Assembly (NCBI GenBank): GCA_947456805.1
Contig: CANGTN010000003.1
Coordinates: 1-64,000, forward strand
Reading direction: 5' to 3'
DNA length: 64,000 nt
Origin: Chitinophagaceae bacterium
GTDB lineage: Bacteria; Bacteroidota; Bacteroidia; Chitinophagales; Chitinophagaceae
Shown: positions 1 to 64,000 of the stretch, one piece after another
How the letters are laid out: every line of letters starts with the position of its first letter
How positions within the stretch are numbered: the stretch's first letter is position 1
Notes under the pieces: model-generated
What the model saw: the letters and a program-made list of their open reading frames with translations, nothing else
Database searches by the model: none
What the model was told of the DNA's origin: nothing
Program-made: the position numbers and the translations under genes

Positions 1-5
1 ATTTG

Positions 6-77
6 TCGTCCCAGCAAGAATCGAACTTGCATCTAAAATTTAGGAAATTCTTGTTTTATCCATTAAACTATGGGACG
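6..77 (-). tRNA. tRNA-Arg (anticodon CCU)
   Basis: Read on the minus strand, this folds as a full cloverleaf. A 7-bp acceptor stem pairs CGTCCCA with TGGGACG. The D-stem is GTTT/AAAC, and the anticodon stem AGAAT/ATTTT (one G-U pair) carries the loop TTCCTAA, giving anticodon CCT. The T-arm is GCAAG-TTCGATT-CTTGC, and the discriminator base is A. The 3' CCA is not encoded (CAA follows). It should decode AGG as arginine. The anticodon stem is unusually A/T-rich. Confidence 0.93.
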
Positions 78-194
78 CTAGTATTATGTCAAATATACTA
101 TACTGCTACACACTTTTACTACACACTTTCACTTTTTCACTTTGCAAATCTATCCCAAATCTAGTCCTGTATTCACTATTGACAATCTTTTAGT

Positions 195-251
195 CAAATC
201 AATACTGGAACCTTTAGGAAACGCCTATTCTATCCATTGAACTACGGGACC
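195..251 (-). pseudogene. decayed tRNA-Arg(CCU) copy
   Basis: The minus strand starts like a second tRNA-Arg(CCU): acceptor 5' arm GGTCCCG, D-arm GTTCAATGGATAGAAT, anticodon 5' stem GGCGT and loop TTCCTAA. The 3' anticodon arm (expected ACGCC) is missing. Only a degenerate T-arm-like stretch follows, with no 3' acceptor strand. It therefore cannot fold as a tRNA. It is either a decayed tandem duplicate of the neighbouring tRNA or the scar of a recombination event in the anticodon loop. A hairpin CACTTTA/TAAAGTG lies just beyond its 5' end at 252-270. Confidence 0.7.
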
Positions 252-415
252 CACTTTATTGAGTAAAGTGCTCAAAAATAAGGTAAATAGTTTTTCTTAA
301 AAGAATTACCTAATTGCTCTCTGCTGAAAATTAAGTAAATAATAATAATTGACTATTATCTCTTTGCTTTTAATAGAAGAAGTTTACTTTGTAAATAAAT
401 ATTTATCTGTAAAAA

Positions 416-1354
416 ATGCAACTAAAAAATTATTCGATGATAAAATATATTTTCTTCGTTGGATTTATAATTTTAAGTTGCCGTATGCCCAATGCTACTG
501 GAAATATAAGCTTGCAATTACCTCCCAACTTTGATATACAAGGTCATAGAGGATGCAGAGGTTTACTACCCGAAAACACCATCCCTGCTTTTATTCAAGC
601 AATCAGCCTTGGTGTTACAACTTTAGAAATGGATGTTGTTTTTACAAAAGATCTTCAGGCAATAGTTAGTCATGAACCTTTTTTCAATCATGAAATTACG
701 ACAAAACCAAATGGTACGTTTGTTACAGAAACTGAAGAAAAAAGCCTGAATATTTATACCATGAATTATGATGAGGTTGCTAAATACGATGTTGGCATGA
801 AACTTCACCCAAGATTTACAACTCAAGAAAAAATTAAAACATTCAAACCATTGTTATCAGCTGTTATTGACAGCGCCGAAGCTTATACAAAGAAAAATAA
901 TTTACCTGCAATACATTATAATATTGAAACAAAAACGAAAGCCAAAACAGATGAGATTTTTCATCCAAAACCAGAAGTTTTTGTAAAGCTGCTAATACAA
1001 GTTTTGCAGGAGAAAAATATTTTGGACAGAGTTACCATTCAATCATTTGATATTCGTACGTTGCAGTATTTGCATCAAGAATATCCTACTATTCAAACAG
1101 CCTATTTATTTGAACCCCCTTCATTAGAATCGCTTGAATCAAGATTAAACAAACTCGGCTTTATCCCAACAATTTATTCGCCTGCTTATGAATTGGTAAA
1201 TAAAAAAATGATTGCCGAATGTCACGCTAATAACATCAAGGTAATCCCCTGGACAGTCAATGAAATTCGTAAAATGGAACAATTGATTGCACTTGGTGTT
1301 GATGGATTGATAACAGATTATCCAAATTTATTGCATAAAAAAATCAGCCAATGA
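416..1354 (+). CDS. glycerophosphodiester phosphodiesterase lipoprotein
   Basis: GDPD-family enzyme (312 aa), expected to hydrolyse glycerophosphodiesters to glycerol 3-phosphate and an alcohol. The catalytic signature is intact: HR at residues 44-45, ENT at 53-55, the metal ligands E71/D73 and H86. The N-terminus has a hydrophobic segment ending in a lipobox-like ILSC with the cysteine at residue 22, so an envelope-anchored lipoprotein is likely. A second in-frame ATG at 437 would give a tighter signal peptide (cysteine at residue 15) and may be the true start. A terminator hairpin follows immediately. Confident on family; substrate not determined. Confidence 0.9.
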   Translation: MQLKNYSMIKYIFFVGFIILSCRMPNATGNISLQLPPNFDIQGHRGCRGLLPENTIPAFIQAISLGVTTLEMDVVFTKDLQAIVSHEPFFNHEITTKPNGTFVTETEEKSLNIYTMNYDEVAKYDVGMKLHPRFTTQEKIKTFKPLLSAVIDSAEAYTKKNNLPAIHYNIETKTKAKTDEIFHPKPEVFVKLLIQVLQEKNILDRVTIQSFDIRTLQYLHQEYPTIQTAYLFEPPSLESLESRLNKLGFIPTIYSPAYELVNKKMIAECHANNIKVIPWTVNEIRKMEQLIALGVDGLITDYPNLLHKKISQ

Positions 1355-1370
1355 TTTGACTGATTTTTTT
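1337..1370 (+). terminator. rho-independent-type terminator after the GDPD gene
   Basis: Inverted repeat AAAAAAATCAG (1337-1347) and CTGATTTTTTT (1360-1370) around a 12-nt loop, ending in a T-run. It overlaps the last codons and stop of the GDPD gene. The reverse reading also has a T-run, so it may serve the convergent peptidase gene too. Confidence 0.7.
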
Positions 1371-1387
1371 TAATTAATTATCGACGC

Positions 1388-2914
1388 TTATCTTGTTCCT
1401 ACATTCAAAGGCAAATCTCTTTTTATCATTTCATTTCTATTCGCCATTACCCATGCTGTATTAAATATCAAACGAACTCGCTTTTCCATCAAATCAAAAT
1501 TAATTTTTTCAACTGTATCAGTAGGTCTGTGGTAATCTTTGTGTACACCGTCAAAGTAAAAAATAATGGGTACGCCATTTTTAGCAAAATTGTAATGATC
1601 GCTTCTGTAGTAAAACCGATTGGGATCTTTAGGATCATTGAATCTTCTGTCGATTTCTAATTTCGCTGTTTTGTTAATGCTGTCAGTTATAGATATTAAT
1701 TCACTGCTAAGTTTATCCTCACCAATTGCATATACATAATTCATGCTATCGCCTTTATACAAGGGATCAATTCTGCCCACCATATCAGTATTCAAATTCA
1801 CCGAAGTTTTGGTTAAAGGAACAACAGGATGATTGGTATAATATTCACTGCCCCACAATCCTTTTTCCTCTCCACTTACTGTCATGAATAAAATACTTCT
1901 TCTTGGCCCTTTTCCATTTTTCTTTGCCTCGGCAAAAGCTTCAGCCATTTCAATAACACTAACGGTTCCACTGCCATCGTCATCTGCACCATAATAAATA
2001 ACAGAATCTCTTTTTCCTAAATGATCGTAATGCCCTGTGAGAATAATGTATTCATCTTTTTTATCGGTGCCTTCCAACAAAGCAATTACATTGCTACTTT
2101 CTAAATTATTGGTTGTTTTATCAATAGTAAGTTTAATGTTGGTAGCATAATCCCCCGGTACAATATTTTTTAAGTCGCTGTAGTTATTTAATGGCCTTGT
2201 AAGTATAGATGCAGCAGCCTGATATGATACAGAAACTACAGGAACTGCATTTTCTGTGTTTTGTTTTTTCATGTACATGTTGCCCTTTCGTTGTGCAGGC
2301 TGTCTGTTTGTTTTTTGAAAGTTTTTTGAAACAACAATCACTCCGGCTGCACCATTTTTTGTAGCTGCATTTATTTTAGCAAACACAGCACGTTGATTAG
2401 TCGTTGTAGAATTTTCATCTTTATCAATATCTGTTGCATTGGCTTCTAACAGCATTACCCACTTGCCTTTTACATTTATATTTTTATAATCATCTTTTTC
2501 TTTGTCGACATTTCCGTAGCCTACAAATACAATTTCATTCACCCTGAAAGTTCCATTTACCGCGTTGCTTAAATTAATGGTAAAGTCTTTATCGTAAGCA
2601 AAGTTGAGATTGTATAAATCAAGTGTTGCCAATTTTAACTCATCCTGAAAAACCGGATACACTTGTTGATAGCTGTTGCCATTTCCGGGTAATAAACCAA
2701 ATTCTTTAAACTGACTTTCAATGTATGCAGCCGCTCTTTTTTGGCCGGGTGTTGCAGTTTCTCTGCCTTCCATTTCTGCACTTGCAACAATGGTTAATTG
2801 GTCTTTTAAGTCTTTCTGAGTAATGGTTTGAGCAAACTTTGCAGCATCTTTATTTTTTTGTGCTATTGCAAGAGTACTAATAAAAAAAGCGGGAATGATG
2901 AATATATTTTTCAT
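1388..2914 (-). CDS. secreted M28-family zinc aminopeptidase with PA domain
   Basis: 508-aa M28 (Zn-carboxypeptidase-like) aminopeptidase. A signal peptide covers about residues 1-19 (ending AIAQ). A protease-associated insert is likely around residues 120-240. The di-zinc site is complete: H295/D297 in TGHYDHLG, an Asp in ADDDGSGT (311-313), E349-E350 in GEEKG, D377 in NTDMVG and H440 in YRSDH. Predicted to be periplasmic or secreted, releasing N-terminal amino acids from peptides. It sits upstream of, or convergent with, unrelated housekeeping genes, so context adds nothing to specificity. Confidence 0.93.
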   Translation of the reverse strand: MKNIFIIPAFFISTLAIAQKNKDAAKFAQTITQKDLKDQLTIVASAEMEGRETATPGQKRAAAYIESQFKEFGLLPGNGNSYQQVYPVFQDELKLATLDLYNLNFAYDKDFTINLSNAVNGTFRVNEIVFVGYGNVDKEKDDYKNINVKGKWVMLLEANATDIDKDENSTTTNQRAVFAKINAATKNGAAGVIVVSKNFQKTNRQPAQRKGNMYMKKQNTENAVPVVSVSYQAAASILTRPLNNYSDLKNIVPGDYATNIKLTIDKTTNNLESSNVIALLEGTDKKDEYIILTGHYDHLGKRDSVIYYGADDDGSGTVSVIEMAEAFAEAKKNGKGPRRSILFMTVSGEEKGLWGSEYYTNHPVVPLTKTSVNLNTDMVGRIDPLYKGDSMNYVYAIGEDKLSSELISITDSINKTAKLEIDRRFNDPKDPNRFYYRSDHYNFAKNGVPIIFYFDGVHKDYHRPTDTVEKINFDLMEKRVRLIFNTAWVMANRNEMIKRDLPLNVGTR

Positions 2915-2961
2915 GAAAAAAATTTGAAAATGTAAAGAAAATATTTGTAGAAATAATGCAA

Positions 2962-3417
2962 CTAACTGCAGGCAATTTTATTTACCCTTAACGCATGCCT
3001 GCCTCCTTCAAAAGGAGTGGTAATAAAATTTTGAATCATTTCCAAAGCCAATGGCAATGCAACAAACCGAGCCGGAATACAAATTATATTGGCATCATTG
3101 TGTTTGCGAATTAATTTGGCAACATCATTTTCCCAACTTAATCCGGCACGAACATGTTGGTGTTTGTTTGCTGTAATTGCAACACCATTGGCACTTCCAC
3201 AAAACAATATTCCAAATGCACAAGCTTCGCTTTCAACATCTTTTGCAACTGTATGCGCAAAGTCGGGATAATCAACAGAGTCCAAAGAAAAAGTGCCCGC
3301 ATCTTTCACCTGATAACCATTGTCCTGTAACCATTTTTTCGTAGCTTCTTTGTACTCAAATCCTGCATGGTCACAACCAATTGAAATTGGTTTTTGTAAA
3401 TCAAATGTTGAACTCAT
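2962..3417 (-). CDS. rpiB: ribose-5-phosphate isomerase B
   Basis: 151-aa RpiB/LacAB-family sugar-phosphate isomerase interconverting ribose 5-phosphate and ribulose 5-phosphate in the pentose phosphate pathway. Visible motifs are GCDHAGF (residues 14-20) and the active-site cysteine C73 in CGSANG, followed by the phosphate-binding HQHVR segment (86-90). Length is typical. It lies 31 bp downstream of the CNNM-type membrane gene on the same strand and may be co-transcribed with it. A transketolase subunit gene at 5.5 kb belongs to the same pathway. Confidence 0.95.
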   Translation of the reverse strand: MSSTFDLQKPISIGCDHAGFEYKEATKKWLQDNGYQVKDAGTFSLDSVDYPDFAHTVAKDVESEACAFGILFCGSANGVAITANKHQHVRAGLSWENDVAKLIRKHNDANIICIPARFVALPLALEMIQNFITTPFEGGRHALRVNKIACS

Positions 3418-3448
3418 AAAATATTTTAAAGTAGAAATTGAAAATTAA

Positions 3449-4705
3449 CTACAGTAATTTCATTTTTACCATTTCAATTCTTGTATCGCTTACGTTCAAT
3501 ACATCAAATTGGTAATTGCCAATAAATATTACTTCATTTTGTTTTGGAATGGTTTCATGATTGTTGATGATATAGCCTGAAAGTGTTTCAGTTCCATCTA
3601 CCGGAAAACCCAGATCATACTTTTCATTTAAGTAATCAATTTCTAAACGACCACTAAAAATAAATTCGTTGACAGACAATTGTTTTTCTACAAATTCTTC
3701 GGTATCGTATTCGTCTTTTATTTCGCCAAAAATTTCTTCTAAAACATCTTCCATTGTTACAATACCTGCGGTACCCCCAAACTCATCCACTACCCATGCA
3801 ATACTTTTTCTGTCTTTTGTAAAACGGCTGATTAAATCTGTAGCACTCATGCTTTCGGGAACAGCAGTAATAGGTAATAAAATGCTTTTTAAATCCTTTG
3901 GTTTTTTAAATAAATCTAATTGGTGAATGTAACCCAAAATATTATCAATATTATCGTCATACACCACTAGCTTTGAAAGTTGTGTAGTAATAAAATATTG
4001 TCTTACTTCATCAATAGTGCTGTTAATATCAACAGCTTCAATTTCGGTACGTGGCACCAAACACTGGCGTACCTTAACCATGGGAAGGCTTAATGCATTT
4101 TCAAATAATTCTTTGTTCAGCTCTTCATTGTCTTCATCTTGTTCTTTTGTTTGCTGAAAAAAATGTTCCAGATCAATGTGAGAAAAGGCTTCTTCTTTTT
4201 CTCCAACTCGTACACTAAAAATATACTTCAAAACCCAATGAGAAATACTTACAAAAAAATTAGCGATTGGCTTAAATAAATGATGAAAAACATTTGCTAC
4301 AGGAGCAAAAAAACTAAGCAACGTATCGCTTTTAGCTCTGAAAATTGCTTTTGGAATAAACTCTGCAAAAACCAACACTATTAAGGTTGAAAAGAAAGTG
4401 TCAATTATCAGTTTTAAATACTCATTTTGAATATGGAATGGATTCCAAAAAGACCTTCGCAATAATTCACTAAATAGCAGTCCATAAATTACTAAAAAAA
4501 TATTCAACCCAATTAAGCAGCTACCAATAAATTTTGCAGGCTCTTCTAAAAATTTAGATAAAATTATTCCGCTTGTTTTGCCCTGCTTTTTTTTAAGTTC
4601 TATTCCCAATCGGTTGGCACTTACAAATGCAATTTCGTAGCCGGCAAAAAAGCCAATAAAAATGAGTGTGATAAAAATTCCGATAATGGTATATAAATCT
4701 CCCAT
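3449..4705 (-). CDS. CNNM/CorC-type membrane protein with CBS pair (HlyC/GldE-like)
   Basis: Start chosen at the ATG at 4705 (418 aa); the longer frame to 4858 would need a TTG and would run through the pdxH promoter. The N-terminal DUF21 membrane domain has three to four hydrophobic helices. A CBS-domain pair follows (around LVPRTEIEAVD and the DEFGGTAGIVTMED signature), then a C-terminal CorC_HlyC transporter-associated domain. The family includes Mg/Co transport-associated proteins and GldE of gliding Bacteroidota. The window also has a gldB homologue, but assignment as GldE itself is not proven. Confidence 0.85.
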   Translation of the reverse strand: MGDLYTIIGIFITLIFIGFFAGYEIAFVSANRLGIELKKKQGKTSGIILSKFLEEPAKFIGSCLIGLNIFLVIYGLLFSELLRRSFWNPFHIQNEYLKLIIDTFFSTLIVLVFAEFIPKAIFRAKSDTLLSFFAPVANVFHHLFKPIANFFVSISHWVLKYIFSVRVGEKEEAFSHIDLEHFFQQTKEQDEDNEELNKELFENALSLPMVKVRQCLVPRTEIEAVDINSTIDEVRQYFITTQLSKLVVYDDNIDNILGYIHQLDLFKKPKDLKSILLPITAVPESMSATDLISRFTKDRKSIAWVVDEFGGTAGIVTMEDVLEEIFGEIKDEYDTEEFVEKQLSVNEFIFSGRLEIDYLNEKYDLGFPVDGTETLSGYIINNHETIPKQNEVIFIGNYQFDVLNVSDTRIEMVKMKLL

Positions 4706-4813
4706 ACACCGAAAATATAAAAAAATAATTATACCGCACACTCTAAATTTTGAATACTTTTTAAAGGAAAATAAATGTCGGACTCTTTCTTTTTCAGCAA
4801 CCAAATAACCTTG

Positions 4814-4846
4814 TTGTTCATTTGCAATTGGCTTCGAGTACCTTTG
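4814..4846 (+). promoter_or_regulatory. Bacteroidota-type promoter for pdxH
   Basis: A -33 TTG (4814-4816) and a perfect -7 box TACCTTTG (4839-4846) are separated by 22 nt. The pdxH ATG lies 13 nt past the -7 box, implying a very short leader. This matches the TTG-N(17-23)-TAnnTTTG pattern known for Bacteroidota sigma factors. Confidence 0.6.
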
Positions 4847-4859
4847 TGCAAAAACCAAT

Positions 4860-5504
4860 ATGCATCAATCTTCAATAGCTGATATTCGGAGAGATTATAA
4901 ACTGCAGTCTTTTTTAGAAACAGATGCTGCTGCAAATCCGATAGAACAGTTTACAAAGTGGTGGCAAGAAGCCATTAATAGCAATATTGATGAAGTAAAT
5001 GCTATGACACTTGCTACTTGTACCACGGACGGTAAACCCAGCGCAAGAACTGTATTGCTGAAAGATTATAATGAGGATGGATTTGTTTTTTTTACAAATT
5101 ACAATAGCCATAAGGGCAAAGAAATTAATGATAATCCGCATGCAGCTTTAGTTTTTTTCTGGAAAGAATTAGAAAGACAAATACGGATTGAAGGAACAGT
5201 TCAAAAAATTGATGATACAAAAAGTGATGCTTATTTTTTAAGTCGTCCAAGGGGTAGTAAAATTGGCGCTTGGTCTAGTCCCCAAAGTGAAGTAATTGCC
5301 AATCGTGGAATTTTAGAAGCACATGAAGAAAGATTTAAAAAAGAATTTGGCGAAAACATACCAAGGCCTTTGCATTGGGGTGGCTACAATGTACAACCCA
5401 CAAAAATTGAATTTTGGCAAGGAAGAAGCAGCAGGCTACACGACCGTTTACAATATCGCTTGGATGCAAACAAAAATTGGATTATAGAAAGATTAGCACC
5501 TTAA
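4860..5504 (+). CDS. pdxH: pyridoxamine 5'-phosphate oxidase
   Basis: 214-aa FMN-dependent oxidase that makes pyridoxal 5'-phosphate from PNP or PMP, the last step of vitamin B6 synthesis and salvage. Diagnostic segments are RTVLLKDY with FFTNYNSHKG (FMN and phosphate contacts, about residues 61-88), and a C-terminal WQGRSSRLHDR motif that binds the PLP product. Length is standard. It is monocistronic and divergent from the CNNM-type gene, with its own promoter. Nearly certain. Confidence 0.97.
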   Translation: MHQSSIADIRRDYKLQSFLETDAAANPIEQFTKWWQEAINSNIDEVNAMTLATCTTDGKPSARTVLLKDYNEDGFVFFTNYNSHKGKEINDNPHAALVFFWKELERQIRIEGTVQKIDDTKSDAYFLSRPRGSKIGAWSSPQSEVIANRGILEAHEERFKKEFGENIPRPLHWGGYNVQPTKIEFWQGRSSRLHDRLQYRLDANKNWIIERLAP

Positions 5505-5518
5505 AAATTTCTTCAAAA

Positions 5519-6490
5519 TTATTTTCTGCTGATTACTTTTTCTGCAGCTGCCACAATAAAAGGAGTGTCTAAGCCATATTTTATCAATAATTCAAGCGGT
5601 TTTCCGCTTTCACCAAAAGAATCATTTACACCAATATATTCAATTGGGATAGGGCAATGTTTGGCCGCAACTTGTGCAATACTATCTCCCAAACCACCAA
5701 TTACATTGTGTTCTTCAACGGTTACGGCACATTTTGTTTTTTGAATACTTTTCAAAATAGCCTCCGTATCTAGAGGTTTAATTGTATGGATATTGATTAC
5801 TTCAACACTAATTCCTTTTGCTTCTAACATTTTTCCGGCTTCAATTGCTTTCCAAACCATATGTCCACAAGCAAAAATAGAAACATCGGTTCCTTCACTC
5901 AATTGTTGCGCTTTGCCAATTACAAAATCGCTTCCATCTTCTTTGGTAAAATTTGCCCATTTCGGACGGCCGAAGCGCAAGTAAACCGGACCTTCGTGAG
6001 CTGCTATCGCCTTGGTTGCAGCTTTTGTTTGATTAAAATCACAAGGCACAATTACCGTCATGCCTGGTAACATTTTCATCAATCCAATATCTTCTAAAAT
6101 TTGATGTGTTGCACCATCTTCTCCTAAAGTTAGTCCAGCATGTGAAGCACATATTTTTACATTCTTTTCGCTGTAAGCAACGCTTTGTCTGATTTGATCA
6201 TACACACGACCTGTACTAAAATTTGCAAATGTAGTTGTGTAAGGTATTTTTCCTCCGATTGTCATCCCTGCTGCAATGCCTATCATGTTTGCTTCTGCAA
6301 TACCTACTTGTATAAAACGATTGGGAAATGCTTTGATAAATGGCCCAAGTTTTAAGCTACCCGCAAGGTCGGCAGTAAGTACAACAACCTGTTCATTTTC
6401 TTGACCAATTTCATAAATTCCTTCACCAAAACCGCCACGAGTTTCTTTCTCGTTCAAAAGTGCAATATCTGAACATTTCATACGATTCAT
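5519..6490 (-). CDS. transketolase C-terminal subunit
   Basis: 323 aa covering only the pyrimidine-binding and C-terminal domains of transketolase. Motifs include GIAEANMIGIAAG (cofactor-contact Glu), FATFANF-like TTTFANFSTGRVYDQ, and VEEHNVIGGLG in the C-terminal domain. The thiamine-diphosphate-binding N-terminal half is not encoded on either side. The function must depend on an N-terminal subunit encoded elsewhere, as in organisms with split transketolases. The start could be the first Met (6490) or Met4. A TTACTTTG -7-like element lies just upstream. Confidence 0.9.
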   Translation of the reverse strand: MNRMKCSDIALLNEKETRGGFGEGIYEIGQENEQVVVLTADLAGSLKLGPFIKAFPNRFIQVGIAEANMIGIAAGMTIGGKIPYTTTFANFSTGRVYDQIRQSVAYSEKNVKICASHAGLTLGEDGATHQILEDIGLMKMLPGMTVIVPCDFNQTKAATKAIAAHEGPVYLRFGRPKWANFTKEDGSDFVIGKAQQLSEGTDVSIFACGHMVWKAIEAGKMLEAKGISVEVINIHTIKPLDTEAILKSIQKTKCAVTVEEHNVIGGLGDSIAQVAAKHCPIPIEYIGVNDSFGESGKPLELLIKYGLDTPFIVAAAEKVISRK

Positions 6491-6529
6491 TTTATTGACG
6501 CAAAGTAAAGGAATTAGATTGACGCAAAT

Positions 6530-6553
6530 AAAAAAAGCTACCGATTTGGTAGC
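6530..6553 (-). terminator. terminator after the desaturase gene
   Basis: On the minus strand GCTACC-AAATC-GGTAGC is followed by seven T residues, placed between the desaturase stop and the transketolase start. It has the same CTACC/GGTAG core as two other terminators in this window. Confidence 0.8.
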
Positions 6554-6584
6554 ATTTAAAATAGTATTGTTTTAGTTTACTATT

Positions 6585-7337
6585 TTAATTATTTGAATTG
6601 GCCGGAATCCTATTTAATTGAATAATGCCAATAAAGTTTAAGCCACGCATTACCTGATAGGTTAAATCAAATTCAAACCATTTCTTGGCAAAATTTGCAT
6701 CATTTTTATCGTGGTGATGATTATTTTGAAACAACTCACCCAATAAAAATATACCCCATGGACCAGTATTTTTACTTTGATCAACGCTGTCAAAATTTCT
6801 GTAACCATATTTGTGACCACACCAGTTTACAATAGCTCCTTGAATTGGACCCATCAAAAAGTGTATTGGCAATAATAAATACCACCAGGCGCTTGGTGCA
6901 AACACCACATAAATTGCGATATAAGAAATGATAAAAAACAATCTTGTAAGACCATGATGACCAAACTTGTCTAGTTTTTCCCAAACAGGCAAATAGTCTT
7001 TTGTAAACTCATCACTTGGCATTGCTTTTTTGGTTAAGAATGATCTATAAATAAGAATAGTACTTTTCATCATCTGGTACACATCTTTAAAAAAGTGTGG
7101 TGAATGTGGATCTTCTTCCGTATCACTGTAAGCATGATGCATTCTGTGCATTACGCCATAAGCTCTTGGTACTAAGTACGATGATCCCTGAATAAACCAA
7201 GTACTTAGATAAAATATTCGTTCCCAGTTTTTACTGGTAGTATACATTTTGTGAGATGCAAATCGATGCAAGAAAAACGTATGAAAAAATAGGGATAAAA
7301 ACCAATGCAACAAAAAAAACGAAATGATTACTACCAT
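6585..7337 (-). CDS. membrane fatty-acid desaturase (acyl-CoA desaturase type)
   Basis: 250-aa integral-membrane di-iron desaturase. Three histidine boxes are visible: HRFASH (residues 24-29), HRMHH (64-68) and NNHHHDKN near residue 215. They are separated by hydrophobic segments that should form four membrane spans. This architecture fits stearoyl-CoA-desaturase-like enzymes introducing a cis double bond, usually delta-9, into saturated acyl chains. It is slightly shorter than most relatives. The 400-bp upstream region carries a perfect 16-bp palindrome that could be a regulatory site. Position of the double bond cannot be read from sequence. Confidence 0.9.
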   Translation of the reverse strand: MVVIISFFLLHWFLSLFFHTFFLHRFASHKMYTTSKNWERIFYLSTWFIQGSSYLVPRAYGVMHRMHHAYSDTEEDPHSPHFFKDVYQMMKSTILIYRSFLTKKAMPSDEFTKDYLPVWEKLDKFGHHGLTRLFFIISYIAIYVVFAPSAWWYLLLPIHFLMGPIQGAIVNWCGHKYGYRNFDSVDQSKNTGPWGIFLLGELFQNNHHHDKNDANFAKKWFEFDLTYQVMRGLNFIGIIQLNRIPANSNN

Positions 7338-7739
7338 TTTAGTAGGGGGTTTTGATTAGAAAATGTAATGTACAGTATAAATTCTACATAGCACATTTGT
7401 ATTGATATTTTTTCGGTTACGGGTTTGTTTTATTAAACAAAAACCAAAAAAACAACGGATTATTAATAGAAAAAATCATACCAATATCAATTGATATTAT
7501 AATCTTTAACACACACAATCAGCCAAATAAAAAATGAGTATGTACCAATAAACTGCAACCTTACTCTATACTTTATTTGAAAGTAAGGTAAAACAAAAAT
7601 CATTATACCATTTGGGGGATGTATTATTGCAAAGAATAACCATTGAGAAGATAGGATTGTAATTATTGCTCAATTAAACACATTAAATTTCCCATTAAAA
7701 CAAATGTTCAGTTACTTTGTTTCTTTATTATAAGTCCAA
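7338..7739. other. 402-bp divergent intergenic region with two inverted repeats
   Basis: No gene was recognised here. It holds a perfect palindrome AATATCAATTGATATT at 7483-7498 and an inverted repeat ACCTTACT (7558-7565) / AGTAAGGT (7582-7589) with a 16-nt loop. A TTACTTTG -7-like element lies about 20 bp before the ABC transporter start. It separates the divergent desaturase and ABC exporter genes, so it probably carries promoters for both. Confidence 0.5.
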
Positions 7740-9566
7740 ATGAAACGTTTCTTTAAAATCTTTAGTTACATTAAAGAGTATAAGCTTAATATGGGTTTAT
7801 ATTTTCTTTTTGTTATATTATCAATTGCATTTAGTTTATTCTCTCTTAGTTTATTATCCCCTTTTATGGATTTAATTTTTGGAGATAAAAATTTAACTCA
7901 GCCAATTGCATCAATTCCTCAGGGAGCCAATATTACAAACAATTTAAAAGATACTTTATATGCTTACTTAAATTCCCTTGTTAACAATCATGGGAAAGAG
8001 TATACACTAGGAATTATTTGTATTTTTATTATACTAATGATTTTTTTTAAAAATATATTTCTTTATTTTTCATACTTTTTTTTAGCACCTGTTCGTTACT
8101 CCATCTCAAAAAAATACAATATTGCTTTGTATGACAAGATTATACAATTGCCTATTAGCTTCTTTACCGAACAAAAAAAGGGGGATATTTTAAGTAGGGC
8201 AGGCAGTGATGTTGTGGAACTTGAAAACTCTGTAACTGCGGCTATGGAAAGTATTATTAAAGACCCTTTGAATATTATCGGAATTCTTATTTTCCTGTTT
8301 TTTGCAAGTTTTAAATTAACATTGTTTATATTAATTTTCTTTCCTATTTCCGGTTTTGTTGTTGGTAGAATAGGCAAATCTCTGAAAAAGCAAACCAATA
8401 AAGCACAAATAAAATGGGGTGAAATAATAAGTAATCTAGAGGAAACACTAACCGGATTAAGAATTATCAAAGCTTTTAATGCTGAGGCTAAAATGAAGAA
8501 TAACTCGGACAGGCTGACGAATGATATGTTCGAGATTAAAACAAAAATGCAATACAGACGTGATATTGCTTCTCCATTATCAGAATTCTTGGGAATTTGT
8601 ATTGTATGTGGAGTTCTTTACTTTGGTGGCAGATTGGTATTAACAGGTCAAATAATGTCGCCCGGAGCATTCATAACTTATGTAGCTATTTTTTCTCAAA
8701 TAATAAACCCTGCAAAAGCTTTGTCAAGTGCTTATTATCATGTACAAAAGGGGGCTGCAACGTTAGACAGATTAAATGAAATTTTAAATGCCCCTGTAAT
8801 AGTTGCAGATAATGCAAATGGAAAACAGCTTGAGTCTTTTCAAAATGCAATTGAATTCAGAAATGTTTCTTTTTCGTACAACGAACATGTAATTTTAAAA
8901 AACATCAATTTAGTTGTGCCCAAAGGAAAAACAATTGCATTGGTTGGCAGCAGTGGTGCAGGCAAAAGTACTTTGGCTGATTTGGTTCCAAGATTTCATG
9001 ATGTTACATCCGGTGAATTATTGATTGATGGAATTAACATCAAAGATTATAGTGTAAAAAGTATTCGGGAAAAAATTAGTATCGTAACACAAGAACCAAT
9101 TTTATTTAATGATACGATTGCCAACAATATTGCATTGGGCAAACAAGATGCATCGCTGCAACAAATTGAGGACGCTGCAAAAATTGCAAATGCATACAAT
9201 TTCATTTCAAAAAAAGAAGAAGGTTTTAATAACAACATCGGTGATAGGGGAAGTAAATTAAGTGGAGGCGAAAGACAGCGACTTACAATTGCAAGAGCTG
9301 TTTTAAAAAATCCACCAATATTGATTTTAGATGAAGCCACTTCATCTTTAGACACAGAAAGTGAGCGTTTGGTTCAGGATGCGATTAATAACATGATGCA
9401 AAACAGAACCAGCATTGTTATAGCGCACCGACTAAGCACTATTAAAAATGCAGATGAAATTATTGTTTTACAAAACGGTTCCATAGTAGAACGAGGAACA
9501 CATGACAGCCTGATTGCAAAAGACGGATTTTACAATAAATTGGTGCAAATGCAAGAGGTGAAATAA
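7740..9566 (+). CDS. ABC exporter, MsbA-like (fused membrane and ATPase domains)
   Basis: 608-aa half-transporter. A six-helix type-I exporter membrane domain covers roughly residues 15-340, followed by a nucleotide-binding domain. The Walker A GSSGAGKS begins near residue 403, the signature LSGGERQR is near 506, and Walker B ILILDEAT is near 526, with a switch histidine in IAHRLST. It should act as a homodimer in the inner membrane. Its position at the edge of a polysaccharide cluster suggests flipping of a lipid A or lipid-linked glycan substrate, but substrate cannot be read from sequence. Confidence 0.92.
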   Translation: MKRFFKIFSYIKEYKLNMGLYFLFVILSIAFSLFSLSLLSPFMDLIFGDKNLTQPIASIPQGANITNNLKDTLYAYLNSLVNNHGKEYTLGIICIFIILMIFFKNIFLYFSYFFLAPVRYSISKKYNIALYDKIIQLPISFFTEQKKGDILSRAGSDVVELENSVTAAMESIIKDPLNIIGILIFLFFASFKLTLFILIFFPISGFVVGRIGKSLKKQTNKAQIKWGEIISNLEETLTGLRIIKAFNAEAKMKNNSDRLTNDMFEIKTKMQYRRDIASPLSEFLGICIVCGVLYFGGRLVLTGQIMSPGAFITYVAIFSQIINPAKALSSAYYHVQKGAATLDRLNEILNAPVIVADNANGKQLESFQNAIEFRNVSFSYNEHVILKNINLVVPKGKTIALVGSSGAGKSTLADLVPRFHDVTSGELLIDGINIKDYSVKSIREKISIVTQEPILFNDTIANNIALGKQDASLQQIEDAAKIANAYNFISKKEEGFNNNIGDRGSKLSGGERQRLTIARAVLKNPPILILDEATSSLDTESERLVQDAINNMMQNRTSIVIAHRLSTIKNADEIIVLQNGSIVERGTHDSLIAKDGFYNKLVQMQEVK

Positions 9567-9720
9567 TTAGTTTTTATTTCTTACTATAAAAGAAAGATCG
9601 CTTCTAGTTAAAAACTATTATAAACTTTTGAGAAAACGGATTGTTTTATGCTATAGCTGAGATAATCAAGTTCTTCTTAAAAAAGCTGAACGCTTAATTA
9701 TGAAACTTCTGTTGAATCAT

Positions 9721-9947
9721 TTAAATCAAGGTTTTCATTAAATTGGTAATAACATAAGCAGCATCAATAAAATTCTGATCATATTTTGGTCTGGGAGATT
9801 GATATATTAAACTACAATTGTTGCATTGTACCTATTGATATTGCAACTCTGAGCCGAATTTTTCTAACAACTTTGATTTTCACTAAAACAAAAAGGACAA
9901 GGAACTGTTTCCCACAACCTTGGATTGTATTTCCTTGCTTCACTCAT
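9721..9947 (-). pseudogene. broken N-terminus of a zinc-ribbon SAM methyltransferase gene
   Basis: The minus strand from the ATG at 9947 encodes MSEARKYNPRLWETVPCPFC, then hits a stop. Shifting frame near 9868 continues as KLLEKFGSELQYQ, an in-frame TAG (9832-9834), then VQCNNCSLIYQSPRPKYDQ and NFIDAAY. The two CxxC pairs (CPFC, CNNC) and the SPRP segment are the zinc-ribbon start of class I methyltransferases common in glycan clusters. The SAM-binding domain is gone. One frameshift plus one nonsense codon make it non-functional. Identified from pattern, not by search. Confidence 0.7.
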
Positions 9948-9980
9948 AATGTTATAATTGGCGCAGTTAATCAATCGAAT

Positions 9981-10964
9981 TTAATCCACCATTTCTAAAT
10001 ACTTTGGGGATGCTTCAATTAATTGTGGGGCTTTAGAATTGAGTTGCTCTCCATTTAAAACCTTCTCGTACATACCAATGTATTTTTCGGTCATCGCTTT
10101 TGCAGAAAAATATTCAACAACATAATCATGGCAATGCTTTGCATTGAACTGCCCGATGTTTTTTAATGCATTGGCTAACTCAGAATAGCTGTTTGATAAA
10201 AAGCCAACTTCTTTATTTACCAACTCAGGCAAACTGCCATATGGCGTGCCCAAAACGGGGCAGCCATAATACATACTTTCAATAATAGCAATGCCAAATG
10301 GCTCATGCCAAAGCACAGGAAAAATAAGGGCTTTAGAGCCATTGAGTAACTGCATTTTTTCATGTCCTCCAACGTTGCCATAAAATTGTACATGCGTATC
10401 TAATGTAATTCTGATACCCATATTAAAGTTAAAGCGAACACCACCCAATACAGCTAATTTCTCGTGAGCCTTTTTAGCAATTTTGATTGCCCCTTTAACA
10501 TTTTTTACTTTCCATGAGGCATCTGCAAGAAAGTGTGCATAGGACCTTTTTTTATTAAAATCCGGATTTTCGTAATCATCAAAATCTAACCCATTGTATA
10601 CAAATGTAGTTGACCCAAAACGATGTGCATGATTTTGAGAAACAAATACGGAGTTGGGATGAAACTTTACAGAAGTATCATTCATATTGCCATGCTCAGT
10701 AACTATAAAAGGTTTTTTAATATCACCGTCCGCATATCCATTATAATGAACAACATCTATACCTGCCGGTATTTGTTGCTGGAAAGGAATATCTTTCCTT
10801 AACTCATACAGCTTAGCAAAGGGACACGAAGAGCCCTTTCTTACAATGTAACTTACAATGTGACCTCTTTGTGTCAAGTTTTTTCCTAGCCACCATATCA
10901 TTCTTTCAATTCCACCATACTTTATAACAGGGATAACACAATCAGCCACTATTAGAATATGCAT
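9981..10964 (-). CDS. GT4-family glycosyltransferase
   Basis: 327-aa retaining GT-B glycosyltransferase. The N-terminal donor-free domain carries the GGIERMIWWLG segment (about 18-28) typical of GT4. The C-terminal domain has the E-x7-E region in HEPFGIAIIESMYYGCPVLG, which binds the nucleotide-sugar. It should add a sugar to a lipid-linked or LPS-type acceptor in the cytoplasm. It lies at the left end of the surface-glycan cluster, downstream of the broken methyltransferase and divergent from two GT2 genes. Donor and acceptor unknown. Confidence 0.88.
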   Translation of the reverse strand: MHILIVADCVIPVIKYGGIERMIWWLGKNLTQRGHIVSYIVRKGSSCPFAKLYELRKDIPFQQQIPAGIDVVHYNGYADGDIKKPFIVTEHGNMNDTSVKFHPNSVFVSQNHAHRFGSTTFVYNGLDFDDYENPDFNKKRSYAHFLADASWKVKNVKGAIKIAKKAHEKLAVLGGVRFNFNMGIRITLDTHVQFYGNVGGHEKMQLLNGSKALIFPVLWHEPFGIAIIESMYYGCPVLGTPYGSLPELVNKEVGFLSNSYSELANALKNIGQFNAKHCHDYVVEYFSAKAMTEKYIGMYEKVLNGEQLNSKAPQLIEASPKYLEMVD

Positions 10965-11075
10965 CTGCTTATCTTTTTCGAGATATAAAAATAGTATTCA
11001 TTCTATATCGGCACATTTATATTTTAAATCGCCAAACATTAATACCAAATATTAACTTTGCTAGTTTAATAATAT

Positions 11076-11990
11076 ATGCAAAAAAACAATTCTCTTGTTT
11101 CTGTAGCTATGGCTACTTATAACGGGGCTAAATATATTGAGGAACAATTGCGATCTATTATTCATCAGACTTACAATAACATTGAAATTGTTATCGTAGA
11201 TGACTGTTCTAAAGATGATACAGTTAAAATTATTCAACAATATCAACTGAAATATCCTTTTATAAATTTGTTTGTTAATGAGCATAATAGTGGTGTAACC
11301 AAAACTTTTGAAAAAGCTATTAAAGCAAGTAAAGGATTGTTTATTGCAATTTCTGATCAAGACGACATATGGGAACTGAATAAAATTGAAATACTGGTGG
11401 GTGAAATAGGAGAACATGATGCAATTTATTCTAATTCATTATTGGTTGACGCAAACGGAATTTCTCTCAACAAGTCATTTACCTCTATCATGAATATGAA
11501 AACGTATTACAGTGGGGCTCCATTTTTATTGTCTAATTCAGTTCCTGGACATACCATATTAATGACAAAAGAATTTGTAAAAAAAATACTACCATTTCCT
11601 GAGAATATGTTGTTTGATTTATGGATTGGCTTTTGTGCAGCTGCAAACAATGGTATTAAACATGTAGATAAAACTTTGGTCAAATACAGGCAACATGATA
11701 CCAATACAATTGGAACTAGAGACTCTAAAAACATCAAACAAAAAGACCCGGTAAAGCTTCAGTTTCAATTTAAATTAAATGAACTTAAAACTTTAGCAAC
11801 TGCACCTATCCGTGACGAAAAAACAAAGTTGATTCTTGCTAAAATGATACATCATTTCCACAGAAAATGGAGTTTCAAGAGAAGTCTTTTTTTCTTTAAA
11901 TATTACAATGATATACTTATTAGCAAAAAGAAACCTGTTTACAGAAAAAAACTTTTTTGTATAAAAATGTTTTTTAAGCCAAACTTTTAA
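11076..11990 (+). CDS. GT2-family glycosyltransferase (first of a tandem pair)
   Basis: 304-aa inverting GT-A enzyme. The N-terminal Rossmann-like motif VSVAMATYNGAKYIEEQL, the VDDCSKDDT nucleotide-binding Asp, and the SDQDDIW metal-binding DxD-type motif are clear. The C-terminal third is basic and hydrophobic, possibly membrane-associating. A TAACTTTG -7-like box at 11053-11060 precedes it. It is a close paralogue of the next gene, 12 bp downstream, and the two are probably co-transcribed. Likely adds a rhamnose-type or other sugar in O-antigen or capsule assembly; the exact sugar is not predictable. Confidence 0.9.
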   Translation: MQKNNSLVSVAMATYNGAKYIEEQLRSIIHQTYNNIEIVIVDDCSKDDTVKIIQQYQLKYPFINLFVNEHNSGVTKTFEKAIKASKGLFIAISDQDDIWELNKIEILVGEIGEHDAIYSNSLLVDANGISLNKSFTSIMNMKTYYSGAPFLLSNSVPGHTILMTKEFVKKILPFPENMLFDLWIGFCAAANNGIKHVDKTLVKYRQHDTNTIGTRDSKNIKQKDPVKLQFQFKLNELKTLATAPIRDEKTKLILAKMIHHFHRKWSFKRSLFFFKYYNDILISKKKPVYRKKLFCIKMFFKPNF

Positions 11991-12002
11991 AAAAACATTT
12001 CT

Positions 12003-12923
12003 ATGAGTACTGCCTTTGTTTCAATTGTTTTATGTACGTATAACGGAGAAAAATATTTAGACGAGCAATTGAATTCAATTTTAAATCAATCTTATGTAAA
12101 TTTTGAAATCATTATCTCTGATGATGCCTCAACAGATAATACACTAATGGTGTTAGAAAAATATAAAAGTGATACTAGAATAAAAATTTTTCAAAATACA
12201 GTTAACCTTGGCTATATCAAAAACTTTGAAATTGCTTTGAGGCATATAACAGGTGATTTTATTGCATTTAGTGATCAAGATGATATTTGGCTACCAAATA
12301 AACTTGAATGCTTGGTAAATAATATTGGCGATAAATTATTGGTGTATAGCAATAGTGAATACATTGATGAAGGTGGTAAATTATTGAATAAAAAATTAAG
12401 CGATATCAGCTTAATGTATTCCGGAACAAATTCAAGAGGTTTTATTTTATGGAATGTAGTTTGGGGCCATGCTATGCTCATAAAAAAAGAATTATTATCA
12501 GTAATTTTACCTATTCCAACCAATGCTCCACACGACATATGGATGGCTTTTAAAGCAACTAATTGTGGCGGAATACAATACATAAACAAAGTATTAACGC
12601 ATTACCGTCAGCATACCAATACAGTAACCCATCAAACTTTTAACTCTGCACCAAATAAACAAAGTAGATCTTTGAAAAAAAGATATGAGGAGTACTTAAA
12701 AAATATAGAGTGGTATACTATATTACAAAAAAATGCACAACCAAAGGAGCAACCATTTTACAATGTTTTTATACAATTATATAAACAAAAAGAACAAGGA
12801 TTTGCCTGGCAACTTTTCTTTTTTATGATAAAACACAGGAAAGACTTTTTTTTATTTAGGAATAAAAAAATGCTAAGTCAGGTTGTAGAAATAAGAAAAT
12901 TATGTCGATATGAAAAAAAATAA
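12003..12923 (+). CDS. GT2-family glycosyltransferase (second of a tandem pair)
   Basis: 306-aa GT-A glycosyltransferase resembling its upstream neighbour throughout: VSIVLCTYNGEKYLDEQL, SDDASTDNT, SDQDDIW, and a shared HYRQH segment near residue 201. The C-terminal tail is again lysine-rich and hydrophobic. The spacing of 12 bp from the previous stop indicates one transcript. It converges on the methyltransferase gene with only 4 bp between stops. The pair looks like a tandem duplication with divergence of acceptor or donor specificity. Confidence 0.9.
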   Translation: MSTAFVSIVLCTYNGEKYLDEQLNSILNQSYVNFEIIISDDASTDNTLMVLEKYKSDTRIKIFQNTVNLGYIKNFEIALRHITGDFIAFSDQDDIWLPNKLECLVNNIGDKLLVYSNSEYIDEGGKLLNKKLSDISLMYSGTNSRGFILWNVVWGHAMLIKKELLSVILPIPTNAPHDIWMAFKATNCGGIQYINKVLTHYRQHTNTVTHQTFNSAPNKQSRSLKKRYEEYLKNIEWYTILQKNAQPKEQPFYNVFIQLYKQKEQGFAWQLFFFMIKHRKDFFLFRNKKMLSQVVEIRKLCRYEKK

Positions 12924-12927
12924 ATTA

Positions 12928-13689
12928 TTACATTTTTTTTCTTGCCATCGCAATTAAGTGAAACGGTTCCGTGAAATCTTGATATAAAAATTCAGTATCA
13001 AAATATGAAAAGATTTCTTTCAACAATGCTCCATCAAAAACATGATGATGCAAGCACCTGTTTTCAAAATTCTTCAAAGAACGTTCGTAAAAAAAAGTGC
13101 TGTCTTTAATCTCTGGAGTTTGGGCATAATCATGCAATTGCAAAATTTCTTCTAAATGAGTTAAATCGTGCTCGGTAGTATTATTATCATAATCAGCTTC
13201 TAAATGCTCAAATTTTGTGATGGGTCTGTTACAATCAAAAGTGTATCTTTTGTCTGGTAATACTAAAACCAAAATGCCCCCCTTTTTTAATATTCTAAGC
13301 CATTCTTCAATAGCTTTTAACGGGTTTGCAAAATGTTCTAAACTATGACTGGATAGAAGAAAATCATAAGATTCATTTTGGATTGCCTTTAAATTATTGC
13401 CCTCTGCAATAAATTGAAAACCTGGTAGTTGATTATCGTCATAAATATAATTATTGCCTTCTTCTAAAACACCCTCCCAAACTGTTTTGGTTGAAAAGTT
13501 ACACCCGTCAACTTTTTTTGCAAGTCCGTATATTGGCAATGCATTATTTGCTTTGAATATTTTGCTGGGTCCACCAATTTCTAAGCCTGTTTTATTTTCA
13601 AACAAAGTGTGAAATTGCCTAAATTTTTTAAGCTCTTGACCATAAATAAGTTTATTAATCTTTCTTATTATTTTATCTGTATTGAACAT
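12928..13689 (-). CDS. class I SAM-dependent methyltransferase
   Basis: 253 aa with a Methyltransf_11-type core. TGLEIGGPS (about 34-42) is the SAM-binding glycine motif, SSHSLEHFANPLKAIEEWLR is motif IV/V, and LKKGGILVLVLPDKRYTFD follows. The unusual GGPS variant and the later FYERSLKNFENRCLHHHVFD region recur in methyltransferases of sugar or polysaccharide clusters. It is last in a three-gene minus-strand run with the FkbM methyltransferase (4-bp gap) and a GT2. Probably methylates a glycan or glycan precursor. Confidence 0.85.
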   Translation of the reverse strand: MFNTDKIIRKINKLIYGQELKKFRQFHTLFENKTGLEIGGPSKIFKANNALPIYGLAKKVDGCNFSTKTVWEGVLEEGNNYIYDDNQLPGFQFIAEGNNLKAIQNESYDFLLSSHSLEHFANPLKAIEEWLRILKKGGILVLVLPDKRYTFDCNRPITKFEHLEADYDNNTTEHDLTHLEEILQLHDYAQTPEIKDSTFFYERSLKNFENRCLHHHVFDGALLKEIFSYFDTEFLYQDFTEPFHLIAMARKKM

Positions 13690-13693
13690 GCAA

Positions 13694-14440
13694 TTACTGG
13701 TAGTTATTTACTAAATTATTATTGATTAAAATTAAGTTCTCGCCACTCAGGTGTAAAGAAAAATCATATTTCCTAATGGTATTAAAAATAGCTTTACTTG
13801 TTCCTTTCCTGTATCTGTCATGTGTTTCTACAATAATTATTTTAGTATTAGGAATCCAATTTTCATAATTGCTTTCAAAAATTTCTTTTTCAGCACCTTC
13901 AATATCAATTTTCAAAATATCAATTAATGTAGTATTCATAAGCTGCATAATTTCATCAACGGTATAGCCACGTATTATGTTATCACCACTTCCTTTTTCA
14001 ACCATATAGCCAGCTTCACCTAAGCCGTTATCTACTAAATTTATAACTTCAGACTTATCCCAAATGGCACCATGAATTAACGTAATGTTTGCATAATTTT
14101 TAGTGTTAGTTGCAGCGGTTGCATGATTGTTTTTTTCGGGCTCTAATGAAATTATTTTAGCGTTTGGAAATTTGTTTGCAAAGTACACGCTGGCATATCC
14201 AACATTAGCTCCTAAGTCTATAATACTTTGTGCATTTATAGTAATCGGTAGTTGATATTGCTTTTCAATAAAAATTTGCTCAAACATTGCATAGTCTGAG
14301 TAAATTCCTCTAAAAAAAACAGGTTGGTTTAAAAATGAAAATTGAATACTGTTTGCTGTTTGTTTCTTTACAGCTGTATAAAATTTTAAACCATCTTTTA
14401 AACCTAATTTGTCAATATATTTTGATAGTCTGCTTGCCAT
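13694..14440 (-). CDS. FkbM-family methyltransferase
   Basis: 248-aa SAM-dependent O-methyltransferase of the FkbM family. Motif I IIDLGANVGYASVYFA lies near residues 73-88, the acidic IISLEPEKNN next, and the family-specific DILKIDIEGAEKEIF near 174-188. FkbM-type enzymes methylate hydroxyls of polyketides and sugars. Within this cluster a sugar O-methylation of the surface glycan is the simplest reading. It sits between a GT2 gene (33 bp upstream) and the second methyltransferase (4 bp downstream), so the three are likely one operon. Confidence 0.9.
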   Translation of the reverse strand: MASRLSKYIDKLGLKDGLKFYTAVKKQTANSIQFSFLNQPVFFRGIYSDYAMFEQIFIEKQYQLPITINAQSIIDLGANVGYASVYFANKFPNAKIISLEPEKNNHATAATNTKNYANITLIHGAIWDKSEVINLVDNGLGEAGYMVEKGSGDNIIRGYTVDEIMQLMNTTLIDILKIDIEGAEKEIFESNYENWIPNTKIIIVETHDRYRKGTSKAIFNTIRKYDFSLHLSGENLILINNNLVNNYQ

Positions 14441-14473
14441 TACTCTTTTATAATGATTATGTTATTGAAACAA

Positions 14474-15352
14474 TTAAGTTAATTTGTAGTTTTTGTATTC
14501 AAATAAATCATATTTCCCAGTAAGTTTTTGAATAATTCTTTTTGCTGTGTCTTTTATACTTAGCTTATTATAAGACAAGTCGTAATTAAATTTCCAGTTT
14601 ACCAAAGCGATTTTTTGTTGAATTACTAAAGGATGTGCTCCATAAAATTTTTCTAAAATGTCTATCTCACCATAATTAAAGTCGCCTAAATTTTTTGCTT
14701 CAAATGCTTCAGTATATTTTTCTCCCTCCCAAAATTTTACACCTTCCTTTCTTTTGTTCATCATTATTTTAGGTTCTTTCACCCAACCATAATGATGCAC
14801 ATAAGCATCAATCGCTTTTACATTCAACTTTTCATTATTGCCTTTTCTAAAACCCTGAGCATCTTTGTAGCTATAAATGCTTTTATTGTTTTTAATAATT
14901 CTAATTTCATTTTTATACCAGCGAGAGGATGTTGCGACATAGTCATAAGAACCATAAAAATGCCTGTATTTGAACAATAAACCATCTACACGTTTATCCT
15001 CTTTATATTGTTCCATTGCATTTTTTATTGCAGTATAATCAGCCTCATGAAAAATTTCATCTCCCTGTATGTATATCAACCAATCACTATCATCACCAAT
15101 TATTTTTAATGCTTTATTGGTTTCTTCTGCCAACACAACTCCTCCTGTTGTTAGTGTGTTATTCCAAACTGTATCAATAATTTTAATTTTGGTTGGATGA
15201 ATAGATTGCACCAACTCTCTTGTGCCATCTGTACAATCGCCAACTGCAACTACAATTTCATCGCACAATGGTAAAATAGAAAGTAACGCCTCTTTAATAG
15301 GAAAATCAAAGCGAATTGCATTTTTAATAAACGAGAAACCTGTTACTTTCAT
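14474..15352 (-). CDS. GT2-like glycosyltransferase
   Basis: 292 aa with a divergent GT-A fold. CDEIVVAVGDCTDGTRE carries the nucleotide-binding Asp, and DWLIYIQGDEIFHE the metal-binding acidic motif, where a canonical DxD is replaced by GDE. The rest is similar to glycan-cluster glycosyltransferases with a KRKEGVKFWEG loop. It leads the three-gene minus-strand operon and has a well-formed promoter overlapped by a palindrome at 15382-15399. Sugar specificity not predictable. Confidence 0.82.
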   Translation of the reverse strand: MKVTGFSFIKNAIRFDFPIKEALLSILPLCDEIVVAVGDCTDGTRELVQSIHPTKIKIIDTVWNNTLTTGGVVLAEETNKALKIIGDDSDWLIYIQGDEIFHEADYTAIKNAMEQYKEDKRVDGLLFKYRHFYGSYDYVATSSRWYKNEIRIIKNNKSIYSYKDAQGFRKGNNEKLNVKAIDAYVHHYGWVKEPKIMMNKRKEGVKFWEGEKYTEAFEAKNLGDFNYGEIDILEKFYGAHPLVIQQKIALVNWKFNYDLSYNKLSIKDTAKRIIQKLTGKYDLFEYKNYKLT

Positions 15353-15380
15353 AAATTTTTTCTACTATTTTAAGCGCTTT

Positions 15381-15410
15381 CAAACGTATTGATACGTTTT
15401 ATTTTTGCAA
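15381..15410 (-). promoter_or_regulatory. promoter with overlapping operator-like palindrome
   Basis: On the minus strand a TTG (15410-15408) and a perfect -7 box TACGTTTG (15388-15381) are 19 nt apart, about 29 nt before the GT2 start. A palindrome AAACGTAT-TG-ATACGTTT (15382-15399) overlaps the -7 box and spacer, which is where a repressor would block RNA polymerase. Confidence 0.6.
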
Positions 15411-15460
15411 TTTACAACGATATTCGTTTTTAAATATCTCTTTATTATCTTCGAATCTAT

Positions 15461-16228
15461 ATGCATAAAATTTCTGCTACCATAATTACATTTAATGAAG
15501 AACAAAACATAAGTAGGTGTATTAAAAGCATTGAAAAAATTGCCGACGAAATTATTGTTATAGACTCACACTCTACTGACAAAACTAAAGCTATTTGCCA
15601 AGGATTTAATGTAACTTTTATTGAGCAAACATTTTTAGGTTACATAGAACAGAAAAATTTTGCCATTCAGCAAGCGAAATATGATTTCATATTAAGCTTA
15701 GATGCTGATGAAGCGTTGGATGAAACCATGCAGCAGTCTATCATTCAGGTTAAACAAAAAGGTTTAACAAAGGATACTTACAAAATGAACCGGTGTACAA
15801 ATTTTTGTGGAAAATGGATAAGGCATGGCACTTGGTATCCGGACAAAAAAATACGGCTTTTTAATAAACACAAGGCCAAATGGGCTGGTGTAAATCCACA
15901 CGACAAAATTGAAACTTTACCCAAAACATCTTGCACACTTTTAAAGGGTGATATTTTGCATTACAGTTACAACAATTTGGAGGAGGTTATTGAACAAGCC
16001 AATAAGTTTACCAGCATTCAGGCAAAAGCAATGTTTGCTAATGGTAAGAGGGCAACAATTTTAAATTTAATTTTAAACCCTGCCATTGCTTTTTTTAGTG
16101 GATATATTTTAAAAGCCGGGTTTTTAGATGGAGTAGATGGGTATGTACTGGCTAAATTGATCGCCTGGCAAACCAGAATGAAATATGCTAAATTGATGCA
16201 TCTACAAAAAGCTTCACTTAAAAAGTGA
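15461..16228 (+). CDS. GT2 glycosyltransferase, LPS-core WaaE/KdtX type
   Basis: 255 aa. The N-terminus ISATIITFNEEQNISRCI, the DEIIVIDSHSTDKT segment and the LSLDADEALDE metal site are typical of the GT2 subgroup that includes WaaE/KdtX heptosyl/glucosyl transferases of LPS inner core. The downstream CGKWIRHGTWYPDKKIRLF stretch supports this subgroup. A hydrophobic C-terminal segment near residue 207-217 may sit on the membrane. Divergent from the minus-strand GT operon. Likely an LPS-core or lipooligosaccharide step. Confidence 0.88.
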   Translation: MHKISATIITFNEEQNISRCIKSIEKIADEIIVIDSHSTDKTKAICQGFNVTFIEQTFLGYIEQKNFAIQQAKYDFILSLDADEALDETMQQSIIQVKQKGLTKDTYKMNRCTNFCGKWIRHGTWYPDKKIRLFNKHKAKWAGVNPHDKIETLPKTSCTLLKGDILHYSYNNLEEVIEQANKFTSIQAKAMFANGKRATILNLILNPAIAFFSGYILKAGFLDGVDGYVLAKLIAWQTRMKYAKLMHLQKASLKK

Positions 16229-16277
16229 TACAATAAAATTCTTGCACTCTCGGATTCCTTTCTGCTTGTTTTTCCAT

Positions 16278-17564
16278 TTAATCTTTTACCGTAAACATAC
16301 TAATTCTTTTCTTTCTTATTAAAATACCCATCCCAGTCATCAAAGCAAAAATATTGATGCCAAATTGCCCTTCAAACGTATCATCTGTAATTAAGGGAAT
16401 CAACAAAATCAAACTCATTACAAATGAGAATATATTTTTGAAAAATAGCGGTTGAAGTAATAAAATCAATCCTAAGCTAAAACAGGTAATTCCCAACAAG
16501 CCGCTTCCTGCACCATAAATAAGCCATTGATTAGTAGGTAAAAAACGTTCATAATCCTTACTTGAAGGATGGTTAAGATTATGCCATTTTTCAACCTCGG
16601 ATTGTACATCACCAAAACCAACTCCAGTAATTAAATGCTGACTGATGATTGACATTCCGGCTTTCAATGATAAAACTCTATCTCCATCACTAGATCCTTC
16701 AGTATAAATTCCCTTGCTATAATTTCCAAAATCATACACCACATATTTAATGCGATTTTGAAGAGACTTCAAATTGTTATATGCTACAAAGGCAAACAAA
16801 CACATTGCTGCAATTAACAATACCCCTTTCCACCATTTTACTTTTGCTATCAAGTAAAACGCAGCAATAATGATTGTTGCATATAAGCAAACCAATCCTG
16901 TTTTTGCAGCTAGTAAATGTAAATACGCAATTAAAAAAAGAATTAAAATACTTGCAAATAGCTGCTCATTTTTTACTTTCCATTTCTTGTGAATCTGAAT
17001 ACGCTGATCCGAATTTGCAGACTCCGTATGATTTTTAGTTTTTAAAAAAACTACCCACAACAACGAAACTATATTCAGCACAATCAGCCAACTGTAACGT
17101 ATATGATCATCATCCATCAAAACGGGCATTACTTTTGCTTCAAGATAATTTTTTAAAATCAGTTCCTTATTAATTAAAAACTGAAAACAACTATACAATG
17201 CTGAAGTTGTTACTATAATTGTCAGCAACCAAATCAATCGTTTTATTTGATTAAAAGAAAGTTGTGCTGCCAATAATCCACAAACAACAGTGGGTAATGA
17301 AAGCTTCACTATTACACTTCTGTACCAAGCAGTTTTGCCTTCGCTCCAAAAACCAGAAATAATAACAGGCAACAAAATCAAAGCAATACCTAATAAAAGC
17401 ATTTTATATTGTGTCAAATTTTTCCAATTGGTTACTATAACAACAGCAAATCCAATTGATGCAACAGAAAGCAATGCTCTGCTATAAGCTAAACCAATAA
17501 TAAGAGCTGCAGTTAATACAACGGGTAATAGTTTTTTCCAATTATTTTTAAGGGATATTAGCAT
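16278..17564 (-). CDS. O-antigen ligase/polymerase-like membrane protein
   Basis: 428-aa polytopic membrane protein with about 10-12 hydrophobic helices and a long periplasmic loop around residues 275-340. The loop contains the GVGFGDV motif and a His-containing LNHPSSKDYERFLP segment of the Wzy/WaaL (O-antigen ligase) family. Such proteins transfer undecaprenyl-linked glycan to lipid A core or polymerise repeat units in the periplasm. Ligase versus polymerase cannot be separated from sequence alone. Its place among glycosyltransferases supports the family call. Confidence 0.82.
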   Translation of the reverse strand: MLISLKNNWKKLLPVVLTAALIIGLAYSRALLSVASIGFAVVIVTNWKNLTQYKMLLLGIALILLPVIISGFWSEGKTAWYRSVIVKLSLPTVVCGLLAAQLSFNQIKRLIWLLTIIVTTSALYSCFQFLINKELILKNYLEAKVMPVLMDDDHIRYSWLIVLNIVSLLWVVFLKTKNHTESANSDQRIQIHKKWKVKNEQLFASILILFLIAYLHLLAAKTGLVCLYATIIIAAFYLIAKVKWWKGVLLIAAMCLFAFVAYNNLKSLQNRIKYVVYDFGNYSKGIYTEGSSDGDRVLSLKAGMSIISQHLITGVGFGDVQSEVEKWHNLNHPSSKDYERFLPTNQWLIYGAGSGLLGITCFSLGLILLLQPLFFKNIFSFVMSLILLIPLITDDTFEGQFGINIFALMTGMGILIRKKRISMFTVKD

Positions 17565-17809
17565 TCTGCAACTAAATTCGTGTATTCATTTTACTATACC
17601 AAAATTTGAATCAGCATTTATCATACAAAGTATAACAAGTAAATTTTAAAGCGTTGAAACGTTTTTATTGTTGTAGTAAAAAAGTAGATAGATACTGAAT
17701 ATTTACTGTAGATTTTATGATTTCCAAAACAAAAAACTTATTGGTTTTGGATAACAAATGCAGTAGGTGAAATATATGTTGGTTACTTAAATTAAGATTT
17801 TACTAATTT

Positions 17810-19012
17810 ATGCCACAATTATTAAAAAGAAATTTTTATTTAAACGATTTAAAAATTTTCAAATACCAAATTTCTCTTCCGGTATTAATTTGGTTTGTAT
17901 TAACTGCAGTTACTGCATTGACAGAAATAAGCCGTGGCAGTGCAGGTATTAATAATTACCTCATTTTTAAAAATGTTTTTTGGCATACTATTCACCAGCA
18001 AAACTTGTATGCTTTCTATCCCGCAGAATATACAGATTGTAATCATTATGGTCCTTTTTTCAGTATTTTAATAGCTCCTTTTGCTTTATTACCGGTATAT
18101 ATAGGTTGCTTTTTATGGTGTATTGCCAATGCTGCATTTTTATTTTTTGCTATTAAACAATTGCCAATTTCAAACAAACAACACCAACTTGTTTTATTAA
18201 TTGGGTTTTTAGAATTGTTAACTTCCATACACAATGTACAATTCAATCCAATGCTTAGCGCATGGATTTTGCTGAGCTTTGTGTATATTAAAAAAGGAAA
18301 TGATTTTGTAGCCACCTTATTTATTGCAGCAGGGTTTTTCGTAAAAATTTATGGCATTGTGGGACTTTGTTTTTTTCTTTTTTCTGAAAACAAAATCAAG
18401 TTTATTTTTTCCTATATTTTTTGGGTAATTGTATTTTTTTGTTTGCCTATGTTACTATCTTCTCCACAATTTATTATTCAAACCTACCAAGATTGGTTTC
18501 ATTCACTCGTAGAAAAAAACCAATCAAATATTACATTGCAGCCCTCGGGCAATATGCAAGATATTTCTGCAATGGGCTTATTCAGAAGAATTTTTCAATG
18601 GCAAGGCTTTAAAAACATTTGGGTTACCGCGCCGGCAGCATTACTAATTTGTTTTCCGTTTTTACGAATTAAACAATACAAATATTTATCCTTTCAATTA
18701 ACTTATCTTGCTGTTGTATTATTCAGCACTGTACTTTTTAGTTCTTCTGCCGAGTCGGCAACTTATGTAATTGCAGTAACCGGATTTGCAATTTGGTATG
18801 TAATACAAAATAATTTTTCCAATAAAACATTAAATGTCTTATTATTTTTTGTGCTTATACTCACCAGCCTTTCCTCTACCGATTTATTACCAAGATATTT
18901 ACACAATACTTTTGTAAAACCTTATGCATTAAAAGCTTTACCCATTTTTACAGTATGGTTCATAGCAATCTATCAACTTTGGAGAAAAGATTTTAGTGAT
19001 GCCCAAAAATAA
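17810..19012 (+). CDS. GT87/DUF2029-like membrane glycosyltransferase
   Basis: 400-aa polytopic membrane protein with about ten predicted helices. An acidic first periplasmic loop includes FYPAEYTDCNHYGPFFS, where the YGPFFS segment is typical of the DUF2029/GT87 family (polyprenyl-phosphate-mannose-dependent mannosyltransferases in actinobacteria). In Bacteroidota the donor is unknown. It closes the glycan cluster on the right; meaB starts 38 bp downstream on the same strand but is functionally unrelated. Confidence 0.75.
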   Translation: MPQLLKRNFYLNDLKIFKYQISLPVLIWFVLTAVTALTEISRGSAGINNYLIFKNVFWHTIHQQNLYAFYPAEYTDCNHYGPFFSILIAPFALLPVYIGCFLWCIANAAFLFFAIKQLPISNKQHQLVLLIGFLELLTSIHNVQFNPMLSAWILLSFVYIKKGNDFVATLFIAAGFFVKIYGIVGLCFFLFSENKIKFIFSYIFWVIVFFCLPMLLSSPQFIIQTYQDWFHSLVEKNQSNITLQPSGNMQDISAMGLFRRIFQWQGFKNIWVTAPAALLICFPFLRIKQYKYLSFQLTYLAVVLFSTVLFSSSAESATYVIAVTGFAIWYVIQNNFSNKTLNVLLFFVLILTSLSSTDLLPRYLHNTFVKPYALKALPIFTVWFIAIYQLWRKDFSDAQK

Positions 19013-19050
19013 AAATTATAAAAAATCAGTGTTTGTTTATATTGAACAAT

Positions 19051-19938
19051 ATGTGGCAGCAATTATTACAAGAAATACAGGAAGGCAATATTAAAAGCTT
19101 AGCTCGTACTATTTCATTGGTAGAAAATGAATACGAAGGCTTTGAGCAATTTTTGCAAACCCTGCCACATTCATCCAATAAAATAATTGGTATTACCGGA
19201 CCACCAGGTGCAGGAAAAAGTACACTTGCAGATGCTTTAATTGAATCAATTGTTGAAGCTGGAAAGTCAGTAGCAGTTCTATGTATAGATCCTTCATCGC
19301 CTTTTAATTTGGGAGCATTATTGGGAGACAGAATTAGAATGAGCGAATGGTACAACCATCCCAATGTATTTATTCGATCATTGGCTACAAGAGGCAGTTT
19401 GGGTGGATTACATCCAAAAATTATTGAGATTACAGATGTATTAAAATCTGCTAGGTTTGATTATATTATTATAGAAACTGTGGGCGTTGGTCAAAGTGAA
19501 ATTGAAATAGCAGGATTAGCAGATACAACCATTGTTGTTGTTGTTCCTGAGGCAGGCGATGAAGTACAAACCATGAAAGCTGGACTGATGGAAATTGCAG
19601 ATATTTTTGTAGTGAATAAAGCCGACAGACCCGATGCAGATACTTTTGTAAAAAACCTCAATTTAATGTTGGCGCCTTCATTTCAGCAAGCAAATGAAGT
19701 AGCTATTATTAAAACAATTGCTTCAAAAAGAGAAGGTATACAAGAACTGATAAATGCCATTACAAAACACCAACAGCACATTCAAGCCTACGATAAAAAA
19801 TATTGGTTATTGGCTGAAAAAGCTTACTACTTAATTCAACAAAAAAGAATGACAGGGGTTGATAAAAAAATACTGAAGCAAGAACTGGAAAAGAACAAGG
19901 AAGCGAATTTGTACAAGTTTATAAGTAAGTATTTGTAG
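19051..19938 (+). CDS. meaB: methylmalonyl-CoA mutase-associated GTPase MeaB
   Basis: 295 aa from the ATG at 19051 (an in-frame TTG at 19033 is less likely). This is a SIMIBI-class P-loop GTPase with Walker A GPPGAGKST near residues 50-58, metal-site DPSSPF, DYIIIETVGVGQSE (switch II), and NKAD for guanine specificity. MeaB/ArgK proteins gate loading and repair of adenosylcobalamin in methylmalonyl-CoA mutase. No mutase gene is in the window; in many Bacteroidota the genes are unlinked. Confidence 0.95.
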   Translation: MWQQLLQEIQEGNIKSLARTISLVENEYEGFEQFLQTLPHSSNKIIGITGPPGAGKSTLADALIESIVEAGKSVAVLCIDPSSPFNLGALLGDRIRMSEWYNHPNVFIRSLATRGSLGGLHPKIIEITDVLKSARFDYIIIETVGVGQSEIEIAGLADTTIVVVVPEAGDEVQTMKAGLMEIADIFVVNKADRPDADTFVKNLNLMLAPSFQQANEVAIIKTIASKREGIQELINAITKHQQHIQAYDKKYWLLAEKAYYLIQQKRMTGVDKKILKQELEKNKEANLYKFISKYL

Positions 19939-19940
19939 TA

Positions 19941-20174
19941 CTAACTTTTCTGCTCCTCAGCAAGAAATTCTTTTTCCTTTTTCCACCATCTCCATCCTAC
20001 AAAACCCATAATCAATAAAGGCATCATCATTAAATAAACAATTGCATTATTGAGTGCAGATGCCGGACCTTCACCCAATTGTTGTGCCGTTTTGGTACAA
20101 ATAGAACATTGTGCATTGGATTGATAAAAACCCAAAATCAGAATTGTAATAAATAAAAATTTCAGCTGCTTCAT
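19941..20174 (-). CDS. small membrane protein with CxxC motif
   Basis: Start chosen at ATG 20174 (77 aa), giving a clean signal-peptide-like N-terminus ending SNAQ; a longer frame to 20213 is unlikely. After the cleavage site comes CSICTK (one CxxC pair), then a single membrane helix (about residues 41-62) and a basic/acidic C-terminal tail. I recall similar short proteins in Bacteroidota, but no function. A perfect -7 box TATCTTTG is present upstream at 20201-20194, without a clear -33 element. It converges on meaB with a 2-bp gap. Confidence 0.75.
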   Translation of the reverse strand: MKQLKFLFITILILGFYQSNAQCSICTKTAQQLGEGPASALNNAIVYLMMMPLLIMGFVGWRWWKKEKEFLAEEQKS

Positions 20175-20270
20175 GTCTATCTCATTTCGAAAGCAAAGAT
20201 AATTGCTTCTCATTTGTTAGAAAATGAATAACGATAAAACTATGAGAAAGTTTACCAAATTCCTTTCCTT

Positions 20271-20984
20271 TTACAAATCACCCAATTGTGGTCTTAGTAC
20301 AATCTCTTCTACACAGGCCTGTGGCGAAAGTTGTGCAGCAGCATATACCATTGTAGCTATATCATTTGCTTCCATGATTCTTTTTTCATCTACGCCACTT
20401 CCAATCCAGCTATCGGTATAAGCTGCTCCGGGGATAACAGATGTGACCTTTATTTGATGCGGCTTCATTTCTTCTCTCAAATTTTTACTAAAGCCCAATA
20501 ATGCATATTTGCTGATGCTGTAGCTGCCCCCATTTGCATACGCTTGCAATGAAGCAATGGAACAAATATTAAAAATATGTTTAGGTTGATTTTTTTCTTT
20601 AGCTGCCGCTATCATTTTTGGCAACAACATTCTTGTTAAATGATAAGCACTATTTAAGTTTGTTGTAATCATCTGCTCCAATAAACCCTCTGGTTCATCG
20701 TGAATAGACCCCGGCAAAAATTGTCCGGCATTGTTAATTAAAATATCGGGAGTTGCTTGTTCCAAACACCAGTCAGCAAAAGCTTTTAGTTCGGCTTTCT
20801 TGGTCACGTCTACACTAAAGACAAATATTTTACAATTAGGATATTGATTTACTATTTCTGCCGCTGTAGCATTAAGTTGTTCTAAGTTTCTTGCACCTAA
20901 AAAAAGGGTATTTCCCGTAGCTGCAAATTTAAAAGCCATTGCTTTTCCCAATCCTTTTGATGCACCTGTAATAATAATATTCAT
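20271..20984 (-). CDS. SDR-family NAD(P)-dependent oxidoreductase
   Basis: 237 aa from ATG 20984; the open frame continues to 21122 but without any SDR sequence. Classical short-chain dehydrogenase: TGASKGLG cofactor loop at residues 6-13, NNAG near 85-88, catalytic Ser in ICSIAS, and the YSISK pair (Tyr/Lys) about 14 residues on. PG near the C-terminal substrate loop is also present. Substrate unknown. Possible promoter element TTACTTTG lies just upstream (minus strand, 21009-21002). Confidence 0.92.
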   Translation of the reverse strand: MNIIITGASKGLGKAMAFKFAATGNTLFLGARNLEQLNATAAEIVNQYPNCKIFVFSVDVTKKAELKAFADWCLEQATPDILINNAGQFLPGSIHDEPEGLLEQMITTNLNSAYHLTRMLLPKMIAAAKEKNQPKHIFNICSIASLQAYANGGSYSISKYALLGFSKNLREEMKPHQIKVTSVIPGAAYTDSWIGSGVDEKRIMEANDIATMVYAAAQLSPQACVEEIVLRPQLGDL

Positions 20985-21302
20985 ATTGGTATGTTGATTT
21001 TGCAAAGTAAATGTAGTTGTATGTGAATATGGTATATCATATTTTATAAGTATTCGCCGGGAAATACGATAGGTTAATACACTATTTATGAAAATAATTA
21101 ACTTTTGCAGAACATTTGACACTATTAATTTAAATTAATTAACCATAATGAAGGGAAAATAAATCCTCAAACTGAAAAAATTAATATTTATGGTTTGTCA
21201 AATAGTTGCTGCACCTTATCTTTGCCGTCCTTTCACAAAATAGGGGTATGGTGGCCGCTGTTAAGTTGAAACAATATTTTTGGGTTAAGTAAATAAAAAA
21301 CA
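20985..21302. other. intergenic region holding SDR and rpmH promoters
   Basis: About 318 bp between divergent SDR and rpmH genes. It contains the well-formed rpmH promoter (listed separately) and a 78-nt rpmH leader. No open frame with recognisable protein similarity was seen in the rest. Confidence 0.5.
21195..21224 (+). promoter_or_regulatory. rpmH: Bacteroidota-type promoter for rpmH
   Basis: TTG (21195-21197) and a perfect -7 box TATCTTTG (21217-21224), 19 nt apart. The rpmH ATG is 78 nt past the box, leaving a leader that includes a G-rich stretch. Confidence 0.7.
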
Positions 21303-21458
21303 ATGAAACAAACATTCCAACCACATACACGTCGTAGAAAATCTGTACATGGTTTCCGCAAGCGCATGCAATCAGCTAATGGTCGAAAAGTATTGGCTAG
21401 TCGTCGTGCAAAGGGTCGTAAAAAACTAACCGTTTCTGACGAACGTGGGTTAAAATAA
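21303..21458 (+). CDS. rpmH: 50S ribosomal protein L34
   Basis: 51-aa, highly basic protein: N-terminus [20 protein letters not shown], then [20 protein letters not shown], which is the universal L34 pattern, with a short Bacteroidota-type C-terminal extension (about seven residues). It has its own strong promoter and is followed by a terminator. The usual rnpA and yidC neighbours are absent, so in this genome L34 stands alone. Confidence 0.97.
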
Positions 21459-21486
21459 ATTCTTCTAGATTTAATGAATTAACTAT

Positions 21487-21516
21487 AAAAGTTCTACCAA
21501 TTGGTAGAACTTTTTT
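21487..21516. terminator. bidirectional terminator shared by rpmH and the ABC membrane gene
   Basis: Perfect palindrome AAAAGTTCTACC-AATT-GGTAGAACTTTT (21487-21514) flanked by A-run and T-run. It ends the rpmH transcript, and its left and central part is also the last codons and stop of the convergent ABC membrane gene (SSTNW-stop). Confidence 0.85.
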
Positions 21517-22360
21517 CGATTTCTATCCTTTGTGCAATATCATTTAATGATGCATATTTATCTACTGCATAAGGAATAGTGTCAAGTCCAGTTACAAAAC
21601 TTTTCACATAACTATACATCGCCACCAAACTGCCGGCATTTAACAACATTACTCCTTTGTGTGTGGTAATAAGAGAAAGGGTTATAACAATGATAGATAG
21701 CATTTCCATGATTCCAAAATTGATAGCTTGCTTATCAGAAATTTTGATCTGCCAATTTCTTAGTTTATCATAATGCTTATGAATAGCTAAAATATTTCCT
21801 GACTCAATTACATCAATTTGATTTTCCAGTTCGTCATTTTTTGTTTTGTTCAGCTGCTTCATCTTTTTTCCATAAAAATAACTGATGATCATTACGGGAA
21901 TTAATATGCTGAAACAAATAGCCACAACACGAATATCATAAAAGAACAATAATATTAGTGATCCGAAAATATTGTAAACAGCTTCTAAAACATACACCAA
22001 GTCATGCTCCAAAAAATCTACAAACTCTCTTGCCAAAGTGCTATGCGCAGAGAGTTTTGAAACATCTTTGTGATTGATTTGACGACTTAAAAAGTTGGTA
22101 ACTATTGTATTGTAAATGGAGGAATACGTTCTTGTATCATATCGTTGTCTGATAACGCCAACAATCATCCATAAAAACCGAACAACACATAAATAAATTA
22201 AACCGTTGTAGCTTTTATTAATCAGTCCGTTTACAGCTTCCCCCAAAAAATAAGGGGTTAACAAAGCGCCAAGCATTTCAAGAGAAAACAATATATATGT
22301 AATGAGCAATTGTAGCTTATGTTTTAGAAATATTTTTTTTAAAATTATCAGTTGAACCAT
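21494..22360 (-). CDS. ABC exporter membrane domain without ATPase domain
   Basis: 288 aa, covering only a six-helix type-I ABC exporter fold: helices around 16-37, 50-66, 128-142, 144-164, and 222-250, with the long cytoplasmic coupling regions between. No Walker A, signature or Walker B sequence follows; the frame ends inside the shared terminator palindrome. It is the last gene of the SET/ATP-grasp run, 163 bp downstream of the fusion gene. It could pair with an ATPase encoded elsewhere, act as a non-ATP-driven membrane sensor, or be a decayed exporter. The open frame of 288 codons argues for selection. Confidence 0.75.
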   Translation of the reverse strand: MVQLIILKKIFLKHKLQLLITYILFSLEMLGALLTPYFLGEAVNGLINKSYNGLIYLCVVRFLWMIVGVIRQRYDTRTYSSIYNTIVTNFLSRQINHKDVSKLSAHSTLAREFVDFLEHDLVYVLEAVYNIFGSLILLFFYDIRVVAICFSILIPVMIISYFYGKKMKQLNKTKNDELENQIDVIESGNILAIHKHYDKLRNWQIKISDKQAINFGIMEMLSIIVITLSLITTHKGVMLLNAGSLVAMYSYVKSFVTGLDTIPYAVDKYASLNDIAQRIEIEKSSTNW

Positions 22361-22523
22361 TTCTTAAAGTCTTTAAATAATTGCCTAATTGGTTTTATAA
22401 ATTCTATGCTTGTTCTAATTACTAGCTATTGATGCACTAGTTTGAGACTAATCCCTGAACTGATAGTTTAAAATAAAAAGTACTGAACAAAATTAAGAAA
22501 ATTGGAGAGGGTCATTTTTTAAA

Positions 22524-23927
22524 TTAGGTAATTGTTGTGTTTTTAACCCCTGAAATTTTACCTCTGCATTGAGCACTACCACACTGGCAGTCAAACGGTT
22601 GTGCAGTTTCATCTAAAAAGTTACTGTAATCTAAGGTCAACTCTTCATTATTGTTAATGTTTTGTAAAGCAACAACATTGAGTCCCAGATAAGTGGTGTT
22701 TGCGCTACAACTGTGGTTTTGTGGCGCCCAATCTACTGGGTTTTCGCTCCATAAAATATATACATCTTTGCTTATTGGGTATGCGTAGCGGGCAAAGTCT
22801 AATTGTTCCCTTTCATTCCAGTTTGCCGCTACATATTTTTTAGTCACAATTCTTTGTGCTTTTTCTTCTCCTTTAAAAATAACTTCTCCTTTATGTATTG
22901 GTTGGGTTGCGTAAATTCCATACCCTTCAATTGCATTTCCTTTGATACTATATTTTTTTTGTTTTCTATAGTGCCTTGCTATTCCTTCTGAAATGATATG
23001 TTGTAAAAATCCTGCTTGTCCAATGCCATCGTTGTATAAAATATAATCCGCGCTTCCTTCAAAACCATTGGTATAAAAAACGGAACATGTAAAATTAATC
23101 TCCAGAAAAAAAAGTTTGCCTTCATCATTCATTCTAAAGTCTAATCTTGCATAACCTTCACCATTGAATGCGGTGAAAATGCTTGCTGCAGCGGTTCTTA
23201 AAGCAATATCTAGTTCAACATCATTCACAGGAACATTTGCATCGGTATGTAAATCGGATGTTTTAAGGCTGTATGTTTTGAAGGAATTTGACTCAGGAAA
23301 AATAAATTCTACCGGTTTAAATGTGGTGCAAGTTTTACCATCAACATTTGCCGCAACTAAAACAGTAAACTCTCTTCCGGCTATATATTCTTCAACTAAA
23401 ATTTCATTGTATTCATCAATAATAGCTCCTACTTTTTTTTGCAGTTGCATTTCATTTTGAACCAATGAAAACTCATCAATACCCAAGCTATCACCGGCTT
23501 TTGCGGGTTTTACAAATAATGGAAACTGCAATGATTTAATTGTACTTTTTGATTCATCGGAAGATTGTAATAAACAAAATTTTGGGGTTGCTACGCCAGC
23601 ACAATAAGACACATACTTCATTAATGTTTTTGTTGGATCGTACAATAAAGTAGTAGGTCCTGTAAAAGGTAGTTGCAATAATTCTAAATAATAAATAACC
23701 TCTATGCTCGGCACATCCCATTCTAAATAACCTTCACAGAGGTTTACAAAAACACTAAACCCCTCTTTACTTAGTTTTTTTAATTGTTTGTAAACGGTGA
23801 GTTTGTGTAAAAAAATAGTAACTACTTCATCATCCGGGAGCAGGTGATTTAAAATTCTTGGAGGATCATAATGCCGATAATCAACAGTAGAATTTGAATA
23901 ATCGGGAAGTAGTACACAAATTTTCAT
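22524..23927 (-). CDS. ATP-grasp ligase fused to a C-terminal SET domain
   Basis: 467 aa with two domains. Residues about 1-320 are a D-Ala-D-Ala-ligase-like ATP-grasp: NLCEG near 62, FTGPTTLLY near 88, LFVKPAKAGDSLGI (ATP-binding Lys and glycine loop) near 138-151, and the metal ligands in ARLDFRMNDEGKLFFLEIN. Residues about 325-467 are a SET domain: EGYGIYA (SAM-binding GxG), NHSCSANT, EELTLDYSNF, and a post-SET CQCGSAQC zinc motif. The SET half should methylate a lysine-type amine; the ligase half should form an amide bond using ATP. I know no characterised protein with this architecture. Confidence 0.88.
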   Translation of the reverse strand: MKICVLLPDYSNSTVDYRHYDPPRILNHLLPDDEVVTIFLHKLTVYKQLKKLSKEGFSVFVNLCEGYLEWDVPSIEVIYYLELLQLPFTGPTTLLYDPTKTLMKYVSYCAGVATPKFCLLQSSDESKSTIKSLQFPLFVKPAKAGDSLGIDEFSLVQNEMQLQKKVGAIIDEYNEILVEEYIAGREFTVLVAANVDGKTCTTFKPVEFIFPESNSFKTYSLKTSDLHTDANVPVNDVELDIALRTAAASIFTAFNGEGYARLDFRMNDEGKLFFLEINFTCSVFYTNGFEGSADYILYNDGIGQAGFLQHIISEGIARHYRKQKKYSIKGNAIEGYGIYATQPIHKGEVIFKGEEKAQRIVTKKYVAANWNEREQLDFARYAYPISKDVYILWSENPVDWAPQNHSCSANTTYLGLNVVALQNINNNEELTLDYSNFLDETAQPFDCQCGSAQCRGKISGVKNTTIT

Positions 23928-23987
23928 ATTCTTTGCAGCTTAACAATGGTAATGCTTTACATCAAAATATTGTATGGAATAAAGCTA

Positions 23988-25076
23988 TTAATTTTTTGTA
24001 ATTGCATTGTATAAAATTTCACTTACCAAAGAGGTAAACGACTTTTCACTCACTTTCAAAATTGCACCAATGCTAGTATAATCTTCATCTTCACTTAGCC
24101 CACATTGGGCGTTCACTTCAAGTACGTACATTTTTTTGGTGGCATTATCCATTCTGATATCTGCTCTTGTATATCCCGTTCCTTTGCAGGCTACATAAGC
24201 CCTCCAGGCCAATCCTTTTATTGCTTCCTGAAGCTCTGAAGGTGCCGGTTGATACTCATAAAAATTTTCATCATTAGGCATGGGAGTTTCATCTTCATAA
24301 ATTTCCCACAATCTGTCGAACGATAAAAACTTTTCTACTGCCGGTAATGATGCGTGAAATACTCTTTCAACAGGTGTATAAATGATTGCACTTTCCGGTT
24401 GAAGATAATTACCTACAATCAATACCGTATATTCCGGTCCGTCAATAAAAGCTTCTGCAATAATACCATCGGTTGCTAATTGCCAGCCTCTGTAACCAGC
24501 AAACATTTTTTTTATTTGTGTAGTTAACTCGTGTTGATTATTCACAACATTTTTTACACTAACACCCATGCTGCCACCACTTACTGCCGGTTTTACAATG
24601 ATAGGGCTGCCAAGGGTTGTAAAAATATTTTCTATGTTTTCTTCAGCGTTTGTAATCGCTTGCCATTTTGCAGTTGCTACTTCGTGTTGATCAAATGCAT
24701 GTTTCATGGGTACTTTAGAAGTAGTGATGTGGTAAAAAAAGGCATCTGCTCCGGTGTAAATCAATTTTTTTTCTTCTAAATAATGAATCACAGAAATACC
24801 GGGGGTTCCATTCATTTCATCACCATCGCATAAATTAAAAATTATAGGTTGCAATGGTGGTGATGTGTGAATGATTGTATCAATGATTTCCTGATAATTA
24901 TTCATTGTTACAGGTTGCCATTGCCACTCAATATTTAATTTGGCAAAGGTTTTGGTATATTCTTCAATACTTTGCGTAAAATCATAGTAGTAGTCAATAT
25001 TTGCATCGGTAGTTTCTAAATGCGGAGCTAGTACCCAAACTTTTATTTGATGGAATATGGTCTCTAATTTGTTCAA
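23988..25076 (-). CDS. D-Ala-D-Ala-ligase-like ATP-grasp enzyme
   Basis: 362 aa. The start is TTG at 25076; upstream in-frame codons reach a stop after three, and the TTG overlaps the SET gene stop as TTGA, so translational coupling is likely. Features: NLCDGDEMNGTPG near 79-91, IIVKPAVSGGSMGVS (ATP-binding Lys and loop) near 160, and TRADIRMDNATKKMYVLEVN with the metal-binding Asp/Glu/Asn set. After EVN the substrate loop reads AQCGLSED, not the TxPGFT of true Ddl, so the substrate is unlikely to be D-Ala-D-Ala. It resembles the ligase half of the next gene. Confidence 0.88.
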   Translation of the reverse strand: MNKLETIFHQIKVWVLAPHLETTDANIDYYYDFTQSIEEYTKTFAKLNIEWQWQPVTMNNYQEIIDTIIHTSPPLQPIIFNLCDGDEMNGTPGISVIHYLEEKKLIYTGADAFFYHITTSKVPMKHAFDQHEVATAKWQAITNAEENIENIFTTLGSPIIVKPAVSGGSMGVSVKNVVNNQHELTTQIKKMFAGYRGWQLATDGIIAEAFIDGPEYTVLIVGNYLQPESAIIYTPVERVFHASLPAVEKFLSFDRLWEIYEDETPMPNDENFYEYQPAPSELQEAIKGLAWRAYVACKGTGYTRADIRMDNATKKMYVLEVNAQCGLSEDEDYTSIGAILKVSEKSFTSLVSEILYNAITKN

Positions 25077-25564
25077 ACATTTATTTTAGATTGAATAAAA
25101 GAAGTCAGTTGATATTTTGATAAAATATTTCGGTCAATGTATTTAGCGCCTTTGATAATTTTCAGGCATTCGAATAAGCCGCAGTTGCATTCAAAGGCCT
25201 GTGCCATATCCCATTCAGATGACGGATAAAAAAAACAAAGTTCATCACCGGCTGTAATGTCTTTTACACAAATTAATTGCATAGAATCGGTATCAAAAAA
25301 AGCATTGGGATTACAGCTATGGTTAATGTATTGTAAAAACTCAGGGCTGATATGAAAATGTTTATTATCTGCAAGTTGAATTGTTAAATAGTTTGGTGTT
25401 GCTGAAATTGCAAAAGCATCAATTGTGGTAATAGAATTACCGGCGGTATAATTTTTTTTCGAAAAAAATGCTTTAGCACCGGTTAATACTTCTTGCCTTA
25501 CCTCACCAAATTCATGTGTACTAATGATTGTATAATGGTTCGTTGGTTGTTGCTCATTTATCAT
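25073..25564 (-). CDS. stand-alone SET-domain methyltransferase with post-SET motif
   Basis: 163 aa. A SET fold is indicated by YINHSCNPNAFF (about 90-101), the GDELCFFYPS strand near 115-124, and a post-SET CNCGLFEC zinc motif near 134-141 that supplies the aromatic-lysine channel. SET enzymes transfer methyl from SAM to lysine side-chain amines. The family is mostly eukaryotic; bacterial members exist, mainly of unknown substrate. It is the first enzyme of the operon, 52 bp after the outer-membrane-type gene and overlapping the ATP-grasp by 4 nt. Confidence 0.85.
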   Translation of the reverse strand: MINEQQPTNHYTIISTHEFGEVRQEVLTGAKAFFSKKNYTAGNSITTIDAFAISATPNYLTIQLADNKHFHISPEFLQYINHSCNPNAFFDTDSMQLICVKDITAGDELCFFYPSSEWDMAQAFECNCGLFECLKIIKGAKYIDRNILSKYQLTSFIQSKINV

Positions 25565-25616
25565 ATAATAACATAGACTCTAAAATAATTCAAAGTTTAA
25601 GATGCAATCAACTTTT

Positions 25617-26570
25617 TTAAAATTTAAAATATACTCCTGCTTCTACAAAAAATCTGGATGATAAATTTTTCTCAGATTCAGGTGTACTGTCTTCTGTTTT
25701 TATAATGGTATTTCCCGTTCTTGGTTTAATAGTTGATGTGGTAGTGGTATATATTGGATTTTGCGGGAATGCTAGCGTCGGTGTGCAATAAACCCCCCAT
25801 TTTTTTTCATCGTAGCTAATTGGCACAAACAATTCTATGTCCATCAGCGTAAGTTTATTTTGGGCAACTTTTGTTACCGATGTAACACTGATTATATTTG
25901 GAATTGTATTAAGTTTTTTAATTGAAAAACTTCTACTCGTATAGCCTTCGTAAAAATAAAGCGTACTTAAATTAACCATTGCTTTTGGAGTAATAGTCCA
26001 AAGTTTATCATCAGTGCCAAAGTAAAAAGAACGACTGATCGTAGCATCAATACCAATATCTGTTTTGTTTGCAAAAGAGGCACTTAAACCTGTATTTAAT
26101 TCAAAATAATTAAAGTCATACGTAAGGCTTGCGCTTAAACTGCCCCTTACATCGCTACTTACAATTTTACTGCCTTCTTGATAAATACATTTATTAGCAG
26201 TTACACTACCCGACATTTTTTTGGTAACATCAAATTCATAACCGGCATCAAAAGAATAATAATCTATTTTTTTTGATGTAGATGAAGTCAGATAACCTAC
26301 AGAAGCTGAAATATAAAATCCACTTTTATCAAAGTACCCAATTGTTGGAGTGATGTAGGGTAAAGTAAGTGAGTCGGCTCTTCCTAAATAAATAGAGTTG
26401 TTTACATAATTAATGTCAAATTTGAAATGTGATTTTTCTGATATAGTAGAATTTGATTTTATGGGTGTAGTATCTGTTATGCCATTTCTTGTTGATTGTG
26501 CAATTATCAAATTACTATATCCAAATATTATGATAAATAAAAATGTGATTAGGGTAAATCTGTTACTCAT
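25617..26570 (-). CDS. predicted outer-membrane beta-barrel protein
   Basis: 317 aa with a signal peptide (about 1-24, ending IIAQ). The mature part is rich in alternating hydrophobic/polar stretches with aromatic belts (FDINYVN, YISASVGYL, ASLTYDFNYFELNTGL, FFVEAGVYFKF) and ends in Phe, as expected for an outer-membrane beta-barrel. I do not recognise the family. It precedes the SET/ATP-grasp genes on the same strand with a 52-bp gap, so it may be part of that transcript and handle its product, or be an unrelated neighbour. Confidence 0.7.
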   Translation of the reverse strand: MSNRFTLITFLFIIIFGYSNLIIAQSTRNGITDTTPIKSNSTISEKSHFKFDINYVNNSIYLGRADSLTLPYITPTIGYFDKSGFYISASVGYLTSSTSKKIDYYSFDAGYEFDVTKKMSGSVTANKCIYQEGSKIVSSDVRGSLSASLTYDFNYFELNTGLSASFANKTDIGIDATISRSFYFGTDDKLWTITPKAMVNLSTLYFYEGYTSRSFSIKKLNTIPNIISVTSVTKVAQNKLTLMDIELFVPISYDEKKWGVYCTPTLAFPQNPIYTTTTSTIKPRTGNTIIKTEDSTPESEKNLSSRFFVEAGVYFKF

Positions 26571-26839
26571 TAAAGTAAATTTGAGATACTAATGTAATAC
26601 TTTCGTTTAATAATAATCCAAATAAAATTACAGTAACATTTATTTTGACTATTTCATATCATTTAAAAAACAACAAAATTGTTTGAGAATTCATTACCAT
26701 TTTGTTTTATCTTCTTTCGAGATAATGAGAGCACCATTCATTTACTTCAGTTGCCATTTTAATTTTTCTAACCAAACTAAAATTCACACAAATATTTTTT
26801 GCAAAAGGATTTCAGTATATTGTGTCTAAATCCAATCCT

Positions 26840-27565
26840 ATGCTTGAACCCTGGAGAAATGGTACAGTAATTAAAATAGAAAATGAAACAACCTCTACAA
26901 AGCGCTTCTGGATTGAGGTAGAAGGCGTTGCCGATTTTAATTTTATACCAGGACAATTCATCACATTAGACTTACCCATTCACGAACAAAAAAACAAACG
27001 TTGGAGAAGTTATTCCATTGCTTCTGCACCAAACGGAACAAATATTATTGAGCTTGTCATTGTGTTGTTGGAAGGTGGCGCAGGCACCACTTATTTATTT
27101 AACGAAGTAGTTGTTGGAAGTACTTTGTTATTAAGAGGTCCGCAAGGAAAATTTGTATTGCCCGAAACGATAGAGAAAGATTTATTTCTCATCTGCACCG
27201 GCACTGGCATTGCACCATTCAGAAGTATGGTGCAATACATTCATCACAAAAATATTCCACATGAAAACATTCATTTAGTTTTTGGTTGCAGAACTTTATC
27301 AGATGGCTTGTACATGAATGAACTCAGCGAATTATCCAAGCAACATTCAAACATTTTCTTTCATCCCGTTTTCTCAAGAGAAGCTACTGTTCCCGAAGGA
27401 ATGCACACCGGATATGTGCATGATGTGTATGAATCGCTTACAACTAAAAAGCAACCCGCTGTATTTTATTTGTGTGGCTGGAAAAATATGGTGGATGAGG
27501 CAAAAGAAAGAATTGCCGCTTTGGGCTACGATAAAAAAGAAATTCATTTAGAATTGTATGGATAG
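26840..27565 (+). CDS. ferredoxin-NADP reductase-like FAD oxidoreductase
   Basis: 241 aa from ATG 26840; an in-frame GTG at 26822 would add six residues. FNR-fold: the FAD-binding RSYSIAS motif near 59-65, GPQGKF (FAD pyrophosphate), CTGTGIAPFRSM for NAD(P) binding near 122-133, and a C-terminal CGWKNMVDEAK segment with an ending ELYG. No ferredoxin domain is fused. It should move electrons between NAD(P)H and a ferredoxin, flavodoxin or oxygenase partner. Confidence 0.88.
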   Translation: MLEPWRNGTVIKIENETTSTKRFWIEVEGVADFNFIPGQFITLDLPIHEQKNKRWRSYSIASAPNGTNIIELVIVLLEGGAGTTYLFNEVVVGSTLLLRGPQGKFVLPETIEKDLFLICTGTGIAPFRSMVQYIHHKNIPHENIHLVFGCRTLSDGLYMNELSELSKQHSNIFFHPVFSREATVPEGMHTGYVHDVYESLTTKKQPAVFYLCGWKNMVDEAKERIAALGYDKKEIHLELYG

Positions 27566-27583
27566 TATCTTTTGAAAAATCAA

Positions 27584-28888
27584 TTACATTCTTCTGATTT
27601 CCGCTCCTAAACTTCTCAATCTTTCATCAATAAATTGATAGCCTCTGTCAATCTGTTCAATATTTTGAATTATACTTTTTCCTTCGGCACTCAACGCCGC
27701 TATCAACAATGCCTGACCGGCACGAATATCAGGACTACTCATGGTAATTCCTTTCAAACAATTTTTTCTTGCCAGGCCTATAACGGTTGCTCTGTGCGGA
27801 TCACACAAAATAATTTGTGCACCCATGTCAATTAATTTATCTACAAAAAACAACCTGCTTTCAAACATTTTTTGATGTATCAATACACTTCCTTTTGCTT
27901 GTGTAGCAACTACCAAAACAATACTCAACAAGTCCGGTGTAAAGCCCGGCCATGGATGATCAGAAACAGTTAAAATACTTCCGTCTAAAAATGTACTTAC
28001 TTCATATATTTCCTGTGCAGGAATATAAATATCATCGCCAATAATTTCTAACTGAATACCAAGTTGTTGAAATTTTTCAGGAATAATTCCCAAATGTTGT
28101 ACCCCTGCATTTTTAATCGTCAATTCACTTTGCGTCATTGCCGCAAGCCCAATAAAACTTCCCACTTCAATCATATCAGGCAACAGTTCATGTGTAGTTC
28201 CATTCAATTTTTGAACGCCTGAAATCACCAATAAATTACTTCCGATTCCCGAAATATTGGCACCCATGCTATTCAGCATTTTACACAACTGCTGGATATA
28301 TGGCTCGCAAGCAGCATTGTAAATTGTTGTAATGCCCTCTGCTAAAACCGCTGCCATCAAAATATTTGCGGTACCTGTAACACTTGGTTCATCTAATAAC
28401 ATGTAACAACCCTTCAATTGCTTCGTTGTAAACTTTGAACAACTGATAGCAGCATCATATTCAAAAGTTGCACCTAGTTTTTGTAAGCCAATAATGTGCG
28501 TATCCAGTCTGCGTCTACCAATTTTATCTCCTCCCGGTTTTGGTATGTATGCTTTTTTAAATCTCGCAAGCATCGGCCCTGCGAGCATTACACTTCCTCT
28601 CAGCTTTCCACCTTTTTTTCTGAAAGCAGCACTTGCCAAATAATTTTCATCTACATTTTTTGCAGTAAAGTTGTACGTATGTGCATTTATTTGAACAACT
28701 TGTACACCCATTTCGTGCAACAATTCAATCAATAAATTAACATCTAAAATTTTGGGAATATTAGCAATTGTAACTGTTTCTTCTGTTAACAAAACAGCAC
28801 TTAATATTTGTAATGCTTCATTCTTAGCACCTTGTGGCACAATGCTTCCACTCAATTTTTTACCCCCAATTACTTCAAATGATTTCAT
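27584..28888 (-). CDS. murA: UDP-N-acetylglucosamine 1-carboxyvinyltransferase
   Basis: 434-aa EPSP-synthase-fold enzyme catalysing the first committed step of peptidoglycan synthesis, PEP addition to UDP-GlcNAc. Visible are the N-terminal GKKLSGSIVPQGAKNEALQ motif (about 8-26) and the substrate loop RKKGGKLRGSVMLAGPMLAR, and a C-terminal SPDIRAGQALLIAALSAEG. At the position of the usual fosfomycin-target Cys the loop reads GSVMLAGP, so the Cys may be replaced; alignment is required. Downstream of the DUF4290 gene on the same strand, after a terminator. Confidence 0.93.
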   Translation of the reverse strand: MKSFEVIGGKKLSGSIVPQGAKNEALQILSAVLLTEETVTIANIPKILDVNLLIELLHEMGVQVVQINAHTYNFTAKNVDENYLASAAFRKKGGKLRGSVMLAGPMLARFKKAYIPKPGGDKIGRRRLDTHIIGLQKLGATFEYDAAISCSKFTTKQLKGCYMLLDEPSVTGTANILMAAVLAEGITTIYNAACEPYIQQLCKMLNSMGANISGIGSNLLVISGVQKLNGTTHELLPDMIEVGSFIGLAAMTQSELTIKNAGVQHLGIIPEKFQQLGIQLEIIGDDIYIPAQEIYEVSTFLDGSILTVSDHPWPGFTPDLLSIVLVVATQAKGSVLIHQKMFESRLFFVDKLIDMGAQIILCDPHRATVIGLARKNCLKGITMSSPDIRAGQALLIAALSAEGKSIIQNIEQIDRGYQFIDERLRSLGAEIRRM

Positions 28889-28935
28889 TTTTTTTCTTCA
28901 ATTTAATTTTATCTAGGTTATTAAAGCTATTAAAA

Positions 28936-28960
28936 ATAAAAAGCACTGAAAAATCAGTGC
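28936..28960 (-). terminator. terminator after the DUF4290 gene
   Basis: Minus strand GCACTGA-TTTT-TCAGTGC (28960-28943) followed by a T-rich run, between DUF4290 and murA. The stem is seven perfect pairs. Confidence 0.8.
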
Positions 28961-28998
28961 CAAATTATTTCGTTACCCAGCAAAGGTTATTTTACCAA

Positions 28999-29718
28999 TT
29001 AATACCTTTTTTTAAAATTTCTATTATTGCTATTTCTATTGTCCCTTTGTTGTCCGCCGCCACCACCGGGTCTGTTGCGGTTGTCCCTTTGTTGTCCGCC
29101 GCCAGATCTATTGCCTCTTGCACCAAAATTCTGGCGTCTTGCACCACCTCTTGGATATTCATCTCTTTCAAAATTTTGATTGCGATGTTTAATAAAAGGT
29201 GTGTTGCTAAATTCCAATTGTCCGCCGGTAATGTCATCCAGTTCAGCCCTGATAGTATCGTCATGCACCAATTCTTTATGCCAGTTGCTGTAAGAAAGTT
29301 TCATGTAATAGGCTATTGCATTGGCAAAGCCAACTTTCTTTTCCGGATTTTCTTCCTTTAAAGCCTTGTCAATTACCAGTTCTAAATTTTTTCCAAGATG
29401 TGCATATTTAGGATAGCGTCTTGGGTATTTCATTGTTTCACCCTTAGGCTTGTAGGTATCTTTTTGAGGAATTGGATACGGGCTGTCCACATCCAAATTA
29501 AAATTACTGATTACAAATAAATGATCCCAAAGCATGTGCCTGAAGTCTTCCACATTTCTCAAATGCGGATTTAAAAAACCCATCAATTCAATCACGCTTT
29601 TTGCCTGAATATTTCTTTTTTCTCTATCTTCAATAGTTAACAGATATTCCACCATTTTCTGAATATGTCTGCCATATTCCCGCATCTCTAAATAGTTTCT
29701 AGAAGTATTATATTCCAT
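28999..29718 (-). CDS. DUF4290 protein with Arg/Gly/Gln-rich tail
   Basis: 239 aa. The first ~185 residues are a DUF4290 domain (starts MEYNTSRNYLEMREYGRHIQ), alpha-helical and of unknown function, restricted in my knowledge to Bacteroidota. The last ~50 residues are low-complexity, built from a repeated GGGQQRDNRN unit and RGG-like steps, ending KKRY. The tail is strongly basic and resembles RNA-binding RGG tails. At DNA level it is locally G/C-rich with a direct repeat. A TATATTTG -7-like box precedes the gene. Confidence 0.85.
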   Translation of the reverse strand: MEYNTSRNYLEMREYGRHIQKMVEYLLTIEDREKRNIQAKSVIELMGFLNPHLRNVEDFRHMLWDHLFVISNFNLDVDSPYPIPQKDTYKPKGETMKYPRRYPKYAHLGKNLELVIDKALKEENPEKKVGFANAIAYYMKLSYSNWHKELVHDDTIRAELDDITGGQLEFSNTPFIKHRNQNFERDEYPRGGARRQNFGARGNRSGGGQQRDNRNRPGGGGGQQRDNRNSNNRNFKKRY

Positions 29719-30051
29719 GTTACAAATATAAATGATAATAAAGTTAATGCTATTTTTTTTGAGTTATTTCCAATGCTTCTCCAATTTCAGTATTTCATGA
29801 CATTTGACCTGATTTTATATTTATTGAAGAAAGAAATGAATATTTATTGGGCAATCATCTGCAATGCTTTAGTCATCTGCATTTGGGGCTTTACGCAAGT
29901 AGTCCTCGCTTGGCTACGGGCTAATTTGCTGCAATCCCCATGCTTGTGTATATTGAAACTTAATTGAACTTTTAATTTTTTGGGGAACAGTTCAAGAAAA
30001 TTAATTAAGACAATTGACCCACTTATACGGAAAACTTGCTCCATTATGTTT
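29719..30051. other. 333-bp intergenic stretch without a recognised gene
   Basis: Between the DUF4290 and EamA-transporter genes. Short open frames exist on both strands, but none has a convincing start, codon pattern or recognisable motif. The stretch around 29890-29945 is more G/C-rich than its surroundings and may be relic sequence. It probably carries the DUF4290 promoter at its left edge. Confidence 0.4.
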
Positions 30052-30975
30052 TTAATTCTCTCCCTTAGCAGCAACTTTGTTTTTCAGGTACTGTTTTTTA
30101 TACGCTTTATTCACCAGATAAACACCGAATAAAGTAATCATCGTTCCTACAATAAAATTAATGGTTACTTTTTCATTTAACCAGATTGCACCAATTGAAA
30201 TTGCAATAATCGGGTTGATATAGGCATATAATGAAGCTATTGCGGGTGGCAAATGTTTCATACTGTATATAAATGCAATGATGGCTAACACAGATCCGGC
30301 AAGTACTAAATAAAAAATAGACAACCAAGCCTGAGTCGTAATTTGTGTAAGCGGAATATTTTTCCCCGAAGCATAACTAATCCCAGTCATCATTACCGAA
30401 CCAAATAATAGCTGCCAACCCATTCCAAAATACGCATTGACTTTAACCTTTTCTCTACCTATCATTATGGTACTGAAACTCCATGAAAGCATTGCTATTA
30501 CTGCAAGCAACAACCCAAATAGATATCCATCAGGATGTGTCAAAAACGCATTTTCGTAAAACACAAAACAAATGCCTGTAATGCCGATTAAAATGCCAAC
30601 AATCGTTAAGGCATTGATGTTTTTATTGTTAAAGAAAAAATATTCTATTACCACAACACTCAGTGGATACAATGCACCAATTACAGATGCCAATCCGCTT
30701 GGGATGTACATTAAACTCCAGGTACTTACGCCATTGGCTAACACAAAAGTGAAAATAGACAATATAAAAAGCTGACGAAATTGTTTGAAAGTTGGTAGCT
30801 TTTCTTTTCTAATCAGAAAAAAAGTAATGAAAATACAACCGCCAATAAACTGCCGAATTGCAGCCATTTCCAATGCGGGCATTTGCTTTACACCCAACTT
30901 CATGGCAACCCAGGTAGTTCCCCAAATAAAAGAAGTTGCTGTTAATGCCAGATATGCTTTTTGTTGGGTTTTCAT
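30052..30975 (-). CDS. EamA/DMT-superfamily transporter
   Basis: 307-aa inner-membrane protein with ten predicted helices arranged as two EamA repeats. Family features include WGTTWVAMKLGV in helix 1 and the second-repeat ending PPAIASLYAYINPIIAISIGA. DMT transporters export or import small metabolites such as amino acids, purines or drugs; the substrate is not predictable. It ends at the right edge of the 333-bp gap and starts 31 bp from the purH stop on the same strand. Confidence 0.88.
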   Translation of the reverse strand: MKTQQKAYLALTATSFIWGTTWVAMKLGVKQMPALEMAAIRQFIGGCIFITFFLIRKEKLPTFKQFRQLFILSIFTFVLANGVSTWSLMYIPSGLASVIGALYPLSVVVIEYFFFNNKNINALTIVGILIGITGICFVFYENAFLTHPDGYLFGLLLAVIAMLSWSFSTIMIGREKVKVNAYFGMGWQLLFGSVMMTGISYASGKNIPLTQITTQAWLSIFYLVLAGSVLAIIAFIYSMKHLPPAIASLYAYINPIIAISIGAIWLNEKVTINFIVGTMITLFGVYLVNKAYKKQYLKNKVAAKGEN

Positions 30976-31006
30976 TAATTCAATATCATCAAAAAATGGG
31001 ATTCAG

Positions 31007-32536
31007 TTAATGTTTAAAATGTCTCATTCCGGTAAGTACCATTGCCAAATTATTTTCTACACAATAAGCAATGCTGTCTTTGTCTCTGATGCTTCCCCCA
31101 GGCTGTATAAATGCTTCAATGCCTTCTGTATGCGCCATTGTAACACAATCACTGAAAGGAAAAAATGCATCACTTGCCAATACTGCGCCTTTTAAATCAA
31201 AACTAAATTGTTTTGATTTTTCAATGGATTGACGAAGTGCATCAACTCTACTTGTTTGCCCGCAACCTTTACCAATCAATTGTTTATTTTTTACCAAAGC
31301 AATAGCATTACTTTTTAAATGCTTGCACACAATATTGGCAAATACTAAATCCTCTTTTTCCACTGCAGAAGTTGGTCTTCCGCCTGCTTCCTGCCAATCG
31401 TTATAATTACTCTTATCTGCTTCTTGTACAAGTGTGCCATTAAGTAATGCACGTGATGGTGAATTTAATTCAACTGCTTTATGATGTAACTGCAATAAAA
31501 TTCTGTTCTTTTTAGATTGAAGTATTTGCAATGCATCTTCATCAAACTCAGGTGCAATCAATACTTCAAAGAATATTTCATTGATAGCTTCTGCTGTTGC
31601 AATATCAATTGCAGCATTGGTTACCAATACACCTCCAAAGGCACTTTCAGGATCGCCTGCTAATGCTGCATTCCAGGATTCTTTGACAGTATTTCTGCTT
31701 GCAATTCCGCAAACATTGGTGTGTTTGATAATTGCAAATACAACTTCCTTTCCGGTTGATTGTTCATTAGAAAATTCACGAATCAGTTGTACCGCAGCAT
31801 CTACATCAACTAGGTTATTGTACGAAAGTTCTTTACCATTTAACTGATTGAATAATTTGGATAAATCGCCAAAAAATATTGCTTGCTGATGTGGATTTTC
31901 TCCGTAACGCAAAATTTGTTTTGTAGAGGAAGTTTGAACCGCCGTATTATCTGGATTGAAATAATTATTAATAGCAATATCATAATTCATCACGACGTGA
32001 AATGCTTTTGCGGCATAGCTTTTACGCTGTTCTACAGTAGTAGTTCCGTCTTGCGTATTCAATATTTCTTCCAGTGTTACATAATCTTCTTTTGATGCAA
32101 TTACAACTACATCTTTATAATTTTTTGCAGCTGCACGAATCATAGAGGGACCGCCAATATCTACTTTTTCAATGATTAATTTTTCATCAGAAGTGCTTTG
32201 CAAAGTTTCTTCGAAAGGATATAAATCCACAATCACCAAATCAATTTCGGGTATTGCAAATTGTTGCATATCATCCAAATGTGCATCATCATCTCTTTTA
32301 CCCAAAATACCACCAAACACTACTGGATGAAGGGTTTTAACCCTGCCGCCTAATATAGAAGGATATGAAGTTAAGCTTTCAACGGGCACACAGGGAATAT
32401 TGGCATTTTCTAAAAATGTTTGAGTACCTCCTGTTGAATAAATGGTAACTCCTTGCTCGTGTAATTTTTTTGCTAAAGGTGCTAAACCATCTTTGTAAAA
32501 AACAGAAATAAGTGCAGATTGAATTTTTTTATTCAT
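31007..32536 (-). CDS. purH: bifunctional AICAR formyltransferase/IMP cyclohydrolase
   Basis: 509 aa from ATG 32536 (MNKKIQSALISVFYKDGL); a longer open frame to 32557 is less likely. The N-terminal MGS-like cyclohydrolase domain covers about residues 1-130, with STGGTQTFL and VDLYPFEETL. The C-terminal AICAR transformylase has RYGENPHQQA, the KHTNVCGIAS (catalytic Lys-His) and GCGQTSRVDALR motifs. It carries out the last two steps of purine synthesis to IMP in the cytoplasm. The comEC stop-start gap upstream is 27 bp, suggesting co-transcription. Confidence 0.97.
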   Translation of the reverse strand: MNKKIQSALISVFYKDGLAPLAKKLHEQGVTIYSTGGTQTFLENANIPCVPVESLTSYPSILGGRVKTLHPVVFGGILGKRDDDAHLDDMQQFAIPEIDLVIVDLYPFEETLQSTSDEKLIIEKVDIGGPSMIRAAAKNYKDVVVIASKEDYVTLEEILNTQDGTTTVEQRKSYAAKAFHVVMNYDIAINNYFNPDNTAVQTSSTKQILRYGENPHQQAIFFGDLSKLFNQLNGKELSYNNLVDVDAAVQLIREFSNEQSTGKEVVFAIIKHTNVCGIASRNTVKESWNAALAGDPESAFGGVLVTNAAIDIATAEAINEIFFEVLIAPEFDEDALQILQSKKNRILLQLHHKAVELNSPSRALLNGTLVQEADKSNYNDWQEAGGRPTSAVEKEDLVFANIVCKHLKSNAIALVKNKQLIGKGCGQTSRVDALRQSIEKSKQFSFDLKGAVLASDAFFPFSDCVTMAHTEGIEAFIQPGGSIRDKDSIAYCVENNLAMVLTGMRHFKH

Positions 32537-32563
32537 GTAAATATTAGGTTTATGCAAGCTTTG

Positions 32564-34681
32564 TTAGAGGTTCATTACAAAAGCTCCTTGAGAAACTGTT
32601 GAATGATGCCGCAAATGTAGGCTGTCAGCATCTTTTTGCCAATAAGCAATTTTCCAAAATGGATTGGAAGAATCAAATACATACACGGGACAATCGAAGT
32701 ATTGGTAAATGCGATTTAAATAAATCTTAGGATTTTTGGTAAATACAATTGCATTGAGTTTTATTTTTTGCTGCGTTTCTGGCATTTCAAATGTATCATC
32801 TACAATTAAAATATGTTTATTCCCATAGCTGATAATATGATTGCTAAACGTGAAATTATTTACTTTATCTGTTTCATTTATACGAAATAAAATTCGTGAA
32901 GGATTGATATGAAATTTTCTCAAAAAGACATCTTCTTTTAAAACACTATCACCCAAAAATTTACAATTTCTTCCCTGAATCAGATCTATTGCAGAATGAT
33001 TGGAAACATTATACACCACAATTTTTGATTGATTGTTTTTTTCCAAAAAATCAATGCTTCGCAACAACGTAAAAAACAAAATACCAAATAAACCAATCAT
33101 GATGCCACGATAGGATTTTTGTAATAACCATTCACTAATTCCTATAATAGCTATGAATAAAAATATTGCTTGAAGAGTAGTTATTTGCAAAGCGGACCAA
33201 ACAGAAAAAGGCAATGCATCTACACCGCCAATTACATAGTTCATTAAAGCAACACCTGTACCAACTGTCTTACCAACAAATGCACCTACATAAGGAATAT
33301 AATATGTTACAAGCAACAACAACGCATTGTACAGAATGAAGCCCGAAAATGGAACTGCAAAAATATTGGTGAATAAAAACAAAGTAGGGAATTGATGAAA
33401 ATGATACAACACAATTGGAAGCGTTAATATTTGTGCAGATAATGTTACTGCATTCAAACTCCAAAGCCCTTTCAGTAATTTGTTTTTGAAATAAAACCAG
33501 TTGTTAATGTGCTTTTGAAATACAACAATACTTAATACTGCGCTGTACGATAATTGAAAGCCAACATCCCAAAAACTAAACGGATTAAGTAATAAAATCA
33601 TAAATGCTGATGCTGCCAAACTATTGTACATATTGGTTCGCTTTCCCAAACTTTCACCAATTACAATGAACGCAAACATCACAGCACTTCGCATAATAGA
33701 AGGTGCAGCGCCTGCAATAAAACTAAAGCCCCACAACACAAATAAAATAACAAGCGGTTGTATAATTTTAGTGATTTTAAATTTCATCAATGGCTTAAAT
33801 AAAAGCAGTAGTAAACCATAAATCATTCCCAAATGCAATCCACTTATTGCAATAATATGCACCACTCCTGTATTGCTGTATTGTTGCACCAAATCTCTGT
33901 CCAGATCGTCTCTATAACCTATCAATAAAGCTTCTGCAACGCTTAGTTCATTTTGGTCATGAATATTGTTTCGCAATATGGAAAGCACTTTTATTCTTGC
34001 GTTGATTAGTAATTCGTTGAACCAGTTTTTATCAGATGTTGGTAACAACATAAAACTTTGATCATTTACAAAAGCCTGGTAAGAAATGTTTTGAAAGGAG
34101 CAATAACGGGCATAATCAAATCCTCCAGGATTCCCGGAATTGGTAATAGGTTGCAGATTTTTAGCAAAAATAATTTGAGAGCCATAATGTAATAATGGCT
34201 TGGTAGTATCTTTTTTAAAATACAACAGAACATCGCCTACAATAGACTGCCATTTCCCATCAATATATAGAGCATCTGCCTTTGCCAATGCTTTGTAAGA
34301 TTTTACCTTTTCCACCAAAGGTTCTTGTATGGTAAGTAAAACCGGAATATTATTTTGATATTGTTTGCCTATCCAATTTTGTTGGTGTTCGATATTTTTT
34401 TCAAAACTCAACAAACCGCCAAGTGCAGTTAATAGAATTGTAAATCCAAATCCGCTTACCCAACTCCATGAAAATTTTTTTGCTGTTGTTAGTAAAGCGT
34501 AAACTATAAGAAAAATCAAGCCAATAAAGCCTATTACTACAAACGGAAATCTTAAAATATTAAAATGGTACTGCAATAATATTCCCAATATTAAAGGCAG
34601 TAATAATCGTACTGCGGGAATTGTTTTTAATATAGATTTACCATAACGTAACACAAAGTAAATATATAATAAAAAAGCCAT
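32564..34681 (-). CDS. comEC: ComEC/Rec2-family membrane protein
   Basis: 705 aa. An N-terminal DUF4131-type region, a hydrophobic competence domain with VVHIIAISGLHLGMIYGL (about 275-292) as the ComEC signature, and further helices including the PSIMRSAVMFAF segment. The C-terminal soluble part lacks the HxHxDH of the metallo-beta-lactamase domain in Firmicutes ComEC, so it is degenerate or differently folded. ComEC forms the DNA channel for natural transformation; no other competence genes are nearby. Upstream of purH. Confidence 0.9.
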   Translation of the reverse strand: MAFLLYIYFVLRYGKSILKTIPAVRLLLPLILGILLQYHFNILRFPFVVIGFIGLIFLIVYALLTTAKKFSWSWVSGFGFTILLTALGGLLSFEKNIEHQQNWIGKQYQNNIPVLLTIQEPLVEKVKSYKALAKADALYIDGKWQSIVGDVLLYFKKDTTKPLLHYGSQIIFAKNLQPITNSGNPGGFDYARYCSFQNISYQAFVNDQSFMLLPTSDKNWFNELLINARIKVLSILRNNIHDQNELSVAEALLIGYRDDLDRDLVQQYSNTGVVHIIAISGLHLGMIYGLLLLLFKPLMKFKITKIIQPLVILFVLWGFSFIAGAAPSIMRSAVMFAFIVIGESLGKRTNMYNSLAASAFMILLLNPFSFWDVGFQLSYSAVLSIVVFQKHINNWFYFKNKLLKGLWSLNAVTLSAQILTLPIVLYHFHQFPTLFLFTNIFAVPFSGFILYNALLLLVTYYIPYVGAFVGKTVGTGVALMNYVIGGVDALPFSVWSALQITTLQAIFLFIAIIGISEWLLQKSYRGIMIGLFGILFFTLLRSIDFLEKNNQSKIVVYNVSNHSAIDLIQGRNCKFLGDSVLKEDVFLRKFHINPSRILFRINETDKVNNFTFSNHIISYGNKHILIVDDTFEMPETQQKIKLNAIVFTKNPKIYLNRIYQYFDCPVYVFDSSNPFWKIAYWQKDADSLHLRHHSTVSQGAFVMNL

Positions 34682-34723
34682 TCAAATTAGATTTAAATGG
34701 CGATAATTTAAACGATAGAAATA

Positions 34724-35917
34724 TTATTTACTAAGGTGCATGCTTCTTTCTTTATATAAAGTTCTGAAATAAGGATCTCTTAAATCTTTGATGAAACGAA
34801 TTGCTTCTCCTGTACTTTTCATTTCAGGACCCAATTCTTTATTGACACCCGGGAATTTATTGAAACTGAAAACAGGTTCTTTGATAGCGTATCCTTCCAG
34901 TTTTTTCTCCATGGTAAACTCAGTAAGTTTTGCTGCGCCCAACATTACTTTCGTAGCAATATTCAAATAAGGAATTTGGTAGGCTTTGGCAATAAAAGGC
35001 GTTGTTCTAGAGGCCCTTGGATTTGCTTCAATTACATACACTTTATCGCCTTTAACAGCAAATTGTATATTAATCAACCCCTTTATATTTAAGGCTCTTG
35101 CAATTTTTTCACTGTAAAATTCCATTGTTTCCACAATCAATGGTGTAAGGTTAAAAGCAGGTAAAACAGCGTTACTGTCTCCGCTATGAATACCCGCCGG
35201 CTCAATGTGTTCCATTACGCCCATTACATGAAAATTTTCTCCATCAAAAATCGCATCAACTTCTGCCTCCTGACAACGATCAAGAAAATGATCAATTAAA
35301 ATTTTATTATCGGGGATGTGTTTTAAAATACTGATGCAGGCTTTTTCTACTTCTTCATCATTGATTACAATTCTCATTCTTTGTCCGCCTAATACATAAC
35401 TCGGACGAACCAAAACCGGATAACCAACTTTATTGGCTACTTCAATTGCTTCTTCAGCAGTATAAGCTGTACCATAATCGGGATAAGGAATATTGAGTTC
35501 TTTTAATAAATCGCTGAAACGACCTCTATCTTCAGCAATATCCATATTATCAAAACTTGTACCTATAATTTTTATGCCTCTTTCGTGTAGCTTTTTAGAA
35601 AGTTTTAAGGCTGTTTGTCCGCCCAACTGCACTATTACCCCTTCAGGTTTTTCCAATTCAATAATTTCCCACAAATGCTCCCAATACACCGGCTCAAAAT
35701 ATAATTTATCGGCCATATCAAAATCTGTACTCACTGTTTCCGGATTGCAATTCATCATGATTGCTTCATAGCCACATTCTTTGATTGCTAACAAGCCATG
35801 TACACAGCAATAGTCAAACTCAATACCCTGACCAATTCTGTTAGGACCACTGCCTAAAACAATAATTTTTTTCTTTGAAGTAGGGGTGGATTCGTTTCCT
35901 TGTAAAAGCTTACTCAT
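34724..35917 (-). CDS. carB: carbamoyl-phosphate synthase large chain, C-terminal half
   Basis: 397 aa from ATG 35917 (a frame to 35935 would start at TTG). Covers the second synthetase half only: KKIIVLGSGPNRIGQGIEFD pre-ATP-grasp, VQLGGQTALKL, PVLVRPSYVLGGQRM, and EANPRASRT with metal ligands. Both the first ATP-grasp half and the C-terminal allosteric (MGS) domain are missing, and neither is next door. This half makes carbamoyl phosphate from carbamate, so a separate N-terminal half should be encoded elsewhere. Split CarB proteins are known in some bacteria and archaea. Confidence 0.9.
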   Translation of the reverse strand: MSKLLQGNESTPTSKKKIIVLGSGPNRIGQGIEFDYCCVHGLLAIKECGYEAIMMNCNPETVSTDFDMADKLYFEPVYWEHLWEIIELEKPEGVIVQLGGQTALKLSKKLHERGIKIIGTSFDNMDIAEDRGRFSDLLKELNIPYPDYGTAYTAEEAIEVANKVGYPVLVRPSYVLGGQRMRIVINDEEVEKACISILKHIPDNKILIDHFLDRCQEAEVDAIFDGENFHVMGVMEHIEPAGIHSGDSNAVLPAFNLTPLIVETMEFYSEKIARALNIKGLINIQFAVKGDKVYVIEANPRASRTTPFIAKAYQIPYLNIATKVMLGAAKLTEFTMEKKLEGYAIKEPVFSFNKFPGVNKELGPEMKSTGEAIRFIKDLRDPYFRTLYKERSMHLSK

Positions 35918-36036
35918 TGTAGAAGAATTGTGCAAATGTAAGGCTGCAAATTTTTTTTTGATGCCTTTTTTAAGATTACTTTAAAAATTAGTCTCAGAAA
36001 AAATACATTCCGCCTTAAAACGAATAGATTCAGTTT

Positions 36037-36621
36037 TTATCCCTTTTTCAATTGTTCAGCACTTGCTTCTAGGGCTTCATAAAATTCTTCGCCATATTTT
36101 CTGATTAAAGCCTCTTTTAAAAACATATAAACAGGTACTTTCAGTTTTTTTCCCAAGCTGCAAGCCGCAGCACAGAGGTCTTCACGGGGTTCGTAATTTA
36201 TATATTCCAAATCCGGATCCTGCTTGCTTCTGCTGATTTTGATGGGAAATAAATGACAACTCAACGGTTTTTTCCAACCGATTTTTCCATCATTATAGGC
36301 TTGTTCAAATCCACATTGTATTACGCCACTTTTATCTTTGTAGCCATAAGCACAAATTTCATTATTAACGATTGGTGTTACCCAGCCAAACTCTCTGTCA
36401 AAAGTAAATTTTCCTTGTTCTTCAATAGTATCAATTCCCTCTTGTGTCAGGTAAGGTTTTACTATAGTGTAATATTTTTCAACTTCTAATTTTTCCCACT
36501 TTTCAAGTGGAGCTCCCGCATCTCCATCTTCGCAACATCCTCCTTTGCATTGTGTAAGGTCGCAAACAAACTGCTCCTCCAAAACTTCATCGCTGATTAA
36601 TTTGTTGTCAATTGCAATCAT
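36037..36621 (-). CDS. DUF3109 cysteine-rich protein
   Basis: 194 aa from ATG 36621 (MIAIDNKLISDEVLEEQFVC). Conserved cysteine clusters CDLTQCKGGCCED near residue 20-32, EICAYGY, LSCHLFPI and DLCAAAC recur across the DUF3109 family and suggest a metal (Zn or Fe-S) site similar to YkgJ-type proteins. Function unknown. A -7 box TATATTTG lies directly upstream (36636-36629). It sits between the carB half and apaG, with no operon partner. Confidence 0.85.
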   Translation of the reverse strand: MIAIDNKLISDEVLEEQFVCDLTQCKGGCCEDGDAGAPLEKWEKLEVEKYYTIVKPYLTQEGIDTIEEQGKFTFDREFGWVTPIVNNEICAYGYKDKSGVIQCGFEQAYNDGKIGWKKPLSCHLFPIKISRSKQDPDLEYINYEPREDLCAAACSLGKKLKVPVYMFLKEALIRKYGEEFYEALEASAEQLKKG

Positions 36622-36729
36622 AGTGTAGCAAATATAAAACTTACAAGACCTCAAAAACAGAAAATTTGTTGAACTCCTTTTAAAAAAAAGGGATAAGCAT
36701 TTGTCTTAACTTAGCAAAAAATAGAAACT

Positions 36730-37116
36730 ATGTATTCTACTATTTCTGCAGGCATCTCTATTCATGTTGAAACTTTTTATCAACCAGAATACAGCGATCC
36801 TGTTAATCAGGAATTTATGTTTGCATATAGAATAACCATAGAAAATTTCAACAACTTTACTATTCAATTATTATCAAGACACTGGGATATAAAAGATAGT
36901 AATGGCGAATGGAGAGAAGTTGACGGTGAAGGTGTTGTAGGCGTTCAGCCAATAATAGCCAACGGCAAACAATTTCAATATGTAAGCGGTTGTAATTTAA
37001 AAACTGAAATTGGGCAAATGCGTGGATATTACATTGTTGAAAATCAAAACAACAAAGAGCAGTTTAAAGTAATAATTCCAACATTCAATTTAATTGCACC
37101 GCACAAAAACAATTAA
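36730..37116 (+). CDS. apaG: ApaG-domain protein
   Basis: 128 aa, an immunoglobulin-like beta-sandwich. Diagnostic segments are FAYRITIENFNNFTIQLLSRHW, with the WDIKDSNGEWREVDGEGVVG segment, GKQFQYVSGC, and a closing GYYIVE. ApaG homologues are linked to Co/Mg resistance in enterics, though the molecular role is unclear. Length is typical. Convergent with the gldB-like gene, 8 bp apart. Confidence 0.95.
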   Translation: MYSTISAGISIHVETFYQPEYSDPVNQEFMFAYRITIENFNNFTIQLLSRHWDIKDSNGEWREVDGEGVVGVQPIIANGKQFQYVSGCNLKTEIGQMRGYYIVENQNNKEQFKVIIPTFNLIAPHKNN

Positions 37117-37124
37117 TCTAATTT

Positions 37125-38162
37125 TTATTGGGGTTTATACTTTGCTTCTTCAAAAATTTCTTTGGCACTTTTATTTAATAGTTGTTGTAATGTAGCAGAA
37201 CTATTCTTTTTCATCCATTTTTTTACAATTTGCCATCCGATAAATTGCCCAATAAATCCGGGGCTTTCGTCTCCCAAAGCTTGTGTATTTGGGGCATCGT
37301 TTAAATAATCTTTTATTAAATTAAAATCATTCACAAATAACAAATTATTTACTACAAAAAAACTCCAGATATTCGCTTCGTTTTTGTAACAACCGTCTAA
37401 TTGTTGTTGAGTATAGCCGGTTGTAATACTATCAGGTGCATTAGGAACAAGAGCTTGCAAAATAAATAATCGTTTACCTGCTTCTATCATTTGCTGCACC
37501 AGTGGTTTGCCTAGACTTTTGTCTGGGTAGATGTCATCAATTAAAACTTTCATTGCATTGTTAGTAATGTATTGTTTATCAAACCTTCTGCTAATAAAAG
37601 TTGGATACATTTCTTGAATTCCTTGTTCTTTATAAACGCTATAATTACTTCCCAAAAAAAGTTGTAATCCAATACCAAGTATTGGCCCGTCTCGAAAAAT
37701 ACTACTGCCTCCGTTTTTTGTACTCAACATAAACATTGCATCCCACGGACCAATATAAGTAACAAGTTGTGTTGGTAATTGATAATTGGGGAAATAATAT
37801 TTCATGAGCTTAAATCCTTGCTTTATTTCATTTTCAATTGGTGTAACATCGACATATAAAGATTGGCTTACTGTGTATATATTTCTATAGGCATTGATAA
37901 ATAATTGTACATTTTTTAATACGCTATCCGGCTGAGGGTCACTTGCTAAAACATTTTGCAAAAAGTCAATATAAAATTGTTGGTACTTCACATAAAGCTG
38001 TTGCATTTCGGCATCCAAATGATTGGCATCTAAAGCAAAGAAATCTTTTTCAAATCTTTGCGTAGTCAGTTCAACCTTAATCTTTGAAACATCCGGAGTT
38101 TTTTTAGAATTGCTGCACGCAACAAGCGTAAGAAAGGTAAAGAGGGTAATAATGTATTTCAT
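37125..38162 (-). CDS. gldB: gliding motility lipoprotein GldB-like
   Basis: 345 aa with a lipoprotein signal (lipobox VAC, Cys16). The mature part matches the GldB family: TTQRFEKDFFALD, PQLVTYIGPWDAMF-like QLVTYIGPWDAMFM, and the helical Asp-rich end. GldB is a lipoprotein required for gliding in Flavobacterium; homologues also occur in non-gliding Bacteroidota. Adjacent divergent nadE is the arrangement I recall around gldBC, which supports the call. No gldC follows. Confidence 0.88.
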   Translation of the reverse strand: MKYIITLFTFLTLVACSNSKKTPDVSKIKVELTTQRFEKDFFALDANHLDAEMQQLYVKYQQFYIDFLQNVLASDPQPDSVLKNVQLFINAYRNIYTVSQSLYVDVTPIENEIKQGFKLMKYYFPNYQLPTQLVTYIGPWDAMFMLSTKNGGSSIFRDGPILGIGLQLFLGSNYSVYKEQGIQEMYPTFISRRFDKQYITNNAMKVLIDDIYPDKSLGKPLVQQMIEAGKRLFILQALVPNAPDSITTGYTQQQLDGCYKNEANIWSFFVVNNLLFVNDFNLIKDYLNDAPNTQALGDESPGFIGQFIGWQIVKKWMKKNSSATLQQLLNKSAKEIFEEAKYKPQ

Positions 38163-38301
38163 AATATGTTTTTAGTTGCGGGGCATTTCCTTTCAATAAT
38201 CTAATAAAAAAATTGAATACACGAAATAACATTAAAAAGATGAAATCCAATTGTTAAGATGAAATTTGCATGCTATCGTATTAAATCATCAAATTTGTAC
38301 T

Positions 38302-39984
38302 ATGAAAATTTTCTTAGCCCAACAAAATTATCATATTGGAAATTTTGAAAGCAATACTGCAAAAATGATTGCAGCCATTGAATCTGCAAAATCGCAAGGC
38401 GGTGATTTAATTGTTTTCAGTGAGATGAGTGTTTGCGGTTACCCTGCAAGAGATTTTGTAGAGTTTAAAGATTTTATCGATAAATGTTACCAAAGTGTTG
38501 ATATCATTAAACAATATGCCGATACCATTGGCGTGTTGATTGGTTCACCTGCAAGAAACCCAATTGTTGAAGGAAAAGATTTATTCAATGCTGCATTCTT
38601 TTTATACGAAAGCGAAATAAAAGCAGAAGTACACAAAACATTATTACCAACCTATGATGTGTTTGATGAATACAGGTATTTTGAACCGGCCTACAACTGG
38701 CAAGTAATCCCATTTAAAGGAAAAAAATTAGCTGTTACTATTTGTGAAGATATTTGGAATTTGGGTGACAATCCTTTGTACCGCATTTGTCCGATGGATC
38801 AATTGATGCAACAAGCACCGGATATGATGCTGAACCTTTCGGCAAGTCCGTTTGATTACACACATGATGAAGACAGGAAAGCAGTAATTAAAGCCAATGT
38901 TTTAAAATATAAATTACCATTGTTTTATTGCAACGCAGTAGGCAGCCAAACTGAAATTATATTTGACGGAGGTAGTTTAATATTTGATAAAAATGCGAAT
39001 TTGGTAAAGTCATTTCCATTATTTCAGGAAGTAGTAGAAGGAGTAGAACTCAATGATGACGGATCTATCAGCGAAAAAATCATAGAGCCTGCAAACAGAG
39101 TACCCGACAAAGAATTAACTCCAATTGCATTAGAAGAAAATTTAAACATTGCACAAATACATGCAGCTTTGGTTTGCGGCATTAGAGATTATTTTACAAA
39201 GATGAATTTTACGAAAGCTATTCTTGGAAGCAGTGGTGGAATTGACAGTGCAGTAGTATTAGCTTTAGCTTGTGAAGCGATTGGTGCAGAGAATGTACGA
39301 GCAATATTAATGCCATCGCCATACAGCACATCGCATAGTATTGATGATGCGGTAGCGTTGAGTAAAAATTTAAAAAATCCTTACGACATTATCAGAATCG
39401 ATGATATATATGAATCATTTTTATCAACGCTGCAGCCAATATTTAATGACTTGCCTTTTTCTTTAGCAGAAGAAAATATACAAAGCAGAAGCAGGGGAAA
39501 TTTATTAATGGCAATAGCCAATAAGTTTGGCTACATTCTTTTAAACACAAGCAATAAAAGTGAACTTGCAACCGGCTACGGAACTTTGTACGGAGATATG
39601 GCAGGTGGGATTGGCGTGTTGGGTGATTGCTATAAATTACAAGTATATGCTTTGGCAAAACACATTAACAGAAAAGAAGAAATTATCCCATTAAATATCA
39701 TTACAAAGTCGCCTAGTGCTGAATTAAGGCCTAACCAAAAAGATAGCGATAGCCTTCCAGACTATGAAACATTAGATAAAATTTTATACCAATACATTGA
39801 AAGAAGACAAGGACCCGATGAAATAAAGACGCAAGGATTTGATGCTGCATTGGTTGACAGAACTTTAAGAATGGTGAATAACAATGAATACAAGCGAAAT
39901 CAGTTTTGTCCAATCATTCGGATAAGTCCGAAATCCTTTGGTGTAGGGAGACGCATGCCAATTGTAGGAAAATATCTAAACTAA
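38302..39984 (+). CDS. nadE: glutamine-dependent NAD+ synthetase
   Basis: 560 aa from ATG 38302 (MKIFLAQQNYHIGNFESNTA); the open frame extends to 38266. The N-terminal nitrilase-type glutaminase has the Glu (FSEMS), Lys (KTLLPTYDVF) and Cys (VTICEDIW) triad. The C-terminal synthetase has the SGGIDSAVVLAL P-loop (PP-loop), TSNKSELATGYGTLYGDMAGG and a long KSPSAELRPNQKD. It converts deamido-NAD to NAD+ using glutamine ammonia and ATP. Divergent from gldB. Nearly certain. Confidence 0.97.
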   Translation: MKIFLAQQNYHIGNFESNTAKMIAAIESAKSQGGDLIVFSEMSVCGYPARDFVEFKDFIDKCYQSVDIIKQYADTIGVLIGSPARNPIVEGKDLFNAAFFLYESEIKAEVHKTLLPTYDVFDEYRYFEPAYNWQVIPFKGKKLAVTICEDIWNLGDNPLYRICPMDQLMQQAPDMMLNLSASPFDYTHDEDRKAVIKANVLKYKLPLFYCNAVGSQTEIIFDGGSLIFDKNANLVKSFPLFQEVVEGVELNDDGSISEKIIEPANRVPDKELTPIALEENLNIAQIHAALVCGIRDYFTKMNFTKAILGSSGGIDSAVVLALACEAIGAENVRAILMPSPYSTSHSIDDAVALSKNLKNPYDIIRIDDIYESFLSTLQPIFNDLPFSLAEENIQSRSRGNLLMAIANKFGYILLNTSNKSELATGYGTLYGDMAGGIGVLGDCYKLQVYALAKHINRKEEIIPLNIITKSPSAELRPNQKDSDSLPDYETLDKILYQYIERRQGPDEIKTQGFDAALVDRTLRMVNNNEYKRNQFCPIIRISPKSFGVGRRMPIVGKYLN

Positions 39985-39985
39985 A

Positions 39986-40828
39986 TTAATCAATATTGTC
40001 GTGCACTACTAACACCGGAATGTAACTGTGAAAGACCATCATTTTAGTTTTGCTTCGATGAAATATTTTATCAACTACCGAATGATGTTTTGGAATAATC
40101 AATAATAAATCGATTGCATTGCTTTCAACAAAGTCATTCACTCCGTCAATAAAATTATCGTTTTGTGTATAATGGTATTGTGGATCATAGCCCTGAAACA
40201 AGGTGTTCAATGTAATACTTTCTGCAACTTCTGCCCCTACCAACTCTTTTTTAGTTTGATGTACATACAATACATGAAAAGCAGCTTTCGTGATATCTAA
40301 TATTTCAGTGATGATATCAACAGGTGTTGTTTCATACACATCATGATAATCGGAGACTAATAAAATATTTTTGATCGGACTAAATTTTACAAACGGAGGT
40401 ACAATAATTACTGGCAGTTCAATATGCTTTGCCAAATGCAATGTATTACTTCCAATCAATGCTTCTTCGGTAGCATTTGCACCCGTAATACCCATGATTA
40501 CCAAATCGGCTTTTTCATTTTTGGCTACCTCTGTAATACCTATGATTACTGTATTATAGCTGTTCAGGATTAATAATGTAACATTGTTATTACACAATGG
40601 CTGTAGCTGATCTTTTAAATGCAGTAAAGCTATTTCGCTGTTTGTTTTTAAATCATTGATATTAATTAAAAATGGAACAGTTAAGCCATTATCCGTTGCA
40701 ATGGGCAGCTCATAGGCATTGTATAAAATAATATTCCCACCATTAATTTGTTTGGCAAACTCAATCGCATAAACAGCTGCATTAAAAGCTGTTGGAGAAA
40801 AATCTACAGGCACTAAAATAGTCTTCAT
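39986..40828 (-). CDS. universal stress protein (tandem Usp domains)
   Basis: 280 aa: two UspA-fold halves, about 1-145 and 150-280. The first retains an ATP-type loop, with MGITGANATEEALIGSNTLHL near 117-137, and starts KTILVPVDFSPTA. The second half is more divergent and lacks the classic G2xG9xG. Such proteins respond to stress or starvation and bind nucleotides. A near-perfect inverted repeat overlaps the start codon (40828-40850). Convergent with nadE (1 bp between stops). Confidence 0.9.
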   Translation of the reverse strand: MKTILVPVDFSPTAFNAAVYAIEFAKQINGGNIILYNAYELPIATDNGLTVPFLININDLKTNSEIALLHLKDQLQPLCNNNVTLLILNSYNTVIIGITEVAKNEKADLVIMGITGANATEEALIGSNTLHLAKHIELPVIIVPPFVKFSPIKNILLVSDYHDVYETTPVDIITEILDITKAAFHVLYVHQTKKELVGAEVAESITLNTLFQGYDPQYHYTQNDNFIDGVNDFVESNAIDLLLIIPKHHSVVDKIFHRSKTKMMVFHSYIPVLVVHDNID

Positions 40829-40850
40829 ATGTTGTATTTTTTACAACATA
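40828..40850. promoter_or_regulatory. inverted repeat at the universal stress protein start
   Basis: TATGTTGTA (40828-40836) and TACAACATA (40842-40850) are perfect 9-bp arms around five T residues, directly abutting the start codon. It could be an operator for a dimeric regulator or an mRNA hairpin at the translation start. Confidence 0.5.
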
Positions 40851-40940
40851 AACGTCAAGTATATTCAGCGATAAAAAGATGATACTACACAATAAATAAA
40901 ATGATTATTGTTATCTATAATGAAAGAGATATAAATCAGT

Positions 40941-40964
40941 TTTAAAAAGCAGAAAAGAGCTTTT
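40941..40964 (-). terminator. likely terminator after the YkuK-like gene
   Basis: Minus strand AAAAGC (40964-40959) pairs with GCTTTTT (40950-40944) around an eight-nucleotide loop and leads into a T/A-rich run; it overlaps the stop codon. The stem is weak. Confidence 0.45.
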
Positions 40965-41436
40965 AATTACAAGCTTTATCCGCACAACAACTGCTAGCAA
41001 AAGCTTCTGGCTTGGCTTTAAAAGCAAACCCCATTCCTAGAATATAGCCCATTGCTTCCTTTAGTGCATCATTGCTTTTAAATCCGGGATTGGTATTAAT
41101 ATCTGCATGCACTTCCATATCAACCGAATGTTCAATAAATAAATCACAAAGTTCATAGGCAACTTCAATGCTCTTTGCTACTTCAGCCAACATTCTTTCT
41201 TTAAGATGAAAACGTTGTGTTGTTTTTTCATTGTGGATATACATGAAGCCACCACTATGTTCTCTTAAAAAAACGATTACTGTTGCAAACTCAGTATCGG
41301 CGCCTTTTACCTGACTATCTGTGCCAATACAAACTTTTAAGCGAGTGCCTTTTGCAGTTTCTCGGATGATTGCTTCTTCCACTGCTTCCTTAATAGGTAA
41401 TACAATGGATTCGCCGTTAAACTTTCTCCAACGCAT
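40963..41436 (-). CDS. YkuK/DUF458-family RNase H-like protein
   Basis: 157 aa. Matches DUF458/YkuK: LKVCIGTDSQVKG near 33-45 (acidic RNase H-like strand), EKTTQRFHLKERMLAEVAKS, VDMEVHADINTNPG, and a C-terminal SSCCADKACN Cys cluster. The fold is RNase H-like; Asp residues of the active site are partly present. A cellular role has not been established to my knowledge. Monocistronic. Confidence 0.85.
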   Translation of the reverse strand: MRWRKFNGESIVLPIKEAVEEAIIRETAKGTRLKVCIGTDSQVKGADTEFATVIVFLREHSGGFMYIHNEKTTQRFHLKERMLAEVAKSIEVAYELCDLFIEHSVDMEVHADINTNPGFKSNDALKEAMGYILGMGFAFKAKPEAFASSCCADKACN

Positions 41437-41537
41437 AATTTTTAGGTTTCTCTAAGTTAAGCTGTATCTATAGCAATAACTATTATTTAATTGTTAACAT
41501 GGCTGAATAAGCCAAAGTTTTATAAAATAATACTGTA

Positions 41538-41566
41538 TTGAAAAATTGAACATCGGTTTAACTTTG
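41538..41566 (+). promoter_or_regulatory. Bacteroidota-type promoter for the GNAT gene
   Basis: TTG (41538-41540) and TAACTTTG (41559-41566), 18 nt apart. The acetyltransferase ATG begins 25 nt beyond the -7 box. Confidence 0.65.
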
Positions 41567-41591
41567 AAGCCAAATTATATTAATTATTCGT

Positions 41592-42128
41592 ATGAATCCT
41601 GATTTGCAACCCACTGATTTATTTAATGATTTTGTAACGCTTGTTCCCCTTCAACAAAATGATTTTGATGCATTGTATGCAGTAGCTTCTGACCCGTTGA
41701 TATGGGAGCAACACCCCAATCCTGACAGGTACAAACAAGATGTATTTGCAAACTATTTTAAAGGGGCTATGGAATCCGGAGGGGCAATGCTGATAAAAAA
41801 TAGCAGCAACAATGAAATCATTGGCAGCAGCAGGTTTTATAATTATAATGCAGAAAAAAGTTGCATCAATATTGGTTATACTTTTTACGCCAGAAGTTGT
41901 TGGGGTAAGCCATTCAACAGATCTACAAAAAAATTAATGATTGAATACATTTTACAGTTTGTAGACAATATTTACTTTCAGGTTGGTGCTCAAAACTTTC
42001 GTTCACAAAAAGCAATGGAAAAATTGGGTGCTCAAAATATAGGGCAAGAAGAGGTTGCTTATTATGGTGAAGCAAGTAAGCTCAATTATATTTATTTGAT
42101 TACAAAAAGCATCTGGGAAATCCAATAA
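41592..42128 (+). CDS. GNAT-family N-acetyltransferase
   Basis: 178 aa, Acetyltransf_3 type resembling RimJ/RimL-like enzymes: LVPLQQNDFDALYAVASDP near the start, IIGSSRFYNYN, INIGYTFYARSCWGK (CoA-loop region), and FQVGAQNFRSQKAMEKLGAQ near the C-terminal third. It acetylates a small-molecule or protein amine with acetyl-CoA; substrate unknown. Own promoter upstream. Confidence 0.9.
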   Translation: MNPDLQPTDLFNDFVTLVPLQQNDFDALYAVASDPLIWEQHPNPDRYKQDVFANYFKGAMESGGAMLIKNSSNNEIIGSSRFYNYNAEKSCINIGYTFYARSCWGKPFNRSTKKLMIEYILQFVDNIYFQVGAQNFRSQKAMEKLGAQNIGQEEVAYYGEASKLNYIYLITKSIWEIQ

Positions 42129-42129
42129 A

Positions 42130-42735
42130 TTAATATTCAATTCTTACAAACTTAGTATTCAATAAAAATAAAGCTGTAATCAAATTTGGCAACCAACACA
42201 ACCAAGCCAAATAAGGATAAAATACTTCAAAAGGTAATCCACTGGCAAAGCCAATTCCTAAACCGGTTCTCAATGTTACAGCTGCAAATGTCAATGCAAA
42301 ATTAATAAAAATCCATTTGAAATGATTTGCTACATTTCCTTTAATTATAGAGGTATAAGCCATTATTCCTGTTACAAACCATAATATCGAAAGTGTGCCA
42401 AAGCCATAATGAGATATAGTTCCACCAAAGGAATAAAAGGACATCAAAAAACCACTGATAGAGCCAATTAGAACGGATAAAAAATAAATCTTACCTATTA
42501 AGCGATGTACTTTTGGTTTTTGTATTCTCAAAGATTTTCTGAATTGAAAAGGACCTAGAAGCAATGCAATCATAGAAGAAAATACATGTGTATAAATACC
42601 AAAAGAATGTGCCTGAAAATTTTTTTTCATAGCAGGATGAACTGCTATCCCCAATTCTAAAAATCCATAAATGAATACTGCATACGCAGCAACAGAAATT
42701 GATAATATGAAAATGAGAGATTGTAGTAATTTCAT
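42130..42735 (-). CDS. DUF2306-like membrane protein
   Basis: 201 aa with five to six predicted helices. An early FQAHSFGIYTHVFSSMIALLLG and RIQKPKVHRLIGKIYFL (conserved HR) match the DUF2306 family, whose conserved histidines suggest haem or metal binding. Divergent from the FecA-like TonB receptor and sharing a 255-bp control region with a DtxR-like palindrome, so an iron-related role is possible. Confidence 0.8.
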   Translation of the reverse strand: MKLLQSLIFILSISVAAYAVFIYGFLELGIAVHPAMKKNFQAHSFGIYTHVFSSMIALLLGPFQFRKSLRIQKPKVHRLIGKIYFLSVLIGSISGFLMSFYSFGGTISHYGFGTLSILWFVTGIMAYTSIIKGNVANHFKWIFINFALTFAAVTLRTGLGIGFASGLPFEVFYPYLAWLCWLPNLITALFLLNTKFVRIEY

Positions 42736-42815
42736 TTAAAAATAAAAACTTTATTGTAGAATAATTTTTTATTGTATTACAATATTAAATCAAATTATTG
42801 TTAGTTTACGATTGA

Positions 42816-42829
42816 TTAGATTAATCTAA
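42816..42829. promoter_or_regulatory. palindrome TTAGATTAATCTAA, possible DtxR/MntR-family site
   Basis: A perfect 14-bp palindrome in the divergent region between the DUF2306 and TonB-receptor genes. DtxR-family boxes have the form TTAGGnnnnCCTAA, which this matches apart from A/T at the fifth inner position on each side. Inference by similarity only. Confidence 0.4.
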
Positions 42830-42990
42830 GTTTTGTAATTTTTTTTGAATAACCAGGAAGTCTAAATGCTACATATAAAAAATAAAAATTGCAAGTAAAA
42901 AGAAAGCAATTGCATGTTTTCCCAATTTCATAAACGAAGTTTCTAAAATCGTTGATTGCCCTATTTTGGTGAAAATACTTTTACGGCCCT

Positions 42991-45201
42991 ATGACACACA
43001 TACCAAGAGTTATCATTGTATTTGTCTTTTTATTCAATATTTTAAGTTCATCAGCACAGCAAGAAAAACCGATAAAAGATAGTTTTGAAACTTACATAAA
43101 ACATTTACCTGACATTACTGTAGTAAGTAAAAACAGCAAAAGTGATTTACAATTATTACCCGAAATTGTTGGGACTTCAATTTACGCCGGGAAAAAAAGT
43201 AGCCTTGTAATTGTAAATAATATTCAAGGAAATGTGGTAATGAATAATATGCGTCAAGTACTGGCAAAAGTACCCGGAATTCATATTTGGGAAAGTGATC
43301 CCAGTGGTATTCAAATTGGAATTGCAGCAAGAGGATTGAGCCCTAATCGAAGTTGGGAATTCAATATCAGGCAAAATGGATATGACATCGCAGCGGATCC
43401 ATTTGGATATCCTGAAGCCTACTACAATCCGCAATTACAAGGTGTACAGAGAATTGAAATTATCAGGGGTCAGGGCTCTTTACAATATGGACCACAGTTT
43501 GGCGGAATGGTAAATTATATTTTAAAAAACGGTAGCGAAATCAATAAAAAATTTCAGTTAGAATCATATCAAACAATTGGCAGCAATGGTCTTTTTAATT
43601 CCTTTAATGCAATTAGTGGGAAATTAAAAAAAATAAATTTCTATTCTTTTGTTGATCATCGCAATGGAAATGGGTGGAGAGAAAACAGCAACTATCGCTC
43701 TAATGCAGGCTTTACAACAATGACCTTCAAGCCTACTGCAAATTTGTCAATTACGGCAGAAACAATGTTGTCACATATCAGAAGCCAACAACCGGGTGGA
43801 TTAACAGATAATCAATTCAACGAAAACCCAACCCAAAGTTTAAGAAATAGAAATTGGTTTGATATTGTCTGGACTACTCCTGCATTTATAATCAATTATT
43901 CATTCAATAAAAACACAACATGGAACACAAAAATATTTGCAACCATGGGTGATAGAAATAGTGTAGGTAATATCAATTCAATAAACATTAGAGATAGTAT
44001 TAATTCAATAACCAATACTTATAGCAACAGAATTTTGACAGCAGATAAATATAGAAACTATGGAATAGAAAGCCGGTTTATTACAAACTACATTTTATTC
44101 AAAACAAACACTACTCTTTCTTCAGGTATTCGTTTTTATCGTGGTAATACATCAAGAAATGCAAATGGCAAAGGGACTACAGGATCTAATTACGATATGA
44201 CCGCAATAGATAAATATCCACAAGATTTAAAATTTCAATCAAATAATATTGCTTTTTTTATTGAGCAAATTTTCAGGATAAATGATAAATTATCCATTAT
44301 CCCAGGCGTGAGATATGAGTGGTTAGAAGGAAGGGCAAATGGAAGAAATGGATTTGATATAAATGGAGCAGACATATTTGTTCAAAATATCAAAAGAAGT
44401 AGAAGCTTTATTTTATATGGTATTGGAGCAGAATATCATCTTGGTGAAAATACCGAGTTTTACAGTAACCTATCACAAGCGTACAGACCCATTCAGTTTG
44501 CTAATTTACAAGCACAACCAACAACAGATTTAATAGATCCGAATTTAACCGATGCAAACGGTTTCAATTTTGATTTTGGTTATAGAGGCAAAATTGGTTC
44601 ATATATTCAATTTGATGTTGGTATTTTTTACCTCGATTACCGAAATAGAATTGGAATTATCAATAATACATTAACAAGCAATCGAATCATTACTAATGTA
44701 GGAAACAGCATTAGTAAAGGGATAGAAAGCATGATTGAATTTAATCCAATAAAAGCTTTGAAATTAAAAAGTAATTTTGACGCATTATTATATACTTCTT
44801 ACAGTTTCACCAAAGCGTATTATACCAATGATTATAATGATGCAAACATCAAAGGCAAAGCCCTTGAAAATGCACCTGAAAACATTGTAAGAACGGGAGT
44901 TAATTTATCATATAAAAAAATACAATTGGCTTGTCAGCATAGTTATGTAGACAAAACATTCAGCGATGCAAACAATACAATAATGGCATCGGCAAATGGA
45001 CAAATTGGTTTGATACCATCCTATCATCTATTTGATTGCAATTTTCAGTTTCAATTTTATAAATATTTTCAATTTAAATCAGGCATCAACAACCTGTTCA
45101 ATAAAAATTATTTCACAAGAAGATCAGGTGGATATCCCGGTCCCGGAATTTTACCGGGTAATGGAAGAACCTATTTTATTACTGTCGCTTGTAAAATTTA
45201 A
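42991..45201 (+). CDS. TonB-dependent receptor (FecA-like)
   Basis: 736 aa with signal peptide (about 1-23, ending SSAQ). The plug domain includes VVMNNMRQVLAKVPGIHIWE, IAARGLSPNRSWEF, and RIEIIRGQGSLQYGPQFGG; the barrel ends GRTYFITVACKI. The pattern resembles FecA-type ferric-citrate or siderophore receptors. There is no fused carboxypeptidase-regulatory domain. A neighbouring palindrome may supply metal-responsive control. A second receptor gene follows at 45339, but after a gap of 137 bp. Confidence 0.9.
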   Translation: MTHIPRVIIVFVFLFNILSSSAQQEKPIKDSFETYIKHLPDITVVSKNSKSDLQLLPEIVGTSIYAGKKSSLVIVNNIQGNVVMNNMRQVLAKVPGIHIWESDPSGIQIGIAARGLSPNRSWEFNIRQNGYDIAADPFGYPEAYYNPQLQGVQRIEIIRGQGSLQYGPQFGGMVNYILKNGSEINKKFQLESYQTIGSNGLFNSFNAISGKLKKINFYSFVDHRNGNGWRENSNYRSNAGFTTMTFKPTANLSITAETMLSHIRSQQPGGLTDNQFNENPTQSLRNRNWFDIVWTTPAFIINYSFNKNTTWNTKIFATMGDRNSVGNINSINIRDSINSITNTYSNRILTADKYRNYGIESRFITNYILFKTNTTLSSGIRFYRGNTSRNANGKGTTGSNYDMTAIDKYPQDLKFQSNNIAFFIEQIFRINDKLSIIPGVRYEWLEGRANGRNGFDINGADIFVQNIKRSRSFILYGIGAEYHLGENTEFYSNLSQAYRPIQFANLQAQPTTDLIDPNLTDANGFNFDFGYRGKIGSYIQFDVGIFYLDYRNRIGIINNTLTSNRIITNVGNSISKGIESMIEFNPIKALKLKSNFDALLYTSYSFTKAYYTNDYNDANIKGKALENAPENIVRTGVNLSYKKIQLACQHSYVDKTFSDANNTIMASANGQIGLIPSYHLFDCNFQFQFYKYFQFKSGINNLFNKNYFTRRSGGYPGPGILPGNGRTYFITVACKI

Positions 45202-45338
45202 CTACTGCTCTGCACTTGTTTTTCTTGAATATTACAGTTCAAATAACTACAAAGAGATATTAGTAACCTCTGAAGTAAATAGTATCTTCACAACAATTAA
45301 GAAATTAAATTGTTATAACTGACAAATACAATTAGAAA

Positions 45339-47780
45339 ATGAGATTGAATACTAGTTTACTGTTGTTATTATTAATTACTTTATCCAATAAATCTTCCGC
45401 TCAAAACATGGGTAAGCTTAGCGGAACCCTTATCAATAAAACATCTCAGCAAGTGTTGTCAGGATTAACTGTTCAGGTTGCTCCGGGAAACAACAAAATC
45501 ATTTCTGATTCTTTGGGTAAATTCAGATTTACACAACTCAAGCCTGGTTCATATAGCTTAACCATCTCCGGTGTGAATATTCAAACAAAAGTTTTGAACA
45601 ATATTGCTGTTACAACTGGTAATGAAAATTATTTACAAATAGAATTGGATGATGCCATTAATCAATTAAAAAATGTAGTGGTTACCGGCAGAAAAAATTC
45701 AGCCAAAGCTGCAACATTAGAGAGTCCGTTAAGTATTCAACGTCTTACCACAGAAGATATCAGAGCCAATCCCGGCGGTTCTTTCGACATCAGCAGGGTT
45801 ATACAATCACTACCAGGTGTTGGCGGTGGCGCATCAGGTGGTACTTACCGAAATGACATCATAATCAGAGGAGGTGCACCAAGTGAAAATGTTTTTTATT
45901 TAGACGGCATTGAAGTGCCTATCATTAATCATTTTGGTACACAAGGCAGCGGTGGCGGACCGAAAGGGATTTTAAATGTGTTGATGATTGAAGATGTAAA
46001 ATTAAGTTCCTCTGCTTTTGATGCCAAGTTTGACAACACATTGAGCAGCGTTTTTCAGTTCAAACAAAAAAATGGCAACCCCAATAAATTACAGGGAAAT
46101 ATCCGCATCAGCCTTACAGAATCAGCACTTACATTCGACGGACCATTATCTAAAAAAACTACTTTCATTGCTTCTGCAAGAAAAAGTTCTTTAGGTTTGT
46201 TAGCGAAGGCACTCAACTTTTCATTTCTTCCCAAATACTCCGACTTCCAGTTCAAAACTTCCACACGTATTGACGATAAAACCACGTTGACAATTTTAGG
46301 TATTGGTGCTATTGACAATTTTAGTTTTATCACTGCCGAGAAAATTACTGCCGAAAATCAATATGATTTAAACAGCAATCCATTTATTGATCAGTGGAGT
46401 TATACAGTAGGCGCTACCATCAAAAGATTAATACCAAATGGTTACTGGAATTTGAGTGTAAGCAGAAATGCACTGGACAATGTGCTTGATAAATATGAGA
46501 ATAATCAGAACCCAACAGAAAGTACACGTACATTAAAAATTAACAGTAACGAAACTGAAAACAAATTAAAATGGGATGTAACAAAAAATTTAAATAGCAT
46601 CACTTTGAGTTATGGAGTAGTAACCCAATACGTTCAATTTACCAATAACTTTTACCAGTTATTTAGAAAAGGAATGGTTGATGCTTTAGGTCAACCTCTG
46701 CTTCCAATTGAGTTGAAAAGCAATACCAGCAGTAATTTCATCAGATATGGCGGTTTTGTACAAGCCGGCACAAGATTGCTGAATGATAAATTATCTTTAA
46801 GTGGCGGGCTTCGTGTTGATGCCAATAGTTTAGACAACAGTGAATCAAATCCGTTACAACAATTAAGTCCGAGAATCAGTGCAAGTATTGCATTATCATC
46901 TCAAGTTAAATTCAATGCGAGCTATGGTATTTATTACCGTCTTCCAAGTTATACGCAACTTAATTTTAGTAATGCAAGCAACAATGAAAGAACGAATCCC
47001 GGAAAATATATTCAAAGCACACACTATGTTGCAGGCTTCGAATATTTACCAAAAAACACCACTCGCTTTACAGTAGAAGGATTTTACAAATCATACAATA
47101 ATTATCCTGTCAGCATCAATGACGGCATTAGCCTTGCAAATAAAGGAACTGAAGCAGGTGCCATAGGTAATGAACCAATTGTACAAACCGGAAAAGGAAG
47201 GGCATATGGTTTTGAATTATTTGCACAACAAAAACTAACCGATAAATTATTTGGTGTTTTTAGTTACACATTATACTGGAGTGAATTTACCGGAATTAAA
47301 AATAGTTATGCTCCTGCAAGTTGGGATAACAGACACCTTATCAGCATGACTGCAGGTTACAAGCTTCCTAAAAATTGGGAGATTGGATTGAAATTTCGTT
47401 ACCAAGGTGGTGCACCTTACACACCTTATGATGAAGCAACAAGCAGAAGAAATTTTTTGACTAGTGGTACAGGAACTTTTGATTACCAAAAAATCAATAC
47501 GCTTAAATTACAATCATTTAATTCGGGTGATTTAAGGGTTGATAAAAAATGGAATAAGAAAAAAATTACTTACGATTTCTTTGTTGATATTTCCAATTTT
47601 TATTCTGCAAAATCTGTGGGAGTTGATTCTTACACATTCAAACGCAATGCAGATAATACAGCATTTTTAACAACTGACGGACAACCAATAAAGCCCGATG
47701 GAAGCAATGCAATTCCCATGTATTTGATTAATGAACAAACTACTTTGTTGCCAACAATTGGTTTGATTATTGAGTTTTAA
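45339..47780 (+). CDS. TonB-dependent receptor with N-terminal carboxypeptidase-regulatory-like domain
   Basis: 813 aa. Signal peptide (about 1-21), then a beta-sandwich CarboxypepD_reg-like domain (about 24-110, GTLINKTSQQVLSGLTVQV), the plug (NPGGSFDISRVIQSLPGVGG, IIIRGGAPSENVFYLDGIEV), and a barrel ending IGLIIEF. Typical of Bacteroidota outer-membrane receptors; substrate unknown. It lacks a SusD partner nearby, so it is unlikely to be a classic polysaccharide-utilisation SusC. Confidence 0.92.
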   Translation: MRLNTSLLLLLLITLSNKSSAQNMGKLSGTLINKTSQQVLSGLTVQVAPGNNKIISDSLGKFRFTQLKPGSYSLTISGVNIQTKVLNNIAVTTGNENYLQIELDDAINQLKNVVVTGRKNSAKAATLESPLSIQRLTTEDIRANPGGSFDISRVIQSLPGVGGGASGGTYRNDIIIRGGAPSENVFYLDGIEVPIINHFGTQGSGGGPKGILNVLMIEDVKLSSSAFDAKFDNTLSSVFQFKQKNGNPNKLQGNIRISLTESALTFDGPLSKKTTFIASARKSSLGLLAKALNFSFLPKYSDFQFKTSTRIDDKTTLTILGIGAIDNFSFITAEKITAENQYDLNSNPFIDQWSYTVGATIKRLIPNGYWNLSVSRNALDNVLDKYENNQNPTESTRTLKINSNETENKLKWDVTKNLNSITLSYGVVTQYVQFTNNFYQLFRKGMVDALGQPLLPIELKSNTSSNFIRYGGFVQAGTRLLNDKLSLSGGLRVDANSLDNSESNPLQQLSPRISASIALSSQVKFNASYGIYYRLPSYTQLNFSNASNNERTNPGKYIQSTHYVAGFEYLPKNTTRFTVEGFYKSYNNYPVSINDGISLANKGTEAGAIGNEPIVQTGKGRAYGFELFAQQKLTDKLFGVFSYTLYWSEFTGIKNSYAPASWDNRHLISMTAGYKLPKNWEIGLKFRYQGGAPYTPYDEATSRRNFLTSGTGTFDYQKINTLKLQSFNSGDLRVDKKWNKKKITYDFFVDISNFYSAKSVGVDSYTFKRNADNTAFLTTDGQPIKPDGSNAIPMYLINEQTTLLPTIGLIIEF

Positions 47781-47862
47781 TAATTTGAATAATAGTTTTG
47801 TTAATTGCTAAAAACATATTTGATTAAGATTGGATTTTAAACCCCTTTCAAATAAAAGAAAC

Positions 47863-48219
47863 AAAATAATTGTAGAATCCACGATTAATCTTTGTTTAGA
47901 AAAAGCAGGGTAATGCTGGACACAACCTAAACACATTGCCAAATGGAGTTTTGCAACCGATGGCTGGCATTGCCCTTTGGCAAAAAACAATTTGATTGTT
48001 AATAGAATATTTCATTATACAATAGCCGCAAAAGATGTATCTTTTAGTTTTAATTTCTGGAGTGCTTATAATAAAATTGAAACAGAGAAGTTACTTGAAA
48101 TTACCTTGGGGGATAGCAGAAAAACGTCTTTCACTTTTGAAAGCAATAAGGCTGCAACTATTTATAAATATGTTAGCAATTGTTTTCTTGTATTCCCTTT
48201 GCTAATGAATAGATGCTAA
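47863..48219 (+). pseudogene. broken AHSA1/SRPBCC-family gene
   Basis: One frame reads NKIIVESTINLCLEKAG, an in-frame TAA, then CWTQPKHIAKWSFATDGWHC, PLAKNNLIVNRIFHYTIAAKD, VSFSFNFWSAYNKIETEKLL and EITLGDSRKTSFTFESN. This follows the AHSA1/YndB-like SRPBCC pattern (the WNFASDDWHCP and G.FSY.M.AKDGSFSFDFEG.Y segments) almost throughout. The stop falls where a conserved Trp is expected, there is no good ATG start, and the C-terminal helix is replaced by unrelated sequence. Identified by pattern, not by search. Confidence 0.7.
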
Positions 48220-48394
48220 AAAAGCATTAAACAAAAAGCAGTCCTTCTATCACACTAACAAAGCTCCCAGTAATAAATACCGTTTACATCAGAATATGTA
48301 TTGCAATATTTTTTGCAACTTTTTGTTGATTTCGTTTTCCACAAAAAACTTCATACTTACCAATTTATATTAAATTGCTTCTTCAAATTCCTAT

Positions 48395-51298
48395 ATGAAA
48401 AAAATTTGTCTTGCCCTAGTGCTATTAAGTGTCGGTATTCCTTTTGTATTTGCACAAAAATTTTCTGAACAAACGCCCGCTGCAATTCACTGGGCAGATA
48501 GTGTTGCCAACACTTTAACACCCGAGCAAAAAATTGCTCAACTAATGATTATTCGTGCTCACAGCAATCTTGGACAAGATCATATAGATCAGGTAACCAA
48601 CTTAATTAAAAAATATAATATAGGTGGTTTATGCTTTTTTCAAGGTGGTCCTGTAAGGCAAGCAACACTTACAAATTACTATCAAAACATTGCCAAAACC
48701 CCACTCATGATTGCCATTGACGGAGAATGGGGATTGGGCATGCGATTAGATAGTGTGATTAATTTTCCTCGTCAGTTAATGATGGGCGCAATTGCCGATG
48801 CGCAACTGGTTTATCAGTTTGGAAAAGCTGTTGGGCAACAATGCAAACGAATGGGGATACAGGTAAATTATGCTCCCGATGTTGATGTAAACAACAATCC
48901 CAACAACCCCGTTATCAACGACAGAAGTTTTGGAGAAGATAAACACAAGGTTGCATTATTTGGCATTCAATATATGAAAGGAATGCAGGACATGGGCGTA
49001 ATGGCATGTGCCAAACACTTTCCAGGACATGGTGATGTTGCAGTGGATAGTCATTTTGATTTGCCCGTAATTAATAAATCAAGAGCTCAATTAGATAGTC
49101 TGGAATTATACCCATTCAGAGAATTAATTAAAGCCGGTGTTGGCAGTATGATGATGGCTCATTTGTACATTCCTTCAATTGACAGCACCGCTAATCAGGC
49201 TACCTCATTGTCTAAAAAAAACGTAACTGATTTATTGAGAAATGAGCTGGGTTACAACGGACTTACTTTTACCGATGCCCTTGAAATGAAAGGCGTTGCG
49301 AAATTTTATCCTGCGGGTGAAGCTGCAGTTCAGAGTTTGATTGCGGGAAACGATATGTTGTGCTTGCCGGGTGATTTAGCCAACAGTATTCAAAAAATTA
49401 TGGAGGCAATTGCTGTCGGAAAACTTACACAAGCAGATGTAGATGCTAAACTAAAAAAAGTATTGATCAGCAAATACCATTTGGGTTTACATACAAACAC
49501 ACCAATTGCATTGGATAATCTTGCAGAAGATTTAAATGCTGCAACAAATGCTATCAAACAAAAACTAAGCGAACAAGCGCTTACATTATTGCGACTAGAA
49601 AATAAAAAATTATTGCCGCTATTATCAAAAAAGAAAATTATTTACGTTGGTATTGGTATCAATCAAATGAATGCATTTGCAGCCGAACTAAAAGAAAACT
49701 ACAATGCAAAGATTTTGTTGATGGATTATAAAGACTCAGCTTCGCTGAACAATATTCTTAAAAAAATAAAAGGCAAAAAGAAAACAATTATTGTAGGCTT
49801 ACACAACTATAATCGTAGACCAGCCAACAACTTTGGCTTAAGCAAAGATGCTGTTACATTATTACAGGCAGTAGAACAAAAGAAGAATGCTATTGTATTT
49901 ACATTCGGAAATCCGTATGCTATTAAAAACTTTTGCAGTGCACAAAATTTAATTGCATGTTATGAAGATGATGCCTTTACACAACTTGCTGCTGTTGCCT
50001 TATTACAAGGGAAAATCAATGCAACAGGAAAACTTCCGGTAACAGTTTGTGAACAAATACCTTTCGGTACCGGCATTACAACTAAAGCCAACTTCAATTA
50101 CACAACACCCGAATCAGTTGGATTAAACGGTACAAAATTAAATGCAATTGATACGATTGCCAATAGAGCAATTGCCAATGGAGCAATGCCCGGCTGCGTT
50201 ATATTGGTGGCAAAAAACGGAAAGGTTGCATTTCATAAAGCGTATGGCTATACTAACTTTGATAAGCAACAAGCAGTTACACCCGACATGGTATATGACC
50301 TTGCATCAGTAACAAAAATTTCTGCTACAACTCTTGCTGTGATGAAGTTGTACGAAGAAAATAAAATTGATTTGGATAAAACTTTAGGTGATTATTTATT
50401 CTGGACCAAAAGCACAGACAAAGCTCCTTTGAAAATAAAAGATATCCTTTTGCACCAAGCCGGATTAACTCCGTTTATTCCGTTTTATAAAGAAGTAATT
50501 GACAACAACGGCGTTCCTAAAAAAGATTTTTTTGCGGCAAGTTTTAGTTTAAATTTTCCGGCAAGAGTTGCAGAAAATCTATACTTACGAAAAGATTATC
50601 AAGATACTTTGTACAAACGTATTTTGAGTAGTAAACTATCTGCACCAAACAAGTATGTGTATAGTGATAATGATTTTATTTTTTTAGGTAAAATTGTTGA
50701 AAGCCTCACAGGAATGGGATTACAAGAGTATGTAAGAGAACAATTTTATTTGCCCATGCAAATGATGACTACGACTTTTAATCCGAGAGAACACTACACA
50801 ACAGAATCAATTACACCAACTGAGTTAGAAAAAAATTTTCGTAATCAATTACTGCATGGAGATGTACATGACGAAGGTGCAGCGATGTTTGGAGGTATTG
50901 CAGGACATGCAGGATTATTCAGCAATGCATATGATTTGGCAACTATATATCAAATGTTGTTGAATGGCGGAACAATGAATGGAGTAACATTTTTGCAAAC
51001 TGCAACCATAGAAAAATTCACAGCATATCAAACTGATGACAGTAGAAGAGGATTGGGTTTTGATAAACCTGAAAAAGATAATGCAACCCGTAAAGAACCT
51101 TATCCCAGCAAATCTGTTTCTGCTGAAACCTTTGGCCACACAGGATTTACAGGCACTTGTGTTTGGGTTGATCCAAAAGAAGAATTGATTTATATTTTTC
51201 TTTCCAACAGAGTAACTCCTACACGAGCCAATAATAAATTAGGACAGTTGAATGTGCGACCAAATATTCAGGAAGCAATATATCATGCGTTAAAATAA
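48395..51298 (+). CDS. GH3 beta-N-acetylglucosaminidase fused to a serine hydrolase (beta-lactamase fold)
   Basis: 967 aa with signal peptide. The N-terminal GH3 domain (about 30-380) carries the NagZ-type KHFPGHGDVAVDSHFDLP motif at about 207, with the DSH catalytic pair. A C-terminal GH3 domain covers about 395-565. From about 580 on is a class-C beta-lactamase-like serine hydrolase: SVTK (catalytic Ser/Lys) near 639, YSD near 755, HTG near 914. This fusion recurs in Bacteroidota and probably processes muropeptides in the periplasm. Convergent with rodA. Confidence 0.92.
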   Translation: MKKICLALVLLSVGIPFVFAQKFSEQTPAAIHWADSVANTLTPEQKIAQLMIIRAHSNLGQDHIDQVTNLIKKYNIGGLCFFQGGPVRQATLTNYYQNIAKTPLMIAIDGEWGLGMRLDSVINFPRQLMMGAIADAQLVYQFGKAVGQQCKRMGIQVNYAPDVDVNNNPNNPVINDRSFGEDKHKVALFGIQYMKGMQDMGVMACAKHFPGHGDVAVDSHFDLPVINKSRAQLDSLELYPFRELIKAGVGSMMMAHLYIPSIDSTANQATSLSKKNVTDLLRNELGYNGLTFTDALEMKGVAKFYPAGEAAVQSLIAGNDMLCLPGDLANSIQKIMEAIAVGKLTQADVDAKLKKVLISKYHLGLHTNTPIALDNLAEDLNAATNAIKQKLSEQALTLLRLENKKLLPLLSKKKIIYVGIGINQMNAFAAELKENYNAKILLMDYKDSASLNNILKKIKGKKKTIIVGLHNYNRRPANNFGLSKDAVTLLQAVEQKKNAIVFTFGNPYAIKNFCSAQNLIACYEDDAFTQLAAVALLQGKINATGKLPVTVCEQIPFGTGITTKANFNYTTPESVGLNGTKLNAIDTIANRAIANGAMPGCVILVAKNGKVAFHKAYGYTNFDKQQAVTPDMVYDLASVTKISATTLAVMKLYEENKIDLDKTLGDYLFWTKSTDKAPLKIKDILLHQAGLTPFIPFYKEVIDNNGVPKKDFFAASFSLNFPARVAENLYLRKDYQDTLYKRILSSKLSAPNKYVYSDNDFIFLGKIVESLTGMGLQEYVREQFYLPMQMMTTTFNPREHYTTESITPTELEKNFRNQLLHGDVHDEGAAMFGGIAGHAGLFSNAYDLATIYQMLLNGGTMNGVTFLQTATIEKFTAYQTDDSRRGLGFDKPEKDNATRKEPYPSKSVSAETFGHTGFTGTCVWVDPKEELIYIFLSNRVTPTRANNKLGQLNVRPNIQEAIYHALK

Positions 51299-51303
51299 AA
51301 TAA

Positions 51304-52638
51304 TTATCGTAAAACCATTTGTCTGTCTGCATCTAAACGAAGCAAAATAAACAACAATATGGTAAAAGTGAGCAACGATGATCCACCATAACTAATGAGT
51401 GGCAATGGAATTCCGATGATGGGAAACAACCCAATTGTCATACATACATTTACCGTTATATGAAAAAACAAAATACTCGCAACGCAATAGGCATATACCC
51501 TACTGAATGTGCTTCGTTGCCGTTCTGCAATTCTTACAATTCTAAATAACAGAAAAAGGTATAACCCCAAAAAAATTGCACACCCAACAAAACCAAAAGC
51601 TTCGCCAAGTGAAGTAAAAATAAAGTCAGTATGTTGTTCGGGTACGTACTTACCCCTTGTTTGTGTTCCTTTCAAAAATCCCTTACCCCAAAAACCACCA
51701 GAACCAATAGCAATCATGCTTTGGCGCACATTGTAATCATCTGTTTTTTTGGGTGGCTTGCTACTTTTTTGGGCTTTTTTATTTTGAGAGCAATCATATT
51801 CTTTACCCACCATGCTATAGATTCTTGTACTTTGGTAACATTCGAATGTATTATTGAAAATATATGGCACAACAAAACGTTGAATGCCTACACAAATCAT
51901 CCAAATAGAAATAATAATTGGCAATAGGTTTTTCTTTCGTTTAATCTGCCTGCGTAAAGTATAAACTGTAATTGCCGCAATAATAGTCAACACAACTGCC
52001 AAAATATTGGGTTCAATTAATAGCGTTGCAACTACCAAAACTGCAAATGAAAAACTAATAACCAATATACCCGGCGGAAGTCCTTCTCTGTACATTACAA
52101 TAAAAAAGGTGAGGTAAACCAATGCCAAGCCAAGCTCATGTTGTGCAATAGATAAAACAGCCGGCATTAAAGCAATAGCTGTAGCAATAATTTGTGATTT
52201 CAATTTTGTAAAATCTGTTTCTTGGCTGGAAAGAAATTTGGCTATAGCAAGTGAAGTAAATACTTTACACAATTCGGCAGGTTGTAAATTAAAGCCTCCG
52301 CCCAATGGTATCCAGCTTTTGCTGCCGCTGATATTTTTTCCAATAACAAATGTTGCAAGCATTAATACAATTCCAAATACGTACATGAGGTTAGCAAATG
52401 CAGTAAATAATTTACTGTCTGCCAATAAAATAAATGTTGCAAGCACTATACAAATCCCCGAAAAAATAACTTGTTTACTATAATTAGTTTTCCCACCAAT
52501 GAAACTTTGAAAAGCATCAATTCCTGGTTTATACTCTACCATAAAAATGCAAAGAATACCAATACCAACTAAAATGGCATATAACCACATTACAGTAGCA
52601 TCAAAACCTTGTGTACTATTTTTATTTCTATCGTTCAT
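51304..52638 (-). CDS. rodA: rod shape-determining protein RodA (SEDS glycosyltransferase)
   Basis: 444 aa with about ten membrane helices and a large loop around 215-310. SEDS signatures: SWIPLGGGFNLQPAELCKVF early, QHELGLALVYL, and a C-terminal FPIIGIPLPLISYGGSS. RodA polymerises lipid II for cell-wall elongation with PBP2. It starts at the nucleotide where mrdA stops (TAATG overlap), a classic coupled pair. Confidence 0.95.
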   Translation of the reverse strand: MNDRNKNSTQGFDATVMWLYAILVGIGILCIFMVEYKPGIDAFQSFIGGKTNYSKQVIFSGICIVLATFILLADSKLFTAFANLMYVFGIVLMLATFVIGKNISGSKSWIPLGGGFNLQPAELCKVFTSLAIAKFLSSQETDFTKLKSQIIATAIALMPAVLSIAQHELGLALVYLTFFIVMYREGLPPGILVISFSFAVLVVATLLIEPNILAVVLTIIAAITVYTLRRQIKRKKNLLPIIISIWMICVGIQRFVVPYIFNNTFECYQSTRIYSMVGKEYDCSQNKKAQKSSKPPKKTDDYNVRQSMIAIGSGGFWGKGFLKGTQTRGKYVPEQHTDFIFTSLGEAFGFVGCAIFLGLYLFLLFRIVRIAERQRSTFSRVYAYCVASILFFHITVNVCMTIGLFPIIGIPLPLISYGGSSLLTFTILLFILLRLDADRQMVLR

Positions 52639-54734
52639 TATCTTTTTGGCTTTGCATTTTTCTTCAAACTATTTTTCTTATAGGTATTAGGTAAAATAGC
52701 AGTAGATTTTTTTTTGTTGTTTTCTGTATCTTTTGCAGGAATATTTCCCGGAAGTCCTTCTTGTTGCGAATTAGAAGGTGCAACCTCTTCCTCAACAGAA
52801 GTGCTGTCTTCCTCAATCGGTTCTTCAACAGGTTTTAGTTTTGCCCGCTTAATTGAATCAATACGTTCCAATGCTATTTGCATTTTAAGTGGAATCAAAT
52901 TGGTTTTGGTCATAGATTCAACTTTGTCTTTTCTTTCTTTGCCCGCAATAGAATCTCTCAAGTATTTTTCAATTAACAAGCTGGCAATTGGACCGGAATA
53001 AGTAGCGCCAAAACCGGCATTTTCGCAAATTACAGCAATTGCAATTTTTGGATTTTCCCTTGGGGCAAATGCGCCAAAAAATGAATGGTCTTTTTGTTTA
53101 ACTCCTTTATCATAGTTTTCAACTGTTCCTGTTTTCCCGCAAACGGTAATACCTTCAATTTTAAATCCGCTTCCTGTACCAAAATCCATAACAGCTTGCA
53201 TTCCATCTTGTACAGCATCGAAAACAGTATCTGCAATGCCTTTTGTATAATGTTTTTCTTTGAATTTTTCTAGTAACCCATATTCATCCCCTCCATCAAT
53301 TGAGTCAATTAAATGAGGCGTGTAATACCAACCTTTATTAGCAATGGTAGACATTACATTGGCAAGTTGCACAATAGTAGTTTCTACTTCTCCCTGCCCA
53401 ATTGAATTACTGATAATGTTACAAGTTTGCCATTTGCTGCCATGTTTTTTTCTATAATATTTTGAAGTAGGTAGATTGCCTCTTTTTTCAGAAGGCAAAT
53501 CAACACCTAGTTTATTCCCCAATCCAAAAGAGGAAGCATATTGATTAAAAATAATTAATCCACTATCTGCACTGCCAAATTTTGGTTGGTCTAGTGTTCT
53601 TCTAAAAACTGTTGCAAAATAGGTATTACAACTATGTGCAATTGCTTCGGTAAGTTTAAATGTGCCCGGGTCTAAACACTTTGGCTTTCCTGTGCCGCAG
53701 CCTAAGTAGGCTCCCGTACACCCAATAGTTGAATTAACATCAATTATCCCTTCTGCCAAACCAATCATACCAACCATGGTTTTAAATGTAGAGCCCGGAG
53801 AGTATTTTGAACCGATTGTTCTATTAATTAAAGGCGAACGGGGATCTAATAATAATTCTCCTAAATGTTTTTTTCTTTGACTACCGGTAATATAATTTGG
53901 ATTATAGTTTGGGGCACTTACCATACACAATACGCCTCCCGTTTTTGGATTAATGGCAACAATACTTCCTACTTTATTGGTCATCAATTTTTCACCAAGT
54001 TGTTGCAATTCTACATCTATACTTGAATATAAATTTTTTCCGGCAACAGCAGCAGTATCATATTCTCCATTTGCAAAAGAACCTTGTATCCGGCTTTTAT
54101 TATCGCGAATTAATTGTTTGATACCTCGCTGACCCATTAGTATTTTTTCATAACTGCGCTCTAGTCCGGTATAGCCGGCATAGTCGCCCATTTCATAACC
54201 TTCATCTTTATGTCTTCTTAAAAAGCCGGTATCAACTTCTTGTATGTATCCTAAAATATTTCCTCCAACATTGTAGGGATATGTTCTGATACTTCTTTCT
54301 TGCAATACAAAGCCGGGGAATTTATATAAATTTTCATTTACTTTAGAATACATTTCAGGAGAAAGCAAGGCTTCAAAAACACTTGGCTTTACGGCTGTAT
54401 TTTTAAAAATGATGTCATGAATTCTTTTTTTGTAACTAGCTGTATCAATATTGAGTAATGCACAAAATGCAGCTGTATCAATACCTTTAGCCTCATTGGG
54501 TGTTACCACCAAATCAAACATGATACTGTTTTCTAAAATAGCCCGTTTTTTTCTGTCAAAAATAATTCCTCTGTCAGGATAAATTACCTTTCTGAAAATA
54601 GCATTATTTCGAGCCAGAATATCATACTTACTCGAAAAAATTTGGAGGTGAATTAACTGACCAATAATTACAATAAATACCAATACAAAAATGATTTGTA
54701 TGCTTCTGCTTCTGCTTTGATTGTAAACCGACAT
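52638..54734 (-). CDS. mrdA: penicillin-binding protein 2
   Basis: 698 aa. One N-terminal helix (about 12-30), a PBP dimer domain, then the transpeptidase: GSTFKT (SxxK, near 317), SCN, and CGKTGTVENY (KTG) near 536. It ends in an acidic then lysine-rich disordered tail (about 655-698, PVEEPIEEDSTSVEEE...) not present in E. coli PBP2. Cross-links peptidoglycan for elongation with RodA. First gene of the mrdA-rodA pair; the mreBCD genes lie 4 kb away on the other strand. Confidence 0.95.
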   Translation of the reverse strand: MSVYNQSRSRSIQIIFVLVFIVIIGQLIHLQIFSSKYDILARNNAIFRKVIYPDRGIIFDRKKRAILENSIMFDLVVTPNEAKGIDTAAFCALLNIDTASYKKRIHDIIFKNTAVKPSVFEALLSPEMYSKVNENLYKFPGFVLQERSIRTYPYNVGGNILGYIQEVDTGFLRRHKDEGYEMGDYAGYTGLERSYEKILMGQRGIKQLIRDNKSRIQGSFANGEYDTAAVAGKNLYSSIDVELQQLGEKLMTNKVGSIVAINPKTGGVLCMVSAPNYNPNYITGSQRKKHLGELLLDPRSPLINRTIGSKYSPGSTFKTMVGMIGLAEGIIDVNSTIGCTGAYLGCGTGKPKCLDPGTFKLTEAIAHSCNTYFATVFRRTLDQPKFGSADSGLIIFNQYASSFGLGNKLGVDLPSEKRGNLPTSKYYRKKHGSKWQTCNIISNSIGQGEVETTIVQLANVMSTIANKGWYYTPHLIDSIDGGDEYGLLEKFKEKHYTKGIADTVFDAVQDGMQAVMDFGTGSGFKIEGITVCGKTGTVENYDKGVKQKDHSFFGAFAPRENPKIAIAVICENAGFGATYSGPIASLLIEKYLRDSIAGKERKDKVESMTKTNLIPLKMQIALERIDSIKRAKLKPVEEPIEEDSTSVEEEVAPSNSQQEGLPGNIPAKDTENNKKKSTAILPNTYKKNSLKKNAKPKR

Positions 54735-55008
54735 ATGTATATACGAAGTATGGAAAGTGAAGTACTTTGTAGTAATACAAAATTGATGAATGCGCAGGGA
54801 TATAACAATAGTTTTTTTGTAAAAAGTTATTAATAGGTGTTAATAATGTCAATGACATTTTGCGGTTATTGTAACATCAATTAAAAAAACATTTAATCCT
54901 GTATTCAAAAGGTTACGTTTTTTATAAGAAAATCCAATACAATACTTGCCACAAAATCATTTTACTGTATTTTCACGGCTCAATTTTTAAAGCGCAACAG
55001 ATAATATT

Positions 55009-56640
55009 ATGGCAGAAGTTATTTTAATGCCCCGTTTAAGTGATACCATGACAGAAGGCGTAATTGCAGCATGGCATAAAAAAGTGGGTGATATTGTAAA
55101 AAAAGGAGATGTTTTAGCAGAAATTGAAACTGATAAAGCGACCATGGAATTAGAAAGCTATCAGCAGGGAACATTGTTGCATATTGGCACACCAATTGGG
55201 GGGAAACTACAAGTGAACGATTTATTAGCAATAATAGGAAATGCGGGGGAAGATGTAACAACTTTGATAGCACAACACAATGGTGTTAGCAAGGTTCATG
55301 TTGAAGCTCCAAAAGAAGAAAGTTCTAAAGCTGAAACTCCTGTGGCTACAGTGATAGCGTCTACTATTGATGTTAGTAAAATGGATGAAGTGGTTTTGAT
55401 GCCACGCTTAAGTGATACCATGACCGAAGGAGTTGTTGCAGGCTGGCAAAAAATGGTGGGCGATGTAGTAAAAAAGGGGGAAGTGTTGGCTGATATTGAA
55501 ACAGATAAAGCCACCATGGAATTGGAAAGTTACAAAGACGGAGTTTTATTATACCAGGGTGCTCAAGCTGGAGAAAAAATATTGGTAAATGATTTGCTGT
55601 GTATTATTGGGAAAGAAGGATTAGATGTAAATGCAATTGTTGACGCAGTTAAAGGTGGTGCAAGTGTTGCTTCTGAAAGTCCAAAAATAGAAAATGAGAA
55701 TACCGAAAGTACTAAGACAGAGAGTCCAACATTAGAAACTCCGAAGGTAGAAGTTGTTAACGAAGGAAGAATTTTTGCTTCGCCATTAGCAAAAAAATTA
55801 GCAAGCGATAAAGGGATTGATTTAAAATATGTAAAGGGAAGTGGAGACAATGGCAGAATTACAAAAAGTGATGTAGATGCCTATACTCCTCAGACTAAAA
55901 CTCCAACAACCACACCTGCACAAATTACTACTCCGGTTGTAACCTATGCCACTGGAACGGTGAGTTTTGATGAAGTTCCTGTAAGTCAAATGCGTAAAGT
56001 AATTGCAAAGCGTTTGAGCGAAAGTTTATTTACAGCTCCACACTTTTATTTGACTATGAGTGTTGATATGGATGCAGCTATTGCAGCAAGAGGCGTTTTA
56101 AATGCAGATGGGAAAACTAAAATTAGTTTTAATGATATGGTGTTGAAAGCAACAGCATTGGCATTAAAAGTTCATCCAAAAATTAATACTAGTTGGCTGG
56201 GTGATAAAATAAGATACAATCACCATGTCAATATTGGTGTTGCAGTTGCTGTAGATGAAGGTTTATTAGTTCCTGTTGTTCGTTTTGCTGATACATTGAG
56301 TTTCAAACAAATTAATGCACAAGTAAAAGATTTTGCACAAAAAGCTAAGGATAAAAAACTACAGCCTTCAGATTGGGAAGGAAGTACATTCACCATTAGC
56401 AATCTTGGTATGTATGGTATTGATGAATTTACTGCAATTATTAATCCTCCTGATGCTTGTATATTGGCTGTTGGCGGTATTAGCCAAGCACCGGTTGTAA
56501 AGAACGGAGCTATTGTGCCAGGAAACATTATGAAATTGACCTTAAGTTGCGACCACAGAGTAGTAGATGGCGCTACAGGTGCTGCGTTTTTACAAACGCT
56601 GAAAAGCTTTTTGGAAGAGCCTTTGAGAATGTTGCTGTAA
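55009..56640 (+). CDS. pdhC: pyruvate dehydrogenase E2 (dihydrolipoamide acetyltransferase), two lipoyl domains
   Basis: 543 aa. Two tandem lipoyl domains (about 1-80 and 126-205), both with the lipoylated Lys in ETDKATMELESY. After a linker comes a peripheral-subunit-binding domain (FASPLAKKLASDKGI, GSGDNGRITKSDVDAY; about 255-295), then the catalytic domain ending DHRVVDGATGAAFL with the active-site His. It transfers acetyl groups to CoA. E1 and E3 genes are not adjacent. Followed by a strong terminator. Confidence 0.95.
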   Translation: MAEVILMPRLSDTMTEGVIAAWHKKVGDIVKKGDVLAEIETDKATMELESYQQGTLLHIGTPIGGKLQVNDLLAIIGNAGEDVTTLIAQHNGVSKVHVEAPKEESSKAETPVATVIASTIDVSKMDEVVLMPRLSDTMTEGVVAGWQKMVGDVVKKGEVLADIETDKATMELESYKDGVLLYQGAQAGEKILVNDLLCIIGKEGLDVNAIVDAVKGGASVASESPKIENENTESTKTESPTLETPKVEVVNEGRIFASPLAKKLASDKGIDLKYVKGSGDNGRITKSDVDAYTPQTKTPTTTPAQITTPVVTYATGTVSFDEVPVSQMRKVIAKRLSESLFTAPHFYLTMSVDMDAAIAARGVLNADGKTKISFNDMVLKATALALKVHPKINTSWLGDKIRYNHHVNIGVAVAVDEGLLVPVVRFADTLSFKQINAQVKDFAQKAKDKKLQPSDWEGSTFTISNLGMYGIDEFTAIINPPDACILAVGGISQAPVVKNGAIVPGNIMKLTLSCDHRVVDGATGAAFLQTLKSFLEEPLRMLL

Positions 56641-56661
56641 TATTTTCAAATTGAAATAAAG

Positions 56662-56692
56662 AAAAAAGGCTACCAAATTGGTAGCCTTTTTT
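56662..56692. terminator. bidirectional terminator between pdhC and folE
   Basis: GGCTACC-AAATT-GGTAGCC (56668-56686) with A-run on the left and T-run on the right. It serves both convergent genes. Shares the CTACC/GGTAG core with those at 6530 and 21487. Confidence 0.9.
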
Positions 56693-56707
56693 AGGACAAT
56701 TCATTGA

Positions 56708-57430
56708 TTAAAATTCAGTAGTAAAAGAAAGATATTTCAAAAATTCATTTTTCTTGTCTTCGTTTTTAAAAACACCGCCATAAAATGCAGTGATAGTGCT
56801 ACTGGTATCGTCTTCTACGCCTCTGCTTGCAACACATAAATGCTTTGCATCAATGATTACGGCAACATCTTCTGTTTCTAATATTTTTTGTAATTCAGTA
56901 CCAATTTGATTGGTCAATCGTTCTTGTACCTGAGGACGTTTTGCAAAATATTCTACCAATCTATTTAATTTACTTAAGCCAATTACTTTACCACTGCTGA
57001 TATAAGCAAGGTGGGCTTTTCCAACAATTGGTACAAAGTGATGTTCGCACGTACTATAAAAAGATATGTTTTTTTCAACCAACATTTCCTGGTACTTATA
57101 CTTGTTTTCAAACAATGCCATTTTAGGTTTGTTTGCAGGATTTAACCCCTGAAAAATTTCTTTGATATACATTTTTGCAACCCTATGTGGTGTACCTTTT
57201 AAGCTATCATCAGTTCGGTCTAAACCCATGATGTCCATAATGCTTTCAAAGTGTTTTTCAATTGCTTTTATTTTATCACTATCCGACATATCAAAAGCAT
57301 CTGCCCTCATAGGAGTATCAATACTTGTACTAATGTGGTTATCGCCAATTTCATCTATCATAATATCACTTAATTCAATGTTTATATCATTTTTATGCGG
57401 GGTATTCAACATAGTTTCTTTCTGTTTCAT
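56708..57430 (-). CDS. folE: GTP cyclohydrolase I
   Basis: 240 aa, with a ~50-residue N-terminal extension. Catalytic core: Cys/His zinc site in FYSTCEHHFVPIVGKAHLAY and KHLCVASRGVEDDTSST. Converts GTP to 7,8-dihydroneopterin triphosphate, feeding folate, queuosine or pterins. The start overlaps the end of the upstream carboxytetrahydropterin-synthase gene by 38 nt (or 20 nt from Met7), implying co-translation. Confidence 0.96.
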   Translation of the reverse strand: MKQKETMLNTPHKNDINIELSDIMIDEIGDNHISTSIDTPMRADAFDMSDSDKIKAIEKHFESIMDIMGLDRTDDSLKGTPHRVAKMYIKEIFQGLNPANKPKMALFENKYKYQEMLVEKNISFYSTCEHHFVPIVGKAHLAYISSGKVIGLSKLNRLVEYFAKRPQVQERLTNQIGTELQKILETEDVAVIIDAKHLCVASRGVEDDTSSTITAFYGGVFKNEDKKNEFLKYLSFTTEF

Positions 57431-57803
57431 ATAGTCGTATTTGAAGTTCTAAATCCTTATCCAGCTTGGCTCTCAGCAAATCAAAAATAACAACTGCTAT
57501 ATGCTCAGCGGTAGGGTTTAAGTGTTTAAATTCTTTAGTATCGAGGTTTAAATTTTTATGATCAAAGCGATCAAGTATTTCTTCTTTTATAAGATCGCTC
57601 AATACCTTCATATCTAACACATAACCAGTATCTTGGTTCGGTATTCCTACAACTTTAACAATCAACTCATAGTTATGACCGTGAAAGTTTTTATTGTTGC
57701 ATTTACCAAAAACCGCTGCGTTTTTTTCATCGGTCCATGCATCATTGTTTAAACGATGTGCTGCATTAAAATGTTCCTTACGATAAATGGCAACTTTATT
57801 CAT
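57393..57803 (-). CDS. queD: 6-carboxytetrahydropterin synthase/PTPS-family protein (copy 1)
   Basis: 136 aa, T-fold enzyme. Zinc ligands: HFNAAH (residues 10-15) and FHGHNY; catalytic Cys in FGKCNNKNFHGHNY; DRFDHKNLN; and the Glu in ETERNYVEY. Probable substrate is the folE product, dihydroneopterin triphosphate, giving the queuosine precursor or a pterin. Overlaps folE downstream. Copy 2, 273 bp upstream, is a diverged paralogue. Confidence 0.92.
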   Translation of the reverse strand: MNKVAIYRKEHFNAAHRLNNDAWTDEKNAAVFGKCNNKNFHGHNYELIVKVVGIPNQDTGYVLDMKVLSDLIKEEILDRFDHKNLNLDTKEFKHLNPTAEHIAVVIFDLLRAKLDKDLELQIRLYETERNYVEYPA

Positions 57804-58076
57804 TACTGATGTTATAATAGATTTATTTTTTCAATGACAGAATTTTTTATTTAAATAGAATCAGATCTGGTTATCAGAAATGAAATATAAACAAACAAAA
57901 ATTCTTGTTATTAATTTACAGGTACTGCGGCAAAAGTGTGTTGCTCAAGTGTCCCGGAATTGAAGAGAACCATAAAATTGATAACAATCCTGAAATAAAT
58001 TTAGTGATACAATACTACTAATATTATAGTGTATGAATAACGATTTTAAAAAGATTTAGTTCATTATAACGAAAAA
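57804..58076. other. intergenic stretch between the two pterin-synthase genes
   Basis: 273 bp with no convincing gene. A short open frame on the minus strand around 57925-58000 reads as protein-like but I cannot match it to a family; it may be relic sequence. No clear promoter with both elements was found. Confidence 0.35.
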
Positions 58077-58484
58077 TTATCCAAAATACTCCACATAAAT
58101 TCTTGGCGTTTCGTATAATTTAATGCAATGTAACTGAACAGAATCGGGTAAACAGGGCGCTAATTGCTGCCAAATAGCTATTGCCAGATTTTCGGTGCTA
58201 CACATCTGGTCTTTCATAAAATCTACATCCAGATTCAAATTTTTGTGGTCAAGCTTATCAATTACTTTTTCTTTAATCAAAGTACTCAGCTTTTTTACAT
58301 CATATAAAAAGCCGGTTTCACTGTCCGGTTCTCCTTTTATGGTTACATAAAGATCATAATTATGCCCATGCCAGTTTTCATTGGCACAAACCCCAAAAAT
58401 GAGTTCATTTTTCTCTTGACTCCATTTTGGGTTGTATAATTTATGTGCTGCGTTAAAATGCTCTTGTCTTGTTAGGTATACCAT
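58077..58484 (-). CDS. 6-carboxytetrahydropterin synthase/PTPS-family protein (copy 2)
   Basis: 135 aa from ATG 58484 (MVYLTRQEHFNAAHKLYNPK); the longer frame to 58568 has no family sequence. Same key sites as copy 1: HFNAAH, GVCANENWHGHNY (Cys), DKLDHKNLN, and the Glu in YETPRIYVEYF. The two copies differ at many other positions, so different substrates or oligomer partners are possible. A -7 box TACCTTTG (58514-58507) precedes it. Confidence 0.9.
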   Translation of the reverse strand: MVYLTRQEHFNAAHKLYNPKWSQEKNELIFGVCANENWHGHNYDLYVTIKGEPDSETGFLYDVKKLSTLIKEKVIDKLDHKNLNLDVDFMKDQMCSTENLAIAIWQQLAPCLPDSVQLHCIKLYETPRIYVEYFG

Positions 58485-58745
58485 ATATATTTGAAATCTA
58501 AAATGACAAAGGTAAGGGTAGAAAAATAATGAACATGCATGGAGGTTAGCCCTGTTGAGCGATACCAAAAAAGTTGATTTAAAATTTAAAAGAAAAGCAT
58601 TTTTAAAGTCAACAATACAAAACTTTTTATCTTACTTTGTTAGTATAGAATATTGATTTGAAAAATCTACTATTGATTTGTTGTTTTTTCAATTTATTCT
58701 ATCAACTTTGTTGACTTAACTTTCATTTAATTATACAAGATATAC

Positions 58746-59771
58746 ATGGGAATTTTTAATTTTTTTACGCAAGAGATTGCTATGGATTTGGGCACCGCAA
58801 ATACCCTTATCATACACAATGATGAAATTGTAGTAAACGAGCCAAGTATTGTTGCTTTAAACAGAAACAATCCCAAAGAAGTGCTAGCAGTAGGAAAGAA
58901 AGCGCTGTTAATGCACGAAAAAACACACGAAAGCATCAGAACTGTTCGTCCATTGCGTGATGGTGTTATTGCAGATTTTAATGCTGCAGAGTTGATGATC
59001 AGAGAATTGATAAAATTAGTTTATCCAAAAAAACCTTTGTTTCCACCAAGCTGGAGAATGGTAATTTGTATTCCATCTTCAATTACAGAAGTTGAAAAAA
59101 GAGCTGTACGTGATAGTGCCGAACAAGCCGGTGCAAAAGAAGTATACATGATTCACGAACCAATGGCGGCAGCATTGGGAATTGGTATTGATGTTGAAGA
59201 ACCCGTTGGTAATATGATTATTGATATTGGTGGTGGTACTACTGGTATTACCGTAATTGCCTTAGCCGGAATTGTATGCGATCAAAGTATTAGAATTGCC
59301 GGGGATGAATTTACTGCCGACATTATGGAAGCATTGCGTAGATACCATAGCTTATTAATTGGTGAGCGTACTGCTGAGCAAATAAAAATACATGTTGGTG
59401 CTGCTATGAAAGACCTAGAAAACCCTCCTGAGGACATGCCTGTAAATGGTAGAGATTTGGTAACAGGTATCCCTAAACAAATCATGGTAAGCTATACAGA
59501 AATCGCTGAAGCATTAGATAAAAGTATTTTTAAAATTGAAGAAGCAATTCTTAAAGCATTAGAAACAACTCCACCTGAATTAGCTTCTGATATTTACAAA
59601 AGAGGTCTCTACTTAACAGGTGGCGGAGCTTTATTACGTGGATTAGACAAGCGCTTAAGCGCTAAAATAAAGTTACCGGTTCATGTTGCAGATGATCCTT
59701 TGAAAAGCGTGGTACGTGGCACTGGATTGGCTTTAAAAAATTATCAAAGATTCCCTTTTATTATGAGATAA
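58746..59771 (+). CDS. mreB: rod shape-determining protein MreB
   Basis: 341-aa bacterial actin. Phosphate-binding DLGTANTLI near 14-22, MIHEPMAAALGIG, DIGGGTTGITVIA, and adenosine-binding TGGGALLRGLDKRL near 291-304. An N-terminal FNFFTQE amphipathic segment should bind the membrane. It forms filaments that position the elongation machinery. First of mreBCD; mreC starts 67 bp downstream. Confidence 0.97.
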   Translation: MGIFNFFTQEIAMDLGTANTLIIHNDEIVVNEPSIVALNRNNPKEVLAVGKKALLMHEKTHESIRTVRPLRDGVIADFNAAELMIRELIKLVYPKKPLFPPSWRMVICIPSSITEVEKRAVRDSAEQAGAKEVYMIHEPMAAALGIGIDVEEPVGNMIIDIGGGTTGITVIALAGIVCDQSIRIAGDEFTADIMEALRRYHSLLIGERTAEQIKIHVGAAMKDLENPPEDMPVNGRDLVTGIPKQIMVSYTEIAEALDKSIFKIEEAILKALETTPPELASDIYKRGLYLTGGGALLRGLDKRLSAKIKLPVHVADDPLKSVVRGTGLALKNYQRFPFIMR

Positions 59772-59838
59772 ACACTGTCTAATTACTTCTTAAAGATAAT
59801 CGGAACATTATTTTTGATTTGTTATTAATTTGCTTCTG

Positions 59839-60690
59839 TTGAAAAACATTTTTCTATTCATAAGTCATTATTTTATTTTTATCTGCTTCATTATTTTGCA
59901 GATTGTGTGTATTGTTTTATTGAGTAACAGCAGCAAAACACATCAGGCTTTTTTTGCAGCATACACAAATGAAGTAACCGGCAAAATAGATCGTCAATAT
60001 GACAACTGGATTGAATACTTTTCATTAAAAAAAGTAAACAAACAATTGTCGGATGAAAATGCGAGACTTAGAAATTTACTGGCTTCAAATTTTTTATCGG
60101 CCGACAGCAGTAAAAAAATAATGATTGATTCTTCTATCAGAGACACCCTAAACCGAGTTAGAAAATATACATACTTACCAGCTAAAGTTGTAGGCAACTC
60201 GCTTTATTTAAGAGCTAATTATTTGCAATTAGAGCGAGGTTCTTTACAAGGTGTAACAAAGGGAATGAGTGTCGTTTCTCCGGAAGGTATTGTTGGCGTT
60301 GTAGTTGAAGTTAGTGACAACTACTGTAAGGTGATGAGTTTATTACACAGCAATACAAGAGTAAGCGCCATGATGCAAAAATCAAAATCGAGTGGTGATA
60401 TTGAATGGGACGGATCAGACCCTCATTTTGTTACCATGAAAAAAGTAAGCAAAAGCGCTGCTGTTGCAATAGGAGATACTGTAGTAACAAGCACCTATTC
60501 TGCTAATTTCCCTTCCAATATTTTGATTGGAACAGTAGCAGAAGTGAAGGCCGAGCCTTCTTCAAGTTTCAATAATATTAAAGTAAAGGTTACAACAAAT
60601 TTTTTTAGTTTACAATATGTATACCTGGTGGAAAATATTCGTTATGTAGAACAGACAACATTGGCAAACAAGAAAGACAATAAAGAATAA
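59839..60690 (+). CDS. mreC: rod shape-determining protein MreC
   Basis: 283 aa from the TTG at 59839; no in-frame ATG lies near the expected start, so a TTG start (59830 or 59839) is required. One N-terminal helix (about 4-29), a coiled coil around 55-75 (SLKKVNKQLSDENARLRNLL), and the MreC beta-barrel core with GMSVVSPEGIVGVVVEVSDN and DTVVTSTYSANFP. Bridges cytoplasmic MreB to PBP2/RodA. Stop overlaps the mreD start by one base (TAATG). Confidence 0.93.
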   Translation: MKNIFLFISHYFIFICFIILQIVCIVLLSNSSKTHQAFFAAYTNEVTGKIDRQYDNWIEYFSLKKVNKQLSDENARLRNLLASNFLSADSSKKIMIDSSIRDTLNRVRKYTYLPAKVVGNSLYLRANYLQLERGSLQGVTKGMSVVSPEGIVGVVVEVSDNYCKVMSLLHSNTRVSAMMQKSKSSGDIEWDGSDPHFVTMKKVSKSAAVAIGDTVVTSTYSANFPSNILIGTVAEVKAEPSSSFNNIKVKVTTNFFSLQYVYLVENIRYVEQTTLANKKDNKE

Positions 60691-61223
60691 TGAGCAGCGT
60701 AATAAAAAATATTTTTAGGTTTGTTTTATTCATTTTAATACAAGTGTTTGTATTAAATCACGTGCCACCATTACATCATTTTTTTATTCCTTACTTATAT
60801 TTTTTGTTTTTATTATGGTTACCTTTTTCTATTAACCGATTGTTTTTATTGTTACTCGCTTTTATATATGGATTTGCGCTTGATGCATTTACCGGTAATT
60901 ATGGTATGTATGCAGCGCCTTGTGTTTTGATTGCTTATGTACGACCATTTATACTTAACCTATTAATTCCGCAAGAAACATCTGAGCAAAGTTATATAGA
61001 GCCTAGCCCAAGCAGCATGGGCTGGGTACCTTATGGTTTGTATATTAGTTTATTAACCGTTTTGCACCATACTTACTTGGTATTAATTGAATGGTTGCAA
61101 GTTGGTAATTTTTTACAGTTTTTAGGTAAGGTTTTGGGAACAACAGTTATCAGTTTACTATTGATATTTATAAGTGAATTGCTTTTTTTTAGAAAAAGCA
61201 AATACAGAAATAAGGAAGCTTAG
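60690..61223 (+). CDS. mreD: rod shape-determining protein MreD
   Basis: 177 aa with about five membrane helices and no charged catalytic motif. LWLPFSINRLFLLLLAFIYGFALDAFTGNYG is split by a short loop, where the LDAF-type segment recurs in MreD. Position and start overlap directly behind mreC confirm the identity, as the family is poorly conserved. Confidence 0.88.
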   Translation: MSSVIKNIFRFVLFILIQVFVLNHVPPLHHFFIPYLYFLFLLWLPFSINRLFLLLLAFIYGFALDAFTGNYGMYAAPCVLIAYVRPFILNLLIPQETSEQSYIEPSPSSMGWVPYGLYISLLTVLHHTYLVLIEWLQVGNFLQFLGKVLGTTVISLLLIFISELLFFRKSKYRNKEA

Positions 61224-61326
61224 AAAAGATAAAAATAGCAATTTTATAAATGACATCTTCTGTTTGATGTGTACTTATTTTTTCAGTTACACTTGCAAAA
61301 CATACCTTCGTTTCAAACATTAGTTT

Positions 61327-62586
61327 ATGGGAAAATTAAGCCAGCTAGCAGAAACATTGATTGGAAGTGAAATTGTGAAACTCGGCAATGCAATTAGTGA
61401 GCGCATTCGTAATGGGGAAAAGATTTTCAATTATACGATTGGTGATTTTGATTCCTCCATTTTTCCTATTCCCAAAGAGCTAAAAGAATTAATTATTACT
61501 GAATACCAAAATGGAAGTACAAGCTATCCTCCGGCAGATGGTGTACTTGAATTGCGTAAAGCTGTAGCTGCATTTATTCATGAATGGGAAGGCTTAGATT
61601 ATTCGGCAGATGAAATTCAAATTGCAGCAGGTGGCAGACCACTTATTTATACCTTATTCAAAGCTATTGTAGACAAAGGCGACAAAGTAATTTATGGTGT
61701 ACCAAGTTGGAATAACAATCATTATGTTCATTTAACCGATGCCGAACATTGTGTAATTGAATGTACTCCCGAAAATAATTTCATGCCAACTGTTGAAGAT
61801 GTAGCAGCACATATTAAAGGTGCTACATTAATCTGTTTGTGCAGCCCTCAAAACCCAACAGGCACAACACTTTCCAAAGATAGTCTTGCAAAAATTTGTG
61901 ATTTGATTTTAGAAGAAAACAAACACCGCGTAGATTACGAAAAGAAATTGTATTTGATGTACGACCAAATGTATTGGACACTTACATACGGAGATACTGA
62001 ACATTACAACCCAATTTCTTTAAGGCCAGAAATGAAAGAATATACCATTTTTATTGATGGAATTTCGAAAGCGTTTTGTGCAACAGGTGTACGTGTAGGT
62101 TGGAGCATGGGACCAACACTTGTGATTTCTAAAATGAAAGCAATACTTAGCCACGTAGGAGCATGGAGCCCGTTGGCAGAACAAAAAGCAACTGCAAAAT
62201 ATTTGTCAAATACTAGAGCTATTAAAAATTATTTACAGAACTACAAACAAGAATTAGAGTACCGCTTACAAAACATTTACTCTGGTATTATTGCTTTAAA
62301 AGAAAAAGGATTTGCAATAGATGCAGTAACACCACAAGCAGCTATTTATCTTACCGTAAAAATTGATTTGGTTGGGAAAAAAACAAACGATGGAAGATTA
62401 TTATCAACACAATCGGATGTTACAGCTTATTTATTAAGTGATGCAAAACTTGCTATCGTTCCGTTTTATGCATTTGGTGCGGGAAAACAAAGTCCGTGGT
62501 ATAGAATAAGTGTAGGGACTTGTAAAAAAGAAGAAATACCTGAAATGTTAGGAATATTGGAGAGTGCTTTAGTAGCGTTAAACTAA
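61327..62586 (+). CDS. class I/II pyridoxal-phosphate aminotransferase (aspartate type)
   Basis: 419 aa. Fold-type I features: YPPADGVLELRKAVAAF, the AAGGRPLIYTLFKAI cofactor region, CSPQNPTGTTLS (substrate-binding Asn/Pro), the PLP Lys in DGISKAFCATGVRVGW, and Arg in the C-terminal YRISVGT. Likely aspartate or aromatic aminotransferase. Stops 3 bp from the convergent small gene. Confidence 0.92.
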   Translation: MGKLSQLAETLIGSEIVKLGNAISERIRNGEKIFNYTIGDFDSSIFPIPKELKELIITEYQNGSTSYPPADGVLELRKAVAAFIHEWEGLDYSADEIQIAAGGRPLIYTLFKAIVDKGDKVIYGVPSWNNNHYVHLTDAEHCVIECTPENNFMPTVEDVAAHIKGATLICLCSPQNPTGTTLSKDSLAKICDLILEENKHRVDYEKKLYLMYDQMYWTLTYGDTEHYNPISLRPEMKEYTIFIDGISKAFCATGVRVGWSMGPTLVISKMKAILSHVGAWSPLAEQKATAKYLSNTRAIKNYLQNYKQELEYRLQNIYSGIIALKEKGFAIDAVTPQAAIYLTVKIDLVGKKTNDGRLLSTQSDVTAYLLSDAKLAIVPFYAFGAGKQSPWYRISVGTCKKEEIPEMLGILESALVALN

Positions 62587-62589
62587 AAT

Positions 62590-62838
62590 TTAATTTTTAC
62601 AGCAAATAAAAATAAATGGTTTGTTACCACGTTCTTTAATAGCTTGCTGAACAAGTAATGGCTTTCTGATAATTCTATAGCGATTAACATCAATTACTTC
62701 GTTAGCAATACAAAAATTTAAAGAACTCTCCATTTCATAAAAAATCTTGTGAAGGCTCGCAACCTCTAATGCCAAAGTTTCCTCACCCCAATGAGAGTAT
62801 TTTGAAAGTATTAAAATATCTCTGTTGCTATTATTCAT
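62590..62838 (-). CDS. small hypothetical protein
   Basis: 82 aa from ATG 62838 (MNNSNRDILILSKYSHWGEE); further in-frame starts at 62847 and TTG 62859 exist but overlap the lipoprotein gene. Mixed alpha/beta composition, no membrane helix, one Cys pair at the C-terminus (FICCKN). I do not recognise the family. It lies 13 bp downstream of the small lipoprotein gene on the same strand and is probably co-transcribed. Its real status rests on this spacing and clean codon pattern. Confidence 0.55.
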   Translation of the reverse strand: MNNSNRDILILSKYSHWGEETLALEVASLHKIFYEMESSLNFCIANEVIDVNRYRIIRKPLLVQQAIKERGNKPFIFICCKN

Positions 62839-62851
62839 ACAATTCATTTGA

Positions 62852-62974
62852 TTATCCAATAACTTTTCTTGTTGGACACATACATTGGGTTCTTTCTCTG
62901 CTTACGCCACAAGATGAAATAAACACCACTAGTAATAACAGAAAAAAAATTATTTGGTTTGCTTTTGTTTTCAT
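62852..62974 (-). CDS. 40-residue lipoprotein
   Basis: Start ATG at 62974, stop at 62852. Sequence MKTKANQIIFFLLLLVVFIS then SCGVSRERTQCMCPTRKVIG. The hydrophobic signal ends in lipobox ISSC with Cys22; the mature peptide has only 19 residues and two more cysteines (C-M-C). Tiny lipoproteins of this kind occur widely in Bacteroidota with unknown role. Followed within 13 bp by the small hypothetical gene. Confidence 0.7.
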   Translation of the reverse strand: MKTKANQIIFFLLLLVVFISSCGVSRERTQCMCPTRKVIG

Positions 62975-63025
62975 TTCTCGAAATTAAGTTAGTATTTCTT
63001 TGAAATAATTTATTTTTATTAAAAA

Positions 63026-64000
63026 TTGAAACAAAAATCTAAAATACCTACCGTATTAATAGCGCCGTTAGATTGGGGGTTGGGTCATGCAACAAGGTGT
63101 ATTCCCATTATCAGAATTATGATTCACAATGGGTGGCGGGTAATCCTTGCAGCTGATGGAAATACAGCAACGCTGTTAAAAAATGAATTTCCGGAACTAT
63201 TATTGGTTGCATTAAAAGGCTATAATATTCATTATTCCACCAAAAAATGGATGCTGCCTTTTACTATTTTACTACAAGTGCCCAAAATACTTTCTGCAAT
63301 TAAAAACGAACATCGTTGGCTTCAAAACACAATAGATATACATCAAATAGATTTGGTTGTCAGCGATAACCGATATGGCTTACATTCTTCCAAAATACAC
63401 GCTGTTTTTATTACCCATCAACTCACCATTAAAATGCCATTTGGCTGGCTAGAGAGATGGGTGCAAAAAACAAATTACAATTATATTCAACAATTTTCGC
63501 AATGCTGGATCCCCGATTTTGAAGGTGCCAATAATATTGCAGGCGTTTTATCTCATCCAAAAACATTACCAAATATTCCAACAAAATATATAGGTCCGCT
63601 ATCAAGATTTATAAAGAAAGAAGCCGTTGATTTTCAATACACTTTTTGCATTTTACTTTCAGGTCCTGAACCGCAAAGAACAATTTTAGAAAAAATTATT
63701 TTAAAGGATATTACCACACTTAACGAAAAAATTATTTTAGTAAGAGGGAAGCCAAATGCAACAGAAACTTTAAGCAGCACGGATAAGGTTACCATATACA
63801 ATCATCTCTCCGGAGAAGCTCTAAACAGTGTAATACAGGCAAGCGAATACACCATAAGCAGAAGCGGTTACACTACTCTAATGGAATTATTGTACTTACA
63901 AAAAAAAGCAATACTTATCCCTACACCTGCACAAACAGAGCAAGAATATTTAGCCGAAAAATTATGCCAACAACAATGGTGCCATGTGGTGCCACAACAT
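63026..64000 (+). CDS. MurG-like (GT28-type) glycosyltransferase, truncated by window end
   Basis: Partial, at least 325 codons, open to the right edge. Start chosen at TTG 63026 (MKQKSKIPTVLIAPLDWGLG); no nearby ATG is in frame. APLDWGLGHATRCIPIIRIM is the N-terminal GHATR loop, and SRSGYTTLMELLYLQKKA with IPTPAQTEQEYLA is the donor-binding C-terminal region of the GT28/MurG fold. Acceptor unknown, possibly a lipid-linked sugar or glycolipid. Divergent from the small lipoprotein. Confidence 0.82.
   Translation, partial: MKQKSKIPTVLIAPLDWGLGHATRCIPIIRIMIHNGWRVILAADGNTATLLKNEFPELLLVALKGYNIHYSTKKWMLPFTILLQVPKILSAIKNEHRWLQNTIDIHQIDLVVSDNRYGLHSSKIHAVFITHQLTIKMPFGWLERWVQKTNYNYIQQFSQCWIPDFEGANNIAGVLSHPKTLPNIPTKYIGPLSRFIKKEAVDFQYTFCILLSGPEPQRTILEKIILKDITTLNEKIILVRGKPNATETLSSTDKVTIYNHLSGEALNSVIQASEYTISRSGYTTLMELLYLQKKAILIPTPAQTEQEYLAEKLCQQQWCHVVPQH

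Follow-up and report, generated by a model that had tools for sequence, protein, structure and literature searches.

SET-domain enzymes have been described chiefly as methyltransferases of protein lysines, and this is also how bacterial copies are commonly annotated. In a Chitinophagaceae bacterium (contig CANGTN010000003.1; the analyzed stretch of 64,000 nucleotides is referred to as the window), two SET domains are encoded next to two ATP-grasp ligases, one SET domain being fused to a ligase. This raises the question whether the genes of this locus form one functional system and, if so, which type of compound it produces. The original prediction was a system of five genes, including an outer-membrane barrel protein and an ABC membrane protein, for amino-acid ligation coupled to methylation and export.

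Organization of the Locus

The order and spacing claimed for the five minus-strand genes were confirmed by the ORF coordinates, and four of the five gene products have a Pfam match (Table 1). Following the order barrel-like gene, SET, AG, FUS and ABCm, the intergenic distances calculated from the ORF coordinates are 52, −4, 60 and 163 nt, where the negative value reflects a 4 nt overlap of the AG start with the SET stop codon.

Table 1. Genes of the analyzed locus with their positions in the window.
Gene product	Position	Strand	Pfam match and remarks
Putative barrel-like protein	25617-26570	-	no Pfam match at E 0.1; judged outside the module
Stand-alone SET methyltransferase (SET), BurB-like, 163 aa	25073-25564	-	PF00856, E 5.8e-9
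Ddl-like ATP-grasp amide ligase (AG), 362 aa, TTG start	23988-25076	-	PF07478 (Dala_Dala_lig_C), 6.9e-17
ATP-grasp-SET fusion (FUS), 467 aa; ligase ~1-320, SET ~325-465	22524-23927	-	PF07478, 9.9e-25; PF00856, 1.1e-9
ABC-transporter membrane domain (ABCm), without ATPase domain, 288 aa; optional partner	21494-22360	-	PF13748 (ABC_membrane_3), 2e-41

The six flanking genes of the window checked with Pfam encode a FAD/NAD oxidoreductase, an SDR, an EPSP synthase-like protein, MeaB, GT87 and EamA. A role in anti-phage defence was considered and rejected, since the PADLOC models gave 0 matches for the five proteins at E 0.001.

Conservation of Gene Order

For the comparison of gene order, the best 80 of 555 matched places were analyzed, which are the nearest relatives of the locus and not a fair sample. 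They include loci from Sediminibacterium, Terrimonas, Ferruginibacter and Hydrotalea; cultured species with FUS are Sediminibacterium soli and Terrimonas pollutisoli. FUS was present in all 80 of these loci, AG in 78, SET in 63, ABCm in 43 and the barrel gene in 3. The gene order was found to be kept: SET and AG share a strand in 63 of 63 loci with a gap below 30 nt in 59, AG and FUS in 78 of 78 with a gap below 70 nt in 70, and FUS and ABCm in all 43 loci having both. This arrangement exceeds chance. The SET gene was not found in 17 of the 80 loci and AG in 2; in 6 of the 17 SET-less loci, the sequence ends no more than 50 nt from the ligase genes. The pairwise identities of the partner proteins correlate (r = 0.72–0.82).

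A recurrent block adjoins the core in many loci. It was checked in one of them (L086) and consists mostly of housekeeping genes (MnmG, YbeY, FeoA, SSB and a helicase). Apart from this block and the genes checked with Pfam, neighboring genes were judged from maps alone.

Co-inheritance Within the Chitinophagaceae

Each part of the locus was searched separately in 117 Chitinophagaceae genomes. FUS was identified in 35 genomes at E ≤ 6.6e-178, one of these copies being cut by a contig end, and the best matches in the other genomes had E-values of at least 1.1e-18. AG was found in 35 genomes at E ≤ 1e-40 and the SET of the cluster in 35 genomes at E ≤ 5.7e-60, with the next match at 6e-13. The three lists are identical and comprise the same 35 of 117 genomes. 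If the genomes were independent, chance would be negligible as an explanation; due to shared descent, such probabilities overstate the case. The better evidence comes from genomes in which the genes are split, because the 35 genomes are related to each other. In G021, G053 and G093 (3 of the 35), SET is located apart from AG-FUS and all three genes are kept. In G322, which belongs to another class, SET-AG and FUS lie on separate contigs, again with all three genes retained. SET, AG and FUS therefore form a conserved, co-inherited module, and the predicted co-occurrence of SET, ATP-grasp and fusion is well supported by the identical lists and by the retention of unlinked genes.

The two outer genes behave differently from this core. 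ABCm was detected in 15 of the 117 genomes, all of them within the 35 core carriers, and was not found in the remaining 20 carriers. The barrel family is present in 48 genomes, namely 20 of the 35 carriers and 28 of the 82 others. Of the two genes that had been proposed to travel with the core, ABCm does so in a subset of the carriers and the barrel gene does not. Given its occurrence in carriers and non-carriers and its presence near the core in so few of the best 80 of 555 loci, the outer-membrane protein was rejected as a part of the module, and the barrel gene is regarded as an accidental neighbor. What remains of the five-gene system is thus a three-gene core of SET, AG and FUS with an optional ABC gene. 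In the sister species G110, which has no core, no synteny was observed around the reductase gene, so that an insertion boundary cannot be drawn from this empty site.

The proposed export across the envelope was not supported in its general form. An ABC exporter is taken here to combine a membrane and an ATPase domain, and Pfam identified the membrane domain alone in ABCm, which is moreover missing from the finds in more than half of the carriers. Export of the product by an ABC-type protein may nevertheless take place in some lineages.

Distribution Outside the Family

Among 395 genomes of the phylum, FUS was found in 17, of which 5 belong to the family and 12 do not. Nine of these 12 genomes represent a single genus (f18/g148). 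In this genus the SET was found in 9 of 9 genomes (one partial), a small SET in 8 of 9 and AG in 0 of 9. The layout in the two loci examined is BurB-like SET, FUS, ABC exporter and small SET. Magnesium-chelatase genes follow in one of the two, in which respect the lineage resembles green sulfur bacteria and which suggests that it belongs to them. The ABC gene after FUS is present in both loci, and both membrane and ATPase domains were identified by Pfam in one. ABCm was considered as an ortholog of this full ABC gene and rejected, as BLASTP gave no convincing similarity.

In two further genomes, G321 and G446, FUS is present and neither SET nor AG was found. Within the order of G322, AG and FUS adjoin in G519, and FUS and ABCm in G580. 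No full-length fusion was found on plasmids, which made up the search beyond the phylum. The core is thus not universal, given the f18 genomes without AG and the two FUS carriers G321 and G446 that have neither of its partners. As a fixed unit it characterizes one family and its apparent transfers, and FUS is the element common to all.

The Stand-Alone SET Protein Is Related to BurB

The SET profile was compared to solved structures and matched BurB at 1e-19, while the next solved SET, which is the best histone enzyme, reached 2e-8. A search with the single window sequence gave the same order (2.7e-12 for BurB, 9.8e-6 for the next match). The predicted structure (pLDDT 93.3) was also placed closest to BurB by Foldseek (1.7e-9 vs. 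7.9e-7) and by VIA-align (Z 15.4 over 129 residues for BurB, Z 11.6 over 117 residues for ASH1L), although the rmsd of the superposition is larger for BurB (3.6 Å) than for ASH1L (2.3 Å). Among solved structures, BurB is hence closest to the stand-alone SET, ahead of histone enzymes. Three SET proteins from outside the cluster but from the same bacterial family were fetched as controls, of which two were tested (from the carrier G100 and the non-carrier G058). Both match MLL1 best (3e-19 and 5.9e-16), and BurB was absent among their listed matches (best 60 of 96 and best 60 of 82). The likeness to BurB is therefore not general to small bacterial SET proteins.

BurB of Burkholderia thailandensis and its relative MSMT of Streptomyces mobaraensis are SET-domain methionine S-methyltransferases of DMSP synthesis. 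BurB converts free methionine to S-methylmethionine (PMC12542666; PMC7496086) and holds methionine mainly via the main chain (PMC12542666).

Conserved residues were analyzed in a structure alignment (A4) of 49 rows, consisting of the window protein and 48 of 62 rows of suitable length from the named loci. The alignments A1, A2 and A3 comprised the window protein and 15 of 40, 15 of 35 and 16 of 34 matches, respectively. In A4, T61, Q63, H69, N81, H82, C84, Y113, C126, C128 and C133 are identical in all 49 rows. Thr73 and Gln75 of BurB align with Thr61 and Gln63 of SET, which are found in 49 of 49 rows of A4 and in 16 and 17 of the 17 rows of A3; Tyr124 of BurB aligns with Tyr113. Thr-x-Gln, the His of the NHSC motif, Tyr124, the post-SET cysteines and the following Gly-Ala are common to both proteins, which share approximately 26% identity. 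Of the contact residues of BurB, T73, H93 and Y124 are kept. The SAM-contacting side chains His72, Arg133 and His138 are changed, with mostly Leu at SET position 60, mostly Gln at position 122 and a variable residue at position 127.

Position 60 also bears on the proposal that methylation of lysine or a diamine is the default reaction. Lysine enzymes show a tyrosine aligned with this position, which holds the lysine amine. In the stand-alone SET it is Leu in 48 of 49 rows of A4 and 15 of 17 rows of A3, the remainder being Tyr (2 of 17 in A3). The second tyrosine position of lysine enzymes is Tyr in all stand-alone SET rows. For this protein, which is BurB-like and mostly has Leu in place of the first tyrosine, the proposed default was not supported. 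The sequence cannot prove the substrate, because the SAM contacts differ and BurB binds methionine mostly through the main chain. By analogy to BurB, methionine is a possible substrate, to be treated as tentative.

A search with the SET of an f18 genome gave 11 plasmid matches, of which 5 neighborhoods were viewed. On an Eleftheria plasmid, the SET gene lies in a bur-like polyketide cluster with an aminotransferase and a dehydrogenase adjoining. A second neighborhood contains a GHMP kinase, PLP enzymes, a transporter and an alanine racemase, a third an asparagine-synthase-related gene and a SAM decarboxylase. One of the remaining two has no clear function and the other is unannotated.

The Two Ligases and the SET Half of the Fusion

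Both ligases are of the Ddl type by sequence, and the fold was computed for FUS. Its predicted structure (pLDDT 84.7) aligns with the Ddl fold over residues 1-323 with a Z-score of 28.4 (293 residues, 2.7 Å). As described for both copies, the ATP- and metal-binding residues are retained: the checked catalytic residues are invariant in 16 of 16 rows of each ligase, and one Glu adjoining those of the FUS ligase is found in 15 of 16 rows. The loops described as non-Ddl were likewise found, with N-x-x-C following the metal-binding Asn in 16 of 16 rows each, unlike the aligned Ddl sequences. Among the best 25 of 47 matched NCBIfam families for each ligase, the Ddl cut-offs were clearly missed (FUS 93.6 bits vs. 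245.65, AG 88 vs. 243). The similarity of AG to the L-amino-acid/dipeptide ligases BacD (1.3e-5) and BL00235 (3.4e-5) is weak; by analogy, its chemistry is likely to be similar to theirs.

The structure alignment of FUS comprised 40 rows (the window protein and 39 of 80 rows of suitable length from the named loci). Its SET half was judged by sequence, because the ligase families fill the list of VIA-align matches for the FUS model. The claim that both SET domains keep the NHSC and post-SET Cys motifs proved correct, since neither Asn, His and Cys nor the post-SET cysteines vary in the checked rows of SET (49 of 49) and of the fusion (16 of 16). The SET half aligns with MLL1 over its full length and with BurB along the C-terminal half only. 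In addition, Y381 and Y434 are found in 16 of 16 rows at the positions where MLL1-type lysine enzymes have tyrosines. These tyrosines have roles in lysine methylation. Both tyrosines and the full-length MLL1 match indicate that the substrate of this domain may be an amine, so that it may catalyze an N-methylation.

Proposed Pathway and Alternative Explanations

The reading preferred here, with a probability of about 0.55, is that the operon produces a small, methylated, amide-linked amino-acid compound non-ribosomally. The stand-alone SET would methylate a free amino acid, most likely methionine, which would be S-methylated to S-methylmethionine as in BurB. AG and FUS would then use ATP to convert carboxylates to acyl phosphates, from which one or two amide bonds would be formed, and the SET domain of FUS would afterwards methylate the ligated product within the same polypeptide. 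The ABC-type membrane protein would export this compound in some lineages. The substrates, the order of steps and the export are inferred, and amide formation on a small molecule together with methylation is held slightly more firmly than the pathway with these steps. From the coupling of amide ligation, methylation and export that was originally proposed, a co-inherited system of Ddl-like ligases and SET enzymes thus stands, with an ABC-type protein in a subset of genomes; the lysine default, the barrel and export as a general feature do not.

Modification of a protein was considered as an alternative, in which the ligases tag a protein with an amino acid in the manner of tubulin ligases, or protein lysines are the methylation targets of the SET domains, in the histone style. 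Y381 and Y434 of the FUS SET half would fit this, as would the plasmid records, which label such SET proteins protein-lysine methyltransferases, and a eukaryotic protein, TTLL12, combines SET-like and ATP-grasp-like ligase domains (PMC3520985). TTLL12 itself is reported to be inactive in vitro (PMC3520985). The stand-alone SET is BurB-like, unlike the two SETs from outside the cluster, and both ligase parts are of the Ddl type. The substrates of Ddl-type ligases are free amino acids rather than proteins. Protein modification is hence considered unlikely. The same Ddl likeness, seen for FUS in sequence and fold and for AG in sequence, could instead indicate a cell-wall precursor, with a methylated dipeptide or depsipeptide replacing D-Ala-D-Ala in peptidoglycan. 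This is rather improbable, as another Ddl-like gene is located on contig C2 (L003) of the same genome, the module is patchy across the family, the N-x-x-C loop sets both ligases apart from the aligned Ddl sequences, and the NCBIfam cut-offs are far from reached among the best 25 of 47 families.

Graspetide clusters typically combine ATP-grasp enzymes and ABC exporters (PMC8939145), and the ligases might accordingly cyclise a ribosomal precursor peptide that is methylated by the SETs. However, in the best 80 of 555 loci, no family outside the core genes reaches more than 8 other loci among the 3012 ORFs of 18-100 aa located up to 1.5 kb away. The lack of a conserved small ORF beside the core argues against a ribosomal peptide, and the Ddl type of the ligases does so as well, which makes this pathway very unlikely. 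That the genes are neighbors by accident and have unrelated functions might be suggested by those FUS carriers outside the family that have no AG or SET. Against the identical lists of 35 genomes for the three genes and their retention when unlinked, this is hardly credible overall, and for SET, AG and FUS within the Chitinophagaceae it is not tenable. A methylated amino-acid amide, made non-ribosomally, thus remains the preferred reading of the product. The most far-reaching form of this reading, a new class of metabolites consisting of exported sulfonium or N-methyl amino-acid amides made by a bifunctional ligase-SET enzyme, is a tentative possibility.

Comparison With Known Systems

In the openly licensed literature, judged by titles and abstracts, no description of a bacterial SET/ATP-grasp fusion or operon was found, and the sole relevant case of an ATP-grasp with a SET domain was TTLL12. 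The module is real, co-inherited and apparently uncharacterized. BurB was called remarkable, since natural-product methyltransferases had previously come from other classes only (PMC7496086). If the reading is true, the module would be a second small-molecule pathway with SET enzymes, having two of them, one fused to a ligase, and many bacterial SET genes would have to be reread. The SET fold would then be one that bacteria use repeatedly for making small molecules, and not mainly a feature of chromatin. The module would also point to a new compound that occurs both in common environmental Bacteroidota and in a second lineage, which resembles green sulfur bacteria.

Compared to known systems, the module is an amino-acid ligase pathway with tailoring methyltransferases, in which the SET enzymes and the ligase-SET fusion are unusual. 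D-alanine--D-alanine ligases resemble it in the fold of FUS and the ATP- and metal-binding residues of both ligases; they differ in the loop after the metal-binding Asn, in the missed cut-offs (best 25 of 47 families) and in the SET domain fused to one copy. BacD and BL00235 are farther from AG than Ddl, and to our knowledge the operons of such ligases contain no SET enzyme. Iyer and co-workers reportedly predicted bacterial operons of ATP-grasp ligases and modifying enzymes in 2009. FUS in G321 resembles such peptide-ligase neighborhoods, being located beside an N-formylglutamate amidohydrolase, a MATCAP-family peptidase and a GSH-synthetase-like ligase. TTLL12 (PMC3520985) has the opposite domain order to FUS and a TTL-type ligase, whereas the catalytic residues of FUS are invariant. 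The genes next to BurB and MSMT encode a decarboxylase, an aminotransferase and a dehydrogenase. Such DMSP-pathway neighbors (decarboxylase, aminotransferase, aldehyde dehydrogenase) were not among the six flanking genes of the window checked with Pfam, and the neighbors of the stand-alone SET are amide ligases.

Gene neighbourhoods of the fusion, ATP-grasp and SET relatives

In the window, a gene for 50 residues runs convergently towards the point where the ABC membrane gene ends; its product, judged by eye from its translation, we take to resemble ribosomal protein L34.

Coordinates of the neighbourhoods and of the small gene
Locus	Source	Positions	Strand
Window	Chitinophagaceae bacterium	21303-21453	+
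L068	Genome G321	4544-8372	
L166	Thioflavicoccus mobilis plasmid	2485-7966	
L174	Eleftheria terrae plasmid	1-14237	
L175	Tabrizicola piscis plasmid	1124-6128	
L176	Rhizobium bangladeshense plasmid p7	5742-7654	

In G321, a carrier of the ATP-grasp-SET fusion outside the Chitinophagaceae, the fusion gene is adjoined by genes for an N-formylglutamate amidohydrolase, a MATCAP-family peptidase and a GSH-synthetase-like ATP-grasp protein, and this group is possibly another peptide-modifying set. The Ddl-like ATP-grasp gene of the T. mobilis plasmid is accompanied by SbnA, ornithine cyclodeaminase and diaminobutyrate transaminase genes and, on the opposite strand, by one for a radical SAM protein, KamA; these genes may encode a diaminopropionate peptide pathway.

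On the T. piscis plasmid the SET protein gene is grouped with those for a GHMP kinase, a PLP enzyme, a DMT transporter and an alanine racemase in one apparent operon. The SET-like hypothetical protein of R. bangladeshense is encoded between an asparagine-synthase-related protein and an S-adenosylmethionine decarboxylase. The E. terrae locus is a bur-like polyketide cluster, whose contents include a SET protein, a TauD dioxygenase, an aminotransferase and an aldehyde dehydrogenase.
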